From Microbacterium schleiferi (lineage in GTDB: Bacteria > Actinomycetota > Actinomycetes > Actinomycetales > Microbacteriaceae): 64,000 nt of DNA. Shown in pieces: positions 1 through 64,000 of this stretch. The stretch is from the NCBI RefSeq assembly GCF_015565955.1, contig NZ_CP064760.1:1922001-1986000 (forward strand). Direction: 5' to 3'. The notes under the pieces were generated by a model. It had not been told where the DNA came from, did not search any database, and worked only from the letters and a program-made list of their open reading frames with translations. A program made the translations under genes and the position numbers. Each line of letters begins with the position of its first letter. The first letter of the stretch is position 1.

Positions 1-30
1 TTGACGAACCGGGGTTGCACCCGCTAACGT
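1..30 (+). promoter_or_regulatory. possible sigma-70-type promoter
   Basis: TTGACG at 1-6 and TAACGT at 25-30 are separated by 18 bp, 36 bp ahead of a small ORF with a strong ribosome binding site. The window edge cuts off anything upstream, so the call is tentative. Confidence 0.3.
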
Positions 31-65
31 TCCAGATCGCGACACATCACGAGAGGAGGACAGCC

Positions 66-161
66 ATGATGATTCGTAATGCAGTGTTCGGACACACCCC
101 GCTGCGCGCGCCCATGGGACTGACCTCCCCGGGACTGCTCGCCGCTCCCACCGCCGCGTAA
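66..161 (+). CDS. putative 31-aa leader peptide
   Basis: ATG at 66 follows a near-perfect Shine-Dalgarno (GAGAGGAGG, 51-59). It encodes 31 residues with a basic start and an Ala/Pro-rich end, closing on TAA at 159-161. No family recognised. The strong binding site on such a short frame, followed by a 160-nt gap holding a hairpin and then two further genes, fits a translated leader or a small stand-alone protein. Nothing in the peptide (no run of one amino acid) points to a specific attenuation signal. Confidence 0.35.
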   Translation: MMIRNAVFGHTPLRAPMGLTSPGLLAAPTAA

Positions 162-322
162 CGCGCGCTGGTTGAGCCACCGGACCTCCTCGGTTCCGGT
201 CCCCCGGACGACCCGTCCGTTCACTTCTTCGCATCCGCGCTGACCTGGTCGGTCAGCACGCGGATGCCTCCCCGCGGCGTGCCGGATGAGAACCGGCACC
301 CGCAGCTGACCAAAGGTCTCTC
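162..322 (+). promoter_or_regulatory. untranslated gap with hairpin
   Basis: Non-coding stretch between the small ORF and the 80-aa gene. GTGCCGG (279-285) and CCGGCAC (293-299) form a 7-bp stem with a 7-nt loop shortly before the next start. It could be an attenuator or RNA-processing structure; no T run follows, so it is not a standard terminator. Confidence 0.3.
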
Positions 323-565
323 ATGTACACCACACTCGAGCCGGTCGAGGCTCTCACCACCCATCCCCACGTGCGTCGACATCTGACGGTCGCCGAGCGC
401 GCAAGTCTGCGGGTCGCCGTCTGGGTGCTCACGCAGCACCTCCGTCGCGCCGCCTCCCGCGATCAGCGCGCGGTTGCACACCTCCGCTACGAACAGGAGC
501 GGGCACGCGAACAGCGTGCGGCTCATGCCCTGCGCCTGGCCGCCTGGCACCTGAACGCCCGCTGA
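323..565 (+). CDS. small helical hypothetical protein
   Basis: An 80-residue protein rich in Arg, Ala and Glu with no Cys, signal peptide or membrane segment; residues 25-75 should be almost wholly helical. Its C-terminal half has an Arg/Glu/Gln-rich pattern of the kind seen in coiled coils or nucleic-acid-associated small proteins. It ends 13 bp before the acetyltransferase gene, so the two are probably co-transcribed. Family not recognised and function unknown. The start is the first ATG after the hairpin-bearing gap. Confidence 0.5.
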   Translation: MYTTLEPVEALTTHPHVRRHLTVAERASLRVAVWVLTQHLRRAASRDQRAVAHLRYEQERAREQRAAHALRLAAWHLNAR

Positions 566-578
566 TCGAAGGACCGAC

Positions 579-1673
579 GTGACCACCGCGACACCCGATA
601 TCCGGCCCCTCACCATCCCGAGCAGCCTCGAGGCCCCCGAAGCCGCGGACTTTCTCGAGATGGTGAGGGTCCGCAACATCGTCTACGACGAGATCAGCGG
701 CAATCGAGACGAGGAACTCGAGCCCGCCGTGCTTCTCCCCCACTACCAGCCATCTCCGTTCGAGCAGCGACTCATCTGGGGAGTCTGGACCGGCGGCGAG
801 TTCGTGGGACGCGCAGGTCTTGATCTTCCGCACGACGGCGACGCCATGGTCGCCTACGCGCAGATCGAACTCCGCCGTCACGCGTGGGGTCACGGCGTGG
901 GAACCGCGGCGCTCGGCATCCTCGAGGCAGCCGCACGAGCACACGGACGCCGCATCATCGAGTCGTGGATCGAGCATCCGACGGCAGACGGTGAGCAGGT
1001 GACACCGCCGACGGGGTTCGGCCACATTCCCCTCGATCACGCTGCACGATTCGTCCTCCGGCACGGCTACGCACTGGAACAGGTCGAGCGCAAGAGCGTC
1101 CTCGACGTTTCGGCCACCAGCATGGGGTTTGTAGAGGATCTTCACCGGCGGGCCCTGGACGCAGCAGACGGATACGACGTCGTCTCGTGGCACCCACCGA
1201 CTCCTCCGGAGTTCGTGGCCGACTACGCCTGGATGAAGTCGCGAATGAGCGTGGATGCGCCGAGCGCCGGCATGGAGATCGCCGAGGAGAGCTGGGATGC
1301 AGCCCGGATTCTCGAACACGACACTCACTGGATCGATGGCGGCCGCGACGTGCTCGTCGTCGCCGCACGCGAGCGCCAATCCGGGCGGCTCGTCGCCTTC
1401 ACGGAACTGGCATCGAGCCCAGGCCACCCCGTCACGCACCAGGAAGACACACTCGTGCTGCGCGAGCATCGCGGCCACCGTCTCGGCATGCTTATCAAGA
1501 CGGCAGCTCTGCTGCGCTGGCGCGAGCTTTCACCGCACACGCAGCGTGTCCTGACCTACAACGCGGAAGAGAACCGGCCGATGCTCGCCGTGAACGAGGC
1601 CATCGGATTCGACCCCGTCGCGTACGTCGGCGCGTGGAAGAAGGATCTCGCGCTGTTTCAGTCGGCGAGATAA
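579..1673 (+). CDS. tandem-domain GNAT N-acetyltransferase
   Basis: A 364-aa protein made of two GNAT (acetyl-CoA-dependent acetyltransferase) domains, like mycothiol synthase MshD in layout. In the N-terminal domain the acetyl-CoA loop is near residue 107-116 (RRHAWGHGVGTAAL region). In the C-terminal domain it is near 298-306 (LREHRGHRLG), followed by the typical TYNAEENRPM...AIGF strand-helix. The substrate cannot be read from sequence; antibiotic, amine and thiol acetylation are all possible. The gene lies 13 bp behind the small helical ORF. Its 3' end overlaps the convergent response-regulator gene by 16 bp. Confidence 0.8.
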   Translation: MTTATPDIRPLTIPSSLEAPEAADFLEMVRVRNIVYDEISGNRDEELEPAVLLPHYQPSPFEQRLIWGVWTGGEFVGRAGLDLPHDGDAMVAYAQIELRRHAWGHGVGTAALGILEAAARAHGRRIIESWIEHPTADGEQVTPPTGFGHIPLDHAARFVLRHGYALEQVERKSVLDVSATSMGFVEDLHRRALDAADGYDVVSWHPPTPPEFVADYAWMKSRMSVDAPSAGMEIAEESWDAARILEHDTHWIDGGRDVLVVAARERQSGRLVAFTELASSPGHPVTHQEDTLVLREHRGHRLGMLIKTAALLRWRELSPHTQRVLTYNAEENRPMLAVNEAIGFDPVAYVGAWKKDLALFQSAR

Positions 1674-2305
1674 CGGAGGACGGCGAGCACACGCCGATGA
1701 TCGTCGGCATCGACAGGGAGTCCGAGTGCGTCATAGATCCGCGACGTGTGCTGGACGACCGCCTTCTCGGAGAACCCGATCGCCGAGGCTATCCAGCTAT
1801 TACTACGCCCCTCGGCCATGTATCCGAGCACCTCGCGCTGTCGCGGGGTGAGTCGCTCCACGCCACCCCCGAGCACCTGGGCGCGGGAGAGGAGAATCTC
1901 GACGACATCGGGATCCAGCGCGGTTCCGCCACGCACCACTCGGCGCAGGTCCTGTGTGAAGGTGCGGACGTCAGCGATCCGCTGCTTGAGCAGATACCCC
2001 ACGCTGCCTTGACCGTTGCCGACGAGCTCGAGGGCGTAGCGGCGCTGAACGTGCTGTGAGAGAACGACGATGGCGACCTCCGGGTGAGACTGCCGAATGC
2101 GACGAGCGGCGGCAAGTCCCTCATCGGTGTGCGTCGGCGGCATCCGAATGTCGGTAATGACAAGTGCCGGATGCTGGGTCTCGACGGCTGTCTCCAGCTC
2201 GGGCGCAGTGCCCACCGCACTGACGACCTCGAAGCCGTCCTGTTCGAGAACGAGAGCCAAGCCCTGCCGCAGCAGGGCTTCATCCTCAGCTATGACGACG
2301 CGCAC
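1658..2305 (-). CDS. NarL/LuxR-family response regulator
   Basis: Two-component response regulator, 215 aa. The receiver domain (about 1-120) has the acidic pair in VVIAEDEALL, the phospho-acceptor Asp in LVITDIRMPP (near residue 53) and the switch Ser/Lys region (VVLSQHV, LLKQR). The C-terminal LuxR helix-turn-helix starts at LTPRQREVLGYMAEG. Its start overlaps the end of the histidine kinase gene by 16 bp, so the pair is translationally coupled and the kinase upstream is almost certainly its partner. Target genes are unknown; the divergent serine hydrolase gene at 4170 is one candidate. Confidence 0.9.
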   Translation of the reverse strand: MRVVIAEDEALLRQGLALVLEQDGFEVVSAVGTAPELETAVETQHPALVITDIRMPPTHTDEGLAAARRIRQSHPEVAIVVLSQHVQRRYALELVGNGQGSVGYLLKQRIADVRTFTQDLRRVVRGGTALDPDVVEILLSRAQVLGGGVERLTPRQREVLGYMAEGRSNSWIASAIGFSEKAVVQHTSRIYDALGLPVDADDHRRVLAVLRYLAD

Positions 2306-4026
2306 GGAATCTCCATTCGAAGAGTCGTTCCCTCGCCGGGCGGGGAGGTGAGGTGGAGTGAGCCGCCGACGGCCTCGACGCGGTCGACGAGGCCGCCCAG
2401 TCCCGTGCCCCGCAGGTGCGCTCCGCCGATGCCGGTATCGGCGACCGAGACCACGAGCGCCGCATCCGCTCTCGAGACCGTGACGACCACGCGGTCTGCG
2501 TGAGCGTGCTTCACGGTGTTGGCAAGAGCTTCGGCAACCACGAAGTAGGCAGTCGTTGCCGTCGCCGAGGGAATGTCATCCAGCGTGCCCATCTCCAGCG
2601 CGGTCGGGATCGGCATGCGGTCAACGAGGTCCTCGACGGCATCACCGAGTCCGCGGCCGACCAACGGGAGTGGGAGCACGTCGTGTACGAGACGGCGAAG
2701 GTCGCTTGCCGCCGCGTCGATGTTCTCCCGCAACGAGATGGAGCGGGCGCTGGTGTCAGCACCGGCTTCAGCGGCGTGGGCGATCTGCTGGGCCTCGAGA
2801 GCGAGCAGCACGAGGTGCATCTGTAGACCATCGTGAAGGTCCTGCGCGATGCGCAGGCGCTCGCGATCGGCGGCATCGACCAGTCGCGCGCGGGAAGCGA
2901 GCAATTCACGCCTGCTCCGCAAGAGTTCAGCTGACAGGCGCGATCGATCGATCGCGATGGCGATCACCTGACCGGCCTGGCGGACCTGCTCCGGGTCTGC
3001 CGTGAGCCGGGGATCGTACTCGATGGAGGCGACAGTTCGTCCGGCGACGACCACCGGCGTGACAGCCCGATCGTCCGCGACGGCGGGCGGATCTGCCTGC
3101 TCACCACGCTCGTCGAGGTAGGCCCCGTTCTCACTCGGGAAGACAAGCCGAAGCGTGTCATCACCCAAGGTCCGCGCCAGCGCATCGGTCAGCAGGGCCT
3201 CCTGGTCTTCGGCCAACGCCAGAGCGGCGCTCAACTCCATCAGTTCCCCCGTGCGGGGAAAGCCGCCCCGGAGCATGCCCACAACGAAGGCGACCGGAAC
3301 TCCGGCCAGGATGAGAAGCTGGCTCACGGCGAGCGCGAGCGCGAGGTCTGCGCCGAGAAGACCAAACCCGGCGGCACTCGCGGGGACTGCGAGCACCGCG
3401 AAGAACCCGTACCCATAGAGGGGGAACAGGACGCGCCGGAACGCGGCGTCCGCGGACAGGAGCGCCCGTGCGAGGAGGAGGGCTACCGCCACCATGACGG
3501 CGAGTCCGGCAACCCGTTGCACGGTCGCGAACGCGTCGGAGGCTGCCGGATCGTTCAGGGTGAGCAGAATGGGAACCTGCAGGAGGATCGCCACCGCGTA
3601 TCCGGCGAGGACCACGACAGTGGATGCCGTGCCTCGCAGCCGTCCCGAGGGAAAAGCGAGCAGGAGGTGGACGATCGCGGCAAACACAACGGTCGCGAAC
3701 AGGTCGCCGATCAGCGCCAGCGCCGGCACTGTCGCGTTGCCGAGGTTTCCTGCAAATACCGCGAGACTGGCGACGATCAGCAGCGGGCCCATGCGGTTGG
3801 CCGGACGACGCCACCACGCCAGCAGACCGGCAGCGAGGTAGACGACAAAGACCCCGGTATAGAGGACCAGGACGGCTGTCGTCGGCTGCGACGTCCCCGG
3901 GAGAACCGCGGCAAGCTGCATCCCAACGAGCACGGCGCCCAATAGCGCCAGAAGAAGCGCGCCGCGCCCAACCAGCTCAGTGATCGGCTGCGGCCGTGCG
4001 CGGCGCTGTCGCACGAACGGGCTCAT
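2290..4026 (-). CDS. membrane sensor histidine kinase (HisKA_3)
   Basis: A 578-aa NarX-type kinase. The N-terminal third has about eight hydrophobic segments, so signal sensing is probably membrane-integral, followed by a GAF-like linker. The dimerisation helix carries the phospho-acceptor His in RIAQDLHDGLQ, and the HATPase domain shows the N box (ALANTVKHAHAD) and G boxes (DTGIGG, GTGLGGLVDR). The ATG at 4026 was chosen over an upstream in-frame start because the extra 35 residues have no protein-like character and would overlap the divergent promoter. Paired with the overlapping response regulator downstream. Confidence 0.88.
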   Translation of the reverse strand: MSPFVRQRRARPQPITELVGRGALLLALLGAVLVGMQLAAVLPGTSQPTTAVLVLYTGVFVVYLAAGLLAWWRRPANRMGPLLIVASLAVFAGNLGNATVPALALIGDLFATVVFAAIVHLLLAFPSGRLRGTASTVVVLAGYAVAILLQVPILLTLNDPAASDAFATVQRVAGLAVMVAVALLLARALLSADAAFRRVLFPLYGYGFFAVLAVPASAAGFGLLGADLALALAVSQLLILAGVPVAFVVGMLRGGFPRTGELMELSAALALAEDQEALLTDALARTLGDDTLRLVFPSENGAYLDERGEQADPPAVADDRAVTPVVVAGRTVASIEYDPRLTADPEQVRQAGQVIAIAIDRSRLSAELLRSRRELLASRARLVDAADRERLRIAQDLHDGLQMHLVLLALEAQQIAHAAEAGADTSARSISLRENIDAAASDLRRLVHDVLPLPLVGRGLGDAVEDLVDRMPIPTALEMGTLDDIPSATATTAYFVVAEALANTVKHAHADRVVVTVSRADAALVVSVADTGIGGAHLRGTGLGGLVDRVEAVGGSLHLTSPPGEGTTLRMEIPCASS

Positions 4027-4169
4027 GGTGTTCGAGCCTGGCACAGTCGACACGATCACCACTATCGCCCCAGCGTCCGCCCACTTCCATGGACCTATGT
4101 CTATGGATGCTGCGCTGCGGCCCGGGGACACTGGTCATGACCCCTGCGCACCCGGCCGAGGAGAAACTC

Positions 4170-5784
4170 ATGCCCACTGTCCTGACGCGCGGCGCCCTTG
4201 GCGCTCTTGTCGTGAGCACGTTCGTGCTCCTCGCCGGCTGCACGAGTCCCGCATCCGAGGGGACCATCCCCGTGGATAGCTATCCGAACCCCGGCGAGGA
4301 TGCGGTAGCTCTGCCCTCGGAATCGGCGGTCGAGGACGCCCTCGACGCTCTGCCTGACGTGATCGATTCCACCCTCGAGCAGAGCGGAGTTCCGGGGCTG
4401 GCCGTCGCCGTCGTGCACGGCGGCGAGATCGTCTACAGCGGTGGGTTCGGTGTTACCGAGGCCGGCACCGATGACGCCGTCGACGCGGAAACGGTGTTCC
4501 AGATCGCCTCGGTGTCGAAGTCCCTGTCTGCGACCGCCGTCGCCAAGGCGATCACAGACGGCGCCGTGACCTGGAACACTCCCGTCGTGGACGAACTGCC
4601 GGAGTTCGCGCTGTCTGATCCGTACGTGACCCAGAACGGCACGATCGGCGACTACTTCTCGCACCGGACAGGACTCGCCACCGGGGCGGGTGATGATCTC
4701 GAGGATCTCGGATACGACCGCGCCTACATCATGGATCACCTGTACCTGCAGCCGCTGTCGGCGTTCCGCTCGACCTACAACTACTCCAACTTCGGCATCA
4801 CGATCGGCGCCGAGGCAGCTGCCGCCGCCCTCGGGATGAGCTGGGAGGATGCGATGGACGAGCTGGTCTACCAGCCGATCGGGATGACCTCGTCGAGCTC
4901 GCGGTATTCCGACTTTCTCGCGCAGGCCAACCGGGCAACGATCCACACCCTCGTGGACGACGAGTTCGTCCCGCTCTACGACCGCGACCCGGATGCCCAG
5001 GCCCCGGCAGGAGGAGTGTCCTCGAACGTTCTCGATCTTGCCGCGTGGATGAATGTCGTGCTCGCTGACGGTGAGCTCGACGGTGCCGACTACATCGATC
5101 CCGCCGCGCTCACGGCCGCCACGACCGGCGAGATGGTCAGCGGGCACCCCGACTCCAACGTGGCACGCACGAGCATGTATGGCTTCGGGTTCAACGCCGG
5201 TACGGAGGTGAGCGGGCGCACCTCGATCAGTCACTCGGGTGCTTTCATCCTCGGCGCGGCGACGAGCTTCCGGATGCTGCCCAGTCTCGATCTGGGCATT
5301 GTGACCCTCACGAACGCGGGCCCCCAAGGGGTCCCGGAAGCGATCAACGCGCAGTTCCTGGATCTGGTGCAGTACGGCTACATCACGCGAGACTGGGTGA
5401 CCGACTTCAACGCGGCAATCGGTTCCTACTACGCTCCGACCGGTGACCTCGCCGGCGAAACGTCTCCCCGAATGCTGCCCCGCCGGCGCCGGCATCCGAC
5501 TACGTCGGCACCTACACGAACCCCTACTACGGCTCCCTGACGATCACGGACGAGGGCGGGCAGCTGCAGGCGGCGCTGGGGCCGGACGGCGCGTATGTCG
5601 TGGCGCTCGACCCGTGGGACGGCGACACCTTCGCGTTCACTCCGACGGGAGAGAACGCTCCCCGGGCTCGCGCTCGTCGGCGACCTTCGCTCGCACCGAC
5701 GGCACCGTGACGTCGCTGACCATGGAGTTCTTCAACCAACAAAGACTGGGGACCTGGGCCGCGTCCGGCTCAGAAGCCGGCTGA
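4170..5784 (+). CDS. serine beta-lactamase-like lipoprotein hydrolase, frameshifted
   Basis: Class C beta-lactamase/D-Ala-D-Ala carboxypeptidase-like serine hydrolase. It starts at ATG 4170 with a lipoprotein signal (hydrophobic stretch ending LLAGC). The catalytic SxxK appears as SVSK after VFQIA, and the YxN motif as YNYSN. A C-terminal DUF3471-like beta domain (DYVGTYTNPYYGSLTI onward) can be read only by shifting frame twice, at about 5455-5480 and near 5660, each beside a C run. The full protein then ends at 5784. The intact catalytic core and the recovered tail suggest sequencing errors more than decay. The product probably acts outside the membrane on peptides or esters; a true beta-lactam substrate is not shown. 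Confidence 0.75.
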
Positions 5785-6330
5785 TTCGTCTCGGAGCCGA
5801 CGAACCGCCTGCTCGAGCGAGGCGAGCCGCCTCCCCCGATCGCCGACGATCTCTTTCACGTCCGCCCGACCAGTGAGATCCGGGTCGTCGGCGAGCTCCA
5901 GAAGGGACATGTCCATCGCATCCCGAAGCTCGAGGTCTTCGTCGGCGCCGAGTGCGATGGCATCCACGGGATTGAGGGGCAGGAGCACCAGGAGGTCAAC
6001 CTGGTGCATCGCATCGCTCGTGATCTCGTACCCCCGAGCGAGAAGTTCGGGGTCCACGACCGACCTGCCGAGCGACTGCGTCGCGTGGAGATACGCCAGA
6101 AAATCCAGGGGACCTCGCTCGGCGATCACCGGGCCCGAGGCCGGCTCCCGCAGTCGAGACGCGGCAATGCCCAGCTGCTGCGCGAACAACACTGCTCCAG
6201 GTTCGGCGTCAGCGGCATCGACGAACTCATACGCGTCCGGCAGCACCTGCCAGTCCGGATGAGCGGCAGTGAAGTCACCGATCAGCGTGCTCTTGCCGCT
6301 GCCGTGAGTTCCGGAGATCACGACGCGCAT
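5770..6330 (-). CDS. P-loop AAA/NadR-type nucleoside kinase-like ATPase
   Basis: A 186-aa single-domain P-loop protein. Walker A is GTHGSGKST at residues 7-15 and an acidic/Arg segment (VIAERGPLDFLAYL) at 67-80 resembles the lid and substrate region of small kinases of the AAA_28 or NadR C-terminal type. No membrane or DNA-binding part. It starts 12 bp after the mutM stop and is the last gene of the recG-coaD-rnc-mutM run, so it is probably co-transcribed. The substrate is unknown. Its 3' end overlaps the convergent hydrolase gene by 15 bp. Confidence 0.7.
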   Translation of the reverse strand: MRVVISGTHGSGKSTLIGDFTAAHPDWQVLPDAYEFVDAADAEPGAVLFAQQLGIAASRLREPASGPVIAERGPLDFLAYLHATQSLGRSVVDPELLARGYEITSDAMHQVDLLVLLPLNPVDAIALGADEDLELRDAMDMSLLELADDPDLTGRADVKEIVGDRGRRLASLEQAVRRLRDESAGF

Positions 6331-6342
6331 GATGCTCTTCTC

Positions 6343-7285
6343 CTATCGCGGGCGGATCGATTCAGGCCCCGACATCCGGGGTGGACGCTGGCAGTGCGGG
6401 CAGAAGTGGCTCGACCGATTCGTGAATGACACCTTCACGATGGGGCGGCCGCACCGCGGGCAGGGCTGACCGGTCCGGCCGTAGGCAGTGAGGGAATGCG
6501 CGAAGTATCCGGCCTGTCCGTTGACGTTGACGTACTGCGCGTCGAAACTCGTCCCACCCTCCGCGAGGGCCTTCTCGAGCACTGCCTGTACCTCGGCAAC
6601 CAGGCGGTGGACGGCGCGGGTGCTCAGCTCATCCGCGGGTGTATCGGGGTGGATACGTGCGGCCCACAGCGATTCGTCTGCGTAGATGTTGCCGATGCCC
6701 GACACCACGGTCTGGTCGAGGAGCACCCGTTTGATCGCCGACGCCTTGCGGGCGAGCGTGGCGCGAAAGGCACGACGGTCGAAGCCGGGATCCAGCGGAT
6801 CGCGCGCGATGTGCGCAACCTGGGCGGGCACGAGGGCATCGTGCGTGCCGAGGCCCCCGCGAGTCCGTCGGGAGTCCCCTGGAGGGGGTCGATGGCAAGG
6901 GAGCCGAACGTGCGCTGATCGGCGAAGACCACGGCCAGATCGCCATGATCCGGATGCCGAATATCGAGCCGCACGCGCTCATGGCGCTCCGGCGGTGCCC
7001 CGAGGGACGCAGCAGCATCTGCCCGCTCATGCCGAGATGCGCGACCACGGCCTCCGTCGGTGTCGCGCCGGGGTCCGCGGCAGCGAGCGGGATCCACAGG
7101 AACTTCCCGCGTCGCGCCGGTCCGGCCATGCGGCGACCCACGAGGCGCCTCTCGAAGTCGGCGGCGCCCGGTGGATGCCGAGTCAGGGCGCGGTCGTCGC
7201 TGACGGTGGCCGCCTCGATGACGGCATCCGTGACAGCGGGCGCGAGACCCGCGCGGACCACCTCGACTTCCGGAAGCTCAGGCAT
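6343..7285 (-). CDS. mutM: formamidopyrimidine-DNA glycosylase, frameshifted
   Basis: Fpg/MutM removes 8-oxoguanine and formamidopyrimidines and nicks the resulting site. The protein begins MPELPEVEVVR, where Pro2 and Glu3 are the catalytic residues, and ends with the four-Cys zinc finger (CPRCGRP...HFCPHCQRP). The helix-two-turn-helix part (DQTVVSGIGNIYADE) is present. Reading it all needs two frame changes, near 7000 and near 6850, both in G/C runs. A well-conserved repair gene with all catalytic parts intact is more likely mis-sequenced than dead. Located in its usual actinobacterial place after rnc. Confidence 0.88.
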
Positions 7286-7317
7286 GGTGCTGTGGCAGCG
7301 TTCAGGTGCGACGACCG

Positions 7318-8004
7318 TCAGGCGCGGGAGGTGAGGTCGCGCCACGCACAGAGCGCAGCGGCCATCTCCGCCTGCTTTTTGCTGGTTCCGACTCCCTCGG
7401 CGCGGTGGTCACCCACGACGACGACGGCAGTGAACCGGCGATCGTGATCCGGTCCGGTCGATGAGACCTCGTAGGCCGGCGGCGCGACGCTGCGGCGGGC
7501 GGCAAGCTCCTGCAGCGCGGTCTTGGGGTCGACAGCTGCCCCGTACCGGTCGGGGTCAGAGAGCAACGGTTCGAGGAGCCGCAGCACCAGATCGGATGCC
7601 GCATCCGGGCCCGCTGAGAGGTACGTGGCTCCGAACACGGCCTCCATCGTGTCGGCAAGGATCGAGTCCTTCTCACGCCCTCCGGTCTGTTCCTCACCGC
7701 GTCCGAGCGCGACGTACGCTCCGAGGTCGATGCCACGGGCAACCTCTGCCAGCGCAACCGTCGATACGACGGCGGCGCGTCGTTTGGCGAGCGAACCTTC
7801 GTCGAGTTCGGGATGCGCACGGTACAGCCGCACGGTGACGGCCTGACCGAGCACGGAGTCGCCGAGGAACTCGAGCCGCTCGTTATGGGGAACTCCGCCG
7901 TTCTCGTAGGCCCAGGACCGGTGGGTCAGTGCCAGCGCGAGAAGCTCGGGGTCGATCTCGACCCCGAGCTTCTGCGCGAGTTCAGCAGACTCGCGAGTTG
8001 TCAC
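7318..8004 (-). CDS. rnc: ribonuclease III
   Basis: A 228-aa double-stranded RNA endonuclease for rRNA and mRNA processing. The RNase III signature NERLEFLGDSVLG lies near residues 41-53, the second acidic cluster is DTMEAVFGATYL, and a C-terminal double-stranded RNA-binding domain ends near AEMAAALCAW. Length is normal for the family. It starts 13 bp after the rpmF stop and precedes mutM, the standard actinobacterial order. No anomalies. Confidence 0.96.
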   Translation of the reverse strand: MTTRESAELAQKLGVEIDPELLALALTHRSWAYENGGVPHNERLEFLGDSVLGQAVTVRLYRAHPELDEGSLAKRRAAVVSTVALAEVARGIDLGAYVALGRGEEQTGGREKDSILADTMEAVFGATYLSAGPDAASDLVLRLLEPLLSDPDRYGAAVDPKTALQELAARRSVAPPAYEVSSTGPDHDRRFTAVVVVGDHRAEGVGTSKKQAEMAAALCAWRDLTSRA

Positions 8005-8017
8005 GTCGCTGCGACGC

Positions 8018-8227
8018 TCAGACGTCGGCGACCTTGCGGCCCTTGTACTCCAAGAACAGCTCGGTTCCCTGCGAGTCGGTGACGACCTTCGCCTGGTGCG
8101 GGCGGCTGTAAACGGTCTTGCCGTTCTCGACGGTCTTCACCAGGGTGGGGGCGTCGGCCTTCCACTGCGCGCGGCGCGAGCGGGTGTTCGAACGCGAGAC
8201 CTTGCGCTTCGGGGGGTTACCAGCCAT
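8018..8227 (-). CDS. rpmF: 50S ribosomal protein bL32
   Basis: A 69-aa basic protein with the bL32 N-terminus ([22 protein letters not shown]). It lacks the CxxC...CxxC zinc ribbon found in some bL32 proteins, so this is the Cys-free form. Sits between the DUF177 gene and rnc, its widely conserved position. Confidence 0.96.
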
Positions 8228-8261
8228 TGTTCAGCTCATTTCTTTCTTCTCGGCAGCCCAC

Positions 8262-8819
8262 TCACGCGCGTGAGTCGTGGTCGCCGTGGTCTGTGGTGTC
8301 GTCCTCGGTTGTGTAGCCCTGGAGCGCCGCCCACCGGGGATCGATGGGTTCGCGCTCGAGCGAACCGGTGTTGTCGGTCAGTCGCTCACCCGTGGCCGGA
8401 TCAAGGCCGGGGCAATCCGGCTGACACACCGGCTGAAATGGAAGCGACAGGACGATCGCATCCCTGACCAGAGTTTCAAGATCCACGTGGTCGTCTTGAA
8501 CCTCGAAGTCAGTTTCTTCTCGCCCAGGATACGCGAAAAGCTCCTGGAACGCGACGCGGACGCTCTCAGCGACCTCACCCAGACAGCGTCCGCAGACCCC
8601 GGTGTACTCGGTCTCGGCCTCGCCGCTCGCGAGAATCCCCTCGTGAACACTCTCCATCCGCACGTCCACGACGACCGGTTCGCCTTCCGCAACGGAAACC
8701 AGTCCCTCTCCCCACTTCTGCGGAGCCGGGATCTCCAGGGAGAACTCCCGCATCTCGCCGGGACGGTACGTGATGTCACGGACGGGGACCACGAACGGTC
8801 CCGAGTGCTGCCTACTCAC
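8262..8819 (-). CDS. DUF177/YceD family protein
   Basis: A 185-aa member of the YceD/DUF177 family, encoded next to rpmF in most bacteria and linked to 23S rRNA accumulation. The Cys motif GVCGRCLGEV lies near residue 75, and a second CQPDCPGLDP motif near 137; both are typical and suggest metal or structural Cys pairs. The GTG at 8819 is preferred because upstream in-frame sequence would run into coaD without family-like residues. Probably transcribed with rpmF 34 bp downstream. Confidence 0.88.
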   Translation of the reverse strand: MSRQHSGPFVVPVRDITYRPGEMREFSLEIPAPQKWGEGLVSVAEGEPVVVDVRMESVHEGILASGEAETEYTGVCGRCLGEVAESVRVAFQELFAYPGREETDFEVQDDHVDLETLVRDAIVLSLPFQPVCQPDCPGLDPATGERLTDNTGSLEREPIDPRWAALQGYTTEDDTTDHGDHDSRA

Positions 8820-8865
8820 GGGGGTCCATGCTACCCGCGTGAGAGCTACCGGTCTCGGCGAGCGC

Positions 8866-9363
8866 TCAGAGGTCGTGTCCGCCGGTGTGCAGGAACCGCG
8901 ACACGGCGGGCGGTACGTACGCCGACACATCACCGCCGAGAGCGGCGACCTGCCGGACGAGCGAGCTCGACACCATCGCGTGCGCGGGATCGGGGAGCAG
9001 GAAAACGGTCTCAACGTCCGCCAGGTCGCGGTTGACGACCGCCATCGGAACTTCGTACACGACATCCGCCTGCGAACGGATGCCTTTCACGAGCACCCCG
9101 GCATTGACATCGCGCGCGTAATCGACGAGCAGACCCACGCTCCACGAGGCCACCACGACATTGCCGTCGATGTCTTCCTCGGCGATCGACTGCTCCAGCA
9201 GCGACAGGCGCTGCGCGATCGGGAGCATCGCCTCTTTCCCGGGGTTGTGAACGACGACCACGTGCAACTGGTCGTACAGCCGGGCCGCGCGACGGATGAC
9301 ATCGAGGTGACCACGAGTCGGCGGATCGAAGGAGCCCGGAACCACGGCGATCCGACTGTTCAT
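8866..9363 (-). CDS. coaD: phosphopantetheine adenylyltransferase
   Basis: A 165-aa enzyme transferring AMP to 4'-phosphopantetheine, the penultimate step of coenzyme A synthesis. The nucleotidyltransferase motif [14 protein letters not shown] (TxGH) lies at residues 10-23 and the ISSS-like motif is [10 protein letters not shown] near 130. Length is typical. It follows recG by 24 bp and precedes DUF177, matching actinobacterial synteny. Confidence 0.95.
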
Positions 9364-9387
9364 GCCTCAAGCCTATCGGGGTCACCC

Positions 9388-11574
9388 TCAGTTCTTGGCG
9401 AGAGCGGCCCGCTCCTGCTGACCGACCCGCCGTTCGATCTCGTTGGAGAGCGCACGATGAGACATCAGGGCGGGATCGGCGGCGAGGATGTCTTCTGCGG
9501 CAGAGCGAGCCCGGGCGATGAGATCAGCATCCGTCACGACCCGCAACAGGCGGAGCGAAGACCGCACGCCTGACTGGGCAGCTCCCAGCACATCACCCTC
9601 GCCGCGCAGTTCCAGATCGACCTCGGCCAGGGCGAAGCCGTCGAGAGTCGCCGCCACCGCTTCGACCCGCGCGCGCCCCGACGTGCCCTGCTCACTCTCG
9701 GTCACGAGCAGGCATAGCCCCGGCACCGAGCCTCGGCCGACCCGGCCGCGCAACTGATGCAGTTGAGAAACCCCGAACCGGTCAGCCTCGAGGATCACCA
9801 TCGTCGAGGCGTTCGGCACGTCCACGCCGACCTCGACGACGGTCGTTGCCACGAGCACATCGATGCGACCGGCCGCGAAGGCTTGCATGACGGCATCCTT
9901 CTGATCTGCGGGCATCTTTCCGTGGAGGATCTCGACAGTGAGATTCTCGAAGGCCGGATGCCGAGACAGCAGCTCAGCCAGCTGGACCACGCCCCAGCGG
10001 GTCTTCCGGGACGACTCCTCGGCCGGGGCACCGGTGGAGTCCTCCCCCACACCCTCATCGACCTCGTCAGCTGCAGGCTTTCCGGATGCTGCGGCGTCGA
10101 TCGCGGGGCAGACGACGAACGCCTGGCGTCCCTGGGCGACTTCCTCGGCCACGCGATCCCAGACGCGCCCAAACCAGGCCGGGCGGTCGGCGATCGGTGC
10201 GACGAACGACTCGATGCCGGCACGACCCGCGGGCATCGACCGGATCGTGGACACGTCGAGGTCGCCGAACACGGTCATCGCGACGGTGCGCGGGATCGGT
10301 GTCGCGGTGAGTACGAGGACGTGTGGCGTCGTGCCCTTCGCACGCAGCGCCTCACGCTGATCGACACCGAACCGGTGCTGCTCGTCGACGACGACCAGCC
10401 CCAGGTCGGCGAAGGTCGTGGCCTCGCTCAGGAGGGCGTGGGTGCCCACGACGATGCGTGACTGCCCGGATGCCACGCGCAGCGCCGCCCGCCGCCGCTC
10501 CGCCGCCGTGAGCTGACCGGTCAGGAGCGTGGGCATGAGCTCGACCGCCAGGTCAGGGCCGAGCATCCGCGCGATCGACCGCAGGTGTTGCGAGGCGAGC
10601 ACCTCCGTGGGAGCGATGAGGGCCGACTGCCCGCCGCTCTGGGCGACCTGCAGCATGGCACGCAGCGCGACGAGGGTCTTGCCCGACCCGACCTCGCCCT
10701 GGACGAGCCGGTTCATGGGCCACGCGCCGACGAGGTCCCGGGAGATCTGCTCACCGACCTCGAGTTGATCGGGGGTTCGGGTGAACGGCAGCAATGCATC
10801 GAAGCGTTCGAGCAGCTCGCCCGGTTCACGCGGGGTCGCCGACATCGCCCGGACGAACTGGCGCTGCTGCAGAAGCGCCGTCTGCAGCACCAGTGCCTCG
10901 TGCCAGCGCAGGGTCTGCCGGGCCGGCTCGACCTGATCCGGAAAATCGGGCCGGTGGATGCGCTCGAACGCCATGCGATACGACAGCAGACCATGAGCCC
11001 GGCGGAGGTCCTCGGGCAGCGGCTCGGGGAGGTCGTCGAGACCGTCGAGGACCATCCCCACGAACTTCGCGATCTGCCAGCTGGCCAGGGACGCGGTAGC
11101 GGGGTAGATCGGGACGGGAAGGTTCGCGGTTGCTTCGGCCGTCGCGCGGGCGCGGTCTTCGTCGTCGAAGAGCTCGTAGTCCGGATGGGCAAGCTGCAAC
11201 GACCTGCGGTACTCCCCGACCTTCCCCGCAAAAACGCCGCGCCTGCCCGGGACGAGTTCCTTCATCCGCCACGACTGGTTGAAGAAGGTCAGGGTGAGCT
11301 CCCCGTTGCCGTCGCTGATCACGACCTCGAGCAGAGATCCGCGACGGTTCTGCATCCGTCGTTCGGATGCCCGGCGAACCTCGGCAACGATCGTGACCGG
11401 TTCCCCGATGGGCAGGGACGCAATGGGGGTGAGCTCTCCGCGGCGCGCATACCGGCGCGGGTAGTGCTCGAGCAGGTCACCGACGGTGCGCATCGCGAAA
11501 GCGCGCTCGAGCGCCTTCGCCGTCTTGCCCCCGAGCGCGCCATCCAGCCGCGACGACAGCGTGAGGGCGACCAT
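9388..11574 (-). CDS. recG: ATP-dependent DNA helicase RecG
   Basis: A 728-aa superfamily 2 helicase that regresses stalled forks and processes recombination intermediates. The N-terminal wedge/OB domain is at about 1-280. Motif I is QGEVGSGKT, motif II is VVDEQHRFGV (the DEQH box typical of RecG), motif III is LVLTATPIPRT, and motif VI is QLRGRVGRG, with the TRG-type C-terminal region after it. The ATG at 11574 gives family-like length; in-frame upstream sequence overlaps the divergent rsmD gene. An Asp/Glu-rich insert near residues 500-525 (DEVDEGVGEDSTGAPAEE) is a small extra loop. Confidence 0.94.
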   Translation of the reverse strand: MVALTLSSRLDGALGGKTAKALERAFAMRTVGDLLEHYPRRYARRGELTPIASLPIGEPVTIVAEVRRASERRMQNRRGSLLEVVISDGNGELTLTFFNQSWRMKELVPGRRGVFAGKVGEYRRSLQLAHPDYELFDDEDRARATAEATANLPVPIYPATASLASWQIAKFVGMVLDGLDDLPEPLPEDLRRAHGLLSYRMAFERIHRPDFPDQVEPARQTLRWHEALVLQTALLQQRQFVRAMSATPREPGELLERFDALLPFTRTPDQLEVGEQISRDLVGAWPMNRLVQGEVGSGKTLVALRAMLQVAQSGGQSALIAPTEVLASQHLRSIARMLGPDLAVELMPTLLTGQLTAAERRRAALRVASGQSRIVVGTHALLSEATTFADLGLVVVDEQHRFGVDQREALRAKGTTPHVLVLTATPIPRTVAMTVFGDLDVSTIRSMPAGRAGIESFVAPIADRPAWFGRVWDRVAEEVAQGRQAFVVCPAIDAAASGKPAADEVDEGVGEDSTGAPAEESSRKTRWGVVQLAELLSRHPAFENLTVEILHGKMPADQKDAVMQAFAAGRIDVLVATTVVEVGVDVPNASTMVILEADRFGVSQLHQLRGRVGRGSVPGLCLLVTESEQGTSGRARVEAVAATLDGFALAEVDLELRGEGDVLGAAQSGVRSSLRLLRVVTDADLIARARSAAEDILAADPALMSHRALSNEIERRVGQQERAALAKN

Positions 11575-11650
11575 GCACCCGAGTTTAGGCAGAGCATCCG
11601 ACGCGCGGAGGCACGGCACCGAGCCCCGGCGCCGTTTGTACAGTGGACGG

Positions 11651-12244
11651 GTGACACGGATCATCGCCGGGGCTGCGGGCTCCCTGACCCTCGAGGTCCC
11701 GGGAAGCGGCACACGACCGACCAGCGACAGGGTCCGAGAGTCGATCTTCGGCTCGCTCGACGCCGCCGATGCGACCACCGGCGCCCGAGTACTGGACCTG
11801 TACGCAGGGTCGGGTGCGCTGGGGCTCGAAGCGCTCAGCCGCGGCGCGACGTACGTCGACCTCGTCGAGAAATCCCCGCGCGCTGCCAGCGTGATCGAGC
11901 GCAATGCTCAGCGTGTGGGGAAGGCCACCGACGGCGCGTGTCGCGTGCACCGGGCCACGACGGATGCCTACCTCGCGACGTCGCAGGGACCGTACGACCT
12001 CGTCTTCATCGATCCGCCGTACGACCTCGACGAGGACGGCCTCCACGAGACTCTCCGCCTGCTGGTGCCCGCGCTGGCACCGGACGCCATCGTGGTCGTG
12101 GAACGCGCCGCACGCTCACCCCAGCCGGCGCTTCCTGCAGGTCTCACCCTTGAGCGCCACCGGCGGTACGGCGACACGGCAGTGTGGTGGATCGGCCTGG
12201 CTGACGAGGTCGATCAGCCACGCGACGCGTCCCAGTCGCGATAA
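11651..12244 (+). CDS. rsmD: 16S rRNA (guanine(966)-N(2))-methyltransferase
   Basis: A 197-aa RsmD/YhhF methyltransferase acting on the small ribosomal subunit. GTG at 11651 begins VTRIIAGAAGSL, then GTRPTSDRVRESIF (the classical RPTxDRVRE segment), SAM-binding motif VLDLYAGSGALGLEAL, and catalytic FIDPPYDL. Transcribed away from recG with 76 bp between them. Its 3' end overlaps the convergent thiL reading by about 31 bp. Confidence 0.94.
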   Translation: MTRIIAGAAGSLTLEVPGSGTRPTSDRVRESIFGSLDAADATTGARVLDLYAGSGALGLEALSRGATYVDLVEKSPRAASVIERNAQRVGKATDGACRVHRATTDAYLATSQGPYDLVFIDPPYDLDEDGLHETLRLLVPALAPDAIVVVERAARSPQPALPAGLTLERHRRYGDTAVWWIGLADEVDQPRDASQSR

Positions 12245-13196
12245 GGGTCCCACCCGCCGGCTCCCTCGAACGGGGCACCGTCGACGAGGACGGGAGCCGC
12301 TGCCCGCTCACGGACCACCCCGATGATCGTGAAGCCGTCGGGGACGGAGTCGGTCGTCGGGAACGTCGCGAGCAAGCCGTGGTCCTCGCCGCCTGTCAGC
12401 GCATCGTCGGGGTGGGGCCAAGCTCCTCGCGGCGCAGGTCGAGGGTGACATCGGATGCGACGGCCAAGCGTCCCGCATCCAGCACGAGGCCATCCGAGAG
12501 GTCCATCATCGCTGTCGCGCCCGCGAGGGCGGCACGGACGCCGTCACCGATGGCGGGGGCGGGCCGCAACTGCGCGTCCAGCTCCCGGATTTCGGCGCCC
12601 GACAGGTCCGATCGATCCACCGGGACAGGCCGACCCTCGGCATCCCGGAACCTGTCGAACAGCAGACGCAGGCCGCGCGCAGCATCGCCCAGATGCCCGG
12701 TGGCGGCAACGACATCGCCGACCCGCGCCCCGGAGCGGCGCACTGCCGAGCGGCCATCGAGTGTGCCCAGCGCTGTGACCGCGACCGTGAGGACGTCGGA
12801 GACGGTCAGATCACCGCCCTCCACGACGCAGCCGGGTGCGAGCGCGTCGCATCCGGCGCGCAGACCGCGGGCGAGCTCGACCACGAACGAGAGGCGAGTC
12901 TCATCGGGCATCGCGAGCGCCACCAGGATCGACGTCGGACGAGCTCCCATCGCAGCGATGTCAGCGAGATTCACCGCCGCGGACTTCCATCCGAGATCGA
13001 ACCCGCTCGACCACGCGAGGCGGAAGTCCGGACCATGCACGAGCGTGTCGACGGTCGCGACGACCCGCCCATCGGATGCCGACAGCACGGCTGCATCATC
13101 TCCGGGACCGACCTCTGCTCCCGACGGCCCGAGCTCGCGCAGGATCGCGGACAGAATCTCACCCTCTGAGAGCTCACCGACCAGCCGATCCTGCAT
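12214..13196 (-). CDS. thiL: thiamine-monophosphate kinase, frameshifted
   Basis: ThiL phosphorylates thiamine monophosphate to the active diphosphate. The N-terminal part has GPGDDAAVL (metal and ATP binding), VDTLVHG, then WKSAAVNLADIAAMGA and AMMDLSDGLVLDAGRLA, all diagnostic. The main frame stops at 12396, but shifting frame in the C run near 12405 continues with DALTGGEDHGLLATFP, the conserved GGEDxEL-like motif, to a stop at 12214. One missing base explains this, so the gene is probably intact in the cell. It is divergent from the DUF3515 gene with 33 bp between starts. Confidence 0.9.
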
Positions 13197-13229
13197 CGTC
13201 CCACGCTACCGCGGCGGTAGATTGGACCA

Positions 13230-13730
13230 ATGCCGTTCGCCCGACGCGCCGCTGCCGCGACCGTGACCTGCGCGACGAGCCTGCTCATCCTCGCCGCCTG
13301 CAGCACGACGGTTTCGCTGCAGCCGGCACCCGACGCGAACAACCCGCACTGCGCCGATGTGACAGTGCGGTTCCCCCAGACGCTTGACGGCTTCGATCGT
13401 CGCTGGACGGATGCTCAGTCCACCGGCGCGTGGGGCGATGACGGCGCGAGCGACATCATCGTCGCCTGTGGCGTCGACGTTCCCGGGCCCACAACGCTTC
13501 CCTGCTCCACGCTCAGCGGCGTCGATTGGATCGTCGACGACGCTGACGCCCCGTACTACCGGATCACCTCGTTCGGCACCGACCCGGCTGTCGAGGTCTA
13601 CCTCGACAGCGACACGGTCTCCAGCGCAGAGGTTCTCGACACGCTCGGCAACATCATCGTCGACACGCTCCCCGTGAACGGTCTCGAATGCACGGACCTG
13701 ACCAGCGGCGCGTCATCCACCGACGGCTGA
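13230..13730 (+). CDS. DUF3515 lipoprotein
   Basis: A 166-aa actinobacterial DUF3515 protein. A lipoprotein signal (basic start, hydrophobic stretch, ILAAC at about residue 27) predicts an outer-face membrane anchor, followed by a Cys-containing extracellular domain (HCADVTVRFPQTLDG near 45). It lies between thiL and ddl, the position this family holds in many actinobacteria. Function unknown; a cell-envelope role is an inference from neighbours and location. Confidence 0.82.
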   Translation: MPFARRAAAATVTCATSLLILAACSTTVSLQPAPDANNPHCADVTVRFPQTLDGFDRRWTDAQSTGAWGDDGASDIIVACGVDVPGPTTLPCSTLSGVDWIVDDADAPYYRITSFGTDPAVEVYLDSDTVSSAEVLDTLGNIIVDTLPVNGLECTDLTSGASSTDG

Positions 13731-13760
13731 GGTCGGCGCCGCGTCTGTGCGGCGAGGCTT

Positions 13761-14847
13761 TCAGCCCCGCGCGAGAGCCGTGTCAAGCAGGTCGCTGATC
13801 AGTTCGGCGTAGGTCATCCCCGACGCGATCCAGCACTTCGGGAACATCGAGATCGGCGTGAACCCCGGCATGGTGTTGAGCTCGTTGACGTAGATGCCCT
13901 CGGGGTGAGGAAGAAATCCACGCGCGCGAGTCCCCGCCCGCCCACCGCGTCAAAGGCGCGGACGGCTGCTGTCTGCAGAGCGGCGATCTCGTCATCCGTG
14001 AGCGAAGCGGGGCACACGACCTCCGCCCCGTCTCCCCGAGGTACTTGCCCTCGAAGTCGTAGAACTCACGGGTCGTGAGCACGATCTCGCCCGGCAGGGA
14101 CGCGCGGGCCGGCGCTGCGCCCGGCGTCTCCAGCACAGCGACCTCGAGCTCACGGCCCACGATCGCGGTCTCGACGAGAGCCTTGTCATCCTCGGCGAGG
14201 GCCAGCTCGACGGCGGCGTCGAATTCTTCCCAGTCATGCACCTTCGAGACGCCGACGCTCGAGCCTGCCCGTGAGGGCTTCACGAAGTTCGGAACGCCGA
14301 GGGTCCGGGCGGCCCGCCGCGCAGCATCCGGGTCCGAGGCCCACGCCTCGCGAGAGATCGTCACCCACGGCGCGACAGTCACGCCGGATGCCTGCAGCAC
14401 GATCTTCATGAAGTGCTTGTCCATGCACAGTGCCGAGTCCAGCACGCCGCCGCCGGCATACGGGATGCCGAGCGTGTCGAGAAAGCCCTGAACCGTGCCG
14501 TCCTCGCCGTGCACGCCATGCAGGATCGGCAGCACCACGTCGAGCGAGCCGAGCGTATCGATGCTGCCATCGGGCTGGCGCACCCGGAGCACGCGGTCGG
14601 CGCCGCCTTCGGGCCAGAGCACGCGCGTTCCGTTGTCACCGACCTCGGGCAGGTGCGCGGCATCGAGGGCGAACTTGTCGGGGTCGTCGTCTTCGAGGAC
14701 GAAGACACCGTCGCGGGTGATGCCGATCGGAATGACCCGGAACCGCTCACGGTCGAGCGCCCGGAGCACCCCTCCCGCCGTAACGGAGCTGATCGAGTGC
14801 TCGCTGGAGCGACCGCCAAACAGCACCGCCACCGTCGCTTGCACCAT
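13761..14847 (-). CDS. ddl: D-alanine--D-alanine ligase, frameshifted
   Basis: ATP-grasp ligase making the D-Ala-D-Ala dipeptide of peptidoglycan. The N-terminus has [12 protein letters not shown], the centre has [15 protein letters not shown] and the ATP-grasp part [14 protein letters not shown]. The C-terminal catalytic part is split: after KYLGE the reading must shift near 14030 (into [14 protein letters not shown]...GLARVDFFL) and again near 13905 to reach [18 protein letters not shown], ending at 13761. All motifs survive, and the gene is normally essential, so two base-calling errors in C/G runs are the best explanation. Its start overlaps the gpsA 3' end. Confidence 0.92.
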
Positions 14848-15883
14848 TCTGCGTCCTCTCGCCCTGGGGTTCGTCGTCGTCCGTCGTAAGGTGCGGCGCG
14901 ATGTCCTTGGGGTTCATCGTGCCGTCCAACACCATCTTCACCTGCTCGACGATCGGCATGTGAATGCCGGCCTCCGCCGCAAGTGACAGGACCGGTGCAA
15001 CCGAGGCCAGACCTTCGGCGGTCTGCTCCATCTGCTTCACCACGTCCTGGAAGCTGTAGCCCTGGCCGAGGAGCCGGCCGGCCGTGTTGTTCCGACTGAG
15101 CGGCGACTGGCAGGTCGCGATCAGGTCACCGAGTCCCGCGAGCCCCTGCAGCGTTGCCGGGTGGGCCCCCTGCGCGACGGCGAAGTCCGTCATCTCCACG
15201 AGGCCCCGGGTGATGATCGAGGCTTTCGTGTTCTCGCCGTACCCGACACCGTCGACGATCCCGATCGCCACCGCGATCAGGTTCTTGAGCACGCCGCCGA
15301 ACTCGGTACCGACGACATCCGTGTTCACGAACGTCCGGAAGTACGCGTTGCGAGCCCGCCGTGCGACGGCATCCGCGGTCTCCTGGCTGCTGGATGCGAT
15401 GACCGCCGCCGTCGGCTGTTCCTTTGCGATCTCCAGAGCGAGGTTGGGGCCGGATGCGACGGCGATGAGATCGGGATCGCACCGCAGCTCCTGCTCGATC
15501 ACCTGACTCATCCGCAGACCCGACTTGCGTTCGACGCCCTTCATCAACGACACGACCGGGACTCCGGCCTCCGCGATGAGGGGACGGATGATCTTCAGGT
15601 TCTGGCGAAGCGCCTGACTGGGCACGGAGAGATAGATCTGCTCTGCCCCGGCGAGAGCTTCCTCGAGGTGGGAGGTTGCCGTCATGTGCCGGGGAAGATT
15701 GATTCCCGGCAGGTAGTGGCTGTTGCGCTTTGCTTCCGTGATCTCGGCGGCAAGCTCGGGGCGTCGCGCCCACATCGTGACGCGGGCTCCGCCGTCGGCC
15801 AGGACCTTGCCGAACGTCGTCCCCCAGCTACCGGCGCCGATCACGGTCACCCGAGGCCGCGCAGCATCCTCTTTACGAGTCAA
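14747..15883 (-). CDS. gpsA: glycerol-3-phosphate dehydrogenase [NAD(P)+]
   Basis: GpsA reduces dihydroxyacetone phosphate to glycerol-3-phosphate for phospholipid synthesis. The Rossmann motif GAGSWGTTFGKVLA is at residues 16-29 and SLMKGVE...SGPNLALEI and LAGLGDLIATC are typical. Family length is about 340 aa, but this frame runs 378 aa and overlaps ddl by 101 bp. The last ~35 residues look out of frame, so an indel near the 3' end is likely and the true stop is uncertain. Its start overlaps the plsC stop, and glycerol-3-phosphate supply plus acyl transfer makes a coherent lipid pair. Confidence 0.93.
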   Translation of the reverse strand: MTRKEDAARPRVTVIGAGSWGTTFGKVLADGGARVTMWARRPELAAEITEAKRNSHYLPGINLPRHMTATSHLEEALAGAEQIYLSVPSQALRQNLKIIRPLIAEAGVPVVSLMKGVERKSGLRMSQVIEQELRCDPDLIAVASGPNLALEIAKEQPTAAVIASSSQETADAVARRARNAYFRTFVNTDVVGTEFGGVLKNLIAVAIGIVDGVGYGENTKASIITRGLVEMTDFAVAQGAHPATLQGLAGLGDLIATCQSPLSRNNTAGRLLGQGYSFQDVVKQMEQTAEGLASVAPVLSLAAEAGIHMPIVEQVKMVLDGTMNPKDIAPHLTTDDDEPQGERTQNGASDGGGAVWRSLQRALDQLRYGGRGAPGARP

Positions 15884-16637
15884 GGCGCCCCGTCTCTTTC
15901 TGCCCGTGGGTTGTCGGATCCCACCGCTGCGCAGGCGGGGCCTCCCCCCGCAACACGCCCTCCAGGCGGGCGATTTCGGCCATCAGCAGGTCGGTTGCGG
16001 CGACAAGCGCAGATGCCTCACGGGTGCGTCCGGCGAAAGCCGACAGATCGATCGGGTCGCCCACCAGCACCTGCACGCGTTTGCGCAACGGCCACAGGCT
16101 GAGCTTGCCGTAGCGCGGGAGGATGCGCTGGACACCCCAGTGCGCGACCGGGATGAGCGGGATGTCGCCCTCCAGAGCCAGACGCACGGCACCGGTCTTT
16201 CCCCGCATGGGCCACAGGTCTGGGTCGCGGGTGAGGCTGCCCTCGGGATAGACGATGACACCGCGGCCCTCCTCCACGAGGTGCTCCGCCTGCTTCATGG
16301 TCTGTTTGGCCGAGCCGGCCGACGATGCTCGCGCGACGGGGACCATGCCCGTTGCCCGCAAGACCGCGCCGAGGACGGGTACGCGAAAGAGGCTCTCCTT
16401 CGCCATGAAGCGAGGTGCCCGGCCGATGCCCCACACCGCGCGCGCCACGATGACCGGGTCGAACTCGCTCATGTGGTTCGGGGCGAGCACGAAAGCGCCC
16501 TCGCGGGGCACCTTGTGCCCATCCTGGATGTCGACACGCGCGAGGATTCCCAGCAGCGGCACGACGATTGCTGCCAGCGGCCAGAAGACGCTGGGCCGCG
16601 TCTTCTCGGAAGAGGCTCGCGGTTTCGGGTGGCCCAT
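15873..16637 (-). CDS. plsC: 1-acyl-sn-glycerol-3-phosphate acyltransferase
   Basis: A 254-aa PlsC-type acyltransferase that acylates lysophosphatidate in phospholipid synthesis. One N-terminal membrane segment (about residues 17-32). Acyltransferase motif I is NHMSEFDPV (NHxxxxD, near 54-62) and motif III is VYPEGSLTRD near 128. The C-terminus is hydrophilic. It starts 1 bp after the murA stop and overlaps gpsA by 11 bp, so murA-plsC-gpsA-ddl read as one operon joining envelope lipid and peptidoglycan precursors. Confidence 0.9.
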   Translation of the reverse strand: MGHPKPRASSEKTRPSVFWPLAAIVVPLLGILARVDIQDGHKVPREGAFVLAPNHMSEFDPVIVARAVWGIGRAPRFMAKESLFRVPVLGAVLRATGMVPVARASSAGSAKQTMKQAEHLVEEGRGVIVYPEGSLTRDPDLWPMRGKTGAVRLALEGDIPLIPVAHWGVQRILPRYGKLSLWPLRKRVQVLVGDPIDLSAFAGRTREASALVAATDLLMAEIARLEGVLRGEAPPAQRWDPTTHGQKETGRLDS

Positions 16638-16638
16638 G

Positions 16639-18005
16639 TCAGCCGACGATATCGAAGTCTGCGCCGAGCGCCGAAAGCTTGGTGAAGAGCTTCTCGTAGC
16701 CGCGGCTCAGGATCCCGACGCCACGGACCGTTGACTCCCCCTCGGCCGTGAGCGCAGCGATGAGGTGGCTGTACCCGCCCCGCAGGTCCGGTACGACCAC
16801 GTCGGCCCCGCGCAACCGCGTGGGCCCGGTCACGACAGCTGCCTGCTCGAGCGCGCGCCGCGGGACGCGACGGTACGGCGCATCCAGGCCGTCGTGGTGC
16901 ACGACGATGCTGGCGCCCATCTTGTTCAAGGCATCCGTGAAACCGAACCGGTTCTCGTAGACGGTCTCGTGCACGACGGACTCGCCCTCGGCCTGCGTGA
17001 GCGCGACAATGAGCGGCTGCTGCCAGTCGGTCATGAAGCCGGGGTGCACGTCGGTCTCGACGATGACGGGCTTGAGGGCCCCGCCACGACGGAACTGGAT
17101 GCCGTCCTCGCGCACATCGAACCACCCACCGGCCTTGCGGTAGATGTTCAAGAACGTGAGCATCTCCTGCTGCTTTGCCCCCTCGACGAAAATGTCGCCG
17201 TCGGTGGCGAGGGCAGCCGATGCCCACGACGCTGCTTCGTTGCGATCGAAGATGCAGCGATGGTCGTAGCCGGTGAGCTCGTCAACGCCCTCGATGAGGA
17301 TGACCCGGTTGGGCTCGTAGGAGATGATCGCGCCCATCTTCTGTAGCACGGCGATGAGATCCATGATCTCGGGCTCGATCGCCGCTCCCCGCAACTCCGT
17401 CACTCCTGCGGCTCGCACCGCCGTCAGCAGCACCTGCTCGGTTGCGCCGACGCTCGGGTAGGGCAGGTCGATGTTCGCACCGTGCAGCCCTCGGGGGCCG
17501 ACAGTCGGATGCCGGTCGGCAGCTTCTCGACGACAGCACCGAACTGGCGAAGCGCGTCCAGGTGGAAGTTGATCGGACGATCGCCGATACGGCATCCGCC
17601 GAGATCGGGGATAAACGCCTCACCCAGCAGGTGGAGAAGCGGGCCGCAGAAGAGGATCGGGATGCGGGACGCTCCCGCGTGGGCGTCGATCTCTTCCATA
17701 TGGGCCGAGACGGCATCCGTCGGGTCGAGCACGAGCGAGCCCGGCTCGGCGCCGTCGGTGACCTTGACGCCGTGGACCTCGAGCAGAGACCGGACAACGC
17801 GCACGTCGCTGATCTGGGGCACATCGCGCAGCGTGCTCGGCGAGTCCCCGAGAAGGGACGCAACCATCGCCTTGGTCGCGAGATTCTTCGCACCGGTGAC
17901 GGTCACCCGACCCCGCAACGGACGCCCGCCGCGGACCAACAGCACCTCGCCGATGGGTTCGGTCGCTGCCGCCCGCGCGGCGTCGTCGCTCAGAAGCGTC
18001 TTCAT
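16639..18005 (-). CDS. murA: UDP-N-acetylglucosamine 1-carboxyvinyltransferase, frameshifted
   Basis: MurA adds enolpyruvate to UDP-GlcNAc, the first committed step of peptidoglycan synthesis. The first part has VTGAKNLATKAMVASLL and ends at LSAPEG; a single missing base near 17488 breaks the frame, after which LHGANIDLPYPSVGATEQVLL continues to ALGADFDIVG. Together they give a normal ~455-aa enzyme. The conserved PEP-loop Cys of fosfomycin-sensitive enzymes would fall in the region just before the break; the visible LHGANIDL sequence is preceded by Pro-Glu-Gly, and I cannot place that Cys with confidence. Loss of an essential gene is implausible, so this is probably a sequencing error. Confidence 0.93.
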
Positions 18006-18075
18006 CCGGGATGAACCTCACTTGTTTCTCGGCATCGGCTGACCGATCGGATCTGCGGATGCCTCGGTAGGGCGG

Positions 18076-18672
18076 CTACGGAACGGGGAGGGTTCGCGGC
18101 CGCCAGGATGCGCGGCGCGACTCGAACTGGGTGATCGCTTCTTCGTTTCGCAGTGTGAGCCCGATATCGTCGAGCCCCTCCAGGAGCCGCCATCTAGTGT
18201 AATCGTCGATCTCGAAAGCGACCTGAAGGTCGCCGATCGTGGCGGTGCGCGCCTCGAGGTCGACGGTCATCTGTACGCCCGGGTCGGCATCGATAGCTGC
18301 CCAGATCGCCTCGAGGTCGCTCTCGCCGATGACACCGGTGAGCAGCCCCTGCTTGCCCGCGTTGCCGCGGAAGATGTCGGCGAACTTGGGGCTCAGGACG
18401 ACCTGGAAACCGTAATCACGCAGCGCCCAAACCGCGTGCTCACGGCTTGAGCCGGTGCCGAAGTCGGGGCCTGCAACCAGGATGGAGGCGCTGGCGAACG
18501 TCGGCTGGTTCAGGATGAACTCGGGGTCCTGGCGCCAGTTCGCGAACAGGGCGTCCTCGAAGCCGGTCTTCGTCACTCTCTTGAGGTAGACGGCGGGGAT
18601 GATCTGGTCGGTATCGACAGCCGAGCGCTTCAGCGGCGCGACGACACCGGTGTGGGTGCTGAACTTCTCCAT
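18076..18672 (-). CDS. leuD: 3-isopropylmalate dehydratase small subunit
   Basis: The 198-aa small (swivel) subunit that pairs with LeuC to isomerise 2-isopropylmalate in leucine synthesis. The start [31 protein letters not shown] is cut short here to its hallmark VDTDQIIPA, followed by [13 protein letters not shown] (substrate-binding loop). Its start lies 1 bp after the leuC stop, so the two subunits are coupled. Confidence 0.95.
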
Positions 18673-18673
18673 G

Positions 18674-20158
18674 TCAGGCCTCCGCTCCGCTGGTCACGAC
18701 GGTTTCACTGGCATCCAGCGGTTCCAGATCGCTCGGACTCGAGAGCGTCCCGCGCACCGCGGTGGCAGCGGCAACAAGGGGCGAGACCAGGTGCGTGCGT
18801 CCGCCCTTGCCCTGACGCCCCTCGAAGTTGCGGTTCGACGTCGACGCGCAGCGCTCGCCCGGGGCGAGCTGATCGGGGTTCATGCCGAGGCACATCGAGC
18901 AGCCCGCGAAGCGCCACTCGGCACCGAAGTCGGTGAACACCTTGTCGAGGCCCTCGGCTTCGGCCTCCAGACGCACGCGCGCAGACCCGGGCACGACCAT
19001 GACGCGCACACCCTCGGCCTTCGTGCGCCCCTGGATGATGGAGGCGAAGGCTCGCAGGTCTTCGATGCGGCTGTTGGTGCACGAGCCCATGAAGACGGCA
19101 TCCACGGGAACATCCTTCATGGGCGTACCGGGAGTGAGGTCCATGTACTCGATGGCCCGCTCGGCGGCGGCGCGGTCGTTGGGGTCGGCGAACGACTCCG
19201 GTGCGGGCACGCGGTCGCTCAGCGACACGCCCTGACCGGGGTTCGTCCCCCACGTGACAAAGGGTTCGAGCTCGTTCGCGTCGATGAACACTTCGGCGTC
19301 GTAGACGGCGCCCTCGTCGCTGGGGAGCGTCCGCCAGTAGGCGACCGCATCCTCCCAGTCCTGGCCCGTCGGGGCGTGCGGACGACCCTCGAGGTAGGCG
19401 AAGGTCGTCTCGTCGGGGGCGACCATGCCCGCGCGGGCGCCGGCCTCGATCGACATGTTGCAGATCGTCATCCGTCCCTCCATCGAGAGGGCGCGGATGG
19501 CCGAACCGCGGAACTCGAGCACGTACCCCTGCCCGCCGTTGGTGCCGATCTTCGCGATGACAGCCAGGATGATGTCCTTTGCGGTGACGCCGGGCTTCAG
19601 CTCCCCCTCGACGGTGATAGCCATGGTCTTGAAGGGCTTGAGCGGCAGCGTCTGGGTGGCGAGCACGTGCTCGACCTCGCTCGTGCCGATACCGAAGGCC
19701 ATCGCACCGAACGCGCCGTGGGTGGAGGTGTGCGAGTCACCGCAGACGACGGTGACGCCCGGCATGGTGAGGCCGAGCTGGGGGCCCACGACGTGGACGA
19801 TGCCCTGCTCTTTGTCGCCGAGCGAGTGCAGGCGCACACCGAACTCTTCGGCGTTGCGGCGCAGCGTCTCGATCTGGGTGCGACTGGTGAGGTCGGCGAT
19901 CGGCTTGTCGATGTCGAGCGTCGGGGTGTTGTGGTCTTCCGTCGCGATCGTCAGGTCGAGACGCCGGACAGGACGCCCCTCCGCGCGCAGGCCGTCGAAG
20001 GCCTGGGGGCTCGTGACTTCGTGGACCAGGTGCAGGTCGATGTAGATGAGGTCGGGCTGGCCGTTCTCCCCCTTGACGACCAGGTGGTCATCCCAGACCT
20101 TCTCGGCCAGGGTGCGGGGGTGATCGGGAATGCCGACGTCGATGGTGGATTCGCTCAT
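18674..20158 (-). CDS. leuC: 3-isopropylmalate dehydratase large subunit
   Basis: A 494-aa aconitase-family enzyme of leucine synthesis. Iron-sulfur cluster ligands appear as [14 protein letters not shown] (Cys), then [12 protein letters not shown] (Cys) and [11 protein letters not shown] (CxxC). ATG at 20158 was chosen because homology begins at [12 protein letters not shown], and the longer in-frame extension would run into the palindromic repeat upstream. It forms a two-gene unit with leuD, followed 70 bp later by murA. No T-box, leucine leader peptide or terminator is evident in the 5' region. Confidence 0.95.
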
Positions 20159-20282
20159 GAGCTCTTTCGTTCCAGGAAAGGGTAGTTCAAGCCCGCGACG
20201 AGACTCCGCGACGGGGTTGGCCTGAGAACTAGGACCCGTCGCGGCCGCTAAGAAGGAGGCGAGCGATCCGCATTCGCTCAGA

Positions 20283-20312
20283 CTACCACCGGTGTCAGGA
20301 GCGCTCGTCGGG
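20283..20312. repeat. 30-bp direct repeat, left copy
   Basis: A 30-bp sequence identical to 21514-21543, where it spans the terC stop codon. The pair flanks the palindrome / DUF559 gene / palindrome unit. It lies 125 bp upstream of the leuC start, in an otherwise featureless stretch. Confidence 0.85.
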
Positions 20313-20324
20313 TGCTGCCCTAGC

Positions 20325-20382
20325 CGAGGGGTCGCAACACGCCGTAGGCCCAGATGTCGGTACGGCGTGTTGCGACCCCTCG
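20325..20382. repeat. long palindrome, left copy
   Basis: Perfect 22-bp arms (20325-20346 and 20361-20382) around a 14-nt loop. The arm begins CGAGGGGTCGCAACACGC. A near-identical palindrome occurs at 21433-21490, on the other side of the DUF559 gene. It could act as a bidirectional terminator, but the second copy and the surrounding direct repeats suggest a REP-like or mobile-unit end. Confidence 0.85.
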
Positions 20383-20482
20383 CGTGAAACATGGCTCCTC
20401 CACCGGGCCGCTCAGAGGGAGGGTATTCACACACTCGTGGGGGTTCAGGATGCCAGCCAAGGGGCACATCGCAGGGTGGAGC

Positions 20483-21391
20483 ATGCCCGATCCCCAGCCG
20501 CTGCCAGACACCCTGCAGGGAGTGCCGTTCTCGGTGAGCGCGGCGCAGGCTCTAGGAGTACCGACACGCCGACTTCGCGCCCGCGACCTGAGAGCCCCCT
20601 TCCATGGCGTGCGCGAGCGATCCGATCGCGCTCAAGACCTCTTGTCGCGCTGCCTCGCCTACAGCACTCGGGCCTCGACACACGTGGTGTTCGCTCAGGC
20701 CACAGCCGCCCAGCTCTGGGGTCTGCCGCTTCCACTTGCCCTCGAACACGACCCAAGTCTGCACGTACTTCACCTCGCTGGTGGACGCGCACCTCGCGGA
20801 GCTGGCGTGCGCGGCTCGAAGTCCTCGCGGACCGTTGCGATCCGCGCCCTCCACGGAATTCGGCTGACCGCGCCCGTCGACACCTGGCTGGGTCTCGCGG
20901 CAACGCTGCACCTGCCGGATCTTGTTGCCCTCGGCGACGCCATCGTGTCGGGCGACGCGCCACTCGCGTCGATTCGCGACATTCACGCCGGAATCCGCGA
21001 TCGACCCGGTGCCCGTGGCATCCGGCGCGCACGAGAGGCTGCCTCGCTCATCCGGCGGGGGTCGCGTTCCCGGCGCGAAAGCCTGCTTCGCGTCGCCCTG
21101 GTGGATGCTGGTCTTCCCGAGCCCGAAATCAATGCCGCTGTCGAACTGAGCGACGGCAGCACCTATCACGGCGACCTCGTGTTTCGCGCTCACCGCGTGG
21201 TCGTGGAGTACGAGGGTGATCAGCACCGCACGGACGACTGGCAATGGGCGCACGACATCGATCGGTACAACCGGATGATCGCATCCGGGTGGTTCCCCTT
21301 GCGAATCTCGCGGAGGCTGGGCTTCGAGGCAGCGGCGCACGTGGTGCGCGAAACTCTCTCGACCCGCACGGCCAGCGGCGCGCACCCCTAA
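20483..21391 (+). CDS. DUF559 endonuclease-fold protein
   Basis: A 302-aa protein with an N-terminal AbiEi/transcriptional-regulator-like part (residues 1-100, with [22 protein letters not shown]) and a C-terminal DUF559/Vsr-like nuclease-fold domain. In the latter, [20 protein letters not shown] is followed by [21 protein letters not shown], giving the E...D...EYxG pattern of the PD-(D/E)XK type, and then [15 protein letters not shown]. Start at 20483 is preferred; earlier in-frame Met codons lie in or near the palindrome. It is flanked on both sides by palindromes and direct repeats. Substrate unknown; such genes are common singletons in Microbacteriaceae. Confidence 0.7.
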
Positions 21392-21432
21392 CGAGTCTGC
21401 TCGGGACGTCGTCAAGTCATCCGACTCTTCGC

Positions 21433-21490
21433 CGAGGGGTCGCAACACGCCGTACGCCCGATCCGCGGTGCGGCGTGTTGCGACCCCTCG
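21433..21490. repeat. long palindrome, right copy
   Basis: Arms 21433-21454 and 21469-21490 match those of 20325-20382 with one mismatch (TACGG against TGCGG at the loop side) and a different 14-nt loop. Conserved arms with a divergent loop indicate selection on the stem. Confidence 0.85.
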
Positions 21491-21513
21491 CGGAAGAGAT
21501 CAGCGGGCGCGAG

Positions 21514-21543
21514 CTACCACCGGTGTCAGGAGCGCTCGTCGGG
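21514..21543. repeat. 30-bp direct repeat, right copy, covering the terC stop
   Basis: Identical to 20283-20312. Read on the minus strand it encodes the last residues of TerC (PDERS), its stop and 12 bp of downstream sequence. This suggests that the left copy was generated from the terC 3' end. Confidence 0.85.
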
Positions 21544-22629
21544 GCGGTCCGCGGGTGCTGGCTGCTCAACGGTCGAGGGGGTGCCCTTTTCGTCGGCGAC
21601 GACGGATGCGGCATCCACCGGGCCCGCCTCCTCCGCCTGACCCGCGGCGCGACGCTCGCGCGAGGATGCCAGGAGGCTTGCGACGGTCGCGACAACCATC
21701 GAGACCACGATGACCCCGAGCGACATCCACGTGGAGATCTCCGGAGCCCAGTCGATGTGCTCTCCCCCGTTGATGAACGGCAGCTCGTTGACGTGCATCG
21801 CATGAAGGAAGAGCTTCACACCGATGAACGCGAGGATGAACGCGATCCCGTAGTGCAGGTATCGCAGCCGATCGAGCAGGTCGCCGAGCAGGAAGTAGAG
21901 CTGTCGCAGGCCCATGAGGGCGAAGATGTTCGCGGTGAAGACGATGAAGGGACTCTGCGTGATCCCGAAGATCGCCGGGATCGAGTCGATCGCGAAGATG
22001 AGGTCTGTCACGCCGATGGCAACGAACACGATGATCATCGGGGTGAAGAGCTTCTTGCCGTTGACCACCGTGCGCAGCTTCGCACCGTCGTAGTGATCGC
22101 TGATGTCGACTGTCCGGCGCACCAGACGCACGACGAAGTTCTCCTTCTTGACCTCGTCGTCGTGGTCGGCGCCCGGAAAAGCCTGCCGGTAAGCCGTCCA
22201 CACGAGGAACGCGCCGAAGATGTAGAAGACCCAGCTGAAGTTCTCGATGATGGCGGCACCGGCGAGGATGAATAGCCCTCGCAGAACGAGAGCGATGATG
22301 ATGCCCACCATCAGGACTTCCTGCTGATAGCGGCGCGGCACCGCGAACTGGCCCATGATCAGTACGAAAACGAACAGGTTGTCGATCGACAGGCTGTATT
22401 CGGTGAGCCATCCGGCGACGAACTGCCCGGCGTACTCACCGCCCGCAATCAGCCACATCAAGCCCGCGAAGATCAGGGCGAGTGTCACGTAGAACACGAC
22501 CCAGAGCGTCGATTCCCGCGTCGATGGAATGTGGGGACGCTTCAGGATGATGAGCAGGTCGGCCAGCAGGATGAGAGTCAGGCCGACGAGCGAGCCGATC
22601 TCGAACCAGAGGGGAAGGGTCAGGTCCAC
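21526..22629 (-). CDS. TerC/Alx-family membrane protein, likely Mn exporter
   Basis: A 367-aa integral membrane protein of the TerC family with about nine hydrophobic segments. Family motifs include EYSLSIDNLFVFVLIM and FAIDSIPAIFGITQ, each with the conserved Asp-Asn or Asp-Ser in a membrane helix. TerC/Alx proteins export manganese and can help metallate secreted proteins. It starts at GTG 22629. A probable yybP-ykoY manganese riboswitch lies just upstream, which fits this function well. The hydrophilic C-terminal tail is Glu/Pro-rich and its last codons lie inside the 30-bp direct repeat. Confidence 0.9.
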   Translation of the reverse strand: MDLTLPLWFEIGSLVGLTLILLADLLIILKRPHIPSTRESTLWVVFYVTLALIFAGLMWLIAGGEYAGQFVAGWLTEYSLSIDNLFVFVLIMGQFAVPRRYQQEVLMVGIIIALVLRGLFILAGAAIIENFSWVFYIFGAFLVWTAYRQAFPGADHDDEVKKENFVVRLVRRTVDISDHYDGAKLRTVVNGKKLFTPMIIVFVAIGVTDLIFAIDSIPAIFGITQSPFIVFTANIFALMGLRQLYFLLGDLLDRLRYLHYGIAFILAFIGVKLFLHAMHVNELPFINGGEHIDWAPEISTWMSLGVIVVSMVVATVASLLASSRERRAAGQAEEAGPVDAASVVADEKGTPSTVEQPAPADRPDERS

Positions 22630-22647
22630 AAGGGCCTTTCACAGGAT

Positions 22648-22757
22648 GCGGGCAGGTGCGTGCACCGAAAGTCTCTCCCCCGCGCAGCCGCGGTGCGCGC
22701 CCGGGGCCGCCGGCCCGTGATGACGAACGCGCAAGAACGGGATACTCCCTCTCGCCG
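22648..22757 (-). ncRNA. yybP-ykoY (manganese) riboswitch, probable
   Basis: On the minus strand, just upstream of terC, the sequence shows GGGAGTAT, then CGTTCGTCATCACGGGC with a matching GGCCCCGGGC stem. A GC-rich second hairpin and GAGACTTT follow. These match the order of conserved yybP-ykoY blocks (GGGGAGUA, GUCAU-CG, paired GC stem, GAGACCUUU). The family senses manganese and commonly precedes terC/alx genes. Identified by eye, so the edges are approximate. Confidence 0.72.
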
Positions 22758-22839
22758 CTCCAGACTAACGGCCCCAGACGGATCAGGAACCCCGGAGGGC
22801 GTGGCTTCCGGTCCTCACGACCACACGACGGTACGTGCG

Positions 22840-23505
22840 TTACTGACCGGGTGTGAGCAGCCCGGACTCGTACGCGAGGATGACCAGTTGCGCTCGGCCG
22901 TGAGCGTGCACCTTCGTCATGATCCGGTTCACATGGGTCTTCGCCGTGTGCGGTGAGATGAACAGCGCATCGGCGATCTCCTGGTTGGAGAGCCCGCGCG
23001 CCACCATGAGCAGCACCTCCTGCTCCCGTTCGGTCAGCGAAGCCAGGGTCGGAGACGCCTCGGGCCTCTCCCGCGCAGGGACGCTGACGAACCGGTCGAT
23101 CAGGGCTCGCGTGGCAGACGGGGAGAGCAGCGCGTCGCCGGCGTGAACGGCGCGGACGGCGCGGACGATATCGTCGGGCTCTGCCCCCTTTCCGACGAAG
23201 CCGCTTGCTCCGGCACGCAGCGCGGCGACGAGGTTCTCGTCTTCTTCGAAGGTGGTGAGGATGAGCACCTTCGTCTGAGCCAGTTCGGCACGGGCACAGA
23301 TCTCGGCCGTCGCCGAGATCCCGTCGAGTTCCGGCATCCGAATGTCCATCACGATGACATCCGGATGAAGCTCGCTGGCCAACGCGACTGCTTCACGTCC
23401 CGTTGCGCCCTGCCCGACCACGGTGATCTCGTCCTGGTCGGCGAGGATGTCGACCACCGCCTGTCGGATGAGGGACTGATCGTCAACGACCGCGACAGAG
23501 GTCAT
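22840..23505 (-). CDS. NarL-family response regulator
   Basis: A 221-aa response regulator. The receiver has AVVDDQSLIR, the phospho-acceptor Asp in VIVMDIRMPELDG and LILTTFEEDE; the LuxR helix-turn-helix begins LTEREQEVLLMVARGLSNQEIA. ATG at 23505 overlaps the kinase stop by 4 bp. The pair is transcribed away from the ABC exporter genes at 24851, an arrangement typical of envelope-stress or antibiotic-sensing modules. Confidence 0.9.
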   Translation of the reverse strand: MTSVAVVDDQSLIRQAVVDILADQDEITVVGQGATGREAVALASELHPDVIVMDIRMPELDGISATAEICARAELAQTKVLILTTFEEDENLVAALRAGASGFVGKGAEPDDIVRAVRAVHAGDALLSPSATRALIDRFVSVPARERPEASPTLASLTEREQEVLLMVARGLSNQEIADALFISPHTAKTHVNRIMTKVHAHGRAQLVILAYESGLLTPGQ

Positions 23506-24695
23506 CGCGCCTCCTCCTGAGTGACAGGCAACCGCGCCTCGACCTTCCATCCAGCAGGCACGGGACCTGCCTGGACGGTACCGCGCACCGAGGCCACGCG
23601 TTCGCGAAGCCCGATCAGGCCGACCCCCGACCCTGACTCGTCGGGCTCCGGGCGGGTTCCCGTGTCCATCGGATTGCCGACGGAAACGACGATCTCGTCG
23701 TCGCCGACGTGCACCAGCACGTGCGCACGATGCTCCGCGCCGTGCTTATGCGCGTTCGTGAGCGCTTCCTGGACGACCCGATACGCGACGTGACTGGCCG
23801 AGCCCGAGACCCGGGACGTGTCGCCTTCGATCCGGGTCTGCACCTCCAGCCCGGATGCCGTGAATTGCGCCACAAGCTCATCGAGATGATCCAGCCCACC
23901 CTGGGGTCGCGTACTGGCATCGGCAGCACCGTCCGCGCGGAGCATCGTCATGAGATCGCCGATCTCGGCGAGCACCGCGCGCGCTGCGGTGCGGATGGTT
24001 GTGAGCGACTCCTTGGCCTTGTCGGGACGAGTGTCAACGGCAGAGGTGGCGACGCCGGCGTGAAGGCTGATCACCGCGATCTGGTGGGCGACCGCGTCGT
24101 GCAGGTCTCGCGCGATCCTCAGGCGCTCTTCACTGACGCGCCGGCTGGCCTCGGCTTCTCGCGTACGCATGGCCCGCTCGGCACGCTCGGTGATGGCAGC
24201 GATGTAGGCGCGGCGAGACCGGGCTCCGTCACCGGCAGCGGTGCCGAAGGCGACAATCAGCCCGAACTGCAGCACCCGCGGCTCAATGACGCTGCCGACG
24301 GCGCTGAGCATCGCGAGCAGGATGATCGCTGCCGTCGCGCATCCCCCGACGATCAGGCCGCGGCGGCGGGTGGTTCGCACGACGACGTGGAAGGTCGCGG
24401 CACCGACGGCGATCGCGATCCCCGGCGACGCCGTACCCGCAGCGGCTGCGACGCCGAAGTCGATGAGAAGCACGACAAGAACGGTCAGGGGCCACCGGCG
24501 ACGCCACGGGAAGATCGCTATTGGGAGGAGCACCAGGACGAGGGTGAGAGGCCCCGTAGGTCGGAGCTCCGCGACCGGCACGGGGGCGAAGGCGGCAGCG
24601 AGGACGACCAGCCCGATGATCACATCGGGCAGCCATGCCGGCAGTCGAGGGTGCGGATCCGCCGGCACCTCTGGCACATCGAGCTGCTGGGTCAC
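23502..24695 (-). CDS. sensor histidine kinase (HisKA_3)
   Basis: A 397-aa kinase with four to six hydrophobic segments in residues 20-170 and almost no extracellular loops, as in intramembrane-sensing kinases. The phospho-acceptor His is in RIARDLHDAVAHQIAVISLHAG, the N box in VVQEALTNAHKHGAEH and the G boxes in GVGLIGLRERVASVRG. It lies divergent from an ABC exporter with 155 bp between starts, so it may sense the exporter's substrate or its transport state. Confidence 0.9.
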   Translation of the reverse strand: MTQQLDVPEVPADPHPRLPAWLPDVIIGLVVLAAAFAPVPVAELRPTGPLTLVLVLLPIAIFPWRRRWPLTVLVVLLIDFGVAAAAGTASPGIAIAVGAATFHVVVRTTRRRGLIVGGCATAAIILLAMLSAVGSVIEPRVLQFGLIVAFGTAAGDGARSRRAYIAAITERAERAMRTREAEASRRVSEERLRIARDLHDAVAHQIAVISLHAGVATSAVDTRPDKAKESLTTIRTAARAVLAEIGDLMTMLRADGAADASTRPQGGLDHLDELVAQFTASGLEVQTRIEGDTSRVSGSASHVAYRVVQEALTNAHKHGAEHRAHVLVHVGDDEIVVSVGNPMDTGTRPEPDESGSGVGLIGLRERVASVRGTVQAGPVPAGWKVEARLPVTQEEAR

Positions 24696-24850
24696 GACAC
24701 CAGTGTGCCCGAGAGCCGAGGCCGCGGCATCGCCCGCCCGCGGTACGGCCGGCTACTGCGGATGCGGTACCGAAGTGTCCGCGCTGGCGGGACGCGCCGG
24801 GCACGCGCGGCCTCGCAGACTGGGGATCGCCCACCTCGAATGGAGACCCC

Positions 24851-25549
24851 ATGTCCACCCCGATCTTTCAGATCAGTGACCTGCGAAAGCACTACGGCCG
24901 CGGTCAGAGCCGCTTCGACGCACTCAAGGGGGTGAGTTTCGACATCCATGGGGGCGAATCGGTCGCCATCGTCGGCAAAAGCGGGTCTGGCAAGTCCACG
25001 CTGATGCACCTCCTGGCACTGCTGGACGCCCCCGACTCGGGCAGCATCGCGCTCGACGGCGTCGACACCGCAACGCTGCGCGGGGGCACACTCAACAAGA
25101 CCCGCAACAAGACCTTCGGCTTCGTCTTCCAACAGTTCTTCCTCACGGGCAATGATTCGGTTCTTGAGAACGTCATCCTGCCGCTGAAGATCGCGGGCGT
25201 CGGCCGCACCGAGCGCAAGCGCCGCGGCATGGCGGCGCTGGAACAGCTGGAGCTTGCCGACAAGGCGCGGAGCAAGGCACTCAACCTCTCGGGAGGCCAG
25301 AAGCAGCGGGTTGTCATCGCACGGGCACTCGTGAACAACCCGCGCATTCTCTTTGCCGACGAGCCCACGGGAAACCTCGACACCGCGACCGGCGCCGTCG
25401 TCGAAGACATCCTGTTCACCCTCAACCGCGAGCACGGGATCACGCTCGTGGTGGTCACGCACGACGAGGAACTGGCAGCCCGCTGCGACCGGCGCATCGT
25501 CATCCGCGATGGGTTGATCGTCGACGAGACCACGAAGGACGCCGCATGA
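24851..25549 (+). CDS. MacB/LolD-type ABC transporter ATP-binding protein
   Basis: A 232-aa ABC ATPase. Walker A is GKSGSGKST near residue 43, the Q loop lies in FGFVFQQFFL, the signature is LSGGQKQRVVIARAL and Walker B is ILFADEPTGNLD, with switch His in VVTHDEELA. The EPTGNLD form is characteristic of MacB/FtsE/LolD mechanotransmission-type exporters. ATG at 24851 matches the start of homology. It overlaps the permease gene by 4 bp. Confidence 0.92.
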   Translation: MSTPIFQISDLRKHYGRGQSRFDALKGVSFDIHGGESVAIVGKSGSGKSTLMHLLALLDAPDSGSIALDGVDTATLRGGTLNKTRNKTFGFVFQQFFLTGNDSVLENVILPLKIAGVGRTERKRRGMAALEQLELADKARSKALNLSGGQKQRVVIARALVNNPRILFADEPTGNLDTATGAVVEDILFTLNREHGITLVVVTHDEELAARCDRRIVIRDGLIVDETTKDAA

Positions 25550-26843
25550 ACACCATCGATCTGATCGGCTCGGCCGTCAGCAACACGTTCCGCTCAAAAG
25601 CCCGAACGATCCTCACGATCCTCGCGATCTTCGTCGGCGCCTTCACCCTGACCCTGACCAGCGGGCTCGGCACAGGCATCAACGCCTACATCGACGACAC
25701 CGTCTCGGGGTCGGCGCCTCCGACGCGATGACCGTCACCAAGACCGACGAGAGCACCAGGACCACACCCGGTTCGAGCGAACCCCAGGAGTATGACCCGG
25801 ATGCCGTCTCCAGCGGCTTCCCCGGCCAGACCGTGATCGCCCTGACCCCCGACGACATCGATGCCCTCGAGGGCATCGACGGTGTGCTGAACGTTGACGC
25901 GGTCCGCACCATCAGTCCCGACTACATCCAGGCTGGCGACGGCACCCCCTATGTTGCTTCGGTCGGAAGCCTCATCCCCGGCCAGACGGTCGTGCTTGCG
26001 GCGGGTGAAGAGCCAGACCCTGCTGCTCCCGAGTACGAGGTCGCGCTGCCCGTTGCCTACGTGGAGCCGCTCGGATTCGACAGCAACGCGGATGCCATCG
26101 GGCAGACCGTGACGCTCGCGATCACGGATGCCCAGCGGACGCAGCACATGATCGACGCGACCGTCGTCGGAGTCACCGAAGACGCGCTCGCCAACCCGAA
26201 CGGCTCGAGCATCCTCACCAATGACGCCCTCAGTGATGCGCTCTTCGACGCGCAGTCCACCGGGCTGACCGAGGAGCAAGCCGACCGCTATGCAGCAGCA
26301 ACCGTGTGGTTTGACCCGGATGCGACCGAGCAGGACATCTCGGCGCTCAAGGACCGTCTCGCTGACGCTGGCTACACCGGCACGACGATCGCCGATCAGC
26401 TGGGCACGATCACTGCCGTGATCGATGGCATCGTCCTCGTCCTCAACGCGTTCGCGGTGATCGCTCTGCTGGCGGCCGCATTCGGGATCGTCAACACGCT
26501 CTACATGTCGGTGCAAGAGCGCACGCGGGAGATCGGCCTGATGAAGGCCATGGGCATGGGCTCGGGCCGCGTGTTCACGCTCTTCAGCCTCGAGGCCGCC
26601 TTCCTCGGGTTCCTCGGCAGCGCCATCGGCGCGGCCATCGCGATGATTGTCGGCACGGGAGTGAGCGGAGTCCTCTCGACCAGCCTGCTCGCGGATCTGC
26701 CAGGGCTGACGCTGATCGCCTTCGACCCCGCCTCGATTGCGACGATCATCCTGGTCGTCATGGTGATCGCCTTCCTCGCCGGAACCCTGCCCGCCGCGCG
26801 GGCGGCGCGAGCGGACCCCGTGGACTCCCTGCGGTACGAGTAG
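25546..26843 (+). CDS. MacB-like ABC permease, frameshifted
   Basis: FtsX/MacB-type permease. The N-terminal helix (NTFRSKARTILTILAIFVGAF is broken here to RSKARTILTILAIF) is followed by an extracellular domain and a C-terminal three-helix block ending with the ARADPVDSLRYE signature. A missing G near 25707 (TCGGGGTCGG) splits it; restoring one base joins DDTVSG to VGASDAMTVTKTDE. The protein would be about 432 aa. Acts with the overlapping ATPase, probably exporting an antimicrobial peptide or lipid-like compound; the substrate is not deducible. Confidence 0.88.
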
Positions 26844-26850
26844 TCCCCGA

Positions 26851-26888
26851 GAACGAGGACCCCCGGCATCCGACCGGGGGTTCTCGTC
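26851..26888 (+). terminator. rho-independent-like hairpin after the exporter operon
   Basis: ACCCCCGG (26859-26866) pairs with CCGGGGGT (26874-26881) around a 7-nt loop, extended by GAAC/GTTC at the base. It lies 8 bp after the permease stop. The T run is short, as usual in high-GC genomes. Confidence 0.7.
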
Positions 26889-26979
26889 ATTTCGCGGTGA
26901 GACGAATGGCCGGATGCCGACACTGACCGGGTGAGAGACAATGAGGCGCGCCGATCCGCGGTGCGAAACAGGGGAACCG

Positions 26980-27537
26980 ATGACCGATTCAGTGACCACG
27001 GGCGATGCCGAACTCGTCGCCCGCGCCGCCGGCGGCAGCGAGCAGGCCTTCCGATTGCTGTATCGCACCTACGTTCGGCCGGTCTACTGGATCGCCTACC
27101 GGCTCCTGGGCGATCCCTCGGATGCCGAGGACGTCGTGCAGGAGACCTTCGTCGTCGCGTGGCGGAAGCTTCCGGAGCTCGATCTGGCGTCGGAATCGCT
27201 GTTGCCGTGGCTGGCGACGATCTGCCGATTCCAGTCAGCGAACCGGATGCGCGCGCAGCGGAAGGATCGTGAGAACGCTGGGGCGGTGGCCGATGACACC
27301 ATCCCAGCGACGGTGGATATCGAGCAGCAGGTGATCGACGAGGAGTACCTCCGCCTGATCGCCAGCGAGATCGCGACCCTCTCGGATACCGATCGCGAGA
27401 TCCTGCGACTGTGCGCCGCCGAAGGCTACGCGTACAGCGCCGCGGCCGAGCAACTCGGCATCCCCCACGGCGCGGTCCGCAACCGTCTCTCCCGCATCCG
27501 CACGCGTCTGCGGACCGTTGCCAAGGAGAGCACATGA
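26980..27537 (+). CDS. ECF-type RNA polymerase sigma factor
   Basis: A 185-aa sigma-70 factor with region 2 (AFRLLYRTYVRPVYWIAYRLLGDPSDAEDVVQETFVVAWRK, here given only by its key DAEDVVQETF core) and region 4 (LSDTDREILRLCAAEGYAYSAAAEQLGIPHGAVRNRLSRIR core GAVRNRLSR). ATG at 26980 follows a GGGG-containing binding site. It overlaps the DUF4349 gene by 4 bp. That membrane protein, with a cytoplasmic N-terminus, could hold or release the sigma factor, though it lacks a recognisable zinc-type anti-sigma motif. Confidence 0.88.
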   Translation: MTDSVTTGDAELVARAAGGSEQAFRLLYRTYVRPVYWIAYRLLGDPSDAEDVVQETFVVAWRKLPELDLASESLLPWLATICRFQSANRMRAQRKDRENAGAVADDTIPATVDIEQQVIDEEYLRLIASEIATLSDTDREILRLCAAEGYAYSAAAEQLGIPHGAVRNRLSRIRTRLRTVAKEST

Positions 27538-28640
27538 ACACCCACACCCCTCCGCCGTCCGGGTCTGACGCGCAGCCAGATGCCGAAGCCCCGCGCGAAC
27601 TCCCGACTTTGCCCGACGATCGCGTCGCCCACCTCGAAGATCGTGTCTTCACGACGATCGAGGCAGAACGCACGGCATCCCTTCGCCGTTCCGCAACCCG
27701 CGGTCGCTTCTGGATGGCCGGTGCTGCCGCGGCGGCTGTCGTCGCTGTCGCGGCGATCATCGCGCCGACGGTGCTCGCGGGGCTGAGCGGCACGGACGAG
27801 AGCGGAGCGGCGGGCATCATGCCCGCAGACATGTCCATGGATGGCGGCATGTCGGGCGGGGAGATCTCCCTCACCGACGGATCGGTGATCTCGGGCGACG
27901 CGCGAGCCGCAGATTCGGCGATCAACGAGTCCGGTCGTGCCATCATCGCGTCCTCGTCGGCGACCGTGGTCGTCGACGATGTCCGCTCGGCTGCCGAGCA
28001 GATCGCTACGGCAGCGGATGGCCGCGGCGGATACGTCGAATCGATGAGCATCGGATCCGGATACTCCGGCATGCCCGTCGACCTCGCCGACCCGAGCGTC
28101 GCCGTCACCAACGGGTGGATCACCGTTCGTGTTCCCGCCGATGAGCTGGCCGCCGCAATGGCCGACCTGGAGCAGGTGGGCGAAGTCACGGCATCCTCGA
28201 TCGACAGATTCGACGTCACCGACCAGGTCGTGGACCTCCAGGCGCGCGTGGATGCCGCACAGGCATCCGTCGATCGCCTGCTCGAGCTCATGGGACAGGC
28301 GGGATCGGTGTCGGACCTCATCGCCGCCGAGTCGGCGCTCGCCGAGCGTCAGGCCACCCTCGAGTCGTACCAGCAACAGCTCGAGACCCTCGAAGACCAG
28401 GTCGCGATGTCGTCGCTGAGCGTGTCGCTCACGGTGCGCCATGAGGCGGTGGATGCCAACCCCGCCGGCTTCTGGGATGGGCTCGTGGCCGGCTGGAACG
28501 GCCTGGTCGCAACCCTCAACGGCATCGTCGTGGCCCTCGGATTCCTGCTTCCGTGGATCGCCGTGCTCGCGGTTGCCGGCGGACTCGTCTGGGGCATCAT
28601 CGCTCTCGTCCGTCGGGGCCGCGGCTCAGCCAAGGACTGA
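27534..28640 (+). CDS. DUF4349 membrane protein, putative sigma-factor partner
   Basis: A 368-aa protein: hydrophilic N-terminal part (1-60), one membrane helix (AAAAVVAVAAIIAPTVLAG near 65-83), an extracellular DUF4349 domain with a long coiled coil (about 210-300, heptad-rich LEARVDAAQ-type pattern), and a C-terminal membrane helix before a short basic tail. The N-terminal stretch resembles the cytoplasmic end of actinobacterial anti-sigma factors. Coupling to the sigma gene by overlap supports a regulatory pairing; this is inference. It is followed by a hexamer repeat tract. Confidence 0.78.
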   Translation: MNTHTPPPSGSDAQPDAEAPRELPTLPDDRVAHLEDRVFTTIEAERTASLRRSATRGRFWMAGAAAAAVVAVAAIIAPTVLAGLSGTDESGAAGIMPADMSMDGGMSGGEISLTDGSVISGDARAADSAINESGRAIIASSSATVVVDDVRSAAEQIATAADGRGGYVESMSIGSGYSGMPVDLADPSVAVTNGWITVRVPADELAAAMADLEQVGEVTASSIDRFDVTDQVVDLQARVDAAQASVDRLLELMGQAGSVSDLIAAESALAERQATLESYQQQLETLEDQVAMSSLSVSLTVRHEAVDANPAGFWDGLVAGWNGLVATLNGIVVALGFLLPWIAVLAVAGGLVWGIIALVRRGRGSAKD

Positions 28641-28649
28641 CCCACCCTC

Positions 28650-28697
28650 GCCCTGGCCCTCGCCGTCGCCCTGGCCCTGGCCCTGGCCCTGGCCCTC
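28650..28697. repeat. hexamer tandem repeat (GCCCTG-like, 8 units)
   Basis: Eight 6-bp units, mostly GCCCTG with GCCCTC and GCCGTC variants, starting 9 bp after the DUF4349 stop and ending 6 bp before the 66-bp double-stem element. Such tracts may change unit number. Confidence 0.8.
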
Positions 28698-28703
28698 GCG
28701 AAG

Positions 28704-28769
28704 GTAGGAGAAATTTCCGCGGTAGGACGATTCCGCACCGGATCGTCCTACCGCGGTGATTATGCCTAC
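28704..28769. repeat. 66-bp double-stem element, left copy
   Basis: Four GTAGG/CCTAC blocks arranged as an outer and inner inverted repeat: GTAGGA at 28704 and 28722, and CCTAC at 28747 and 28765. The inner stem is a perfect 14-bp palindrome arm (28717-28730 with 28743-28756). A second copy with the same block spacing (18-30-18 bp) lies at 30096-30161, on the other side of the AAA ATPase gene. The rest of 28641-28882 holds no gene. Confidence 0.8.
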
Positions 28770-28882
28770 CTCCGTGAGGAGCCCGAACACCGCAGACGGA
28801 CACCCCGCGACTAATCCGCGAGGCGTCAATGGCCTGATCCGCAACCCGTCAGCGAGCGGTCAGCGGCCCGATCCGCGACCTG

Positions 28883-30034
28883 TCAGCGGCTGGGCCACAC
28901 CCACGAAGGCGCGTCCAGGACACCCTGGCCCTTGACCCGGGTCTCGCCGTTCCGTTTCTCGAGCGTGTGCACGGTGGCGCCGGCGCGTTCGAGCGCTCCC
29001 ACGAGCGCGTCGGAATGCGAGACAACGATGACCTGAGACCGCGTTGCGGCGTCCCCGAGCATCGCGGCAAGCGGCTCCATGAGGCTGGGATGCAGGCTCG
29101 TCTCCGGCTCATTGACGGCAATGAGGCTCGCGGGGCGTGTGCTCATCAGCGCAGCAACCCACACCAGGTAACGCAGGGTGCCATCCGACAGTTCGGGCGC
29201 AGTGAGCGGTCGCAGCATGCCAGCCTGTCGTAGCGACAGCTCGAACCGGCCGCCGTGATCAGTGATGACCAGTCCACTGCCCGGCAGTGCGCGCTCGATT
29301 GCCGCGTCAAGCGCGTTCGGGTCGCCCTGCTCGCGGATGGTCTGCAGCGCCGAGGCAAGGTCTCCCCCGTCTGACGCAAGGATAGGCGTGCGTGTGCCGA
29401 TCGCGGGGCGTCGAGCGGGAGCATCCGCGTCCGTCCGGACAGCATCGTAGAAGCGCCAGTCGCGCAGCCGGGACCGCAGCTCCACGACCTCCGGTGCCGC
29501 ACCGGGATCGCCGAACGCGGCCAGCATGCTTTCCCACGCCGCGAGCGGTCGCTGCACCGTCAACCAGCCGTCGTCGGTGCGCACGCGGTGGATCGCACCG
29601 CGCCGCTCGCAGACAAGGGAGCCGCTCCGCAGTACCGGCCCACCCCATACGGCCTCAGCCTTGATCTCGGGATCAGCGCCGAACATCGTTGCTGAGGGGA
29701 TGGGGATTCCGAGGTCCATGGCGTACCCGAAGCTCCCGGCATCCGCGCCGAATCCGAGCCGCAGGGCGACGGGGCCTCGGCGCACCGTCGCTTGGGCCGG
29801 ACCGCTCGCGGGCGCACCCGACTCGGGGCCTGCCCAGAGCGTGCCGGGGAAGCCGCCTTCAGCGGCAAGCGCTCGGATCGCGCCATCTCGCGCTGCAGCG
29901 CCGAGCAGACGCAGCGACCGATACAGACTCGACTTGCCGCTGCCATTGGCGCCGGTCACGACCGTCAGCGGCGCAAGTGGCACGACGAGGCTTCGGATGC
30001 TGCGGTAACCGTCGATCGCGAGCGTCGTCAACAC
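28883..30034 (-). CDS. AAA_21-type ATPase (SMC/ABC-like, solitary)
   Basis: A 383-aa RecF/SMC-type ATPase. It starts at GTG 30034 with LTTLAIDGYRSIRSLVVPL, Walker A is GANGSGKSSLYRSL, an ABC-signature-like ELSDGTLRYL lies near 275, Walker B is LIAVNEPETSLHP and the H loop is VIVVSHSDALV. No nuclease or second domain is attached. Such solitary AAA_21 proteins are often annotated as chromosome-segregation or OLD-like ATPases and some belong to defence pairs. Here no partner gene is adjacent, and both sides carry the same 66-bp double-stem element. Confidence 0.78.
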   Translation of the reverse strand: MLTTLAIDGYRSIRSLVVPLAPLTVVTGANGSGKSSLYRSLRLLGAAARDGAIRALAAEGGFPGTLWAGPESGAPASGPAQATVRRGPVALRLGFGADAGSFGYAMDLGIPIPSATMFGADPEIKAEAVWGGPVLRSGSLVCERRGAIHRVRTDDGWLTVQRPLAAWESMLAAFGDPGAAPEVVELRSRLRDWRFYDAVRTDADAPARRPAIGTRTPILASDGGDLASALQTIREQGDPNALDAAIERALPGSGLVITDHGGRFELSLRQAGMLRPLTAPELSDGTLRYLVWVAALMSTRPASLIAVNEPETSLHPSLMEPLAAMLGDAATRSQVIVVSHSDALVGALERAGATVHTLEKRNGETRVKGQGVLDAPSWVWPSR

Positions 30035-30095
30035 GGTCGCCAGCCTAGAGGCGGCATCCCCCAGCGTCCCCGGCACCGCAACCAACATCGGGGAT

Positions 30096-30161
30096 GTAGG
30101 AGGAATCGGCTGCGTAGGACGATTGGTGCGCAAATCCTCCTACGCTCCGGATTTGTCCTAC
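30096..30161. repeat. 66-bp double-stem element, right copy
   Basis: Same four GTAGG/CCTAC blocks and 18-30-18 spacing as 28704-28769. Several stem positions differ from the left copy on both sides of a pair, as expected if the fold is kept. A short run of GGCACC-like hexamers (30171-30200) lies outside it, mirroring the hexamer tract outside the left copy. Confidence 0.78.
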
Positions 30162-30246
30162 CCTCGTGTCGGCACCGGCACCGGCATCGGCGGCGTGGGC
30201 CCGCCCGGTGGTCCATTCGCTGCAACTGCTAGCACCCCGAACACGA

Positions 30247-30273
30247 AAAAACCCGGTACAAGACCGGGTTTTT
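30247..30273 (-). terminator. terminator, former tRNA-Glu transcript end
   Basis: AAAAACCCGG (30247-30256) pairs with CCGGGTTTTT (30264-30273) around 7 nt, giving T runs on both strands. It lies directly outside the left attachment repeat and was probably the original terminator of tRNA-Glu before the element inserted. Confidence 0.85.
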
Positions 30274-30275
30274 CG

Positions 30276-30325
30276 TTGTTGGTGACCCCAGCGGGATTCG
30301 AACCCGCGTTACCGCCGTGAGAGGG
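30276..30325. repeat. attL: left 50-bp attachment repeat with tRNA-Glu 3' fragment
   Basis: Identical to 61358-61407. It contains the last 46 nt of tRNA-Glu (30280-30325, minus orientation: T-arm and acceptor end with CCA), after which identity stops. It is the duplicated crossover region left by site-specific integration. Confidence 0.92.
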
Positions 30326-30429
30326 GAATAGGCTCCCCCGGAACTGCGTGCCCGACCCGGTTCTGCCCTGTGTTTACTGGGGTTCCGCGTGCGTCGAGTG
30401 CGTCGCGGAAAGTCCTGTCGTCAGCGTTC

Positions 30430-30447
30430 GTTGCCAAAATGTTGCCA
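30430..30447. promoter_or_regulatory. paired GTTGCCA motifs, candidate integrase arm sites (left)
   Basis: GTTGCCA at 30430-30436 and 30441-30447, offset by 11 bp (one helical turn). The same pair with the same 11-bp offset and orientation lies at 61271-61288, near the right attachment site. Confidence 0.5.
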
Positions 30448-30605
30448 CGTTTGCGCCCCTCCAGAGGCGGGTAATCCTGGTGCCTCTGCGCGCCTGCCGA
30501 GTGTGCCGAGTAGCGAACTCACGTTCCCGCGCCTGACCCGCTCTACCAGCTTGCGGGGTCGTGGCGGATGCCGCAACACCACGTCGCTGCGCTCGGATGT
30601 TGCAC

Positions 30606-30644
30606 CCTCCGTCCCGACCCGCGAACAGCAGGGAGCGGGTCCGG
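30606..30644. repeat. imperfect direct repeat before the toxin module
   Basis: 39 bp closely resembling 32327-32366 (one indel and a few substitutions; both end in GGGAGCGGGTCCGG). The two copies bracket the two-gene toxin module. Confidence 0.6.
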
Positions 30645-30698
30645 GGCGGGAGCGGACCGGGGAGGTAGAATGAGCAACGACGAAGCAGAGGTGATCCC

Positions 30699-31016
30699 AT
30701 GAGCGTGACGATTCCGAGCGCGATCCCGGCCGAGTCCCTGCGCGCCTGGTACGACGACGAGCCCCGCGTGAGCGATGTGGCCCTCTACGACATGACCGCC
30801 CAGGGCGCGACCACCCTGGCCTCCGTCCTGATCGAACGGCAGCTCGCCACGACCGACGAGCGCGAGCGCGAGTATTGGGCCGCGCGGGTGCGCCTGGTGA
30901 ACCAGCAGCGCACGGCGCTGGACCCCGACGACCGGCTCGGGCTGATCGCCCAGCAGCAGGCATGGCTCGATGAGATCGACGCCCTGACCGGCCAGGCGAG
31001 CCGCCGGATCGCGTGA
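30699..31016 (+). CDS. putative antitoxin of zeta-type toxin
   Basis: A 105-aa acidic, all-helical protein with no recognised family name. The central part (ATTLASVLIERQLATTDERER) and the C-terminal QQQAWLDEIDALT look like small helical-bundle antitoxins that cap kinase toxins. It overlaps the zeta-toxin gene by 4 bp (ATGA) and precedes it, the usual antitoxin-first order. Function is inferred from context only. TAGAAT at 30665 may be part of its promoter. Confidence 0.6.
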   Translation: MSVTIPSAIPAESLRAWYDDEPRVSDVALYDMTAQGATTLASVLIERQLATTDEREREYWAARVRLVNQQRTALDPDDRLGLIAQQQAWLDEIDALTGQASRRIA

Positions 31017-32062
31017 CCGAACCCGTCGCCTCCGACGAGGCGCGGCTGCGGCAGGTGTTCGACGCCACCGCGCGGCAGGCGATCTTCCCGCCGGTCCCGA
31101 CCGGCGACCGGCTCCTGGTACTGCTCGGCGGCCAGCCCGCCGCGGGCAAGACGAGGGCGCAGGCGGCGATCCTCGCGGAGCACCCCGAGCTGGTGTCCAT
31201 CACCGGGGATGACCTGCGCGCCTACCACCCCGGCTACCGGGATCTCGCGGTGAACGACCCGCTGGCGATGCCGGCCGCGACCGCGCCAACCTCCAGCGGG
31301 CTCATCCGCCTCGCCCTGGACCATGCGATCGAGCACGGCTACCCGGTGCTGCTGGAAGGCACCTTCCGCGATCCAGCGATGGTCATCGACACCGCGGCCC
31401 GGTTCGCGGAGGCCGGTTACCGGGTCGAGGTCGTCGCCGTCGCCATGCCCGCCCCGGTGTCGCGCCTGGCCGCGGAAGAACGGTTCCTGCGCGCCCGGCG
31501 CGGCGAGGTCGGCCGCTGGACCCCGCCCGAGGCGCACGAGACGGCGCTGGCCGGCTCACCCGAGGTCGTGGCCGCGCTGGAGGCCCTGCCCGCCGTCGCC
31601 CGCATCCAGGTCTACACCCGCGACCGCCGCCTCTACGACAACCGCCGCACCGAATCCGGCGCATGGGAGCACGAGCCCCACGCGGCCGAGGTGCTGCGCA
31701 GCGAGCAGACCCGAGAGCTCACCCCGGTCGAGGCCGTTGCCTGGCTCGCGGACTACGGCGCCGTATTCGGCGCCGCTCACGCCCGGCGCGGCTACCTCAG
31801 TCCGAGGACCGCGTCGGCCTACCGGCGGCTGCAAGACGACGCCGCCCGCATGATCGAGCTGGCCGCCTCCGACCCCAGTGCCGACGTGCGGGCGCTGGAA
31901 GAGCAGCAGACCCACCGCCGGATCGCACTGAAGGTCGCCGTGCCCGAGCCGCCGGGGATCGTCGGACGGATCGGGCAGACCCTTCGGCGCTCACTCCCGC
32001 CCTATCGTCCAGCTCCGTCGCGTGACGCGCCCGGTAACGAACCACCGAGCATCGGACGCTGA
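31013..32062 (+). CDS. zeta-toxin family kinase
   Basis: A 349-aa protein with a zeta/PezT-type P-loop kinase domain. Walker A is GGQPAAGKTRAQ near residue 38-49, the substrate-binding ITGDDLRAYHP (Asp-Asp) follows, and VLLEGTFRDP and YTRDRRLYDN carry the expected acidic and Arg residues. Zeta toxins phosphorylate UDP-N-acetylglucosamine and block wall synthesis. The C-terminal ~100 residues are hydrophilic and extra. Coupled to the small gene upstream. The likely role is keeping the integrative element in the population. Confidence 0.82.
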   Translation: MTEPVASDEARLRQVFDATARQAIFPPVPTGDRLLVLLGGQPAAGKTRAQAAILAEHPELVSITGDDLRAYHPGYRDLAVNDPLAMPAATAPTSSGLIRLALDHAIEHGYPVLLEGTFRDPAMVIDTAARFAEAGYRVEVVAVAMPAPVSRLAAEERFLRARRGEVGRWTPPEAHETALAGSPEVVAALEALPAVARIQVYTRDRRLYDNRRTESGAWEHEPHAAEVLRSEQTRELTPVEAVAWLADYGAVFGAAHARRGYLSPRTASAYRRLQDDAARMIELAASDPSADVRALEEQQTHRRIALKVAVPEPPGIVGRIGQTLRRSLPPYRPAPSRDAPGNEPPSIGR

Positions 32063-32326
32063 GAAGACGCCTATCGTTCCCCCACTCACGACGACGACGT
32101 GGGAGTAGAACTGTTCGACACCCCTGTCCCCGCCGGATCACGAAAGCACGTTCTGGCCCGTAAAACACGGGCGAGTCGCCGGGTGGCCGCGTGGACAACT
32201 CCCTCAGGATTCACGGACCTACGCGGTCGGTAGCACATGAGAACGAGCCTGCCGAGACGCCGCCAAACCCGATACCCGAGTCTGCGCGATCGCGCCGGAT
32301 GTCACAAGCCGGTTCGGGCATTGCGG

Positions 32327-32366
32327 CCTCCGCCCCGACCCCGCGACTGGCAGGGAGCGGGTCCGG
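32327..32366. repeat. imperfect direct repeat after the toxin module
   Basis: 40-bp partner of 30606-30644. It lies in the 323-bp gap between the toxin stop (32062) and the arsC stop (32386); otherwise that gap shows no gene. Confidence 0.6.
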
Positions 32367-32385
32367 TGCTTGTGGAAGTCGACTG

Positions 32386-33054
32386 TCAGGCGCGGGAGGG
32401 GACGCCGAGTTCGGCCAGCAGGTTCAGCACGCGGCGCTCGATCTCGTCGCGCACCGGCCGCATCCCGTCCGGGGTCCAGCCCGCGGGATCGGGTAGCGTC
32501 CATTCCTCGTACCGCTTGCCGGGGAAGATCGGGCAGGCGTCGCCGCAGCCCATCGTGATCACCGCGTCCGCCGCCCGCACGATCTCGTCGGTCCAGGGCT
32601 TGGGGAACTCGCCGGCGATGTCGATGCCCCGTTCGGCCATGACCTGAACGGCGACCGGGTTGATCTGCTCGCCGGGCTCGGAGCCGCCGGACCAGCCGAT
32701 CGCCCGGTCGCCGGCGTGGTGCTGGAAGAAGCCGAGGGCCATCTGCGAGCGGCCGGCGTTGTGGACGCACAGGAACAGCACGGTCGGCGTGCCCGTCAGG
32801 TGCATCCCGTCGACCTTGGCGAGCGCGCGCAGCCGCTGCCGGGCGAACTTCTCGGTCAGCAGCGGCAGATAGGTCGGCACCGTCGCACGGGCGGCGAGGT
32901 CGGTGTAGGAGGCGTGCAGGAAACGGTCGATCGTCTCCCGCCCGAAGGTGCCCTCGAACTCCCGCGTCAGGCGCTCGGCGCTGGTGGCGAGGCCCGCTTC
33001 CTGGTCGATGGTGATCGTCGCGTGGCGCTCGTGCTCGTCTGGCATCGTCGTCAT
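32386..33054 (-). CDS. arsC: arsenate reductase, low-molecular-weight phosphatase type
   Basis: A 222-aa protein. An N-terminal helical part (1-75, with FEGTFGRETIDRFLHASY) is followed by an LMW-phosphatase fold with LFLCVHNAGRSQMA: the CX5R loop with nucleophilic Cys and Arg as CVHNAGR. The conserved DEIVRAADAVITMGCGDACPIFPG contains further Cys residues (MGCGDAC) as in thioredoxin- or mycothiol-linked reductases. It reduces arsenate to arsenite. ATG at 33054 overlaps the stop of the ArsR-phosphatase fusion, so the two are translated together. Confidence 0.9.
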   Translation of the reverse strand: MTTMPDEHERHATITIDQEAGLATSAERLTREFEGTFGRETIDRFLHASYTDLAARATVPTYLPLLTEKFARQRLRALAKVDGMHLTGTPTVLFLCVHNAGRSQMALGFFQHHAGDRAIGWSGGSEPGEQINPVAVQVMAERGIDIAGEFPKPWTDEIVRAADAVITMGCGDACPIFPGKRYEEWTLPDPAGWTPDGMRPVRDEIERRVLNLLAELGVPSRA

Positions 33055-33728
33055 CCCTTCGTCGTGGTCAGCCGGGGCGCGAGGCTCTGGATGCGGGCGG
33101 CGATGTCCTCGAACGCCGCGTCGAAGGCGGCGTCCGTCCCGTCGCGCACCGGGTCCGGCACCGACCAGTGCACGCAGCCGGCGTCGCCGAGTTCTTCGTG
33201 CGCGGTGTCGCACACGGTCACCACGAAATCGTCCGCGCCGAGCACGTCGTCCAGCGCGCGCGGGGCGCGGGCTCGCAGGGTGAGGCCGTGTCGGTCCGCG
33301 GCGGCGATCGCGCCCGGCTCGATCTGCGCGGCCGGGTGCGTGCCGGCCGAGGCCACCGGGATATCGCTGCTGCCGTGCCAGAGCGCAGCGGCGAGCTGGG
33401 ATCGGGCCGAGTTGCCGGTGCAGACGAACACCACCCGCCGCACCCCGAGCATCGGGGAAGGGGTGAGGCCGTCGAGCGCGCCGGGCGCGAGGTGGAGGTA
33501 GGTGCGGCGCCGGTCGGCCTCCGACCGCGTCCGCACGATCAGCCCTGCCTGTTCGAGCTGGTTCAGGTGATGGGCGAGCAGGCTCGATGAGACACCCAGC
33601 TCGCCTTGCAGCTCGACCGGGGCGACATCGCCCAGGGTGAGCAGGTCCACGATCCGCAGCCGCACAGGATCGGCCAGCGCCGCATACCGCGCGACCCGAC
33701 CCGCAAGGCAAGTTTCCTCAATGTTCAT
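33051..33728 (-). CDS. ArsR regulator fused to LMW-phosphatase arsenate reductase
   Basis: A 225-aa fusion. Residues 1-85 form an ArsR winged helix (ADPVRLRIVDLL, then VSSSLLAHHLNQLEQAGL as recognition helix). Residues 95-225 form an LMW-phosphatase domain with FVCTGNSARSQLAAALW (CTGNSAR loop). The classical ELCVCDL metal site of ArsR is missing (the equivalent is VAPVELQGELG), so sensing may use other Cys residues or the phosphatase domain. It is divergent from the aquaporin gene, with a palindrome between them that is a good operator candidate. Confidence 0.85.
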   Translation of the reverse strand: MNIEETCLAGRVARYAALADPVRLRIVDLLTLGDVAPVELQGELGVSSSLLAHHLNQLEQAGLIVRTRSEADRRRTYLHLAPGALDGLTPSPMLGVRRVVFVCTGNSARSQLAAALWHGSSDIPVASAGTHPAAQIEPGAIAAADRHGLTLRARAPRALDDVLGADDFVVTVCDTAHEELGDAGCVHWSVPDPVRDGTDAAFDAAFEDIAARIQSLAPRLTTTKG

Positions 33729-33732
33729 TACC

Positions 33733-33742
33733 TCAAGTTTGA
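33733..33742. promoter_or_regulatory. candidate ArsR operator
   Basis: TCAAGTTTGA, a perfect 10-bp palindrome (TCAA-GT-TTGA), in the 47-bp gap between the divergent ArsR-fusion and aquaporin starts. ArsR-family operators commonly contain TCAA/TTGA half sites. Confidence 0.5.
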
Positions 33743-33775
33743 CTGAGCGAACCGGATTCGTCAAGATGGGCAGCG

Positions 33776-34471
33776 ATGAACACCACCACGACCGAGGCCG
33801 TCCCGCTGTGGCGGCGTGCTGCCGCTGAGCTGCTGGGCGCCGGCCTGCTGGTGACGGTCGTGGTCGGTTCCGGCATCGCCGCCTCGCGTCTCTCGCCCGG
33901 CGATGTGGGCTTGCAGCTCCTGGAGAACTCGATCGCCACCGCGCTCGGCCTGACCGTCCTCATCCTGATCTTCCAGCCCGTCTCCGGCGCGCACCTGAAC
34001 CCGGTCGTCACCCTCGCCGACCGCGCCCTCGGCGCACGGCACGGCGGCGGCGAGATCGCCGTCTACGCTGGCGCTCAGATCGTCGGCGGCATCGGTGGGG
34101 CGCTGCTGGCGAACCTCATGTTCGCCGTGCCGGCCGCGCTGTCGGTGACCGACCGGGCGGCACCGGGGCAGGTGCTCGGCGAGGTCGTCGCCACCGCCGG
34201 GCTGATCCTCACGATCTTCGCCCTGGCTCGCACCGGCCGCGCGGCGCTGGTCGCCCCGGCGGTCGGTGCCTACATCGGCGCCGCGTACTGGTTCACCTCG
34301 TCCACCTCGTTCGCCAACCCCGCCGTGACCATCGGCCGGATCTTCACCGACACCTTCGCCGGCATCGCCCCGACCTCCGCGCTGTGGTTCCTCGCCGCCC
34401 AGGTCGTCGGCGCGGTCGTCGGCGTCGGGCTTGTGTTCCTGCTGTTCCCGAATCGAAAGGCCCAGCCATGA
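33776..34471 (+). CDS. MIP/aquaporin-family channel, arsenite exit route
   Basis: A 231-aa, six-helix major intrinsic protein. Both half-pore loops are visible: the first NPx box as HLNPVVTLADR near 83 and the second as FANPAVTIGRI near 181. In several bacteria an aquaglyceroporin replaces ArsB, letting arsenite made by ArsC leave the cell; the arrangement here, with no arsB or acr3 nearby, fits that model. It overlaps the flavoprotein gene downstream by 4 bp. Confidence 0.88.
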   Translation: MNTTTTEAVPLWRRAAAELLGAGLLVTVVVGSGIAASRLSPGDVGLQLLENSIATALGLTVLILIFQPVSGAHLNPVVTLADRALGARHGGGEIAVYAGAQIVGGIGGALLANLMFAVPAALSVTDRAAPGQVLGEVVATAGLILTIFALARTGRAALVAPAVGAYIGAAYWFTSSTSFANPAVTIGRIFTDTFAGIAPTSALWFLAAQVVGAVVGVGLVFLLFPNRKAQP

Positions 34472-35850
34472 CCCATCTGATCGCCATCGGCGGCTCCGAC
34501 GCCGGTATCTCCGCCGCGCTCCGTGCCCGCGAACTCGACCCGACCACCGACGTGACGGTGGTGGTGGCGGACGAGTACCCGAACTTCTCCATCTGCGGCA
34601 TCCCCTACTACTTCACTGGCGAGGTCGCCCCGTGGCAGTCGCTCGCGCACCGCACGAGCGCTGACTTGGAGGCCACCGGGATGCGGCTGCGGCTCAACAC
34701 TTTCGCCACGGGCATCGACGTCGCCGGGCAGCGGCTCACTGTCCGCACCCCGGACGGCATCTTCGAGGATCTGGCCTACGACGAGCTGATCGTCGGCACC
34801 GGCGCGCTCCCGTCCCACGCCGGCATCGCCGGCCTCGATGCGCTGACCCCGGAGGACGGGGTGCATGTCATTCATTCGATGGGTGACACTTTCGCCCTCG
34901 ACCACGACCTCACTACCCGGCAGCCGCAGTCTGCGATCATCGTCGGCGCCGGCTACGTCGGCCTGGAGATGGCCGAAGCCTTCATCACCCGCGGGATGCA
35001 GGTCACCCAGCTCCAGCGCGGACCCGAAGTGCTCTCCACCCTCGACCCCGAGCTCGGCGCCCTCGTCCGCGACGAACTCACGACGCATGGCGTCGAGGTC
35101 GTCACCGGCTCGACCGTGACCGGGATCGAGAAGACCCCGGTCGGGCTCACCGTCACCGGCACCCGCGACGGGCAGCCCTTCGCACAGACCGCGGACCTCG
35201 TGCTCGTGGTCGTCGGGGTGCGGCCGAACACCGAGCTGCTCGAGCAGGCCGGAGCGAGCCTCGGCGCGGGCCGCGCCGTCGTGGTCGATGAGCACATGCG
35301 CACCGGGCTCCCGCACGTCTGGGCCGCCGGCGACGGCATCATCACGCATCACCGCCTCCTCGGCGCGACCTATCTGCCGCTGGGGACGACCTCGCACAAG
35401 CAGGGCCGCATCGCAGGAGAGAATGCTCTCGGCGGCGACCGAGCCTTCGCGGGGTCGGTCGGCACCCAGGTCGTCAAGGTCTTCGACCTCGTCGCCGCCC
35501 GAACCGGCCTGCGCGACCACGAGGCGATCGCCGCCGGCTACGCGGCAGCAACGATCACCGCGGCCGCGGACGACCACAAGCGGTACTACCCCGGTGCCCA
35601 CCCGATCCACTTCCGCATCACCGGGGACACCGGCGACGGGCGTCTGCTCGGCGCGCAGCTCGTCGGGCGGCGCGGCACCGAGGTCGCCAAGCGGGTCGAC
35701 ACCTTCGCCACCGCCCTCTATGCCGGGTTGACCATCGGGCAGTTCGATGACCTCGACCTCTCCTACACCCCGCCGCTCGGCTCTCCGTGGGATGCCGTGC
35801 AGCTCGCGGCGCAGGCGTGGTCGGCCGCGAATGCCAGGGTGCTGGTCTAG
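34468..35850 (+). CDS. CoA-disulfide reductase-like FAD/NAD(P)H oxidoreductase
   Basis: A 460-aa pyridine nucleotide-disulfide oxidoreductase of the CoADR/NADH-peroxidase/NPSR group. N-terminal FAD motif IAIGGSDAGISAALRA, single redox Cys in NFSICGIPYYFTG (SxCGxPY, near residue 42), NAD motif IIVGAGYVGLEMAEAF, and FAD motif VWAAGDGI. The dimerisation domain ends with SPWDAVQLAAQAW. The ATG overlaps the aquaporin stop. It may supply reduced low-molecular-weight thiol for ArsC or repair thiol damage from arsenite; the substrate is inferred. Confidence 0.85.
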   Translation: MTHLIAIGGSDAGISAALRARELDPTTDVTVVVADEYPNFSICGIPYYFTGEVAPWQSLAHRTSADLEATGMRLRLNTFATGIDVAGQRLTVRTPDGIFEDLAYDELIVGTGALPSHAGIAGLDALTPEDGVHVIHSMGDTFALDHDLTTRQPQSAIIVGAGYVGLEMAEAFITRGMQVTQLQRGPEVLSTLDPELGALVRDELTTHGVEVVTGSTVTGIEKTPVGLTVTGTRDGQPFAQTADLVLVVVGVRPNTELLEQAGASLGAGRAVVVDEHMRTGLPHVWAAGDGIITHHRLLGATYLPLGTTSHKQGRIAGENALGGDRAFAGSVGTQVVKVFDLVAARTGLRDHEAIAAGYAAATITAAADDHKRYYPGAHPIHFRITGDTGDGRLLGAQLVGRRGTEVAKRVDTFATALYAGLTIGQFDDLDLSYTPPLGSPWDAVQLAAQAWSAANARVLV

Positions 35851-35883
35851 TGAGCGTCAAGTGACTGGGGCAGACTGAGCGCG

Positions 35884-37101
35884 ATGAGCCTTTCCCCCTC
35901 GACCGGCGGGCGCCGCCACCCCGGCACGGTCGGAGAGGTGTTCCTCGTGTTCCTGCGCCTGGGACTGACCTCCTTCGGCGGCCCGGTCGCGCACCTGGGG
36001 TACTTCCGCGAGGCGTTCGTGGAGCGGCGCAAGTGGCTGGGCGACCGCGCCTACGCGGACCTGGTGGCGCTGTGCCAGTTCCTGCCCGGCCCCGCATCCA
36101 GTCAGGTCGGCATGGCGATCGGGCTGCAGCGCGCAGGGTTCGGCGGGCTGCTGGCGGCGTGGGCGGCGTTCACCCTGCCGTCGGCGATCCTGCTGGTCGC
36201 GTTCGCCTACGGGGTCACGGCGCTCGGTGACCTGTCCGGCGCCGGATGGATTCACGGGGTGAAGGCCGCCGCGGTCGCGGTCGTCGCCCACGCCGTGCTG
36301 GGCATGGCGAGAACCCTCACCCCGGACGCGAAGCGGGCCACGATCGCCGTGGCGGGCATGATCGTCGTCCTGCTCGTCCCGAGCGCGTTCGCACAGGTCG
36401 CCGTGATCGCCGCCGCGGGAGTCGTCGGGCTGGTGTGGCTGCGCCCGCAGGCCGCCACGGCATCGGAGTCGGAGCCATTCGTCGTGCGGGTGCCTCGCTG
36501 GGCCGCGATCGGGAGCCTGGCCTTTTTCGTGATCCTGCTCGCGGGCCTCCCCCTGCTCGTGTCCGCCACTGAGAACGGGGCGGTACGCTTATTCGACGTG
36601 TTCTACCGGGCTGGGGCACTCGTGTTCGGCGGCGGTCACGTCGTGCTGCCGCTGCTGGAGGCCGGGACCGTGCAGACCGGCCTCGTCGACCACGACGTGT
36701 TCCTCGCCGGCTACGGTGCCGCGCAGGCGGTCCCCGGTCCCTTGTTCACCTTCGCCGCCTACCTCGGCGCCGCGACTACCAGCCCGCCGTCCGGGCTGCT
36801 CGGCGCCGCGATCGCGCTGGTCGCGATCTTCCTCCCCGCGACACTGCTCGTGGTCGGGGTGCTGCCGTTCTGGGACCGGCTGCGTCGCGCTCCACTCGCG
36901 CAGCGGGCGCTCATGGGCGTGAACGCCGGCGTGGTGGGGATCCTCGCCGCAGCGCTCTACACGCCGGTGTTCACCGAAGGGGTCACATCGGTCGCGGCCC
37001 TCGGGATCGCCGCCGCCGGGTTCGTCGCCCTGACCTCGTGGAAGGCGCCGGCGTGGGCGGTCGTCATCGCCGCGGGCCTCATCGGCTGGGCCGTACTGTG
37101 A
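35884..37101 (+). CDS. chrA: chromate transporter, two CHR domains
   Basis: A 405-aa long-chain ChrA. Two homologous halves: the first has FLRLGLTSFGGPVAHLGYF and LCQFLPGPASSQ, the second FYRAGALVFGGGHVVLPLLE and GAAQAVPGPLFTF. Together they give about 10-12 membrane helices. ChrA exports chromate. It follows the arsenic flavoprotein gene by 33 bp on the same strand and may be read from the same transcript. Confidence 0.93.
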   Translation: MSLSPSTGGRRHPGTVGEVFLVFLRLGLTSFGGPVAHLGYFREAFVERRKWLGDRAYADLVALCQFLPGPASSQVGMAIGLQRAGFGGLLAAWAAFTLPSAILLVAFAYGVTALGDLSGAGWIHGVKAAAVAVVAHAVLGMARTLTPDAKRATIAVAGMIVVLLVPSAFAQVAVIAAAGVVGLVWLRPQAATASESEPFVVRVPRWAAIGSLAFFVILLAGLPLLVSATENGAVRLFDVFYRAGALVFGGGHVVLPLLEAGTVQTGLVDHDVFLAGYGAAQAVPGPLFTFAAYLGAATTSPPSGLLGAAIALVAIFLPATLLVVGVLPFWDRLRRAPLAQRALMGVNAGVVGILAAALYTPVFTEGVTSVAALGIAAAGFVALTSWKAPAWAVVIAAGLIGWAVL

Positions 37102-37124
37102 GCAAGGGGTGAGTCCGCGCCGCC

Positions 37125-37850
37125 TCAGCCGACGACCGTGCCGAACAGGGAGCCGACCAGGAAGGTCGCTCCCAGGGCGAGCGCACCGCCGATCACCAGG
37201 CGCACCACGGCCCGCCACCGATGAGAGCCGCCGATCCAGGCCGCGACGTATCCGGTGACCGCCAGGGCGAGGAGCACGGCAACGAAGGTCCACACGATGC
37301 GCGCCGGGTGCGGCAGCAGCAGGATCGTCAGCAGCGGCAGCACGGCGCCGATCGTGAACGCGATCAGCGAGGCGAAGGCGGCGTGCCAGGGGCTGACGAC
37401 GTCCTCCTGGTCGATGTTCAGCTCGAGCGCCAGGTGGGCCTTGAGCGCGTCGCGCTCGGTCAGCTCCGTCGCCACCAGGCGGGCGGTTCCGGGGGTGAGG
37501 CCCTGCTCCTCGTAGAGCCCGACCAGCTCCTCGAGCTCGACCTCGGGATCCTCCTCCAGCTCGCGCCGCTCCTTCTGGATGAGAGCCCGCTCGCTGTCCC
37601 GCTGGCTGGACACCGAGACGTACTCGCCGAGCGCCATTGAGATAGCCCCGCCGACCAGGGCCGCGGCCCCCGCCAGCAACACTGGCGTGACCTCCGCTGT
37701 CGCTCCGGCGACACCGACGACGACCGCCGCCGTGGACACGATCCCGTCGTTCGCTCCCAGCACTCCTGCGCGCAGCCAGTTGAGTCGCTGCGCGAGCCCC
37801 GTTGCGTGAGGCTCGCCGGAATGCCGGTATGGAGGGGATTGCGTCGTCAC
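37125..37850 (-). CDS. VIT1/CCC1-family transporter
   Basis: A 241-aa VIT/CCC1 protein, a family moving iron or manganese out of the cytosol. The first helix region has NWLRAGVLGANDGIVSTAAVVVG (core GANDGIVS), the second GGAISMALGEYVSVSSQRD (MALGEY motif). A soluble acidic metal-binding hairpin (KERRELEEDPEVELEEL) follows, then three C-terminal helices. Its 3' end converges on chrA with 23 bp between stops. Confidence 0.88.
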   Translation of the reverse strand: MTTQSPPYRHSGEPHATGLAQRLNWLRAGVLGANDGIVSTAAVVVGVAGATAEVTPVLLAGAAALVGGAISMALGEYVSVSSQRDSERALIQKERRELEEDPEVELEELVGLYEEQGLTPGTARLVATELTERDALKAHLALELNIDQEDVVSPWHAAFASLIAFTIGAVLPLLTILLLPHPARIVWTFVAVLLALAVTGYVAAWIGGSHRWRAVVRLVIGGALALGATFLVGSLFGTVVG

Positions 37851-37959
37851 GGCTCCTCACGGTAGTTCGGTAGTTCTCCTGCCGCCAGGAAGGAGAGGCA
37901 ACCCTGCACCTCGGCTCTTCGCCCGCAGATTCCAGTCGTGGTGCTCGGGTTTCAGAGCG

Positions 37960-39897
37960 TCACACGCGGTGCGAGTCGGACTCCGTGTCGGATCGGCGTG
38001 ACGGCGGCGGTGCGGCAGCGGGGAGTCCGCTCGGCGGGCCGCCCAGCGCGCGGAGCGCGTAGAGGATCGTGGCGAGGTCCACGAGCTCCTGCGTGAGAGC
38101 GCCGGCGACGGCGGGGATGGCGCCCGTCATGGCGATGACCATGAGGACCACGCTGAGACCGATGCCGAGCCATATCGCCGTCAGCGCGACGCGAAGCGTG
38201 TGCCGCCCGATCGACACGGCGTCGACCACCTTGCTGAGCGAGTCGACAAGGATCACCACGTCAGCGGCATCGCCGGCCGCGGTCGCGCCTTTCGCGCCCA
38301 TCGCAACGCCGATGTCGGAGGCGGCCAGCACCGGGGCGTCGTTCACCCCGTCGCCGACCATCATCACGGGTCGTGGATGCAGGTCGGCCGCGAGATGAAC
38401 CTTCTCTGGCGGAAGGAGCTCGGCATGCACCTCGTCGATCCCGGTCTGCCGCGCGATCGATTCGGCTGTCGCACGAGTGTCTCCCGTGAGCATGACGATC
38501 CGTTCGACACCGTTCGCGCGCAGCCACGACACCACCGCGACGGACTCCGGGCGGGGATCGTCGGCGAGCACGAGGACGCCGGCGAACCGGCCGTCGATGG
38601 CGACGTAGGCCGCGGCCTCGCCCGTCGTCAGGTCTGCGCGCACCGTGTCGGCCGCCACTGACGCGACGTAGGAGGGCTTCCCCACGACGACCGTTCGCCC
38701 CCCGATCACCGCGGTCACACCATTCGTGGCGACCTCACTGGCCTCCTCGGCCGCGAGAAGGTCGATGCCGCGCTCGACCGCGGCCCGGCGGATGCTGTCT
38801 GCGAGCACATGCGACGAGTACTGTTCAGCAGACGCGGCGAGCTGCAGCAGTTCGCCCGCCTCGAAGCCGCCGACAGGGCGAACGTCAACGAGGGTCGGCT
38901 GGCCCTGCGTCAGCGTTCCGGTCTTGTCGAAGGCCGCGGACTGCACTCGGGCGAGCTGTTCTACGACACCTCCGCCCTTCATGATCACGCCGGCCTTCGC
39001 GGCCCGCGAGAGCCCGCCGAGGAACGCGACCGGTGCAGCGATCAGCAGCGGGCACGGCGTCGCTAGCACCAGCACCTCAGCGAAGCGCGTCGGATCGCCC
39101 GATACCGCCCACGCTATGCCGGCCAGGGCGAGCGAGACGGCCGTGAAGGGGATCGCAAACCGATCCGCGAGCCGCACGACGGGCGCACGCGAGTCCTCCG
39201 CGGCACGCACGAGCGCGACGATCTGCTGGTACTGACTGTCCGCGCTGCGCCGCACCGCCCGGATCCGCACCGCCCGGTTCCCGTTGATAGCGCCGGAGAG
39301 CACGTCGCTGCCCGCCTCACGAGTCACCGGCAGACTCTCCCCAGTGAGCGACGATTCGTCGAACGTGCCGCTCTCGGTGAGCAGGATGCCGTCGACCGGC
39401 ACGATCTCGCCCGGCCGCACCAGCAGCACATCATCGATCCCTACGTGCTCGACCGCGACATCCTGCACCTCGTCCGAGTCCGACGCATGCTCGTGAGTGA
39501 GAACATGCGCGGTGCGCGGCGATCGGTCCAGCAGCGCGGTGAGGTCGCGCCTGGCCCGCCGGGCGGCGAAGTCCTCCAACGCTTCACCGCCGGAGAGCAT
39601 CAAAACGATGATGAGCGACGCGATGTACTCGCCCACGGCGAGGGTTGCGACCATCGCCACCACCGCGAGGATGTCGAGCCCGACATGCCCGCGAAGCACA
39701 TCACGCACCATCCGAACCAGCGTCCACACGACGAACGCTCCGACGTAGGCCGTCGCCGTCCACCGTCCCACCGCATCCGCTCCGACGGCGTGGAGGACCA
39801 CGACCGCGGCGAGCACCACGACGGTGACCGAGATGATCGGGTATCGCCACAGCGGCCGCAGCAAGCGCATACGTCTCAGCCTTGTCGACTGCTGCAC
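37960..39897 (-). CDS. heavy-metal P1B-type ATPase
   Basis: A ~645-aa P-type ATPase without N-terminal metal-binding domains. Visible are the actuator TGES (SSLTGESLPVTRE), the transmembrane metal motif TPCPLLIA (TPC rather than CPC), the phosphorylation site DKTGTLTQGQ, and the hinge GDGVNDAPVLAASD. TPC in place of CPC points to a divalent metal such as zinc, cadmium, cobalt or manganese rather than copper. GTG 39897 or ATG 39870 could be the start. The IS ends only 5 bp above the GTG, so the native promoter and binding site have been displaced. Confidence 0.88.
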   Translation of the reverse strand: MQQSTRLRRMRLLRPLWRYPIISVTVVVLAAVVVLHAVGADAVGRWTATAYVGAFVVWTLVRMVRDVLRGHVGLDILAVVAMVATLAVGEYIASLIIVLMLSGGEALEDFAARRARRDLTALLDRSPRTAHVLTHEHASDSDEVQDVAVEHVGIDDVLLVRPGEIVPVDGILLTESGTFDESSLTGESLPVTREAGSDVLSGAINGNRAVRIRAVRRSADSQYQQIVALVRAAEDSRAPVVRLADRFAIPFTAVSLALAGIAWAVSGDPTRFAEVLVLATPCPLLIAAPVAFLGGLSRAAKAGVIMKGGGVVEQLARVQSAAFDKTGTLTQGQPTLVDVRPVGGFEAGELLQLAASAEQYSSHVLADSIRRAAVERGIDLLAAEEASEVATNGVTAVIGGRTVVVGKPSYVASVAADTVRADLTTGEAAAYVAIDGRFAGVLVLADDPRPESVAVVSWLRANGVERIVMLTGDTRATAESIARQTGIDEVHAELLPPEKVHLAADLHPRPVMMVGDGVNDAPVLAASDIGVAMGAKGATAAGDAADVVILVDSLSKVVDAVSIGRHTLRVALTAIWLGIGLSVVLMVIAMTGAIPAVAGALTQELVDLATILYALRALGGPPSGLPAAAPPPSRRSDTESDSHRV

Positions 39898-39908
39898 TCG
39901 CCGCTAGC

Positions 39909-41008
39909 TGTACTGCCCAGGGAGGTTGTTTGATCTGGCTTCCCTGATGTGACGAGAACCTCCCGGCAGAGTGGAGCTGCTACCGCATCCGCTCTGAACC
40001 AGGAGGTTCTCGTGTCTCACGCTAACGCGGCGCTCACCCCGCGCCAAAGGCTCCGTCTTGCACAGAAGATCGTCGACGAGGAGTGGACGGTCGCCGCGGC
40101 GGCGGACTACTTCCGTGTCTCCTGGCCCACCGCCGCGAAATGGGCGCGACGCTACGTCGAGCTCGGTGAAGCGGGGATGGCCGACCGGTCCTCGCGCCCG
40201 CATGCGCATCCGAACAAGACCCCGACGCACCGTGTGAAGAAGATCGTGCACCTGCGGATCCGCAAGCGCCTGGGGCCGGTCCAGATCGCCGACCGCGTCG
40301 GGATGCCGGCCTCGACCGTCCACGCGGTGCTGAAACGGTGTCGACTGAACCGGCTCTCGCATGTCGATGTGAAGACCGGGGAACCCGCCCGCCGGTACGA
40401 GCACGACAAGCCCGGCGCGCTGATCCATGTCGACGTGAAGAAGCTCGGCAACATCCCCGACGGCGGCGGCTGGCGCTACGTCGGACGGTCCCAAGGCGAC
40501 CGCAACCGAGCAGTCACGGCCAAGCGCACCGGAAAGCGAGGCATCGCCGGCGACATGGTCACCGGCACCGCCTACGTCCACACCGTCATCGACGACCACT
40601 CCCGCGTCGCTTACGCCGAGATCCACGACGACGAACGCGCCGAGACCGCGATCGGCGTCCTGCAACGGGCCGTGTCCTGGTTCGCCGACCGCGGCGTCCG
40701 CGTCGAACGGGTCCTCTCGGACAACGGCCCCGCCTACCGCTCCCACGCCTGGCGACGCGTCTGCGCCGAGCTCGCCATCACACCCAAGCGCACACGTCCT
40801 TACCGTCCGCAGACGAACGGGAAGATCGAGCGATTCCATCGCACTATGGCCGACGGTTGGGCCTACGTGAAGCACTACAACAGCGAATCAGCCCGCCGCG
40901 CAGCCCTGCCCGCCTGGCTGCACTTCTACAATCACCACAGGCCCCACACTGCGATCGGGAAGCTCCCGCCCATCAGCCGGATCTCAAACAACCTGCCTGG
41001 GCAGTACA
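39909..41008 (+). mobile_element. IS481-family insertion sequence (copy A)
   Basis: A 1,100-bp element with ~23-bp terminal inverted repeats starting TGTACTGCCCAGG at 39909 and ending at 41008. Flanks are GCTAGC (left) and GCTAGG (right), matching the NCTAGN target preference known for IS481 but with one mismatch. It separates the P-type ATPase from the carbonic-anhydrase-like gene. It is not the same element as the copy at 54411. Confidence 0.88.
39952..40013 (+). promoter_or_regulatory. RBS-sequestering inverted repeat in IS copy A
   Basis: ACGAGAACCTCC (39952-39963) is complementary to GGAGGTTCTCGT (40002-40013), which contains the transposase Shine-Dalgarno and the first bases of its GTG start. 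A transcript entering from outside would fold and hide the start, limiting transposase synthesis. Confidence 0.75.
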
Positions 41009-41013
41009 GCTAG
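40012..41013 (+). CDS. IS481-family transposase (DDE)
   Basis: A 333-aa transposase. N-terminal helix-turn-helix domains (RQRLRLAQKIVDEEWTVAAA), then an rve/DDE integrase core with VIDDHSR (first Asp), LSDNGPAYRS (second Asp) and QTNGKIERFHRT (Glu). GTG 40012 is the start, behind AGGAGG and matching the start of the second IS transposase. Its TAG stop (41011-41013) lies outside the inverted repeat, in the flanking CTAG target sequence. Confidence 0.9.
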   Translation: MSHANAALTPRQRLRLAQKIVDEEWTVAAAADYFRVSWPTAAKWARRYVELGEAGMADRSSRPHAHPNKTPTHRVKKIVHLRIRKRLGPVQIADRVGMPASTVHAVLKRCRLNRLSHVDVKTGEPARRYEHDKPGALIHVDVKKLGNIPDGGGWRYVGRSQGDRNRAVTAKRTGKRGIAGDMVTGTAYVHTVIDDHSRVAYAEIHDDERAETAIGVLQRAVSWFADRGVRVERVLSDNGPAYRSHAWRRVCAELAITPKRTRPYRPQTNGKIERFHRTMADGWAYVKHYNSESARRAALPAWLHFYNHHRPHTAIGKLPPISRISNNLPGQYS

Positions 41014-41022
41014 GCTGGCGGA

Positions 41023-41540
41023 ATGCCGGTCATCCTCCCTTCGACGGGCACGAGCCCGACATCTCCGCCGACGCCTGGGTCGCCCCGAACGCGTCCGTGA
41101 TCGGCAAGGTGCGCATCGCTGCAGATGCCAACGTCTGGTTCGGCGCGGTGCTGCGCGGCGACATCGACGAGATCGTGCTCGGCGAACGCAGCAACCTCCA
41201 AGACAACGCGGTGATCCACACCGAGGCGGGCAACCCGACGATCATCGGCGCCGACGTCAGCATCGGCCACGCCGCCGTCGTGCACGGCTGCGTCGTCGAA
41301 GACGGATGCCTCATCGGCATGAACGCGACCGTGCTGAACGGCGCCGTCATCGGCGCGAACTCGCTCGTCGCCGCGGGGGCGGTGGTGCTCGAGGGAACCG
41401 TCGTTCCGCCGCGATCGCTCGTCGCGGGCATCCCCGGCAAGGTGCGGCGGGAGCTCACCGACGAGGAGGTCGCCGGGCTGCTCGGCAACTCCGCGCGCTA
41501 TGTGCCGCGGTCGAAGATCTACCGCGCGGCCGAGGTCTAG
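41023..41540 (+). CDS. gamma-carbonic anhydrase-like hexapeptide protein, frameshifted near start
   Basis: A ~172-aa left-handed beta-helix protein of the gamma-carbonic anhydrase/YrdA/PaaY type. It shows hexapeptide repeats, DIDEIVLGERSNLQDNAVIH, and His metal ligands in SIGHAAVVHGC. ATG 41023 gives MPVILP and then the frame breaks; one missing C near 41035 restores FDGHEPDISADAWVAPNASV. The start is only 9 bp past the IS target site, so the native upstream region is gone. A second, partial copy of its C-terminus lies at 53902-54081. Confidence 0.8.
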
Positions 41541-41555
41541 AAGACCGCCGCGAGG

Positions 41556-42251
41556 TCACCACCAGAACCTCGCCCACCCCGAACCTCCGTCATCGATCCC
41601 CGGATGCCCGGGCGCATCCAATCCGGCGACCTCGCGCACCAGGGCGGCCAGCCTCGCGGGCTGCTCGTATGTGACGAAGTGCCGGGAGCCTTCGATGGTG
41701 CGAGTCTCGTAGCCCAGCCGCCGCAGCTCTCTCGCAACATGGTGCCTGGGCGCAGCCGACCGAGACCCCGTCGTGACCACGCATCGGGGTCCCCCGACCG
41801 GTCGACGTCGAGGCTGAAAGCTGCGGAACATGGCGATCTCCTTCGCCGTCGTCGCGTCGACGTCTCCGTGGTCATCGAGCAGGTCGACCGACCACCTCCT
41901 GCCATAGAGCGCCTTACCCACCGCTGTCGTCCCGCCACGGCGAAAGGCCTCGGCGGTCGGGGAGAGAAGGTCCGGCACCAGGTTCCCCGCCGCCGGCTCA
42001 TGGAGGACGAATCCATGGCACGCGGCACCCATGCCCGCGAGCGCGAGACCGAGGGTTGCCCCGCCTGACATCCCCACGATGACCGCGCCCGCCGCATACT
42101 CGGCCAGCCACTCGATCTCGTCCTCCAACCGACCGGTCTTCGGGCGACGAAGCGCCCGGAGCTGTGGAATCAAGCGCTTCAGAGGATCCCAGACGGCAGG
42201 TGAGGCCGCGACCCCGTGAACCGCGAGGATCGGGACGTCGTCAGCTGGCAT
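41556..42251 (-). CDS. alpha/beta-hydrolase of the catabolic cluster
   Basis: A 231-aa alpha/beta-hydrolase. The N-terminal strand has ILAVHGVAASPAVW, the nucleophile elbow is VIVGMSGGATLG (Ser near residue 65) and a late His sits in EGSRHFVTYEQP. It is the last gene of the minus-strand chain; ATG 42251 overlaps the stop of the allophanate hydrolase gene. A role in hydrolysing an ester or carbamoyl intermediate, or the side chain of the parent compound, is possible; its own sequence does not specify the substrate. Confidence 0.75.
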   Translation of the reverse strand: MPADDVPILAVHGVAASPAVWDPLKRLIPQLRALRRPKTGRLEDEIEWLAEYAAGAVIVGMSGGATLGLALAGMGAACHGFVLHEPAAGNLVPDLLSPTAEAFRRGGTTAVGKALYGRRWSVDLLDDHGDVDATTAKEIAMFRSFQPRRRPVGGPRCVVTTGSRSAAPRHHVARELRRLGYETRTIEGSRHFVTYEQPARLAALVREVAGLDAPGHPGIDDGGSGWARFWW

Positions 42252-44006
42252 CGGCCGCCCTGTTGAGATCATCGGCCGCCGCGGCCATATACGAGCGCCA
42301 CCCGCCGTACGCGGTGATGTCACGCGCTCCCTCGAGCGCCGTCGGATCGCAGACGAATCCGTGGACGGCGGTGCCGTCGTCGAGCTCGAGCGTGCCGATC
42401 GCCAACGGTGCACTCACACCGCGGAGAAAGGACCCGACGGTAGCAGTCGGAAGCCGATAGACCTCGACCTCGATACGAGCGCCTTCTCGTAGATCGGTCA
42501 CCAGCCCGGGACGTCGCGGCTCGTCGCCGGGGAGCGCGTAGAGCCGGTACCGGGGTGCGGTCATCGTGCGCCGGCTCAGGAGCCCGCCGCGATCGGTGAT
42601 TTGGTGATGAAGTCCGAACCCCTCGAGATGGGCGCCGACGACGGCGACCTCCATCAGCGAGTCCTGGTCGACCGCATCCGCGAGCGCCGACGCCAGCCCT
42701 GCGAGTTCCTGGTCGGCACCGGAAGGCCCATGAAGGGTGACACCGAAGGGGACGTGCGCCGCCGTACTCCCCGCCGGGACCGCGATGGCGCACATGTCGA
42801 GCAGGTTGGTAAAGGTCGTGTAGGTACCCAATTGCGCGTTGAGTTCGACGGGGTCAGCGCGCATCTGCTCGACCGTGTAGGTCTTCGTCACCGTGGGAGT
42901 GAGCAGAGCATCGACCGAACGGAGGATGTCATCCGCCTCCCGCCGCAACTCCCACACGCGGTGCATACTCGACCAGACCTGTGCGGCCGACATCGCACCG
43001 GCGCCCGCCAAGATCTGGCGCACGACCGGGTCGACGTCGTCTCGGTCCTCCTCGAGCGCGACCGAGACGGCGGTCGCGCGCTCAGCAAGCCACGCACCGC
43101 CATACAGGTGACGACCTGCCTCGAGAAGCGGGGTGTAGTCGATCTCAACCAGTTCGGCTCCGGCTCGGACGAGGTCGGCACGGACCCGACTCCACGCGTC
43201 CTCCTCGCCACGCTCGCCCCATCCGGCGACAACCTCAGGCACGCCCAGGCGGACTCCGGCGAGCGAGACCGAAGCAACCCGGGCGGAAGGAACCGGGAGC
43301 GGGCGCGACCAGGGGTCCTGATCATCGAAGCCGGCGATCACCTGAGCCACGATGGCTGCGTCGGCAACCGAGTTCGCCATCACCGAAACGCAATCGAGCG
43401 ACCGGCACGCCGGCACGACACCGCGAGTGCTGACAAGGCCCACACTCGGCTTGAGACCGACGACCCCGTTCAACGCCGCGGGAACGCGCCCGGACCCCGC
43501 GGTATCGGTCGCCAGAGAAAACGCAACCAGGCCCGCCGCAACAGCTACCGCGGATCCTGATGACGACCCGCCGGAGATGAGGGAGCTATCGTGGGCCGAG
43601 GAGGGCGTCCCGTAAGGAGAACGGGTACCGTTCAGACCGGTAGCGAACTGGTCCAGGTTGGTCTTGCCGACGAGGATCGCGCCTGCCGCGATCAGGTCGC
43701 GAACCACGGGTGCCGACTGCTGGGGCTGTAGGCGAAAGACGGGCACGCCGCCGTCGTCGCCCACCCCTCGACGTCCATGTTGTCTTTGACCGCGAAGGGG
43801 ATGCCCCAGAGCGGAAGACGATCGCGATCGGCAGGATCGAGTGCTTCAGCATCTCGGACGAGTCGATCGGAGACCGAGATCCAGACTCCGTCACGTCCTC
43901 GCGCATCGATCGCAGCCAGAGTGCGCTCCGCCACATCGCGAGGTGTGCAGGTTCCCCGCCGGTACGCGGAGTGGAGGCGGGCGATCTCCATGCGAGGAGA
44001 GATCAC
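42241..44006 (-). CDS. atzF: allophanate hydrolase, AtzF-like, frameshifted
   Basis: A ~588-aa amidase-signature enzyme that splits allophanate to ammonia and CO2. The start region AYRRGTCTPRDVAERTLAAI and LPLWGIPFAVKDNMDVEGW...TTAACPSFAYSP are hallmarks of allophanate hydrolase. The Lys (AVKDN) and the Ser-Ser pair in ISGGSSSGSAVAVAAG complete the triad. A C-terminal domain of the AtzF type follows (RYRLYALPG, TVGSFLRGVSAPLAIGT). One frame change near 43735 joins the two halves. GTG 44006 overlaps the preceding gene by 4 bp. Final step of cyanuric acid/biuret nitrogen release. Confidence 0.88.
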
Positions 44007-44706
44007 CGCGCGGATCCCTTACCGAACGCGTCATCCAGCGCCGACGACTCCGCGACCGCACCGAAAACACCCCCCTGCATGGTGATCATCTTCAGCGCCG
44101 CCTCGTAGTTTCCGTGATCGGTGGCGCCTGTGCAGTCACTGAGCAGAAGGCACTCGTAGCCGCGATCGTTCGCCTCCCGCATCGTCGTGTGCACGCAGAC
44201 GTCGGTTGTGATCCCCGTCAGAATCAGATGAGTGATCCCCGAGTGCGCAAGATCACGTCGAGATCGGTTCCGTAGAACGCCCCCTTGCCAGGCTTGTCGA
44301 TGACGATCTCGCCCACGAGAGGTGCCACTTCGGGCACAATCTGCCACCCGGGTTCCCCGCGTACGAGGATGCGTCCTCCCGGTCCTGACGACCCGATCTC
44401 GGCACCGATCTGCTGCGAGCGCCAGAGTTTGTTGGGCGGGCAGTCCGAGAGATCCGCCCGATGACCCTCGCGAGTATGGATCACCTGGAGGCCTGCCGCG
44501 CGAGCGGAACCGAGGATCCGCGCTGTGGGCGCGAGTCCGCGTCGGGTGAGTGTGAGGTCGTACCCCATGCGGTCGACGTAGCCACCGACCCCGCAGAAGT
44601 CCACCTGCCAGTCGATACACAGGAGCGCGGTCGACTGGGCGGAGAACGTTCCGTCGAACGGCCACGCGTACGGTGTGGCCGCTACCGGCCCGAATCTGCT
44701 CGTCAT
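44003..44706 (-). CDS. biuret hydrolase-like cysteine hydrolase 1, frameshifted
   Basis: Isochorismatase-fold cysteine hydrolase, ~234 aa. The catalytic triad is visible: Asp in [12 protein letters not shown], Lys in [12 protein letters not shown] and Cys in [18 protein letters not shown] missing base near 44241 breaks it between DVILR and [10 protein letters not shown]. Biuret hydrolase (BiuH) and N-carbamoylsarcosine amidase share this fold. Adjacency to ring-opening and allophanate hydrolase genes favours biuret to allophanate plus ammonia. It is paralogous to 45722-46447. Confidence 0.82.
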
Positions 44707-45722
44707 CGCCTCGTCTCACCTCCGCCCGTGGGTTCCTGCCACACCACCGTCACCGGACCTCCTCCAGGTGGCCCTTGGTTCTCGGCGCCTCCGGAGACGT
44801 AGATCGATGTGCGCCCGAACACCCCCGCTAGAAGGCCTCCTACGGCCGCGCGCGCGTGTCGTGTCGACGAGAGGTCGGTGTCGGTGAGCATCGTGTGCCG
44901 TAACCCTCGGATCCGCCCGTCCGGACTCGCCTCGGCCTTCGCGAAGACCTGCACGATGGTGCCGCCGGCGGCTCGGATGCGATCGCGGAGCGCGACGATC
45001 TCCTCCACGTCGATCGCGTCGTGCATGACCACCGTCTCAGCGTTCAGCTGTCCGCCGGGGTCGAGTCGAGACCCGAACGCCAGCACGAGGCACCGGTCGA
45101 GCTCGATACCGGCGGAAGCCGAAGCGACCGCCGACCAGACAGAAGGATCGCCTGCGAGGCCTTGGTCCGCTTCGACTCCGCCGATCTCTCCGCACGCGAG
45201 CGCGACGCCCAGCGAGCTAGCCGCTCGGGATCGCGCCATCGATAGGTAGGGATCATCCGTCACGGCCCCGCCTCTCGCTGACACGATCTGCTCGGTCGTC
45301 AGCAAAGGGCATTTCACGAGCACCATGTGGGCGTTGCGTGGATCAAAGCCTCCGTTGCGGCACGCTTCGAGCGTCGCCGCAGCGACCGCGTCGACCTGCT
45401 CTCGGCGCCCGAGCCCTTCGACAGATAACCGAGGGGTCTGCGCGAACCCCGCCGCAAGTCGCCCGTTGCCTGATGTCGAACCCTCCGAAACCACGGTGAC
45501 ATGCGGGCTGAGGACTCCCTCAGTGCCGCCCGACATGACGGTCAACGCCGGTTCCGAGAGCCCCTCGGTCCAGGCGCGAGTCGCGAGAGCCCGGCTGAAG
45601 TCGTTAACGCCGCCGTTCCCCTCCGTCTTTCCGATGACGGCAAGGACCCTTCGCCCGAACACCCTGTCGACCGGGGCGTCGTCGGGGGCAGCAACCGGCA
45701 CGACCGTCAGATCGACATACAT
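44703..45722 (-). CDS. atzD: cyanuric acid amidohydrolase/barbiturase family ring-opening enzyme
   Basis: A 339-aa ring-opening amidohydrolase (AtzD/TrzD/Bar family). Key segments are [16 protein letters not shown] (first repeat, with the catalytic Lys region), [16 protein letters not shown] (substrate-binding Ser-Gly-Gly) and [11 protein letters not shown]. Further Ser-Gly and Arg motifs include [17 protein letters not shown], and [14 protein letters not shown] is near the end. The family opens cyanuric acid to carboxybiuret or barbiturate to ureidomalonate. With biuret and allophanate hydrolases on both sides, cyanuric acid is the better guess. It is shorter than the usual ~360-370 aa. Overlaps both neighbours. 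Confidence 0.85.
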
Positions 45723-46447
45723 CAGCGCGTCCGGTCGTCGGCCGGGAGCGATTCCGCACCCAGCGCGGCGAGGACGGAGTCCGATGAAGCGACAGCCGCG
45801 AACAAGCCGCCCTGCATCGTGAGGATCTCGATCGTCTGCAAGTGCCGGGCGCGATCGGTCGCGGCCGTGCAATCCGACAGCACGAGTACCTCGAACCCGC
45901 GATCGTTGGCCTCCCTGATTGTGGTCGACACGCAGACATCGGTGGTCAACCCCGTAATCAGCAGATCGGTAATCCCCGCCATGCGCAGAATGTGCTCGAG
46001 GTCGGTGGCGTAGAACGCACCTTTGCCGGGCTTGTCGATGACCGTCTCACCCGCAAGCGGGGCCAACTCGGGGATGATCTCCCACCCAGCCTCGCCTCGA
46101 ATCAGCACGCGTCCCAGAGGCCCGACGGACCCGATCTCGACCCCCTGACTGGCGGAACGCCACCTCTTGGTGTCGGGCAGATCAGAGAGATCGGGGCGGT
46201 GCCCTTCTCGCGTGTGGATCACCGTCAGCCCGAGTTCGCGCGCCCGCCCAAGCACTCTTTGGGTGGGTTCTATCGCCGCACGGGTCAGGCTGATGTCATA
46301 GCCCAGCGAATCAATGAATCCACCGCTGCCGCAGAAGTCGACCTGCCAGTCGATGCAGAGCAGAGCCGTGCGCGTGAGATCGAGTTGACCGTGCCACGGC
46401 CAGGCATAGGGATCCGCCTGGATCGCCTGCGGTGTTGTCGTGGTCAC
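45722..46447 (-). CDS. biuH: biuret hydrolase-like cysteine hydrolase 2
   Basis: A 241-aa isochorismatase-fold cysteine hydrolase, intact, closely resembling the copy at 44003. Triad: Asp in [12 protein letters not shown], Lys in [12 protein letters not shown], Cys in [20 protein letters not shown] 46447 is preferred over a GTG 18 bp upstream because AAGGGAG lies 5 bp before it and the start then aligns with its paralogue. It leads the second gene chain, with a GTATAC operator candidate 26 bp upstream. Confidence 0.85.
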
Positions 46448-46465
46448 TATGACTCCCTTGCTCAC

Positions 46466-46485
46466 CTCGATCGTATACGACCTAC
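46466..46485. promoter_or_regulatory. candidate GntR/FCD operator upstream of biuH
   Basis: GATCGTATACGACC centred on the palindrome GTATAC (46473-46478). FCD-type GntR proteins commonly bind sites with a GTATAC-like core. The matching site at 53130-53135 shares GTATACGA. Confidence 0.55.
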
Positions 46486-46526
46486 CGGAGAGGGCCGGCG
46501 TCGGAGTGTTACCGCCGTGTTAAACC

Positions 46527-47168
46527 TCAGCGACGGATGAGCTCGTCGAAGAACGCAAGGTCGCCGAGGACGTGCTCGCGCATGAGATGAGCCGCGGCCT
46601 CCTCGCCGCCGAGAATCGACGCGCAGATGTCGCGATGCTCATCCCACGACCCGGCAGCGCGCGCAGCCAGCTCCGCTCCGAATATCCAACTGAGGCGGCT
46701 GCGCAGCGTCCTCAGCATCTCGACGAGTTCTCGATTTCCGGAAGCAATCGCCACCGTGTCGTGGAATCGCTCCACCAGCTCCGAATGGCGCTCGGGTTCG
46801 GTCACCGGGTCGAGGGTGCTGCCCTCTTCTGTAAGAGATCGAAGTTCGCGTGCCATCGCCCCTCCGTGGGCAGCCGCGGCAAGCCGCGCCGCCATCGCCT
46901 CGAGTTCGGCGCGGATCGCGATGAGCTCGCGGGTGCCCGATGACTCGGGCTGGGCGACTATTGCACCCTTGTATTTGCGCAACTCGAGAAAGCGCTGCTG
47001 CTCCAGCACCTGAAAGGCCTCGCGCACGGGTACTCGGGAGACGTCGAAATCGGAAGCAATCTCCTCCTCGCGAAGCCGGCTGCCGGGAACGTACGAGCCA
47101 TCGATGATCCGTCCCCGGATCGCGGCGGCAATCACGTCGCGCAGGGGAAGCCCAGCACGAGAAGCCAT
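46527..47168 (-). CDS. GntR-family (FCD) transcriptional regulator
   Basis: A 213-aa regulator. N-terminal winged helix with LRDVIAAAIRGRIIDGSYVPG, then SRLREEEIASDFDVSRVPVREA (signature core VSRVPVREAF). A C-terminal FCD all-helical ligand domain (about 80-213) follows, with the metal-binding Asp/His pattern in VERFHDTVAIASGN and DEHRDICASI. It sits between the two catabolic gene chains on the same strand, so it is the obvious candidate for controlling them, probably with a triazine intermediate as inducer. Confidence 0.88.
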   Translation of the reverse strand: MASRAGLPLRDVIAAAIRGRIIDGSYVPGSRLREEEIASDFDVSRVPVREAFQVLEQQRFLELRKYKGAIVAQPESSGTRELIAIRAELEAMAARLAAAAHGGAMARELRSLTEEGSTLDPVTEPERHSELVERFHDTVAIASGNRELVEMLRTLRSRLSWIFGAELAARAAGSWDEHRDICASILGGEEAAAHLMREHVLGDLAFFDELIRR

Positions 47169-47217
47169 GCTCCTCACTCTAGGGACCAACCCCGCCAGAT
47201 GCCGAGTTCCGGTCGCC

Positions 47218-48032
47218 TCAGCTGGATGCTCCCCCGCTTGCGGACGATTCCGCCTCCGTCGCGTCCAGTCGCGCGTTCAGCCCGTCGACGATGCGATGCA
47301 AGCGATCATCCCGCAGCAGATCCGGCTCACGGGGTCGCTCGAACCCCACTTCGACGACATCGGCGACCTGCGCCGGTCTGGCGCTCAGCACGACGACTCG
47401 GTCGGCGAGGAACACCGCCTCCTCGACGCTGTGCGTGACGAGGAGCGTCGTGATGCGCAACCGCGTCCACACCGCCTGCAGCTCCACATTGAGTCGTCGT
47501 CGCGTCACCGCGTCGAGCGCTCCGAACGGCTCGTCCAGAAGCAGAACGGAGGGATCCAGAGCCAGAGCCCGCGCGATCGAGACTCGTTGACGCATCCCGC
47601 CGGAAAGCTGGGACGGGCGCGCATCGGCGAAGCCCCGGAGTCCGACCAAGTCGATCAGATCATCTACCTGGTGCCGATCGACGTCACGGCCCGCGACTCG
47701 GAAAGGGAGCTCAATGTTCTTGCGCACCGTCAACCACGGCAGCAGTGCGTGGTCCTGGAACGCGACACCCAGGCGATGATCGCGCGCGAGGACTCGCGGA
47801 TGCTCACCGGCGATCGTCACGGACCCCGAAGTCGGCTCGTCAAGTCCGGCAATCATCCGCAAGATCGTCGACTTCCCCGAGCCCGACGGGCCGATGAGCG
47901 CGACGAACTCCCCTCGGCGATCTCCAGGTCTACCCGCTTGATCGCCTGGACCGACGCTCCGCGCTTCAGCCGGAACGACTTCGAGACCGCCTCGACCCGC
48001 ACGCTGCGCCCGAGAGGCGCGCCGGCGTTCAT
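47218..48032 (-). CDS. nitrate/taurine/NMT1-type ABC ATPase, frameshifted
   Basis: A ~270-aa SsuB/TauB-type ATPase. Walker A is GPSGSGKSTILR, the Q loop VAFQDHALLPWL, the signature LSGGMRQRVSIARAL, Walker B VLLLDEPFGALD and switch His in LVTHSVEEAV. The true N-terminus reads from ATG 48032 (MNAGAPLGRSVRVEAVSKSF) and joins EGEFVALIGPSGSG after restoring one G near 47905. ATG 48032 overlaps the amidohydrolase stop. It energises the two permeases encoded upstream. Confidence 0.88.
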
Positions 48033-49441
48033 CGGCCCACCTGGAGTCGTGCGCGGTCCGCGATGCCGCGGGAACGCTCCGAGGCCTCCCGCACCAGGGC
48101 CGCGAGGTCGCCGTCAGCGCCAAGGAAGGTAGGAACGCCGCGTTCGACGACGACCCGACCGTCGACTATCACGGTACGTACCGCGACCGTGGGTTGCAAG
48201 AATACGAGCGCCGCGTACAAGTCGGCCGCGGGCGTCATCCGCGGCTCCTCCAGATCAAGGATGACGAGGTCGGCGCGCTTGCCGACCTCGATCGATCCGA
48301 TCAGGTCATCCATACCCAGAACCCGCGCTCCCTCGATCGTTGCCATTTCCACGACCCGCTGCGGACTGATCGCCCCCGGGTCACGACTCACCGCGCGGTG
48401 CAGGAGCGCCAGGAGCTTCATCGAACCGAAGAGATCGACCGCATCCGAGCAGTTCGCATCGTCCGTGCCGATCCCCATCGGGATGCCCGCCCGGAGCATT
48501 CGCGGAACCGGCGCGACCCCGGCGCCTAGAAAGGCGTTGCTCGCCGGCTGCGTCGATACCCGGGTGCCCGATTCTGCGAGCAACCGGATCTCACGATCGG
48601 AGACGTCGATGCAGTGCGCCGCGAGCAACCTCTCATCGAGCGCACCGACGCTGTCGAGATACTCGACCGCGCCCATCATGTGCTGCACGCGCTCCCGCTC
48701 GTCCTCGGCGACGTGCATCGTCCACATGGTTCCGCGCTCGCGCGCGATCTGTCGGCTCCGCTGCAGGGCGCGTCGGGAGACGATTCCGGGGATCGCCGGC
48801 GACGGCCACACTCGGATCCGACCCTCACCGGCCCTGTCGTACCTCCGCACGATCTCATCGAGGTCGGCCAAGACGCGATCGGTGTCGACGAAGATGTCGC
48901 TGTCCGGAACGTCCGGGGCCTTCGCACGGACCGCGCCGAGATAATCCTCGAAACCCGGCGCAGGCTGGTCGGCGAACATGCGAGCGTATACAGCGCGGAT
49001 GCCGCTCTCGACGAGGGCCTCGACAGTGCTCGCCGCGGTGGAGACCATGGAACGCGTTCCAGCATCCTCGTTGTCAACGATCGTCGTCACACCGTTCATC
49101 AACGCCTCCGTCGCGAACAGCAAGGTCGCGCACCGGATGTCGTCGTTCTCGTACACGCTCAGGCCCGGGTACAGCACGTTGTAGAGCCACTCGTAGAGTG
49201 GCCGATCGTGGGAGTAGCCGCCGCGAAGCAGGATCTGCGGCACATGGGTGTGCGCGTTCACGAGTCCCGGGATCACCGCGCGCCCCGCCGCCTCGATCAC
49301 CCGCGAGCCGACGGGAATCTCGACGTTCGATCCCACTGCGACGATCTCGCCGTCCTCGACCAACACGGTCGCCCGCTCGAGGTCGCGGCGCTCATCGTCC
49401 ATCGTCAGCACTCGCGCGTCAACGATCGCCACCGCGCTCAT
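48029..49441 (-). CDS. AtzA/TriA-like amidohydrolase, likely aminotriazine deaminase
   Basis: A 470-aa amidohydrolase-superfamily enzyme closely resembling AtzA (atrazine chlorohydrolase) and TriA (melamine deaminase). Metal ligands are H64 and H66 (NAHTHV), H243 (TMHVAE), H276 (LLAAHC) and D327. At positions distinguishing the two it is TriA-like: L82 and L90 (TriA 84, 92), D123 (TriA 125), D328 and C331 (GIGTDDANC). Hydrolytic removal of an amino group, as in melamine to ammeline, is therefore predicted over dechlorination. Other purine- or pterin-like amines cannot be excluded. It overlaps its neighbours by 4 bp each side. Confidence 0.82.
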   Translation of the reverse strand: MSAVAIVDARVLTMDDERRDLERATVLVEDGEIVAVGSNVEIPVGSRVIEAAGRAVIPGLVNAHTHVPQILLRGGYSHDRPLYEWLYNVLYPGLSVYENDDIRCATLLFATEALMNGVTTIVDNEDAGTRSMVSTAASTVEALVESGIRAVYARMFADQPAPGFEDYLGAVRAKAPDVPDSDIFVDTDRVLADLDEIVRRYDRAGEGRIRVWPSPAIPGIVSRRALQRSRQIARERGTMWTMHVAEDERERVQHMMGAVEYLDSVGALDERLLAAHCIDVSDREIRLLAESGTRVSTQPASNAFLGAGVAPVPRMLRAGIPMGIGTDDANCSDAVDLFGSMKLLALLHRAVSRDPGAISPQRVVEMATIEGARVLGMDDLIGSIEVGKRADLVILDLEEPRMTPAADLYAALVFLQPTVAVRTVIVDGRVVVERGVPTFLGADGDLAALVREASERSRGIADRARLQVGR

Positions 49442-50472
49442 GCCCGCGCCTCCTCGCCGGCTGCCACCGCATCGAGCTCCGCGAGCAGCGCGCTACGACG
49501 GTCATCGTCGCAGAAGGCCGACTCGATCGATGTTCGCGCGATGGCGAGAAGGTCATCGCGCTGCCAGCCGAACGCCCGCGCGGTCGCGGCGTACTCCTGG
49601 TCGAGAATCGATCCCAGGGCAGTGCCGTCGTCGGTGTTGAGGCTGATCCGCACCCCGGCTTGCCGCAACTCCTCGACTGGATGCGCGGCCCGGCTCTCGG
49701 TAAATCCAAGAGCGACGTTCGACCCCGGGCAGATGCCGAGCGGGATGCCTCGGTCGGCGATCTCGGCGACCAGCGCCGGTTCCTCGATCGCGCGGAAGCC
49801 GTGATCGATACGATCGGCCATCAGGAGGTCGATCGCATCGCGGACACCCTCGGGACCACTGGACTCCCCTGCGTGAACGGTCCGGTAAATGCCACGGGAT
49901 GCCGCGCGGCGGAAAGTGTCGGCGAACCTTGCGGACACACGCCCGGCAACCGCTTCGTCGCCGTCGATCGACAGGGCGACCACCCGCGGATGGTCCCGCT
50001 CCAGCATCCAATCCAGCAGTTCATCGGCCTCAGCGGCGGATTGCTGGCGCAACAAGCTCAGGCACAGGCCAGTCGACGGGAGTCCGTCCTGTTCCGCCTC
50101 TCGCCATCCGGCGTCGAGGGCGTCGACGAGTCCCGCGATATTTCCGCGCCAGGCCTCCCAGTGGGTCGGGTTGATGATCACGTCGGTGTAGCGGATGCCG
50201 CTGGCCGCCTGCCTCTGGGCGAACCGATAGGCGACGGATGCCGCGTCGTCGGCGGTCCTGACCAGCGACGCACCCCAGTCGAGGAACTGGAGAAATTCGG
50301 TGAGTCCGTCGAAATCGAAGAGCTGCTCGGCCGGTCGGCGAAGGGGCACCCCGTACTTGCCGGCCAGTCGCATCAGCTCCTCCCGGTCGATGCATCCGTC
50401 CAGGTGCACGTGGACCTCGGCTTTGGGTACCGTCCGTACCCAAGCCTCGTCGATGTTGTCGTTCACGATCAT
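49438..50472 (-). CDS. adenosine deaminase-family hydrolase
   Basis: A 344-aa ADA-superfamily enzyme. Zinc ligands appear in KAEVHVHLDGC (HxH), HAGESSGPEGV (His-Ala-Gly-Glu, catalytic Glu), RIDHGFRAIEE (His) and SLNTDDGTALG (Asp-Asp). Length fits the family. The usual LPKAELHLH start is conserved as VPKAEVHVH. Set between triazine-like transport and hydrolase genes, it may deaminate an amino-triazine intermediate (ammeline, ammelide) or an adenine-like compound; the substrate is inference. Overlaps the permease and amidohydrolase genes. Confidence 0.85.
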   Translation of the reverse strand: MIVNDNIDEAWVRTVPKAEVHVHLDGCIDREELMRLAGKYGVPLRRPAEQLFDFDGLTEFLQFLDWGASLVRTADDAASVAYRFAQRQAASGIRYTDVIINPTHWEAWRGNIAGLVDALDAGWREAEQDGLPSTGLCLSLLRQQSAAEADELLDWMLERDHPRVVALSIDGDEAVAGRVSARFADTFRRAASRGIYRTVHAGESSGPEGVRDAIDLLMADRIDHGFRAIEEPALVAEIADRGIPLGICPGSNVALGFTESRAAHPVEELRQAGVRISLNTDDGTALGSILDQEYAATARAFGWQRDDLLAIARTSIESAFCDDDRRSALLAELDAVAAGEEARA

Positions 50473-51260
50473 CCCTTCCCATTACTGCCGTCGTGATAAG
50501 CCGCTTCGAGCCACCGCGTCACGGCCGAAGCCAGCCCGAAGAATGCGAGAGAGAGCACTGTGGCGACGATGGCGGCACCCCAGGATCGCGACATGTCGTA
50601 GGAGACCCGCGACACCACGAAGAGCTGCCCGAGACCCGACGACCCGACGACGAACTCGGCGAGCAGCACCCCGACCACCGACCCGACCGCAGAGAGCCGG
50701 AACGCCTCCAAGAGCGAAGGGACCGCGGCCGGGAGATCGAGCCGCCGGAACCTCGTCCATCTCGAGGCTCCCAGCACCGTCAGCAGGTCCTGCTTGCTGC
50801 GCGAGGCGGAGGCCAGACCGCGCGACACCAGGACGAACGCTGGAAAATACGCGACCAGTGTGGCGACGACCAGCACGGTCGGCGTTCCGTAACCGACAAT
50901 CCGCGCGAAGATCGGAACCATCGCCACCATGGGAACAGCGCGGACGATCAGCACCGCGGGCCGCACCGCCGCACGCACGACTCCTGAGAGATGGGCCGCG
51001 ATGGCGAGTCCGATGCCAAGCAGTTGTCCCAGGACGAGACCCGTCGCGGCCAGCCCGGCGCTCACCGTGAGGTCGGGAAGATACGCATCCGGATGTCCGA
51101 CCAGGTCGGCGAGAACACTCGCCGGGGAGGGCATGACGACCCGGTTGACCTGCCCGATCACGACCCACAGCGCCCACGCGGCGACGATCGCCACGACCGC
51201 CACGTTGTCCCAGGCGAACCGGGCGACCGCTCGCCCGATAGCCGTCACGCGCGCGTTCAC
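50469..51260 (-). CDS. ABC transporter permease 2 (SsuC/TauC type)
   Basis: A 263-aa inner-membrane permease with about six helices and the cytoplasmic coupling motif EAFRLSAVGSVVGVLLAEFV (EAA-type loop preceded by LGASRWTRFRRLDLPAAVPSLL; core LPAAVPSLLEAF). GTG 51260 overlaps the stop of permease 1. It works with permease 1, the NMT1-type binding protein and the ATPase at 47218. Confidence 0.87.
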   Translation of the reverse strand: MNARVTAIGRAVARFAWDNVAVVAIVAAWALWVVIGQVNRVVMPSPASVLADLVGHPDAYLPDLTVSAGLAATGLVLGQLLGIGLAIAAHLSGVVRAAVRPAVLIVRAVPMVAMVPIFARIVGYGTPTVLVVATLVAYFPAFVLVSRGLASASRSKQDLLTVLGASRWTRFRRLDLPAAVPSLLEAFRLSAVGSVVGVLLAEFVVGSSGLGQLFVVSRVSYDMSRSWGAAIVATVLSLAFFGLASAVTRWLEAAYHDGSNGKG

Positions 51261-52039
51261 AGCCCGAACCTCGCCGCGCTCCGCCGGGCGAGTGACGCAG
51301 CGCCGCCGTAGACGATGCTGGCGGGCACTGCGGTCAGGACCCCCGCCGCCCACAGCAACGGGATGTCGTAGTTCTGCATCGAGTTGATCAGCAGGGGCCC
51401 GATGCCCCGGGCGGAGCCGAACCACTCGCCGATCACCGCCCCCAACAGGGCCGCGGGAATCGCCAGCTGAAGAGCCGCGAACACCGCTGGGAGCGCCGCG
51501 GGCGCTTCCAGCTGCGCGAGCACCGCGATCCGCCGGGCACCCAGTACGGCAAACAGGTCCTCCTGCGCCGCCCGTCGGGTCCACAGCGCGGAGCAGATGA
51601 CGACAAAGGCAGCGAAGTAGGCCGCTGTCGCCGCCAGCGCCGCGGGCACGACGGCGCGGGGCAGAAGGACCATGAGCAGCGGGCCGAGGGCGACGACCGG
51701 AACCGCCTCGACGAGAACCGCGAAGCGCTCCGCCGGGCGACGCGTGACCGGCATCAGGCGGGAGAGCACCGCGGTCGCCACCGCGGCGCTGATTCCGATC
51801 ACGCCGCCGAGAAGCCCCTCCTGGACGGTCACCCCGAGCGCCCCCCACAACCTCGGCGCACGCGCGGGATCGACGATCACCCACAACACGTCGGTGAGGG
51901 GTGGCCAGGAGGTGGAGAGGACCCCGGTCCGGCCGATGATCTCCCACGCCGAGGCGAAGAGGAGCACGCCGATCACGATCTCGATGGTCTTTCGGGACCG
52001 CGTCGCCGTGCCGACCGGACCGAGGTCCTGCACAGTCAT
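51257..52039 (-). CDS. ABC transporter permease 1 (SsuC/TauC type)
   Basis: A 260-aa permease with six predicted helices and the EAA-like loop LGARRIAVLAQLEAPAALPAVF (core LEAPAALPAVFAAL), then GAVIGEWFGSARGIG. It overlaps the binding-protein gene upstream (stop 52036) and permease 2 downstream. Two different permeases imply a heterodimeric channel. Confidence 0.87.
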   Translation of the reverse strand: MTVQDLGPVGTATRSRKTIEIVIGVLLFASAWEIIGRTGVLSTSWPPLTDVLWVIVDPARAPRLWGALGVTVQEGLLGGVIGISAAVATAVLSRLMPVTRRPAERFAVLVEAVPVVALGPLLMVLLPRAVVPAALAATAAYFAAFVVICSALWTRRAAQEDLFAVLGARRIAVLAQLEAPAALPAVFAALQLAIPAALLGAVIGEWFGSARGIGPLLINSMQNYDIPLLWAAGVLTAVPASIVYGGAASLARRSAARFGL

Positions 52040-53082
52040 CGGAGCAGGGTTGCCGATCCGCCGAAGACCTCGTCGAGCAGCGATTCGTCAACGTAAGTCG
52101 CGACATCAGGAAGATCGGTCATGCCCGCAGCCCGCAGGATCGGGTACATCTTCTGCTCGATGTCCTCCGCCGAGATCCGCAACAGACCCGACTCCGCGGT
52201 GAGATCGCTCGTCGTCATCGGGATCTGATTGATGTTCTCCTTGATCTGCTGGCTCAGCGAGAGTCCCAGGTCGGCTCCCCACACGTCGACCGCGAGCTGC
52301 GCGGCCACTTCGGGGTCGTCGGCGTTCTTCTCCCAGCCCTTCACGGTAGCCCGCAACCAGGCGACAACCAGGTCGCGGTTCTCTTCCAGGTAGGTGCGGT
52401 CGACGAAGATCATGTTGGAGTAGACATCCAGACCCAGGTCCTGCCACGACACGCTGGTGTAGTCCACACCCTGCTCTTCGAGGATGAGTCCCTGGTTGGT
52501 GGCGAAGGCGGTGATCCCGTCGACGTCTCCGTTCACGAGCGCTTGCACGTCGTAGCCGATCGGCACGAACTCGTAATCCGGCTCTAGCCCGTTGATGGTG
52601 AAGATGGCATCCAGTTCACGCTGCTGCCCCTGGGGGCTTCCGATGCGCTTGCCGATCATGTCCTCGACCGAGTTGATCGGGTTCTCGGAGAGCGACAGGA
52701 TTGCCAATGGGCTCTCCTGGTAGACAGCACCGACGAGCACCACGTCGGCTCCCTCCGACACGGCGTCGATGAACGAGGTGAAGTTCGTATCGAGTCCGAT
52801 CGGTGCGTCACCGGATGCGACGATCTGAACGGTGTTGGAGACGTTGGGGCCGCCCGGCAGCCATTCGGCGACGATGCCCTCCTCCGCGTAGTAGCCCTCG
52901 CTCTCGGCGATCCACATTCCGGCGAACTCCACGTTGGTGACCCAGTTCAGCTGTGTCGCCACGACCGGAAGGGACTCTTCCTCGGTCGATGGCTCCGCCG
53001 CACAACCGGCGATCGTCAGCATCCCCACCATGGTCGCACCCGCCCAGGCGAGACGCCTATCGCGGTGGCTTGAAGTCTTCAT
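52036..53082 (-). CDS. NMT1/THI5-like substrate-binding lipoprotein
   Basis: A 348-aa binding protein. Lipoprotein signal with MLTIAGCAAEP (Cys near residue 25), then the NMT1/ThiY-type fold (TQLNWVTNVEFAGMWIAESEGYY, core EFAGMWIAESEGYY; IGLDTNFTSFIDAV). Family members bind small heteroaromatic ring compounds and their precursors such as HMP, riboflavin or nitrile- and sulfonate-type ligands, so a triazine or pyrimidine ring is reasonable. ATG 53082 heads the first gene chain, 48 bp downstream of a GTATAC site. Confidence 0.86.
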   Translation of the reverse strand: MKTSSHRDRRLAWAGATMVGMLTIAGCAAEPSTEEESLPVVATQLNWVTNVEFAGMWIAESEGYYAEEGIVAEWLPGGPNVSNTVQIVASGDAPIGLDTNFTSFIDAVSEGADVVLVGAVYQESPLAILSLSENPINSVEDMIGKRIGSPQGQQRELDAIFTINGLEPDYEFVPIGYDVQALVNGDVDGITAFATNQGLILEEQGVDYTSVSWQDLGLDVYSNMIFVDRTYLEENRDLVVAWLRATVKGWEKNADDPEVAAQLAVDVWGADLGLSLSQQIKENINQIPMTTSDLTAESGLLRISAEDIEQKMYPILRAAGMTDLPDVATYVDESLLDEVFGGSATLLR

Positions 53083-53122
53083 AAGCCTCTCAATTCTCGC
53101 GGCAATCATGACGCGATCTCTC

Positions 53123-53142
53123 GCGTTTTGTATACGATCCAT
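53123..53142. promoter_or_regulatory. candidate GntR/FCD operator upstream of binding-protein gene
   Basis: GTTTTGTATACGATCC centred on GTATAC (53130-53135). It shares GTATACGA with the site at 46473-46478. The two lie upstream of the two gene chains and nowhere else noticed in the cluster. Confidence 0.55.
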
Positions 53143-53269
53143 GCTCGCTGGCTGTCGTTGCGCGGGCATGGCCTGAACATTTCCAGCGTGTAAAAGATGC
53201 TGCGCCGCCCGCAGGGGCGGGTCACCGGCGCCGTTCCCGGCACTGAAGCGTTCGGCGAGCACCCCGAAG

Positions 53270-53312
53270 TCAGGCGGTCGCTGCGATCCTCAGGATCACA
53301 ACGCCGACGATC
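53270..53312 (-). pseudogene. C-terminal fragment of a small membrane protein gene
   Basis: Minus-strand reading gives IVGVVILRIAATA then stop, nearly the same as the end of the protein at 54078-54395 (VVGVVILRIAAVS). Homology ends abruptly at about 53312. It is a stub marking a recombination breakpoint. The gap 53143-53478 holds no intact gene. Confidence 0.6.
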
Positions 53313-53478
53313 GACGACCCCCGCGATCCGGGAATTCGCGCGGCGATACCTGGGCGTGCTGCCGTGGCGCCTCGCCCACCGGGCGCGGTTCCTCCTGCTG
53401 GTGGCGCCCGTGAGGCTCGTCGTCGTGGGCTCCGGGGCGGTCTGGACCCGTGGTCGGCGTGATCGGTGCCTTCACGTC

Positions 53479-53900
53479 ATGATCGTCGCGTTCATCCGGC
53501 ATTGTCAGGCCGACTGGAACGCCGAGGGACTCATCCAGGGATCGAGCGACATCCGGCTCAACAACACCGGACACCGATAGGTGGCGGATACCCCGATGAC
53601 CCTGCGCTCACTGCCGTGGATGCGGTCGTGAACTTCCCGCTCCTGCGCGCCCGCGAGACGGCCCGCATCATCGCGGAAGGGCTGAACACCCCGTTCGGCA
53701 CCGCGTATCCGAAGCTCGCCGAACGCGACTACGGCGAGCTGGAGGGCACCTCGGCCGCCGCCGCGATCGCGCGCTGGCCCGACCGGGAGTATCCGGGCGC
53801 AGCGTCGCTCGACTCCGTCGCTGTGCACGGGGTCGTGGCCCTGACCCGCATCGCCACCGACTTCCCGGCAAGGCGGTGCTCGTGGTCTGCCACGGCACGC
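53479..53900 (+). pseudogene. histidine phosphatase (phosphoglycerate mutase-like) remnant
   Basis: Begins like a histidine phosphatase (MIVAFIRHCQADWNAEGLIQG), but RHG is changed to RHC, and a stop follows at TGHR (53578-53580). A shifted frame continues with NFPLLRARETARIIAEGL and DYGELEGTS, up to VLVVCHGT near 53893. The domain is then cut and joined to a carbonic-anhydrase-like fragment. Altered catalytic residue, internal stop and truncation together mark it as dead, unlike the single-indel genes elsewhere. Confidence 0.75.
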
Positions 53901-53901
53901 G

Positions 53902-54081
53902 AGGTGGTGGTGCTCGAGGGGCACGATCGTGCCGCCGCAGTCGCTCGTCGCGGGCATCCCGGGCAAGGTGCGCCGCGAGCTCACTGACGAGGAGGTCGCG
54001 GGGTTGCTCGGCAACTCCGCGCGCTATGTGCCGCGGTCGAAGGTGTACAAGGCGGCGGAGGGTCAGGACGCCGCGGGTTAG
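53902..54081 (+). pseudogene. partial copy of gamma-carbonic anhydrase C-terminus
   Basis: Encodes VVLEG...VPPQSLVAGIPGKVRRELTDEEVAGLL and YVPRSKVYKAAEGQDAAG in shifted frame, matching the end of the gene at 41023-41540 almost residue for residue (given here in pieces). The 5' two thirds are absent and the junction with the phosphatase remnant lies at about 53900. Confidence 0.75.
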
Positions 54082-54395
54082 GACACCGCCGCGATCCGCA
54101 GGATCACGACGCCGACGACCGGCACCAGCGCGACGACCAGCGCCAGGATCGCGATGCCGCGCGCGAGACCGCGCACGAGGCAGACGATCGAGATCACCAG
54201 CGCCGCCAGCACGAGCGCGGCTCCGGCGAGGAACAGCACGATGAATCCACCCGCTCCGCTGCCGCTGCCGTCGAGGGCGGCGGGAACCCCGAGCACGAAG
54301 CCGGCGTACATGGCGGCGGTGCCAAGCACGGCGAGCAGGAGGGCGATGCCGGCAGGGACGCGGGTGGGGCTGACGTAGACGTCGCTGTCACTCAT
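54078..54395 (-). CDS. small membrane protein, hypothetical
   Basis: A 105-aa protein with three hydrophobic segments: 14-32, 45-72 and 78-102. The N-terminal 13 residues are polar. Family not recognised. Its stop overlaps the end of the carbonic-anhydrase fragment, and its start lies 10 bp from the target site of IS copy B, so its promoter is probably cut off. A 13-codon piece of a paralogue lies at 53270. Confidence 0.6.
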   Translation of the reverse strand: MSDSDVYVSPTRVPAGIALLLAVLGTAAMYAGFVLGVPAALDGSGSGAGGFIVLFLAGAALVLAALVISIVCLVRGLARGIAILALVVALVPVVGVVILRIAAVS

Positions 54396-54405
54396 GGCGA
54401 CCACC

Positions 54406-55368
54406 CTAGGTGTAGCGACCCGTGAGGTTGTGAAGGCGGCAGGTGGGGGTGTGGCCTCCGAGGGCGGTGTGGGGTCGTCGGTGATTGTATTCCTCGAGCC
54501 AGTCGGCGTAGGTGGCTGATCTTGCCGCGTTCGAGAGGTAGGTCGATGCGTAGGCCCACTCGGCGGCGAGGGTGCGGTTGAATCTCTCCACTTTCCCGTT
54601 CGTCTGTGGCCGGTAGGGGCGGGTGCGGATGTGCCGGACTCCCTCGCCGAGGGCCGCGGCGAAGTCGTGGGAGCGGTAGCAGGAGCCGTTGTCGGTCATG
54701 ACGGCTTTGACGGTGAGGCCGGCTTCGGCGAAGTGAGCGCGGGCGCGGATCCAGAACCCGGCGGCGGTGTCCTTCTGTTCGTCGTCGAGCTCTTCGGAGT
54801 AGGCCAGGCGGGTGCAGTCATCGACCGCGTGGTGCAGGAACGAGTAGCCGGTCCCGGCGCGGCGGTTGCGGCGTCCGGCGTGACGGCCGAGCATCCGGTG
54901 GCCGCCACCGTCAGGGATCCGACCCAGTTTCTTGATATCGACATGCACGATATCGCCCGGCGCGGCCGCCTCGTACCGGATCGGTTTCGGCTTCCGAACG
55001 GGCAGCCCGGTGTTGCGGTCCAGATGCGACAGCCGCGGCATCCGATAGCGGGCAAGCACCCGACCCACGGTCGCCGGGTTCAACCCCAGATGCCAGGCGA
55101 TCCGCCGAGCACCCCACCGCCGGTTGAAGCGGATCGCGACGATCCGCCGCTCCGTGCGACGGTCAAGCTGGGTCGGCGATCGATACGGACGGGAACTGCG
55201 ATCAGTCATCGGCTGACCCGCCCGGTATCGATCGGCCCACTTCTTCGCCGTCGCCTGCGAACACTGGAACCGTTCCCCAGCCCGGGCGAGCGACCAGCCG
55301 CCGACAACGACCGCACGAGCAAGCCGAAGCCGCCCCCTCGGCGTCAAATGAGCATTAGCGTGAACCAC
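54406..55368 (-). CDS. IS481-family transposase (DDE), copy B
   Basis: A 320-aa transposase. Start GTG 55368 (VVHANAHLTPRGRLRLARAVV aligns with copy A). DDE core: AVDDCTRLAYSEE (Asp), VMTDNGSCYRSHD (Asp), QTNGKVERFNRT (Glu). The stop TAG is formed by 54406-54408, inside the flanking CCTAGG target duplication and beyond the inverted repeat. Confidence 0.9.
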   Translation of the reverse strand: MVHANAHLTPRGRLRLARAVVVGGWSLARAGERFQCSQATAKKWADRYRAGQPMTDRSSRPYRSPTQLDRRTERRIVAIRFNRRWGARRIAWHLGLNPATVGRVLARYRMPRLSHLDRNTGLPVRKPKPIRYEAAAPGDIVHVDIKKLGRIPDGGGHRMLGRHAGRRNRRAGTGYSFLHHAVDDCTRLAYSEELDDEQKDTAAGFWIRARAHFAEAGLTVKAVMTDNGSCYRSHDFAAALGEGVRHIRTRPYRPQTNGKVERFNRTLAAEWAYASTYLSNAARSATYADWLEEYNHRRPHTALGGHTPTCRLHNLTGRYT

Positions 55369-55464
55369 GAAGACCTCCGGTCACCGATGCGAGTTGTCAG
55401 ATACCCACATCGTCCCGGAGGTCTTCACCTACCCGCGACGCACACAACGTCCCGGGTCGCTACA
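54411..55464 (-). mobile_element. IS481-family insertion sequence (copy B)
   Basis: A 1,054-bp element. Inverted repeats begin TGTAGCGACCCG at 54411 and end CGGGTCGCTACA at 55464. Flanked by a perfect 6-bp duplication CCTAGG (54405-54410 and 55465-55470), the NCTAGN type. Its sequence and length differ from copy A, so the two are different elements of one family. It sits between the small membrane protein and the relaxase gene. Confidence 0.92.
55369..55426 (-). promoter_or_regulatory. RBS-sequestering inverted repeat in IS copy B
   Basis: GAAGACCTCCGG at 55369-55380 (plus strand) is complementary to CCGGAGGTCTTC at 55415-55426. On the transcript this pairs the GGAGG binding site, directly ahead of the GTG start, with an upstream arm. 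It is the same device as in copy A, but in unrelated sequence. Confidence 0.75.
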
Positions 55465-55624
55465 CCTAGGTCGCGGCCCAGCAGTTATCACCGCATGCAG
55501 GCACATCTCTCTGAGATCCTCACCACTGTCCACTCTCCCCAACTCTTGACCCTCTGACGTTCGCTGATCCGCCAACCGGACCCCGGACTCGCTCATTTCT
55601 GACTTCTTCACAAGAATGGACGTA

Positions 55625-55660
55625 TCCTACCTGATATGGTAGCTGTTATCTTAGGTAGGA
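55625..55660 (+). promoter_or_regulatory. inverted repeat overlapping relaxase RBS
   Basis: TCCTACCT (55625-55632) pairs with AGGTAGGA (55653-55660), which overlaps the AGGAGG binding site of the relaxase gene. It could limit relaxase translation or be a protein-binding site. The gap 55471-55669 has no other gene. Confidence 0.5.
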
Positions 55661-55669
55661 GGCGAAGGC

Positions 55670-58600
55670 ATGAAAGGTGGCGTGATCCCGTTCCGGGGCA
55701 CAGGCTCGGATGCCCTGCGCTATCTGGAGTCCGACCGCGCGCGGGCGGACGAGTATTACCTGGAGGCGGGGACCGCCCTGGCCGAGTTCACGGCGGTCGA
55801 CGCCGAGGGCCGAGTGATCGGCGAGCTCGGGCTGACCGCCGAGGAGTACCGCCAGTGGGTTGGCTGGATCAACCCGCTCACCGGGGAGTCGATGGGCCGA
55901 CCCCGGCTGCGGGCGAGGGTGGCCGGGGGTCGCCCCGGTTCATGGAGATGGTCGTGAACGTCCCGAAGTCCCTGTCGGTCGCCGCCGGCCTGCACCCGGA
56001 GGTGTCCGAGGCCCTGGACGCCGCCCAGCGGGACGCGGTTGCGGAGATCCGGTCCTGGCTCGGCCAGCACTCGGTCACCCGCGTCGGCGCGCGCGGGAAG
56101 CAGGAGGTCGTGCCGATCGAGCAGCTCGAAACCGTGGCCGTGTCGCACAAGACCTCCCGTGCGGGCGACCCGCACCGGCATATCCACTTCCAGATCGGGA
56201 CGCGCGTGTGGGCGGCCGGTCGCTGGCGCGGGCTCTACACCGCGGCGCTGTTCCGGCAGCAGGGCGCGATCCGCGCCCTCGGCACGGCGGTCATCGCCGC
56301 GCACCCGCAGCTCGCCGCGGTGCTCGACGCGCACGGTCTCACCCTTGACCCGGTGACCGGGGAGGTCGCGGAGCTGGTGCCGTGGAAAGCGGTCATGTCC
56401 AAGCGCGGGCAGCAGGTGGCGCGCAACCTCGCCAAGTTCGAGGCCGAGTGGGAGGCCGCGCATCCCGGCCAGGAGACGGGGCCGGTGGTGCGCGCCAGGT
56501 TGCACGCGAAGGCGTGGGATCATGAGCGGCCGAGCAAGAAGCCCAGCGTGCTCGGCTCCGAGGCCGGCTGGTTGCGCGAGTTGCAGGAGGCTGGCTACAC
56601 CCCGGACCTGCCGCGCGCCACCGTGCAACCCCTGCGCACGCTGGACGAGCTGGCCGTGCAACAGGTCGCCTCCCGTGCGCTCGACCGCTGCGCGGCTGCT
56701 GCATCCGCATGGACCGTGCATGACGTGCAGGAGCAGGTGGCGCACATCGTCACCGAGGCCGGTGTGCGCGCCACCCGCGAGGAGCTGCGCGAGTTCATCA
56801 CCATCACGACCCGGCTCGCGGCGGACGACTGCCTCTCGATCCTGCCGCCGGATGCGCCACGGCTGGAGCATGTTGCGCACCTCACGACGCTGCACGTAGT
56901 GGCCGTCGAGACGGAGCTGCGCGACCGACTGGCTGCACGCGCCACCCGGCCGGTGCACGGCGCAACCCCGCGCGTGCAGGAGCCGGGGCTGGATGCGGAC
57001 CAGGCGCGCGCCGCCGCCGCGCTCGCCTCCACCCGGCCGCTCGTCGTGGTCGAGGGCGCGGCGGGCGCGGGCAAGACGACCATGCTCGGTGCTGCGATCC
57101 GCGCCGCCGGACAGGAGGGTCGTTCGGTGCGGGTGGTGACCCCGACGAAGAAGGCCGCCGACGTCGCCGCCGCCGAGCTGGGCGTGCCGACCGACTCGGT
57201 AGCGGCACTCGTCTACGACCACGGGTTCCGGTGGAACGCCGATGGTGTCTGGACCCGGCTGGCCGTGGGCGACACGGACCCGGTGACGGGCGCGACCTAC
57301 CGCGGCCCGGCGAAGGAGAACCGACTGGCCGCCGCCGAGCGGGTTGTGGTGGACGAGGCGGGGATGCTCGACCAGGACACCGCCCTCGCCCTGCTGACCG
57401 TCGCGGACGAGGCCGGCGCGACGCTCGCACTCGTCGGGGACCGGGCGCAGCTCCCCGCCGTGGGGCGCGGCGGGGTGCTCGACATCGCGGCCGCGCTCGT
57501 CCCCCGCGTCTACTCGCTGACGAGCCTGCACCGCTTCGCGGACCCCGACTACGCGCAGCTCACCCTCGCCCTGCGGACCGGCCGCGACCCGGCCGAGTTG
57601 TTCGACCGGCTCCACGCGCTCGGACTCGTGCGGCTCCACGAGGACACCGAGGCGCTGCGCGCCGCGGTCGCCGCCGAGCGGATCGACGGAGCCGCGATCA
57701 CCGCGGCGACCAACGACGAGGCGCGCGAACTGAACACTCTGATCCGAGAGGACCGGGTGCGCGCGGGCGCGGTCGACGACGCCCGCACCATCGACGGCGC
57801 GGACGGCCTGAGCATCGGCGCCGGCGACCTCATCCAGACCCGCCGCAACGACTCGGAGATGGGCGTGGCGAACCGGCAGACCTGGATCGTCCAGCACGTC
57901 AGCGGCGACGGCAGCCTGTGGGTGCGGGACGCCGCGAGCCAGCGGAAGCAGCAGCGCACCGTGCATCTGCCCGCCGAGTACGTCGCCGAGCACGCGCACC
58001 TGGCCTACGCCGCGACCGCCTACGGCGTCCAGGGCATGACTGCCCCCGCGTCGCACACCGTCCTGTCGGACGCGCTCGACGCGGCCGGCGTCTACGTCGG
58101 CCTCACCCGCGGGCAGGAGGAGAACAGGCTGCACGTCGTCGCCGCGGACCTCGGGGACGCGCGCGAGCAGTTCCAGGCCGCGCTCGAGCGGGACCGCGCC
58201 GACCGCGGACTGCGCGAGGCCACCGAGCGGGCGCAGGCCGCCGTCGCGGGCATCGTCGCGGACGGGCCGGTGCGCGTCGTGAACGCCGAGCGCACCCGAC
58301 TGCGGCAGAGCATCGAGCAGGCCGAGCGCCAGGCGGCACGGTGGGCGGAGGCGGCCGAGGCGATGGAGCGCCAGTCGGCCGCGCACCGCGTCGAGGCCGA
58401 GGCGCTGCTGGCCGAGGTCGAGGCCGCCGCCCAGCAGGTCGAGGCGGCACGGGCCGAGGCCGTCCCGCCGCTGGTCGAGCAGGCCGGCACGGACGCCGCC
58501 GCGGTCCTCGCGGTCAGGGAGCGCCACGAGACGGCGATCGCCGCCAGGAGCCGTGCCGGGGCGCTGAGGCGTCGGAGCGCCGACCGGGCGCTGACCGAGG

Positions 58601-59088
58601 CCGAGCGCCAGCGCCACGAGGCCGAGCACCTGACCCGGCAGCGGTGGGGCTCGATCCCGCGTACGCCGGAGCAGGCGCCGGCGTGGGCGCAGGCGGCGGC
58701 CGAGCAACAGGCCGAGGCCGACCCGCGGCTGGCCGACGCCATGCGCACGCACGCGCAGGCCCGGCAGGAGCAGCGCCGTGCCGGGGACCGGCAGGAGCGG
58801 CAGCGGGCCATGCTGCACACGCGGCTGTTCAGCAAGCCGTACAGCACCGGCAGCCCGCGCCGCCAGGCCGAGAGCGCCCAGCAGCAGGCCGAGGCGCTGC
58901 GACGCCAGCTCGCGGAGCTGGAAGCCCTGCCGGTCGCCGAGGCCGCAGCCCAGGTCGAGGCCCGAGCCGAGGCCGAGCGCGTCGCAGCCGAGGCCCTGGC
59001 GCGGCGTGCCGCAGAGCTGCACGACTTCACCCGCGACCAGCACCGTCCGAGCCCGAGCAGCGGACCCGACTTCGGGCCGAGCCTGTAG
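55670..59088 (+). CDS. MobF-family relaxase/helicase (TrwC/TraA-like), frameshifted
   Basis: A ~1,140-aa conjugative relaxase. N-terminal part has the Tyr pair in RADEYYLEAG (near 28) and the metal-binding histidines in DPHRHIHFQIG. A frame break near 55930 (GGCCGGGGGTCG) separates RPRLR from SPRFMEMVVNVPKSLS. The central RecD2-like helicase shows Walker A GAAGAGKTTML, Walker B VVVDEAGMLD and motif III LVGDRAQLPAVG. After about residue 880 comes a long Ala/Glu/Gln/Arg-rich coiled coil. It would nick and unwind the element at its oriT for transfer. Confidence 0.9.
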
Positions 59089-59128
59089 CGACGCGCTCGG
59101 GGGCAAGTGCGCGCCGCTCCCCCGACGA

Positions 59129-59830
59129 CTACCCGCGGCGGCCCGGCGGGAGCAGTCCGCGCGAGCGGGTGCGCACGAGCCAGCCCTGCGCGGTGGCGTG
59201 GGCGACGCCGTTGATCTTCGCCATCGTGACAGCAGGCGCCGCGTCCCCCTGCGCCGAGAGCTTGCCGTACTGGAGGGCGACCAGCTCGTAGAAGTCGGGC
59301 GTGCGCTTCGGGTTCCCGAGCGGCTTGAGCAGATCCCGCTCGCTGATCTTCCGGCCGGAGGGCAGCACGATCTTCCCGCCGGTGATGGTCACCGTGCGCT
59401 TCATGGCGAACAGGCGCTCGTTGATCGCCGCCTCGATGCGCGCGGTCGGCAGGGTGCGGAGGTCTTGGCTGGACACGGGATCGCCCGGCCGCCACGGGAG
59501 GTAGACGACGCCGGTGATGCGCACCTCCTCGGGCACGGCGAACTGCTGGCGCTGGAGCCGGATGAACACGCGGGTCGCCGTGGCTGTGTGCTCGATGTAG
59601 CGCCAGCGGCCGTCGATCGTCTCGTTCTGCTCCGAGTCGAGCTGCGCCTGCCGGTCGGCCTCGGTCGTCACCTGATCGTTGTAGCCCAGGATCGCGTCGA
59701 TCTGCGCGCTGGCGTCGTCGTCGCGCTCGCCGGGGAACCGGCTCGGCAGATGCCAGCCGTCCGGCAGGTCGGCCGAGACGATCAGGCCGTCATAGGACTG
59801 ATCGCCGGGTCTGCGCGGGGCTGCGGTCAC
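59129..59830 (-). CDS. hypothetical protein of the integrase module
   Basis: A 233-aa soluble protein, family not recognised. It has a beta-rich middle (RVFIRLQRQQFAVPEEVRITGVVYLPWRP, core QQFAVPEEVRITGVVYLPW) and a C-terminal part reminiscent of a helix-turn-helix with PDFYELVALQYGKLS and AKINGVAHATAQGWLVRTR. That pattern suits a small DNA-binding protein. GTG 59830 is the best start, facing away from the excisionase. Possibly a regulator of the integration module. Confidence 0.6.
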   Translation of the reverse strand: MTAAPRRPGDQSYDGLIVSADLPDGWHLPSRFPGERDDDASAQIDAILGYNDQVTTEADRQAQLDSEQNETIDGRWRYIEHTATATRVFIRLQRQQFAVPEEVRITGVVYLPWRPGDPVSSQDLRTLPTARIEAAINERLFAMKRTVTITGGKIVLPSGRKISERDLLKPLGNPKRTPDFYELVALQYGKLSAQGDAAPAVTMAKINGVAHATAQGWLVRTRSRGLLPPGRRG

Positions 59831-59868
59831 ATCCCGAGTGTACCGAGCGACACGAGCAACTAAAACTC

Positions 59869-59897
59869 TTGCTGTGATTGGCGTGTTGTGGTCTAAT
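59869..59897 (+). promoter_or_regulatory. possible xis-int promoter
   Basis: TTGCTG (59869-59874) and TCTAAT (59892-59897) with 17-bp spacing, upstream of the excisionase and in the gap between divergent genes. Confidence 0.4.
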
Positions 59898-59950
59898 CTA
59901 AGACGACAGCAGCAATCGCGGCTGTGATCGTAGATGCGAAGGAGGCCGTG

Positions 59951-60163
59951 ATGGGTCAGAGCGCATCGCCCCTCGACGCTCGGGAGCCCGAGCGCCTGTT
60001 CTACTCCGAGGAGGAGACAGCGGCGCTGCTCGGCATCCACCGCACGACCCTGCGCACCCTCGCCCTGGAGGGCCAGGCCCCGGTGGAGCCGATTCGGCTC
60101 ACCCGGCACAAGCGCGTCTACCGCCGCATCGACGTGCAGCGCCTCGCGGGGCTGGAGCAGTAG
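59951..60163 (+). CDS. xis: MerR/AlpA-like excisionase
   Basis: A 70-aa helix-turn-helix protein. FYSEEETAALLGIHRTTLRTLALEG is the winged-helix core (AALLGIHRTTLRTL), followed by a basic wing (RLTRHKRVYRRIDVQRLAG). ATG 59951 follows AAGGAGG at 59938. It precedes the integrase by 9 bp, as recombination directionality factors often do. Confidence 0.85.
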   Translation: MGQSASPLDAREPERLFYSEEETAALLGIHRTTLRTLALEGQAPVEPIRLTRHKRVYRRIDVQRLAGLEQ

Positions 60164-60172
60164 GAGCCAGTC

Positions 60173-61300
60173 ATGGGAAGCATCGAGTCCTACGACACGG
60201 CCAAGGGCCGTCGCTACCGGGCGCTCTACCGACGCCCGGACAAGAAGCAGACGCAGAAGCGCGGCTTCACCACCAAGAAGGCCGCCGAGCTGTTCCTGGC
60301 GACCACGGAGGTCGACATCGCCCAGGGCCGCTACCTCGACCCGTCGCGTGCGCGGGTGACCGTGGCCGAATGGCTCCAGACCTGGATCGCCGCCCGCGGC
60401 GACCTCCGGGCGACGACCCGCAGCCGGGTCGAGAACATCATCGCCAAGCACATCGTCCCCGAGTTGGGGAAGATCCCGATCGGCGACCTCACCCGCCTGC
60501 GGGTGCAGGAGTGGGCCTCGGCCCTCCCCGGTGCCCCGGCGACCGTCCGCAAGATCGTCAACGTCCTCTCCGGTTCGCTCCGATTCGCGGTCGAGGACGA
60601 GCGCCTGCCGTCCAACCCCGCCGCCCGGCTCAAACTCCCCAAGCCCACCAAGTCCCGCAAGCGGTATCTGTCCCACAATCAGGTCGCCGCGCTCGCCCAG
60701 GCCATTGACGAGATGAAGGATGGGCGCGAGTACGGCTACGGCCTCGTCGTCCTCGTGCTCGCCTACTGCGGCCTGCGCTGGGGCGAGCTGTCCGGGCTCC
60801 GCATCCGTGACCTCGACCTCGACGCGAAGCACCCGCGCCTCACCGTCGAGCAGACCGTCGTGGCCGACAAGGGCTACCAGCGCATCGAGCCGCCGAAGGA
60901 CTACGAGCACCGCAGTATCCCGATCCCGGCGTTCCTCGTCGGGCTGCTCCGCGCGCAGATCGCCGGGCGCCCGGCCTACGCCCCGGTGTTCTACGGCATC
61001 CGCACCGGCACCTGGCTTCGCAACCACGTCTACCGGGTCGGCTGGTTCGACACCGCGGCCGAGGCGGTCGGGATCAAGGGCCTCACCCCGCACGAGCTGC
61101 GGCACACCGCTGCCTCGCTCGCCGTCAGCGCCGGCGCGAACGTGAAGGCCGTCCAGCGGATGCTCGGGCACGCCTCGGCCGCGGTGACCCTCGACGTGTA
61201 CGCCGACCTGTTCGATGACGACCTGGACGGTGTTGCCACGGCGCTGAACCTCGCGGCCATGCAATCAGATGTTGCCAATCTGTTGCCAAAAGCGGCATAG
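60173..61300 (+). CDS. int: tyrosine recombinase/integrase
   Basis: A 375-aa phage-type integrase. N-terminal AP2-like arm-binding part (1-60), SAM-like core-binding domain (65-150) and catalytic domain. Catalytic residues: Arg in AYCGLRWGELSGL, Lys region EPPKDYEHRSIPI, His-x-x-Arg in LTPHELRHTAASL, His in MLGHASAAVTLDVY with the nucleophile Tyr as the last residue of that motif. It lies 57 bp from the right attachment repeat. Its last codons contain a GTTGCCA pair, so the arm site overlaps the coding end. Confidence 0.95.
   Translation: MGSIESYDTAKGRRYRALYRRPDKKQTQKRGFTTKKAAELFLATTEVDIAQGRYLDPSRARVTVAEWLQTWIAARGDLRATTRSRVENIIAKHIVPELGKIPIGDLTRLRVQEWASALPGAPATVRKIVNVLSGSLRFAVEDERLPSNPAARLKLPKPTKSRKRYLSHNQVAALAQAIDEMKDGREYGYGLVVLVLAYCGLRWGELSGLRIRDLDLDAKHPRLTVEQTVVADKGYQRIEPPKDYEHRSIPIPAFLVGLLRAQIAGRPAYAPVFYGIRTGTWLRNHVYRVGWFDTAAEAVGIKGLTPHELRHTAASLAVSAGANVKAVQRMLGHASAAVTLDVYADLFDDDLDGVATALNLAAMQSDVANLLPKAA
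61271..61288. promoter_or_regulatory. paired GTTGCCA motifs, candidate integrase arm sites (right)
   Basis: GTTGCCA at 61271-61277 and 61282-61288 with 11-bp offset, matching the left pair. A third GTTGCCA lies at 61232-61238 inside the integrase gene. Confidence 0.5.
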
Positions 61301-61327
61301 CGCCCGTTCGAGCCTTTCGGCAGGAAC

Positions 61328-61359
61328 AAGAAAACCCCCGGCTGACCGGGGGTCTTCTT
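61328..61359. terminator. bidirectional terminator between integrase and tRNA-Glu
   Basis: ACCCCCGG (61334-61341) pairs with CCGGGGGT (61346-61353), flanked by A-rich and T-rich stretches on both sides. It can end both the integrase transcript and, from the other strand, the restored tRNA-Glu transcript. Confidence 0.8.
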
Positions 61360-61407
61360 GTTGGTGACCCCAGCGGGATTCGAACCCGCGTTACCGCCGT
61401 GAGAGGG
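61358..61407. repeat. attR: right 50-bp attachment repeat
   Basis: Identical to 30276-30325. Here it forms the 3' part of the intact tRNA-Glu gene, so insertion regenerated the tRNA. Confidence 0.92.
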
Positions 61408-61437
61408 CGGCGTACTAGGCCGCTATACGATGGGGCC
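61362..61437 (-). tRNA. tRNA-Glu (anticodon CTC)
   Basis: 76 nt including encoded CCA, minus strand. Acceptor stem GGCCCCA/TGGGGTC with one G-U pair, anticodon stem CCGCC/GGCGG around loop CTCTCAC (anticodon CTC), and T-loop GTTCGAATC. The 3' 46 nt are also present at 30280-30325. It is the integration target of the element. Confidence 0.93.
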
Positions 61438-61542
61438 GCAAGACAACCGTTCGATTATGCCATGCATCCGAAGGCCCGGCCAAATCGACGCGACGCCGCC
61501 GCGGGCTTGCCTCGACCCGGCCCCCGAGGGTTGACTCGAGGT

Positions 61543-62181
61543 ATGCGAGTCACCAAGCACGAGCACGCTGCCCTGACGATCCGCGACTCCGGAAAGACGC
61601 TGGTCATCGACCCGGGGTCGTTCACCGATCCGCTGCCGGATGACGGGGATGTCGTGGCCATTGTGCTCACGCACGAGCATCCCGACCACTGGACCCCGGA
61701 GCACCTGCGGCGCATCCTCGCTCACGCTCCGAAGGCGCAGATCATCGGCCCCGCCGGGCTCGCCGAGGCCGCAGCGGGGTTCGACGTCCGGGTCGCCGCA
61801 CCCGGCGACAACATCATTGTCGGCCCCTTCGATCTGGAGTTCTTCGGTGGGCGCCACGCGGTCATCCACGACTCGATCCCCGTCATCGACAACATCGGTG
61901 TGCTGGTCAACGACCGCCTCTATTACCCAGGCGATTCGTACGACGTGCCCGAGGGTCGGGATGTGAAGCTGCTGGCCGCTCCGGTCGGCGCGCCCTGGTT
62001 GAAGATCGGCGACGCGATGGACTTCGTGCTGGCCGTCGCGCCGCGGCTGTGCTTCGGCACCCACGACATGACGCTCTCGATCATCGGCCGCACGATGGGG
62101 CGTCAGCGACTGCGATGGGCGACCGAACAGGGCGGTGGCGAGTTCCTCGAGCTGGATGCCGGAGCCTCGGTCGACATCTGA
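61543..62181 (+). CDS. metallo-beta-lactamase-fold hydrolase (UlaG-like)
   Basis: A 212-aa MBL-fold protein. Metal-binding motif is LTHEHPDHWTPEH (HxHxDH) near residue 46, a further His lies in GRHAVIHDSIP, the Asp in YYPGDSYDVP and the last His in CFGTHDMTLS. It resembles the small L-ascorbate-6-phosphate lactonase-like (UlaG/MBL-type) hydrolases of actinobacteria. ATG 61543 is preferred over an upstream start lying across the tRNA gene. Substrate unknown. Confidence 0.82.
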   Translation: MRVTKHEHAALTIRDSGKTLVIDPGSFTDPLPDDGDVVAIVLTHEHPDHWTPEHLRRILAHAPKAQIIGPAGLAEAAAGFDVRVAAPGDNIIVGPFDLEFFGGRHAVIHDSIPVIDNIGVLVNDRLYYPGDSYDVPEGRDVKLLAAPVGAPWLKIGDAMDFVLAVAPRLCFGTHDMTLSIIGRTMGRQRLRWATEQGGGEFLELDAGASVDI

Positions 62182-62196
62182 CGGTGCCGTCTGGGC

Positions 62197-62975
62197 TCAG
62201 CTGTCGCTGACGTCGGGTCCGCTCTCCGCGGGCTCGCGCACCCAGATCTCGACGACATCTCCGCGCGCGACGAAGCGCACGACGCCTCCCTCGTCCAGAG
62301 GCGCCGCCAGCGGCATCGGGATGTCGGGATTCACCCGGAAGTCGACGACGGGATCCAACGGGTCCGGCGCACAGCTCCCGTTCCCCCACAATTCTCCCCA
62401 CACGACGATCAGACACCGCGCACCCGCAGCGTTGGTGCCGGTCCACATCGTCACGCCCTGCACCTGTTCGTACTGCTGAAGCGTGCCGGCATCCACCTCG
62501 AGGGCGCGCTCAGCCTGCCGAATCCAGGCTTCGGTGGGATCGACCGGAGCATCAGGGTCGATCGCAGCGATGATGTCGGGCCGAGCAGTCCACACAGCGG
62601 GGAGCGCGAGTCCGAGCCCGAGCCCCACCGCGAGCGCGGCCCCAGCAGCGAGGAATACACCCGGATGCCGCCACCACGCTGACCGCGGCGTCGGCAGCAA
62701 CGGCTCCGACGACTGCGGATCGTTCCCGGCGGATGCGTTCGCGTCGGATGCAGCGAGCGTCCCCCGGCAGCCGACGGGACCGGACCGGTTGCGGTGTCGG
62801 TGTCCGCCGTCTCCTCGCTGGAGGCCTGCGGGTCGGCGCCGCGCACGAGCGCCTCCAGCTCGGCCAGCCGCGCCGCCGCCTGCGGATCCGTCGCGATATC
62901 GGCGCCCGGCCCATACGCTCGCTCCCGGAGCGCGGCCAGCTCGCGACCAAGATCCGTCGGCAACGTCGCGCTCAT
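62197..62975 (-). CDS. membrane-anchored hypothetical protein, frameshifted
   Basis: Reading from ATG 62975: a cytoplasmic N-terminal part (DLGRELAALRERAYGPGADI...LAELEALVRG), a Thr/Ser/Ala-rich linker, one membrane helix (GVFLAAGAALAVGLGLGLAL), and an extracytoplasmic domain with Cys residues (GARCLIVVWGELWGNGSC). One indel near 62762 in the linker separates the halves. Family not recognised; such proteins are common in Microbacteriaceae. Confidence 0.65.
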
Positions 62976-63116
62976 GGCTCCCATTATCGAGCCGGCGCAC
63001 GGGCCCGGGGCCGGTCGCGCAGGACGGCGACGGCGCAGCGTTCAGCCGCGGCAGCCATAGAACGCTCATAGGATGCCGAAAGCGCACGCCTCACAGCGAT
63101 CCCTACCGTCGGGGTC

Positions 63117-64000
63117 ATGCTCACCGATGCTCGCCCGCTGCCACCGGCATCCGCCCCGTTTCCCGCGCCTTCCCTCGAAGGTCGGAAGCCCTCCCCCTGG
63201 GGATTTCGATTCGGGCTCGCCGCGCTCGCGCTGGCAACCGCACTCCTGACGGTGTGGGCGATCGATTCGGCATCCGAATCCGACTACTACGCGGCAATCG
63301 CCGTTTCGATGAGCCAGAGCCCGGCGAATTTCTTCTTTGGCGCGTTCGATCCGGCGGGAACTGTCACCCTCGACAAGATCCCTGGTGCCTTCTGGATCCC
63401 CGCGCTCTTTGTCGCCGTGTTCGGGTACGCGACGTGGACTGTCGTGCTGCCCAACGCACTCGCGGCCGTGGTGACCGTCGTCATCGTGGCGGTCACGGGT
63501 CGCCGGCTCGTGTCGCCGACGGCGGGACTTGTCGCGGGTGCTGTCGCGGCGACGACCCCGATCCTCATCGCCGTGTCGCGCTCCAACCAACCCGAGACGT
63601 TCTTCGTCCTCAGTTTGGCCCTCGTCGCCTGGGCCGCAACGCGGGCACTCACGCAGCGAAGCCTCGGGTGGCTCATCACGTCCGGGCTGTTCATCGCGCT
63701 CGCGTTCCAGATGTACATGCTCGTCGCGTGGGCGGTGTGGCCGGCGCTGGCGCTGGCCTACCTGGTCACCGCCCAGCCTGTCGTGCGGCGACTCTGGCAT
63801 ATCGCTGTCGCCGGAACCATGAGCGTTGCGGCATCGCTGAGCTGGATCGTCATCGTCTCGCTCATTCCCGCCGACGCAAGACCGTACATCGGCAGCACTC
63901 TCAGCAACAATCCGTGGGAGATGGTCTTCGGCTACAACGGTCTCGGTCGCTTTTCGGCGACAGCAAACTCGAGCGACTACCTGTCATTCAGCCCGCCCTT
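63117..64000 (+). CDS. GT39/ArnT-like membrane glycosyltransferase, partial
   Basis: The first ~294 residues of a large polytopic protein, cut by the window edge. After a Pro-rich cytosolic start, membrane helix 1 (FGLAALALATALLTVWAI) is followed by SESDYYAAIAVSMSQSPANFFF and GAFDPAGTVTLDKIPGAFW. The acidic pair soon after helix 1 and Asp in TLDKIP are typical of GT39/PMT-type lipid-linked sugar transferases; several further helices follow. Probably glycosylates a cell-envelope component. Confidence 0.82.
   Translation, partial: MLTDARPLPPASAPFPAPSLEGRKPSPWGFRFGLAALALATALLTVWAIDSASESDYYAAIAVSMSQSPANFFFGAFDPAGTVTLDKIPGAFWIPALFVAVFGYATWTVVLPNALAAVVTVVIVAVTGRRLVSPTAGLVAGAVAATTPILIAVSRSNQPETFFVLSLALVAWAATRALTQRSLGWLITSGLFIALAFQMYMLVAWAVWPALALAYLVTAQPVVRRLWHIAVAGTMSVAASLSWIVIVSLIPADARPYIGSTLSNNPWEMVFGYNGLGRFSATANSSDYLSFSPP

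What the first reader, a model, noticed from the sequence alone, without database searches (positions are those of the whole stretch)
41556..53082. Complete-looking amino-s-triazine degradation and uptake cluster on an integrative element
Seen: a minus-strand set encoding an NMT1-type ABC importer, ADA-like enzyme, AtzA/TriA-like amidohydrolase, AtzD/barbiturase-like ring opener, two biuret hydrolase-like enzymes, allophanate hydrolase, alpha/beta hydrolase and one GntR/FCD regulator. Known: cyanuric acid goes by AtzD to carboxybiuret, which loses CO2 to biuret, then BiuH to allophanate and AtzF to ammonia and CO2. Inference: the front enzymes strip amino groups from a melamine- or ammeline-like ring, making one compact route from import to ammonia. 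I know of no cluster with exactly this make-up, though I could not search.
Basis: partly seen in the sequence, partly recalled or inferred. Interest (0 to 1): 0.88.

Follow-up and report, generated by a model that had tools for sequence, protein, structure and literature searches.

The report
Mobile melamine-type triazine degradation cluster
Several Microbacterium strains share a recently mobile DNA element with twelve clustered genes that look like one pathway for importing a melamine-like pollutant and breaking it down to ammonia, with an unexpected adenosine-deaminase-type enzyme at the front.

Summary
The ring opener has all five cyanuric-acid-hydrolase specificity residues, no barbiturase state. 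The amidohydrolase falls with AtzA/TriA and has the three residues that mainly make TriA a melamine deaminase. A palindrome, TNGTATACNA, precedes both operons; M. schleiferi has only these two sites, and M. dauci's three all lie at its triazine modules. The cluster rides a ~31-kb integrase/relaxase element in tRNA-Glu, near-identical in four Microbacterium genomes. AtzF, the second BiuH and the ATPase are frame-broken in this assembly; intact copies exist in the three other genomes. Best reading: one regulon for uptake and mineralisation of melamine-type amino-s-triazines, with an ADA-family enzyme recruited as ammeline/ammelide deaminase. No activity is shown; entry substrate and ADA role are inferred. 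New variant of a known kind.

The parts
52036..53082 (-). NMT1/THI5-type substrate-binding protein of the ABC importer
   Evidence: PF09084 137.9 bits; best solved relative 3ix1, an aminopyrimidine-binding protein, 71.2 bits
51257..52039 (-). ABC permease 1
   Evidence: PF00528; 4-nt overlaps with neighbours
50469..51260 (-). ABC permease 2
   Evidence: PF00528; 4-nt overlaps
49438..50472 (-). ADA-family deaminase with a changed pocket
   Evidence: PF00962, TIGR01430 261.7 > 216.55; eight positions differ from nearly all of 114 relatives
48029..49441 (-). AtzA/TriA-clade amidohydrolase, predicted amino-s-triazine deaminase
   Evidence: AtzA 4v1x 396 bits, next sequence 181; L84, D328, C331; tree
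47218..48032 (-). ABC importer ATPase; frame interrupted in this assembly, intact in other copies; start inferred from L002
   Evidence: PF00005; 271-aa intact copy in L002
46527..47168 (-). GntR/FCD transcription regulator
   Evidence: PF00392 and PF07729
46471..46480 (.). Operator-like palindrome TCGTATACGA, 5 nt before the GTG start taken for BiuH1 (further if a later start is used)
53128..53137 (.). Operator-like palindrome TTGTATACGA, 45 nt before the binding-protein start
45722..46465 (-). Biuret hydrolase copy 1 (BiuH1)
   Evidence: NF050097 402.2 > 370
44703..45722 (-). Cyanuric acid hydrolase (AtzD type)
   Evidence: PF09663; signature residues; NF052395 344.7, below its cut-off of 360
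44003..44706 (-). Biuret hydrolase copy 2 (BiuH2); frame interrupted here, intact in other copies
   Evidence: NF050097 406.4 > 370 for the L002 copy
42241..43991 (-). Allophanate hydrolase (AtzF); frame interrupted here, intact in other copies; start inferred from L002
   Evidence: TIGR02713 688.1 > 511.05 for the L002 copy
41556..42251 (-). Alpha/beta hydrolase of unproven role
   Evidence: PF12697; relatives directly after BiuH in M. dauci and G609
30262..30325 (.). Left att repeat of the integrative element
   Evidence: 64-nt direct repeat, 92% to the right copy
61344..61407 (.). Right att repeat, overlapping tRNA-Glu(ctc) 61362-61437
60173..61300 (+). Tyrosine integrase
   Evidence: PF00589 71.4 bits
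55636..59088 (+). TrwC-type relaxase-helicase
   Evidence: PF08751 and PF13604
39949..41013 (+). IS481-family transposase left of the cluster
54406..55368 (-). IS481-family transposase right of the cluster

Best explanation
The element carries one regulon for importing and fully mineralising melamine-type amino-s-triazines as a nitrogen source. (1) The NMT1-type ABC importer brings in the aminotriazine. (2) The AtzA/TriA-clade enzyme removes an amino group (melamine to ammeline). (3) The ADA-family enzyme, whose gene overlaps it, removes the remaining amino group(s) (ammeline to ammelide and/or ammelide to cyanuric acid). (4) AtzD opens cyanuric acid to 1-carboxybiuret, which loses CO2 to give biuret, perhaps helped by the alpha/beta hydrolase. 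(5) The BiuH copies give allophanate. (6) AtzF gives ammonia and CO2. A GntR/FCD regulator acting at TNGTATACNA sites switches both operons. Shown here by sequence: gene families, AtzD-type and BiuH-type residues, gene overlaps, the palindromes and their places, mobility. Inferred: all activities, the entry substrate, the order of deaminations, binding of the regulator to the palindromes, and the roles of the ADA and the alpha/beta hydrolase.
For: AtzD residues: three Ser/Lys dyads plus R195, T321, R325, G345, G346. BiuH1, BiuH2 and AtzF pass their equivalog cut-offs. The amidohydrolase is in a 32-row clade with AtzA/TriA (100/99) without the 8-oxoguanine deaminases, and has L84, D328 and C331, the three main melamine-deaminase determinants of Noor et al.. 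The two deaminases sit between permease and ATPase in a run of 4-nt gene overlaps. TNGTATACNA: 2 sites in 64 kb where shuffles gave a mean of 0.04; only 2 in the whole M. schleiferi assembly; all 3 of M. dauci at its upper and lower modules. M. dauci pairs the 99.9% identical upper module with a different AtzD-BiuH-AtzF module, whose BiuH matches Rhodococcus sp. Mel BiuH (6xjm) in 227 of 228 residues, the exception being Ser for Cys at the active site of the deposited chain. The ADA pocket differs from 114 relatives at eight positions, three right after the catalytic Asp pair.
Against: No enzyme was assayed and no growth data were found. D328 and C331 are the family default (119 and 112 of 120 homologues), so they say deaminase, not melamine. 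AtzD scores just under the NF052395 cut-off (344.7 of 360). The ADA passes the adenosine-deaminase equivalog, and the same genome has an ADA + amidohydrolase + related ABC ATPase locus without this palindrome, so a purine origin of the front module is likely. By number alone the palindromes are not striking: the reversed control pattern gave 2, 1, 1, 40, 1 and 2 sites in G000, M. dauci, G1331, G609, M. schleiferi and 67-17 against 4, 3, 3, 7, 2 and 3; the case rests on where they lie. The two M. dauci modules each lie about 100 bases from a contig end, so they may be neighbours rather than independent loci. Why there are two BiuH copies is unexplained. Three genes are broken as assembled.
Confidence: 0.72

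Rival explanations
1. Two nitrogen-scavenging modules joined: a purine (adenine/guanine-type) import and deamination module beside a cyanuric acid/biuret module, with no shared pathway.
For: ADA passes TIGR01430; the own genome has a paralogous ADA + amidohydrolase + related ATPase locus; the deaminase residue pair is the family default.
Against: The same palindromes at upper and lower modules, also with M. dauci's different lower module; AtzA/TriA clade; ADA pocket changed at positions nearly fixed in relatives.
Confidence: 0.13
2. The entry compound is an N-alkylated or hydroxylated triazine (for example cyromazine or hydroxyatrazine-type residues) rather than melamine; the AtzA-like enzyme removes an alkylamine.
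For: Positions 219, 253 and 255 differ from both AtzA and TriA, so the pocket or channel may take other side groups.
Against: L84, D328 and C331 are the TriA states that favour deamination of melamine.
Confidence: 0.2
3. Mainly a cyanurate/biuret/triuret cluster: BiuH1 acts on triuret and the front enzymes are incidental. (Raised from 0.08 to 0.1 after a recount of the BiuH1 residues.)
For: Rhodococcus sp. Mel BiuH is a biuret/triuret generalist (PMC7948467, passages). Of six positions named there as telling TrtA from BiuH, BiuH1 has the BiuH state at three, the TrtA state at two (one shared with BiuH2 and the Mel enzyme) and neither at one; BiuH2 has five BiuH states.
Against: BiuH1 passes NF050097, whereas the second, TrtA-like cysteine hydrolase of R. 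leguminosarum scores 245 and fails. The AtzA-like and ADA proteins are 100% identical in M. dauci and G1331 too, so the front module is kept.
Confidence: 0.1
4. The cluster is decaying in this strain: frame breaks in AtzF, BiuH2 and the ATPase are real mutations.
For: Breaks present in the assembly.
Against: All three breaks are single missing bases in a single-contig assembly, in an element otherwise near-identical to three intact copies.
Confidence: 0.07

Closest known systems
Rhodococcus sp. Mel melamine pathway
   Same: Actinobacterial BiuH co-located with AtzD (PMC7948467, passages); its BiuH (6xjm) is matched by the M. dauci lower module except at the deposited active-site Ser.
   Different: From recall (Dodge et al. 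2012, not held), its genes lie in several separate regions with a TrzA-type first enzyme; here all predicted steps are in one cluster and an ADA-family enzyme is present.
Rhizobium leguminosarum-type cyanuric acid/biuret cluster
   Same: AtzD, BiuH, a second cysteine hydrolase, AtzF, GntR and ABC transport (PMC5806882, passages).
   Different: No AtzA-like or ADA-like front enzymes in the two stretches read; its second cysteine hydrolase is TrtA-like and fails the BiuH cut-off.
TriA/AtzA (melamine deaminase, atrazine chlorohydrolase)
   Same: Same supported clade; three key TriA residues.
   Different: About 45% identical (AtzA and TriA are 98% identical to each other); positions 219, 253, 255 unlike either. 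AtzA/TriA have closer kin in the tree than the window enzyme.
atzDGEHF operon of pADP-1
   Same: AtzD and AtzF steps.
   Different: AtzG/AtzE and an HpxZ-annotated protein in place of BiuH; AtzA lies elsewhere on that plasmid.
ADA-family adenosine/adenine deaminases
   Same: Protein family and catalytic residues.
   Different: Eight positions changed against 114 relatives, including the loop after the catalytic Asp pair.

Membership tests
Cyanuric acid hydrolase (AtzD/TrzD) | PF09663 family and three Ser/Lys dyads | tested here: met
   338.4 bits; all dyads aligned
Cyanuric acid hydrolase (AtzD/TrzD) | R195, T321, R325, G345, G346 as against barbiturase N, H, K, V, S/A | tested here: met
   5 of 5, read off the alignment; key from PMC3758960 section 12
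Cyanuric acid hydrolase (AtzD/TrzD) | NF052395 equivalog cut-off of 360 bits | tested here: not met
   344.7 bits; the M. dauci module's AtzD reaches 371. Called AtzD-type on residues, not on this model
Cyanuric acid hydrolase (AtzD/TrzD) | Hydrolysis of cyanuric acid | not testable with these tools
   needs assay
Biuret hydrolase (BiuH) | NF050097 cut-off of 370 and Asp/Lys/Cys triad with Gln215 | tested here: met
   402.2 and 406.4; residues
Triuret hydrolase (TrtA) | TrtA states at the six positions named in PMC7948467 | tested here: not met
   BiuH1 2 of 6 TrtA states, BiuH2 1 of 6; both have Asp where TrtA has Glu160
Allophanate hydrolase (AtzF) | TIGR02713 cut-off and AH_C domain | tested here: met
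   688.1 > 511.05, PF21986, intact L002 copy
Melamine deaminase (TriA) | Clade with AtzA/TriA | tested here: met
   32-row clade 100/99
Melamine deaminase (TriA) | L84, D328, C331 | tested here: met
   also general in the family (D328 119/120, C331 112/120)
Melamine deaminase (TriA) | Near-identity to TriA | tested here: not met
   44.8% to the TriA-like Klebsiella protein
Melamine deaminase (TriA) | Deamination of melamine | not testable with these tools
   needs assay
Adenosine/adenine deaminase | Catalytic residues and TIGR01430 cut-off | tested here: met
   261.7 > 216.55; H15, H17, H214, E217, H238, D295, D296 in mouse numbering
Adenosine/adenine deaminase | Pocket residues nearly fixed in its own subfamily | tested here: not met
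   D25, G283 and A285 in 0 of 114; A68, W123, V179 in 2; T96, T284 in 1
Integrative mobilizable/conjugative element | Integrase, att repeats at a tRNA, relaxase | tested here: met
Integrative mobilizable/conjugative element | Own type IV secretion genes | not tested
   not searched for

The most novel reading that the evidence does not exclude
An adenosine-deaminase-family enzyme has been recruited as an amino-s-triazine (ammeline/ammelide) deaminase and welded by gene overlaps into a dedicated melamine importer operon, giving a single transferable regulon that takes melamine from outside the cell to six ammonia and three CO2. To my knowledge, and within the paper searches listed, this would be the first triazine-active member of the ADA family and the first dedicated melamine importer.
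Probability: 0.5. Interest if true: 0.78.

Novelty: new variant of a known kind. Interest (0 to 1): 0.64.

Why it matters
Melamine and cyanurate are widespread man-made nitrogen compounds. A near-identical element in four Microbacterium genomes suggests that a compact pathway has spread recently. It gives testable candidates for an importer, a new ADA-family deaminase and a regulator with a candidate operator, and it shows one upper module paired with two different lower modules. The palindrome may serve as a search key for further pathway parts: in G609 such sites lie around an AtzD-BiuH locus with an AtzC-like enzyme and ABC transporter genes.

Tried and rejected
Rejected: barbiturase (residues); AtzA-type chlorohydrolase (no AtzA state at any of nine positions); purine-only front module (kept as a rival at 0.13). 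Plasmid or phage origin: a megablast against PLSDB found 4 records covering only 2-3% of the cluster; viral contigs gave no relative of the AtzA-like, ADA or AtzD proteins; phage records matched the AtzA-like protein in 13 records, the 5 listed at 26.6-31.4% identity. The alpha/beta hydrolase as a pathway-specific family: it had 341 homologues at E <= 0.001 and none in PLSDB, so only its presence in the 3 of 3 actinobacterial AtzD+BiuH modules that I read (directly after BiuH in M. dauci and G609, after AtzF in the window) supports a role. Other AtzD relatives: G068 has no BiuH or AtzA-like match on the 19 kb read and lacks the AtzD signature; G1113 (3.8 kb read) and G1215 (18 kb read) showed no other cluster gene. 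Papers: searches showed no paper on this cluster or on an ADA-family triazine deaminase in the listings seen (one search listed 25 of 57); most subscription papers are not held. Papers seen: passages of PMC7948467, PMC5806882, PMC4051656, PMC3758960 (also its section 12), PMC3387218, PMC4356373, PMC11945447; the rest as listings. Structure prediction was not run, since I expected it only to restate known folds.


Full report
Observation. The minus strand of window 41556-53082 carries twelve genes. Pfam and NCBIfam scans name an NMT1-type binding protein, two permeases, an ADA-family protein, an amidohydrolase, an ABC ATPase, a GntR/FCD regulator, BiuH, an AtzD/TrzD ring opener, a second BiuH in two frames, AtzF in two frames and an alpha/beta hydrolase. 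The window lies in a single-contig genome of 3.30 Mb; the three named records with the same AtzA-like protein are Microbacterium.

Frame breaks. In this assembly AtzF, the second BiuH and the importer ATPase are interrupted. M. schleiferi FXH-192 (L002), Microbacterium sp. 67-17 (L004) and G1331 carry otherwise near-identical DNA with intact genes. Every difference inside the cluster from L002 and L004 is a single base that the window lacks. Consensus error is the simplest reading; real mutation is not excluded.

Ring opener. Scores against solved structures are 231-212 bits for five cyanuric acid hydrolase sequences and 184 for the barbiturase 5hwe. The literature key separates the two activities by residues 195, 321, 325, 345 and 346 (PMC3758960, section 12). 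Read off the alignment, the window enzyme has Arg, Thr, Arg, Gly and Gly, and all three Ser/Lys dyads. Against this, it misses the NF052395 cut-off by 15 bits and has Asn where the five sequences compared have His in the GGAEHQGP loop.

Biuret and allophanate steps. Both BiuH copies pass NF050097, while the second cysteine hydrolase of the R. leguminosarum cluster, TrtA-like, does not. BiuH1 and BiuH2 are 61% identical. At six positions that a paper names as telling TrtA from BiuH (PMC7948467, passages), BiuH2 has five BiuH states; BiuH1 has three, two TrtA states and one of neither kind. A wider substrate range for BiuH1 is therefore open. AtzF (L002 copy) passes TIGR02713 with 688 bits.

AtzA-like enzyme. 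It scores 396 bits to AtzA and 181 to the next solved sequence. A 50-row tree, using 40 of the 120 listed homologues and ten other sequences, puts it in a 100/99 clade of 32 rows with AtzA and TriA, apart from the 8-oxoguanine deaminases. Within that clade AtzA/TriA sit with two other rows (94/88) and the window enzyme in a sister group of 27. At the nine AtzA/TriA positions it has six TriA states and no AtzA state. These include L84, D328 and C331, the three substitutions that dominate melamine activity in Noor et al. (PMC3387218, passages). D328 and C331 are also found in 119 and 112 of 120 homologues, so they mark a deaminase, not melamine as such. The comparison TriA is a Klebsiella plasmid protein that differs from AtzA at eight positions, all among the nine.

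ADA-like enzyme. Catalytic residues are intact. Of 120 listed homologues I set aside the own copy and the five nearest (P0122-P0126), leaving 114. At positions 25, 68, 96, 123, 179, 283, 284 and 285 the window residue occurs in 0, 2, 1, 2, 2, 0, 1 and 0 of 114. P0122-P0124 share all eight; P0125 and P0126 share six. Three of the positions follow the catalytic Asp pair directly. The nearest ADA relative (P0122) and the nearest AtzA-like relative (P0002) show the same contig statistics, 4 contigs with the longest 9361 bases, which suggests but does not prove that they are neighbours. A pocket shift fits a new substrate; which one is not shown.

Operons and palindromes. In the intact copy, the genes for binding protein, permeases, ADA, AtzA-like enzyme and ATPase overlap by 4 nt each, so the two deaminases are locked between importer genes. 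BiuH1, AtzD, BiuH2, AtzF and the alpha/beta hydrolase form a second tight run. The palindrome TNGTATACNA occurs twice in 64 kb, 45 nt before the binding-protein start and 5 nt before the GTG start taken for BiuH1; none of 100 shuffles had two. Whole genomes: M. schleiferi 2 sites, both here; M. dauci 3, all at its triazine modules; G1331 3, 67-17 3 and G000 4, two of each here; G609 7, five within 13 kb at its AtzD-BiuH locus. The reversed control pattern gave 1, 1, 1, 2, 2 and 40 in the same order, so the evidence is the location, not the number. The further G000 site nearest the window lies just inside an open frame. The paralogous ADA locus has none. That the GntR/FCD protein binds this site is inferred.

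M. dauci. Strain LX3-4 has the upper module at 99.9% DNA identity, cut inside GntR next to a transposase with HTH_21 and rve domains. On another contig it has GntR (41% identical), an NCS2 permease, AtzD (49%), BiuH (74% to BiuH2), an alpha/beta hydrolase (35%) and AtzF (44%). Both modules lie about 100 bases from a contig end; the ends show no overlap, so they may be neighbours across a gap or lie apart. That BiuH matches the solved Rhodococcus sp. Mel BiuH in 227 of 228 residues, the exception being Ser for the active-site Cys in the deposited chain. Rhodococcus sp. Mel is a melamine degrader (recalled). So the same upper module occurs with two different lower modules, each carrying the same palindromes.

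Mobile element. Direct repeats of 64 nt at 30262-30325 and 61344-61407 bracket about 31 kb; the right one overlaps tRNA-Glu(ctc), next to a tyrosine integrase, with a TrwC relaxase inside. Inside, identity to M. schleiferi and 67-17 is about 99.9%. Outside, aligned pieces on the left are 77-88% identical, and 200-base bins right of about 61400 mostly 78-91%. In 67-17 the element is spread over three contigs and about 4 kb between them were not seen. G1331 has the element at a tRNA-Glu(ctc) with six single-base indels and no substitution up to the right repeat, and all 12 proteins 100% identical. The AtzA-like protein is in 5 of 366 Microbacterium genomes, all 100% identical, and in 1 of 396 genomes sampled across the order, the own one.

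Verdict. It is a new variant of known s-triazine catabolism. The ADA-family step is the most surprising part and the one that most needs an assay.

Noticed in passing
window 41393-41548 and 53919-54074: Two direct-repeat pieces (85% identical) flank the cluster just inside the IS481 copies; the left one lies in a hexapeptide-repeat (gamma-carbonic-anhydrase-like) gene, as if the cluster had entered by recombination between gene copies.
   Followed up: partly
window 31013-39897: Other cargo of the element: zeta-toxin-domain protein, low-molecular-weight phosphatase, pyridine nucleotide-disulphide oxidoreductase, chromate transporter, P-type ATPase.
   Followed up: no
G000:C1:236500-256400 (L030): Chromosomal locus with a 50% identical ADA, a 32% AtzA relative, a related ABC ATPase (55%), creatininase and a Bmp-type transporter: a possible source of the upper module.
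   Followed up: partly
L055 and L070 (G609): A different actinobacterial AtzD-BiuH locus with the same palindromes, an AtzC-like amidohydrolase (324 bits to 6nbo), a cytosine-deaminase-like enzyme and ABC genes.
   Followed up: partly
L013 (Klebsiella quasipneumoniae plasmid pKqs_SB610_3): A TriA-like gene, eight residues from AtzA, near ring-opening amidohydrolase genes and a Bmp-type transporter on a conjugative plasmid from water.
   Followed up: no
window 55636-59088: The relaxase match begins only at position 73 of the TrwC profile, and otherwise near-identical copies differ near its start, so its beginning may also be misread in this assembly.
   Followed up: no
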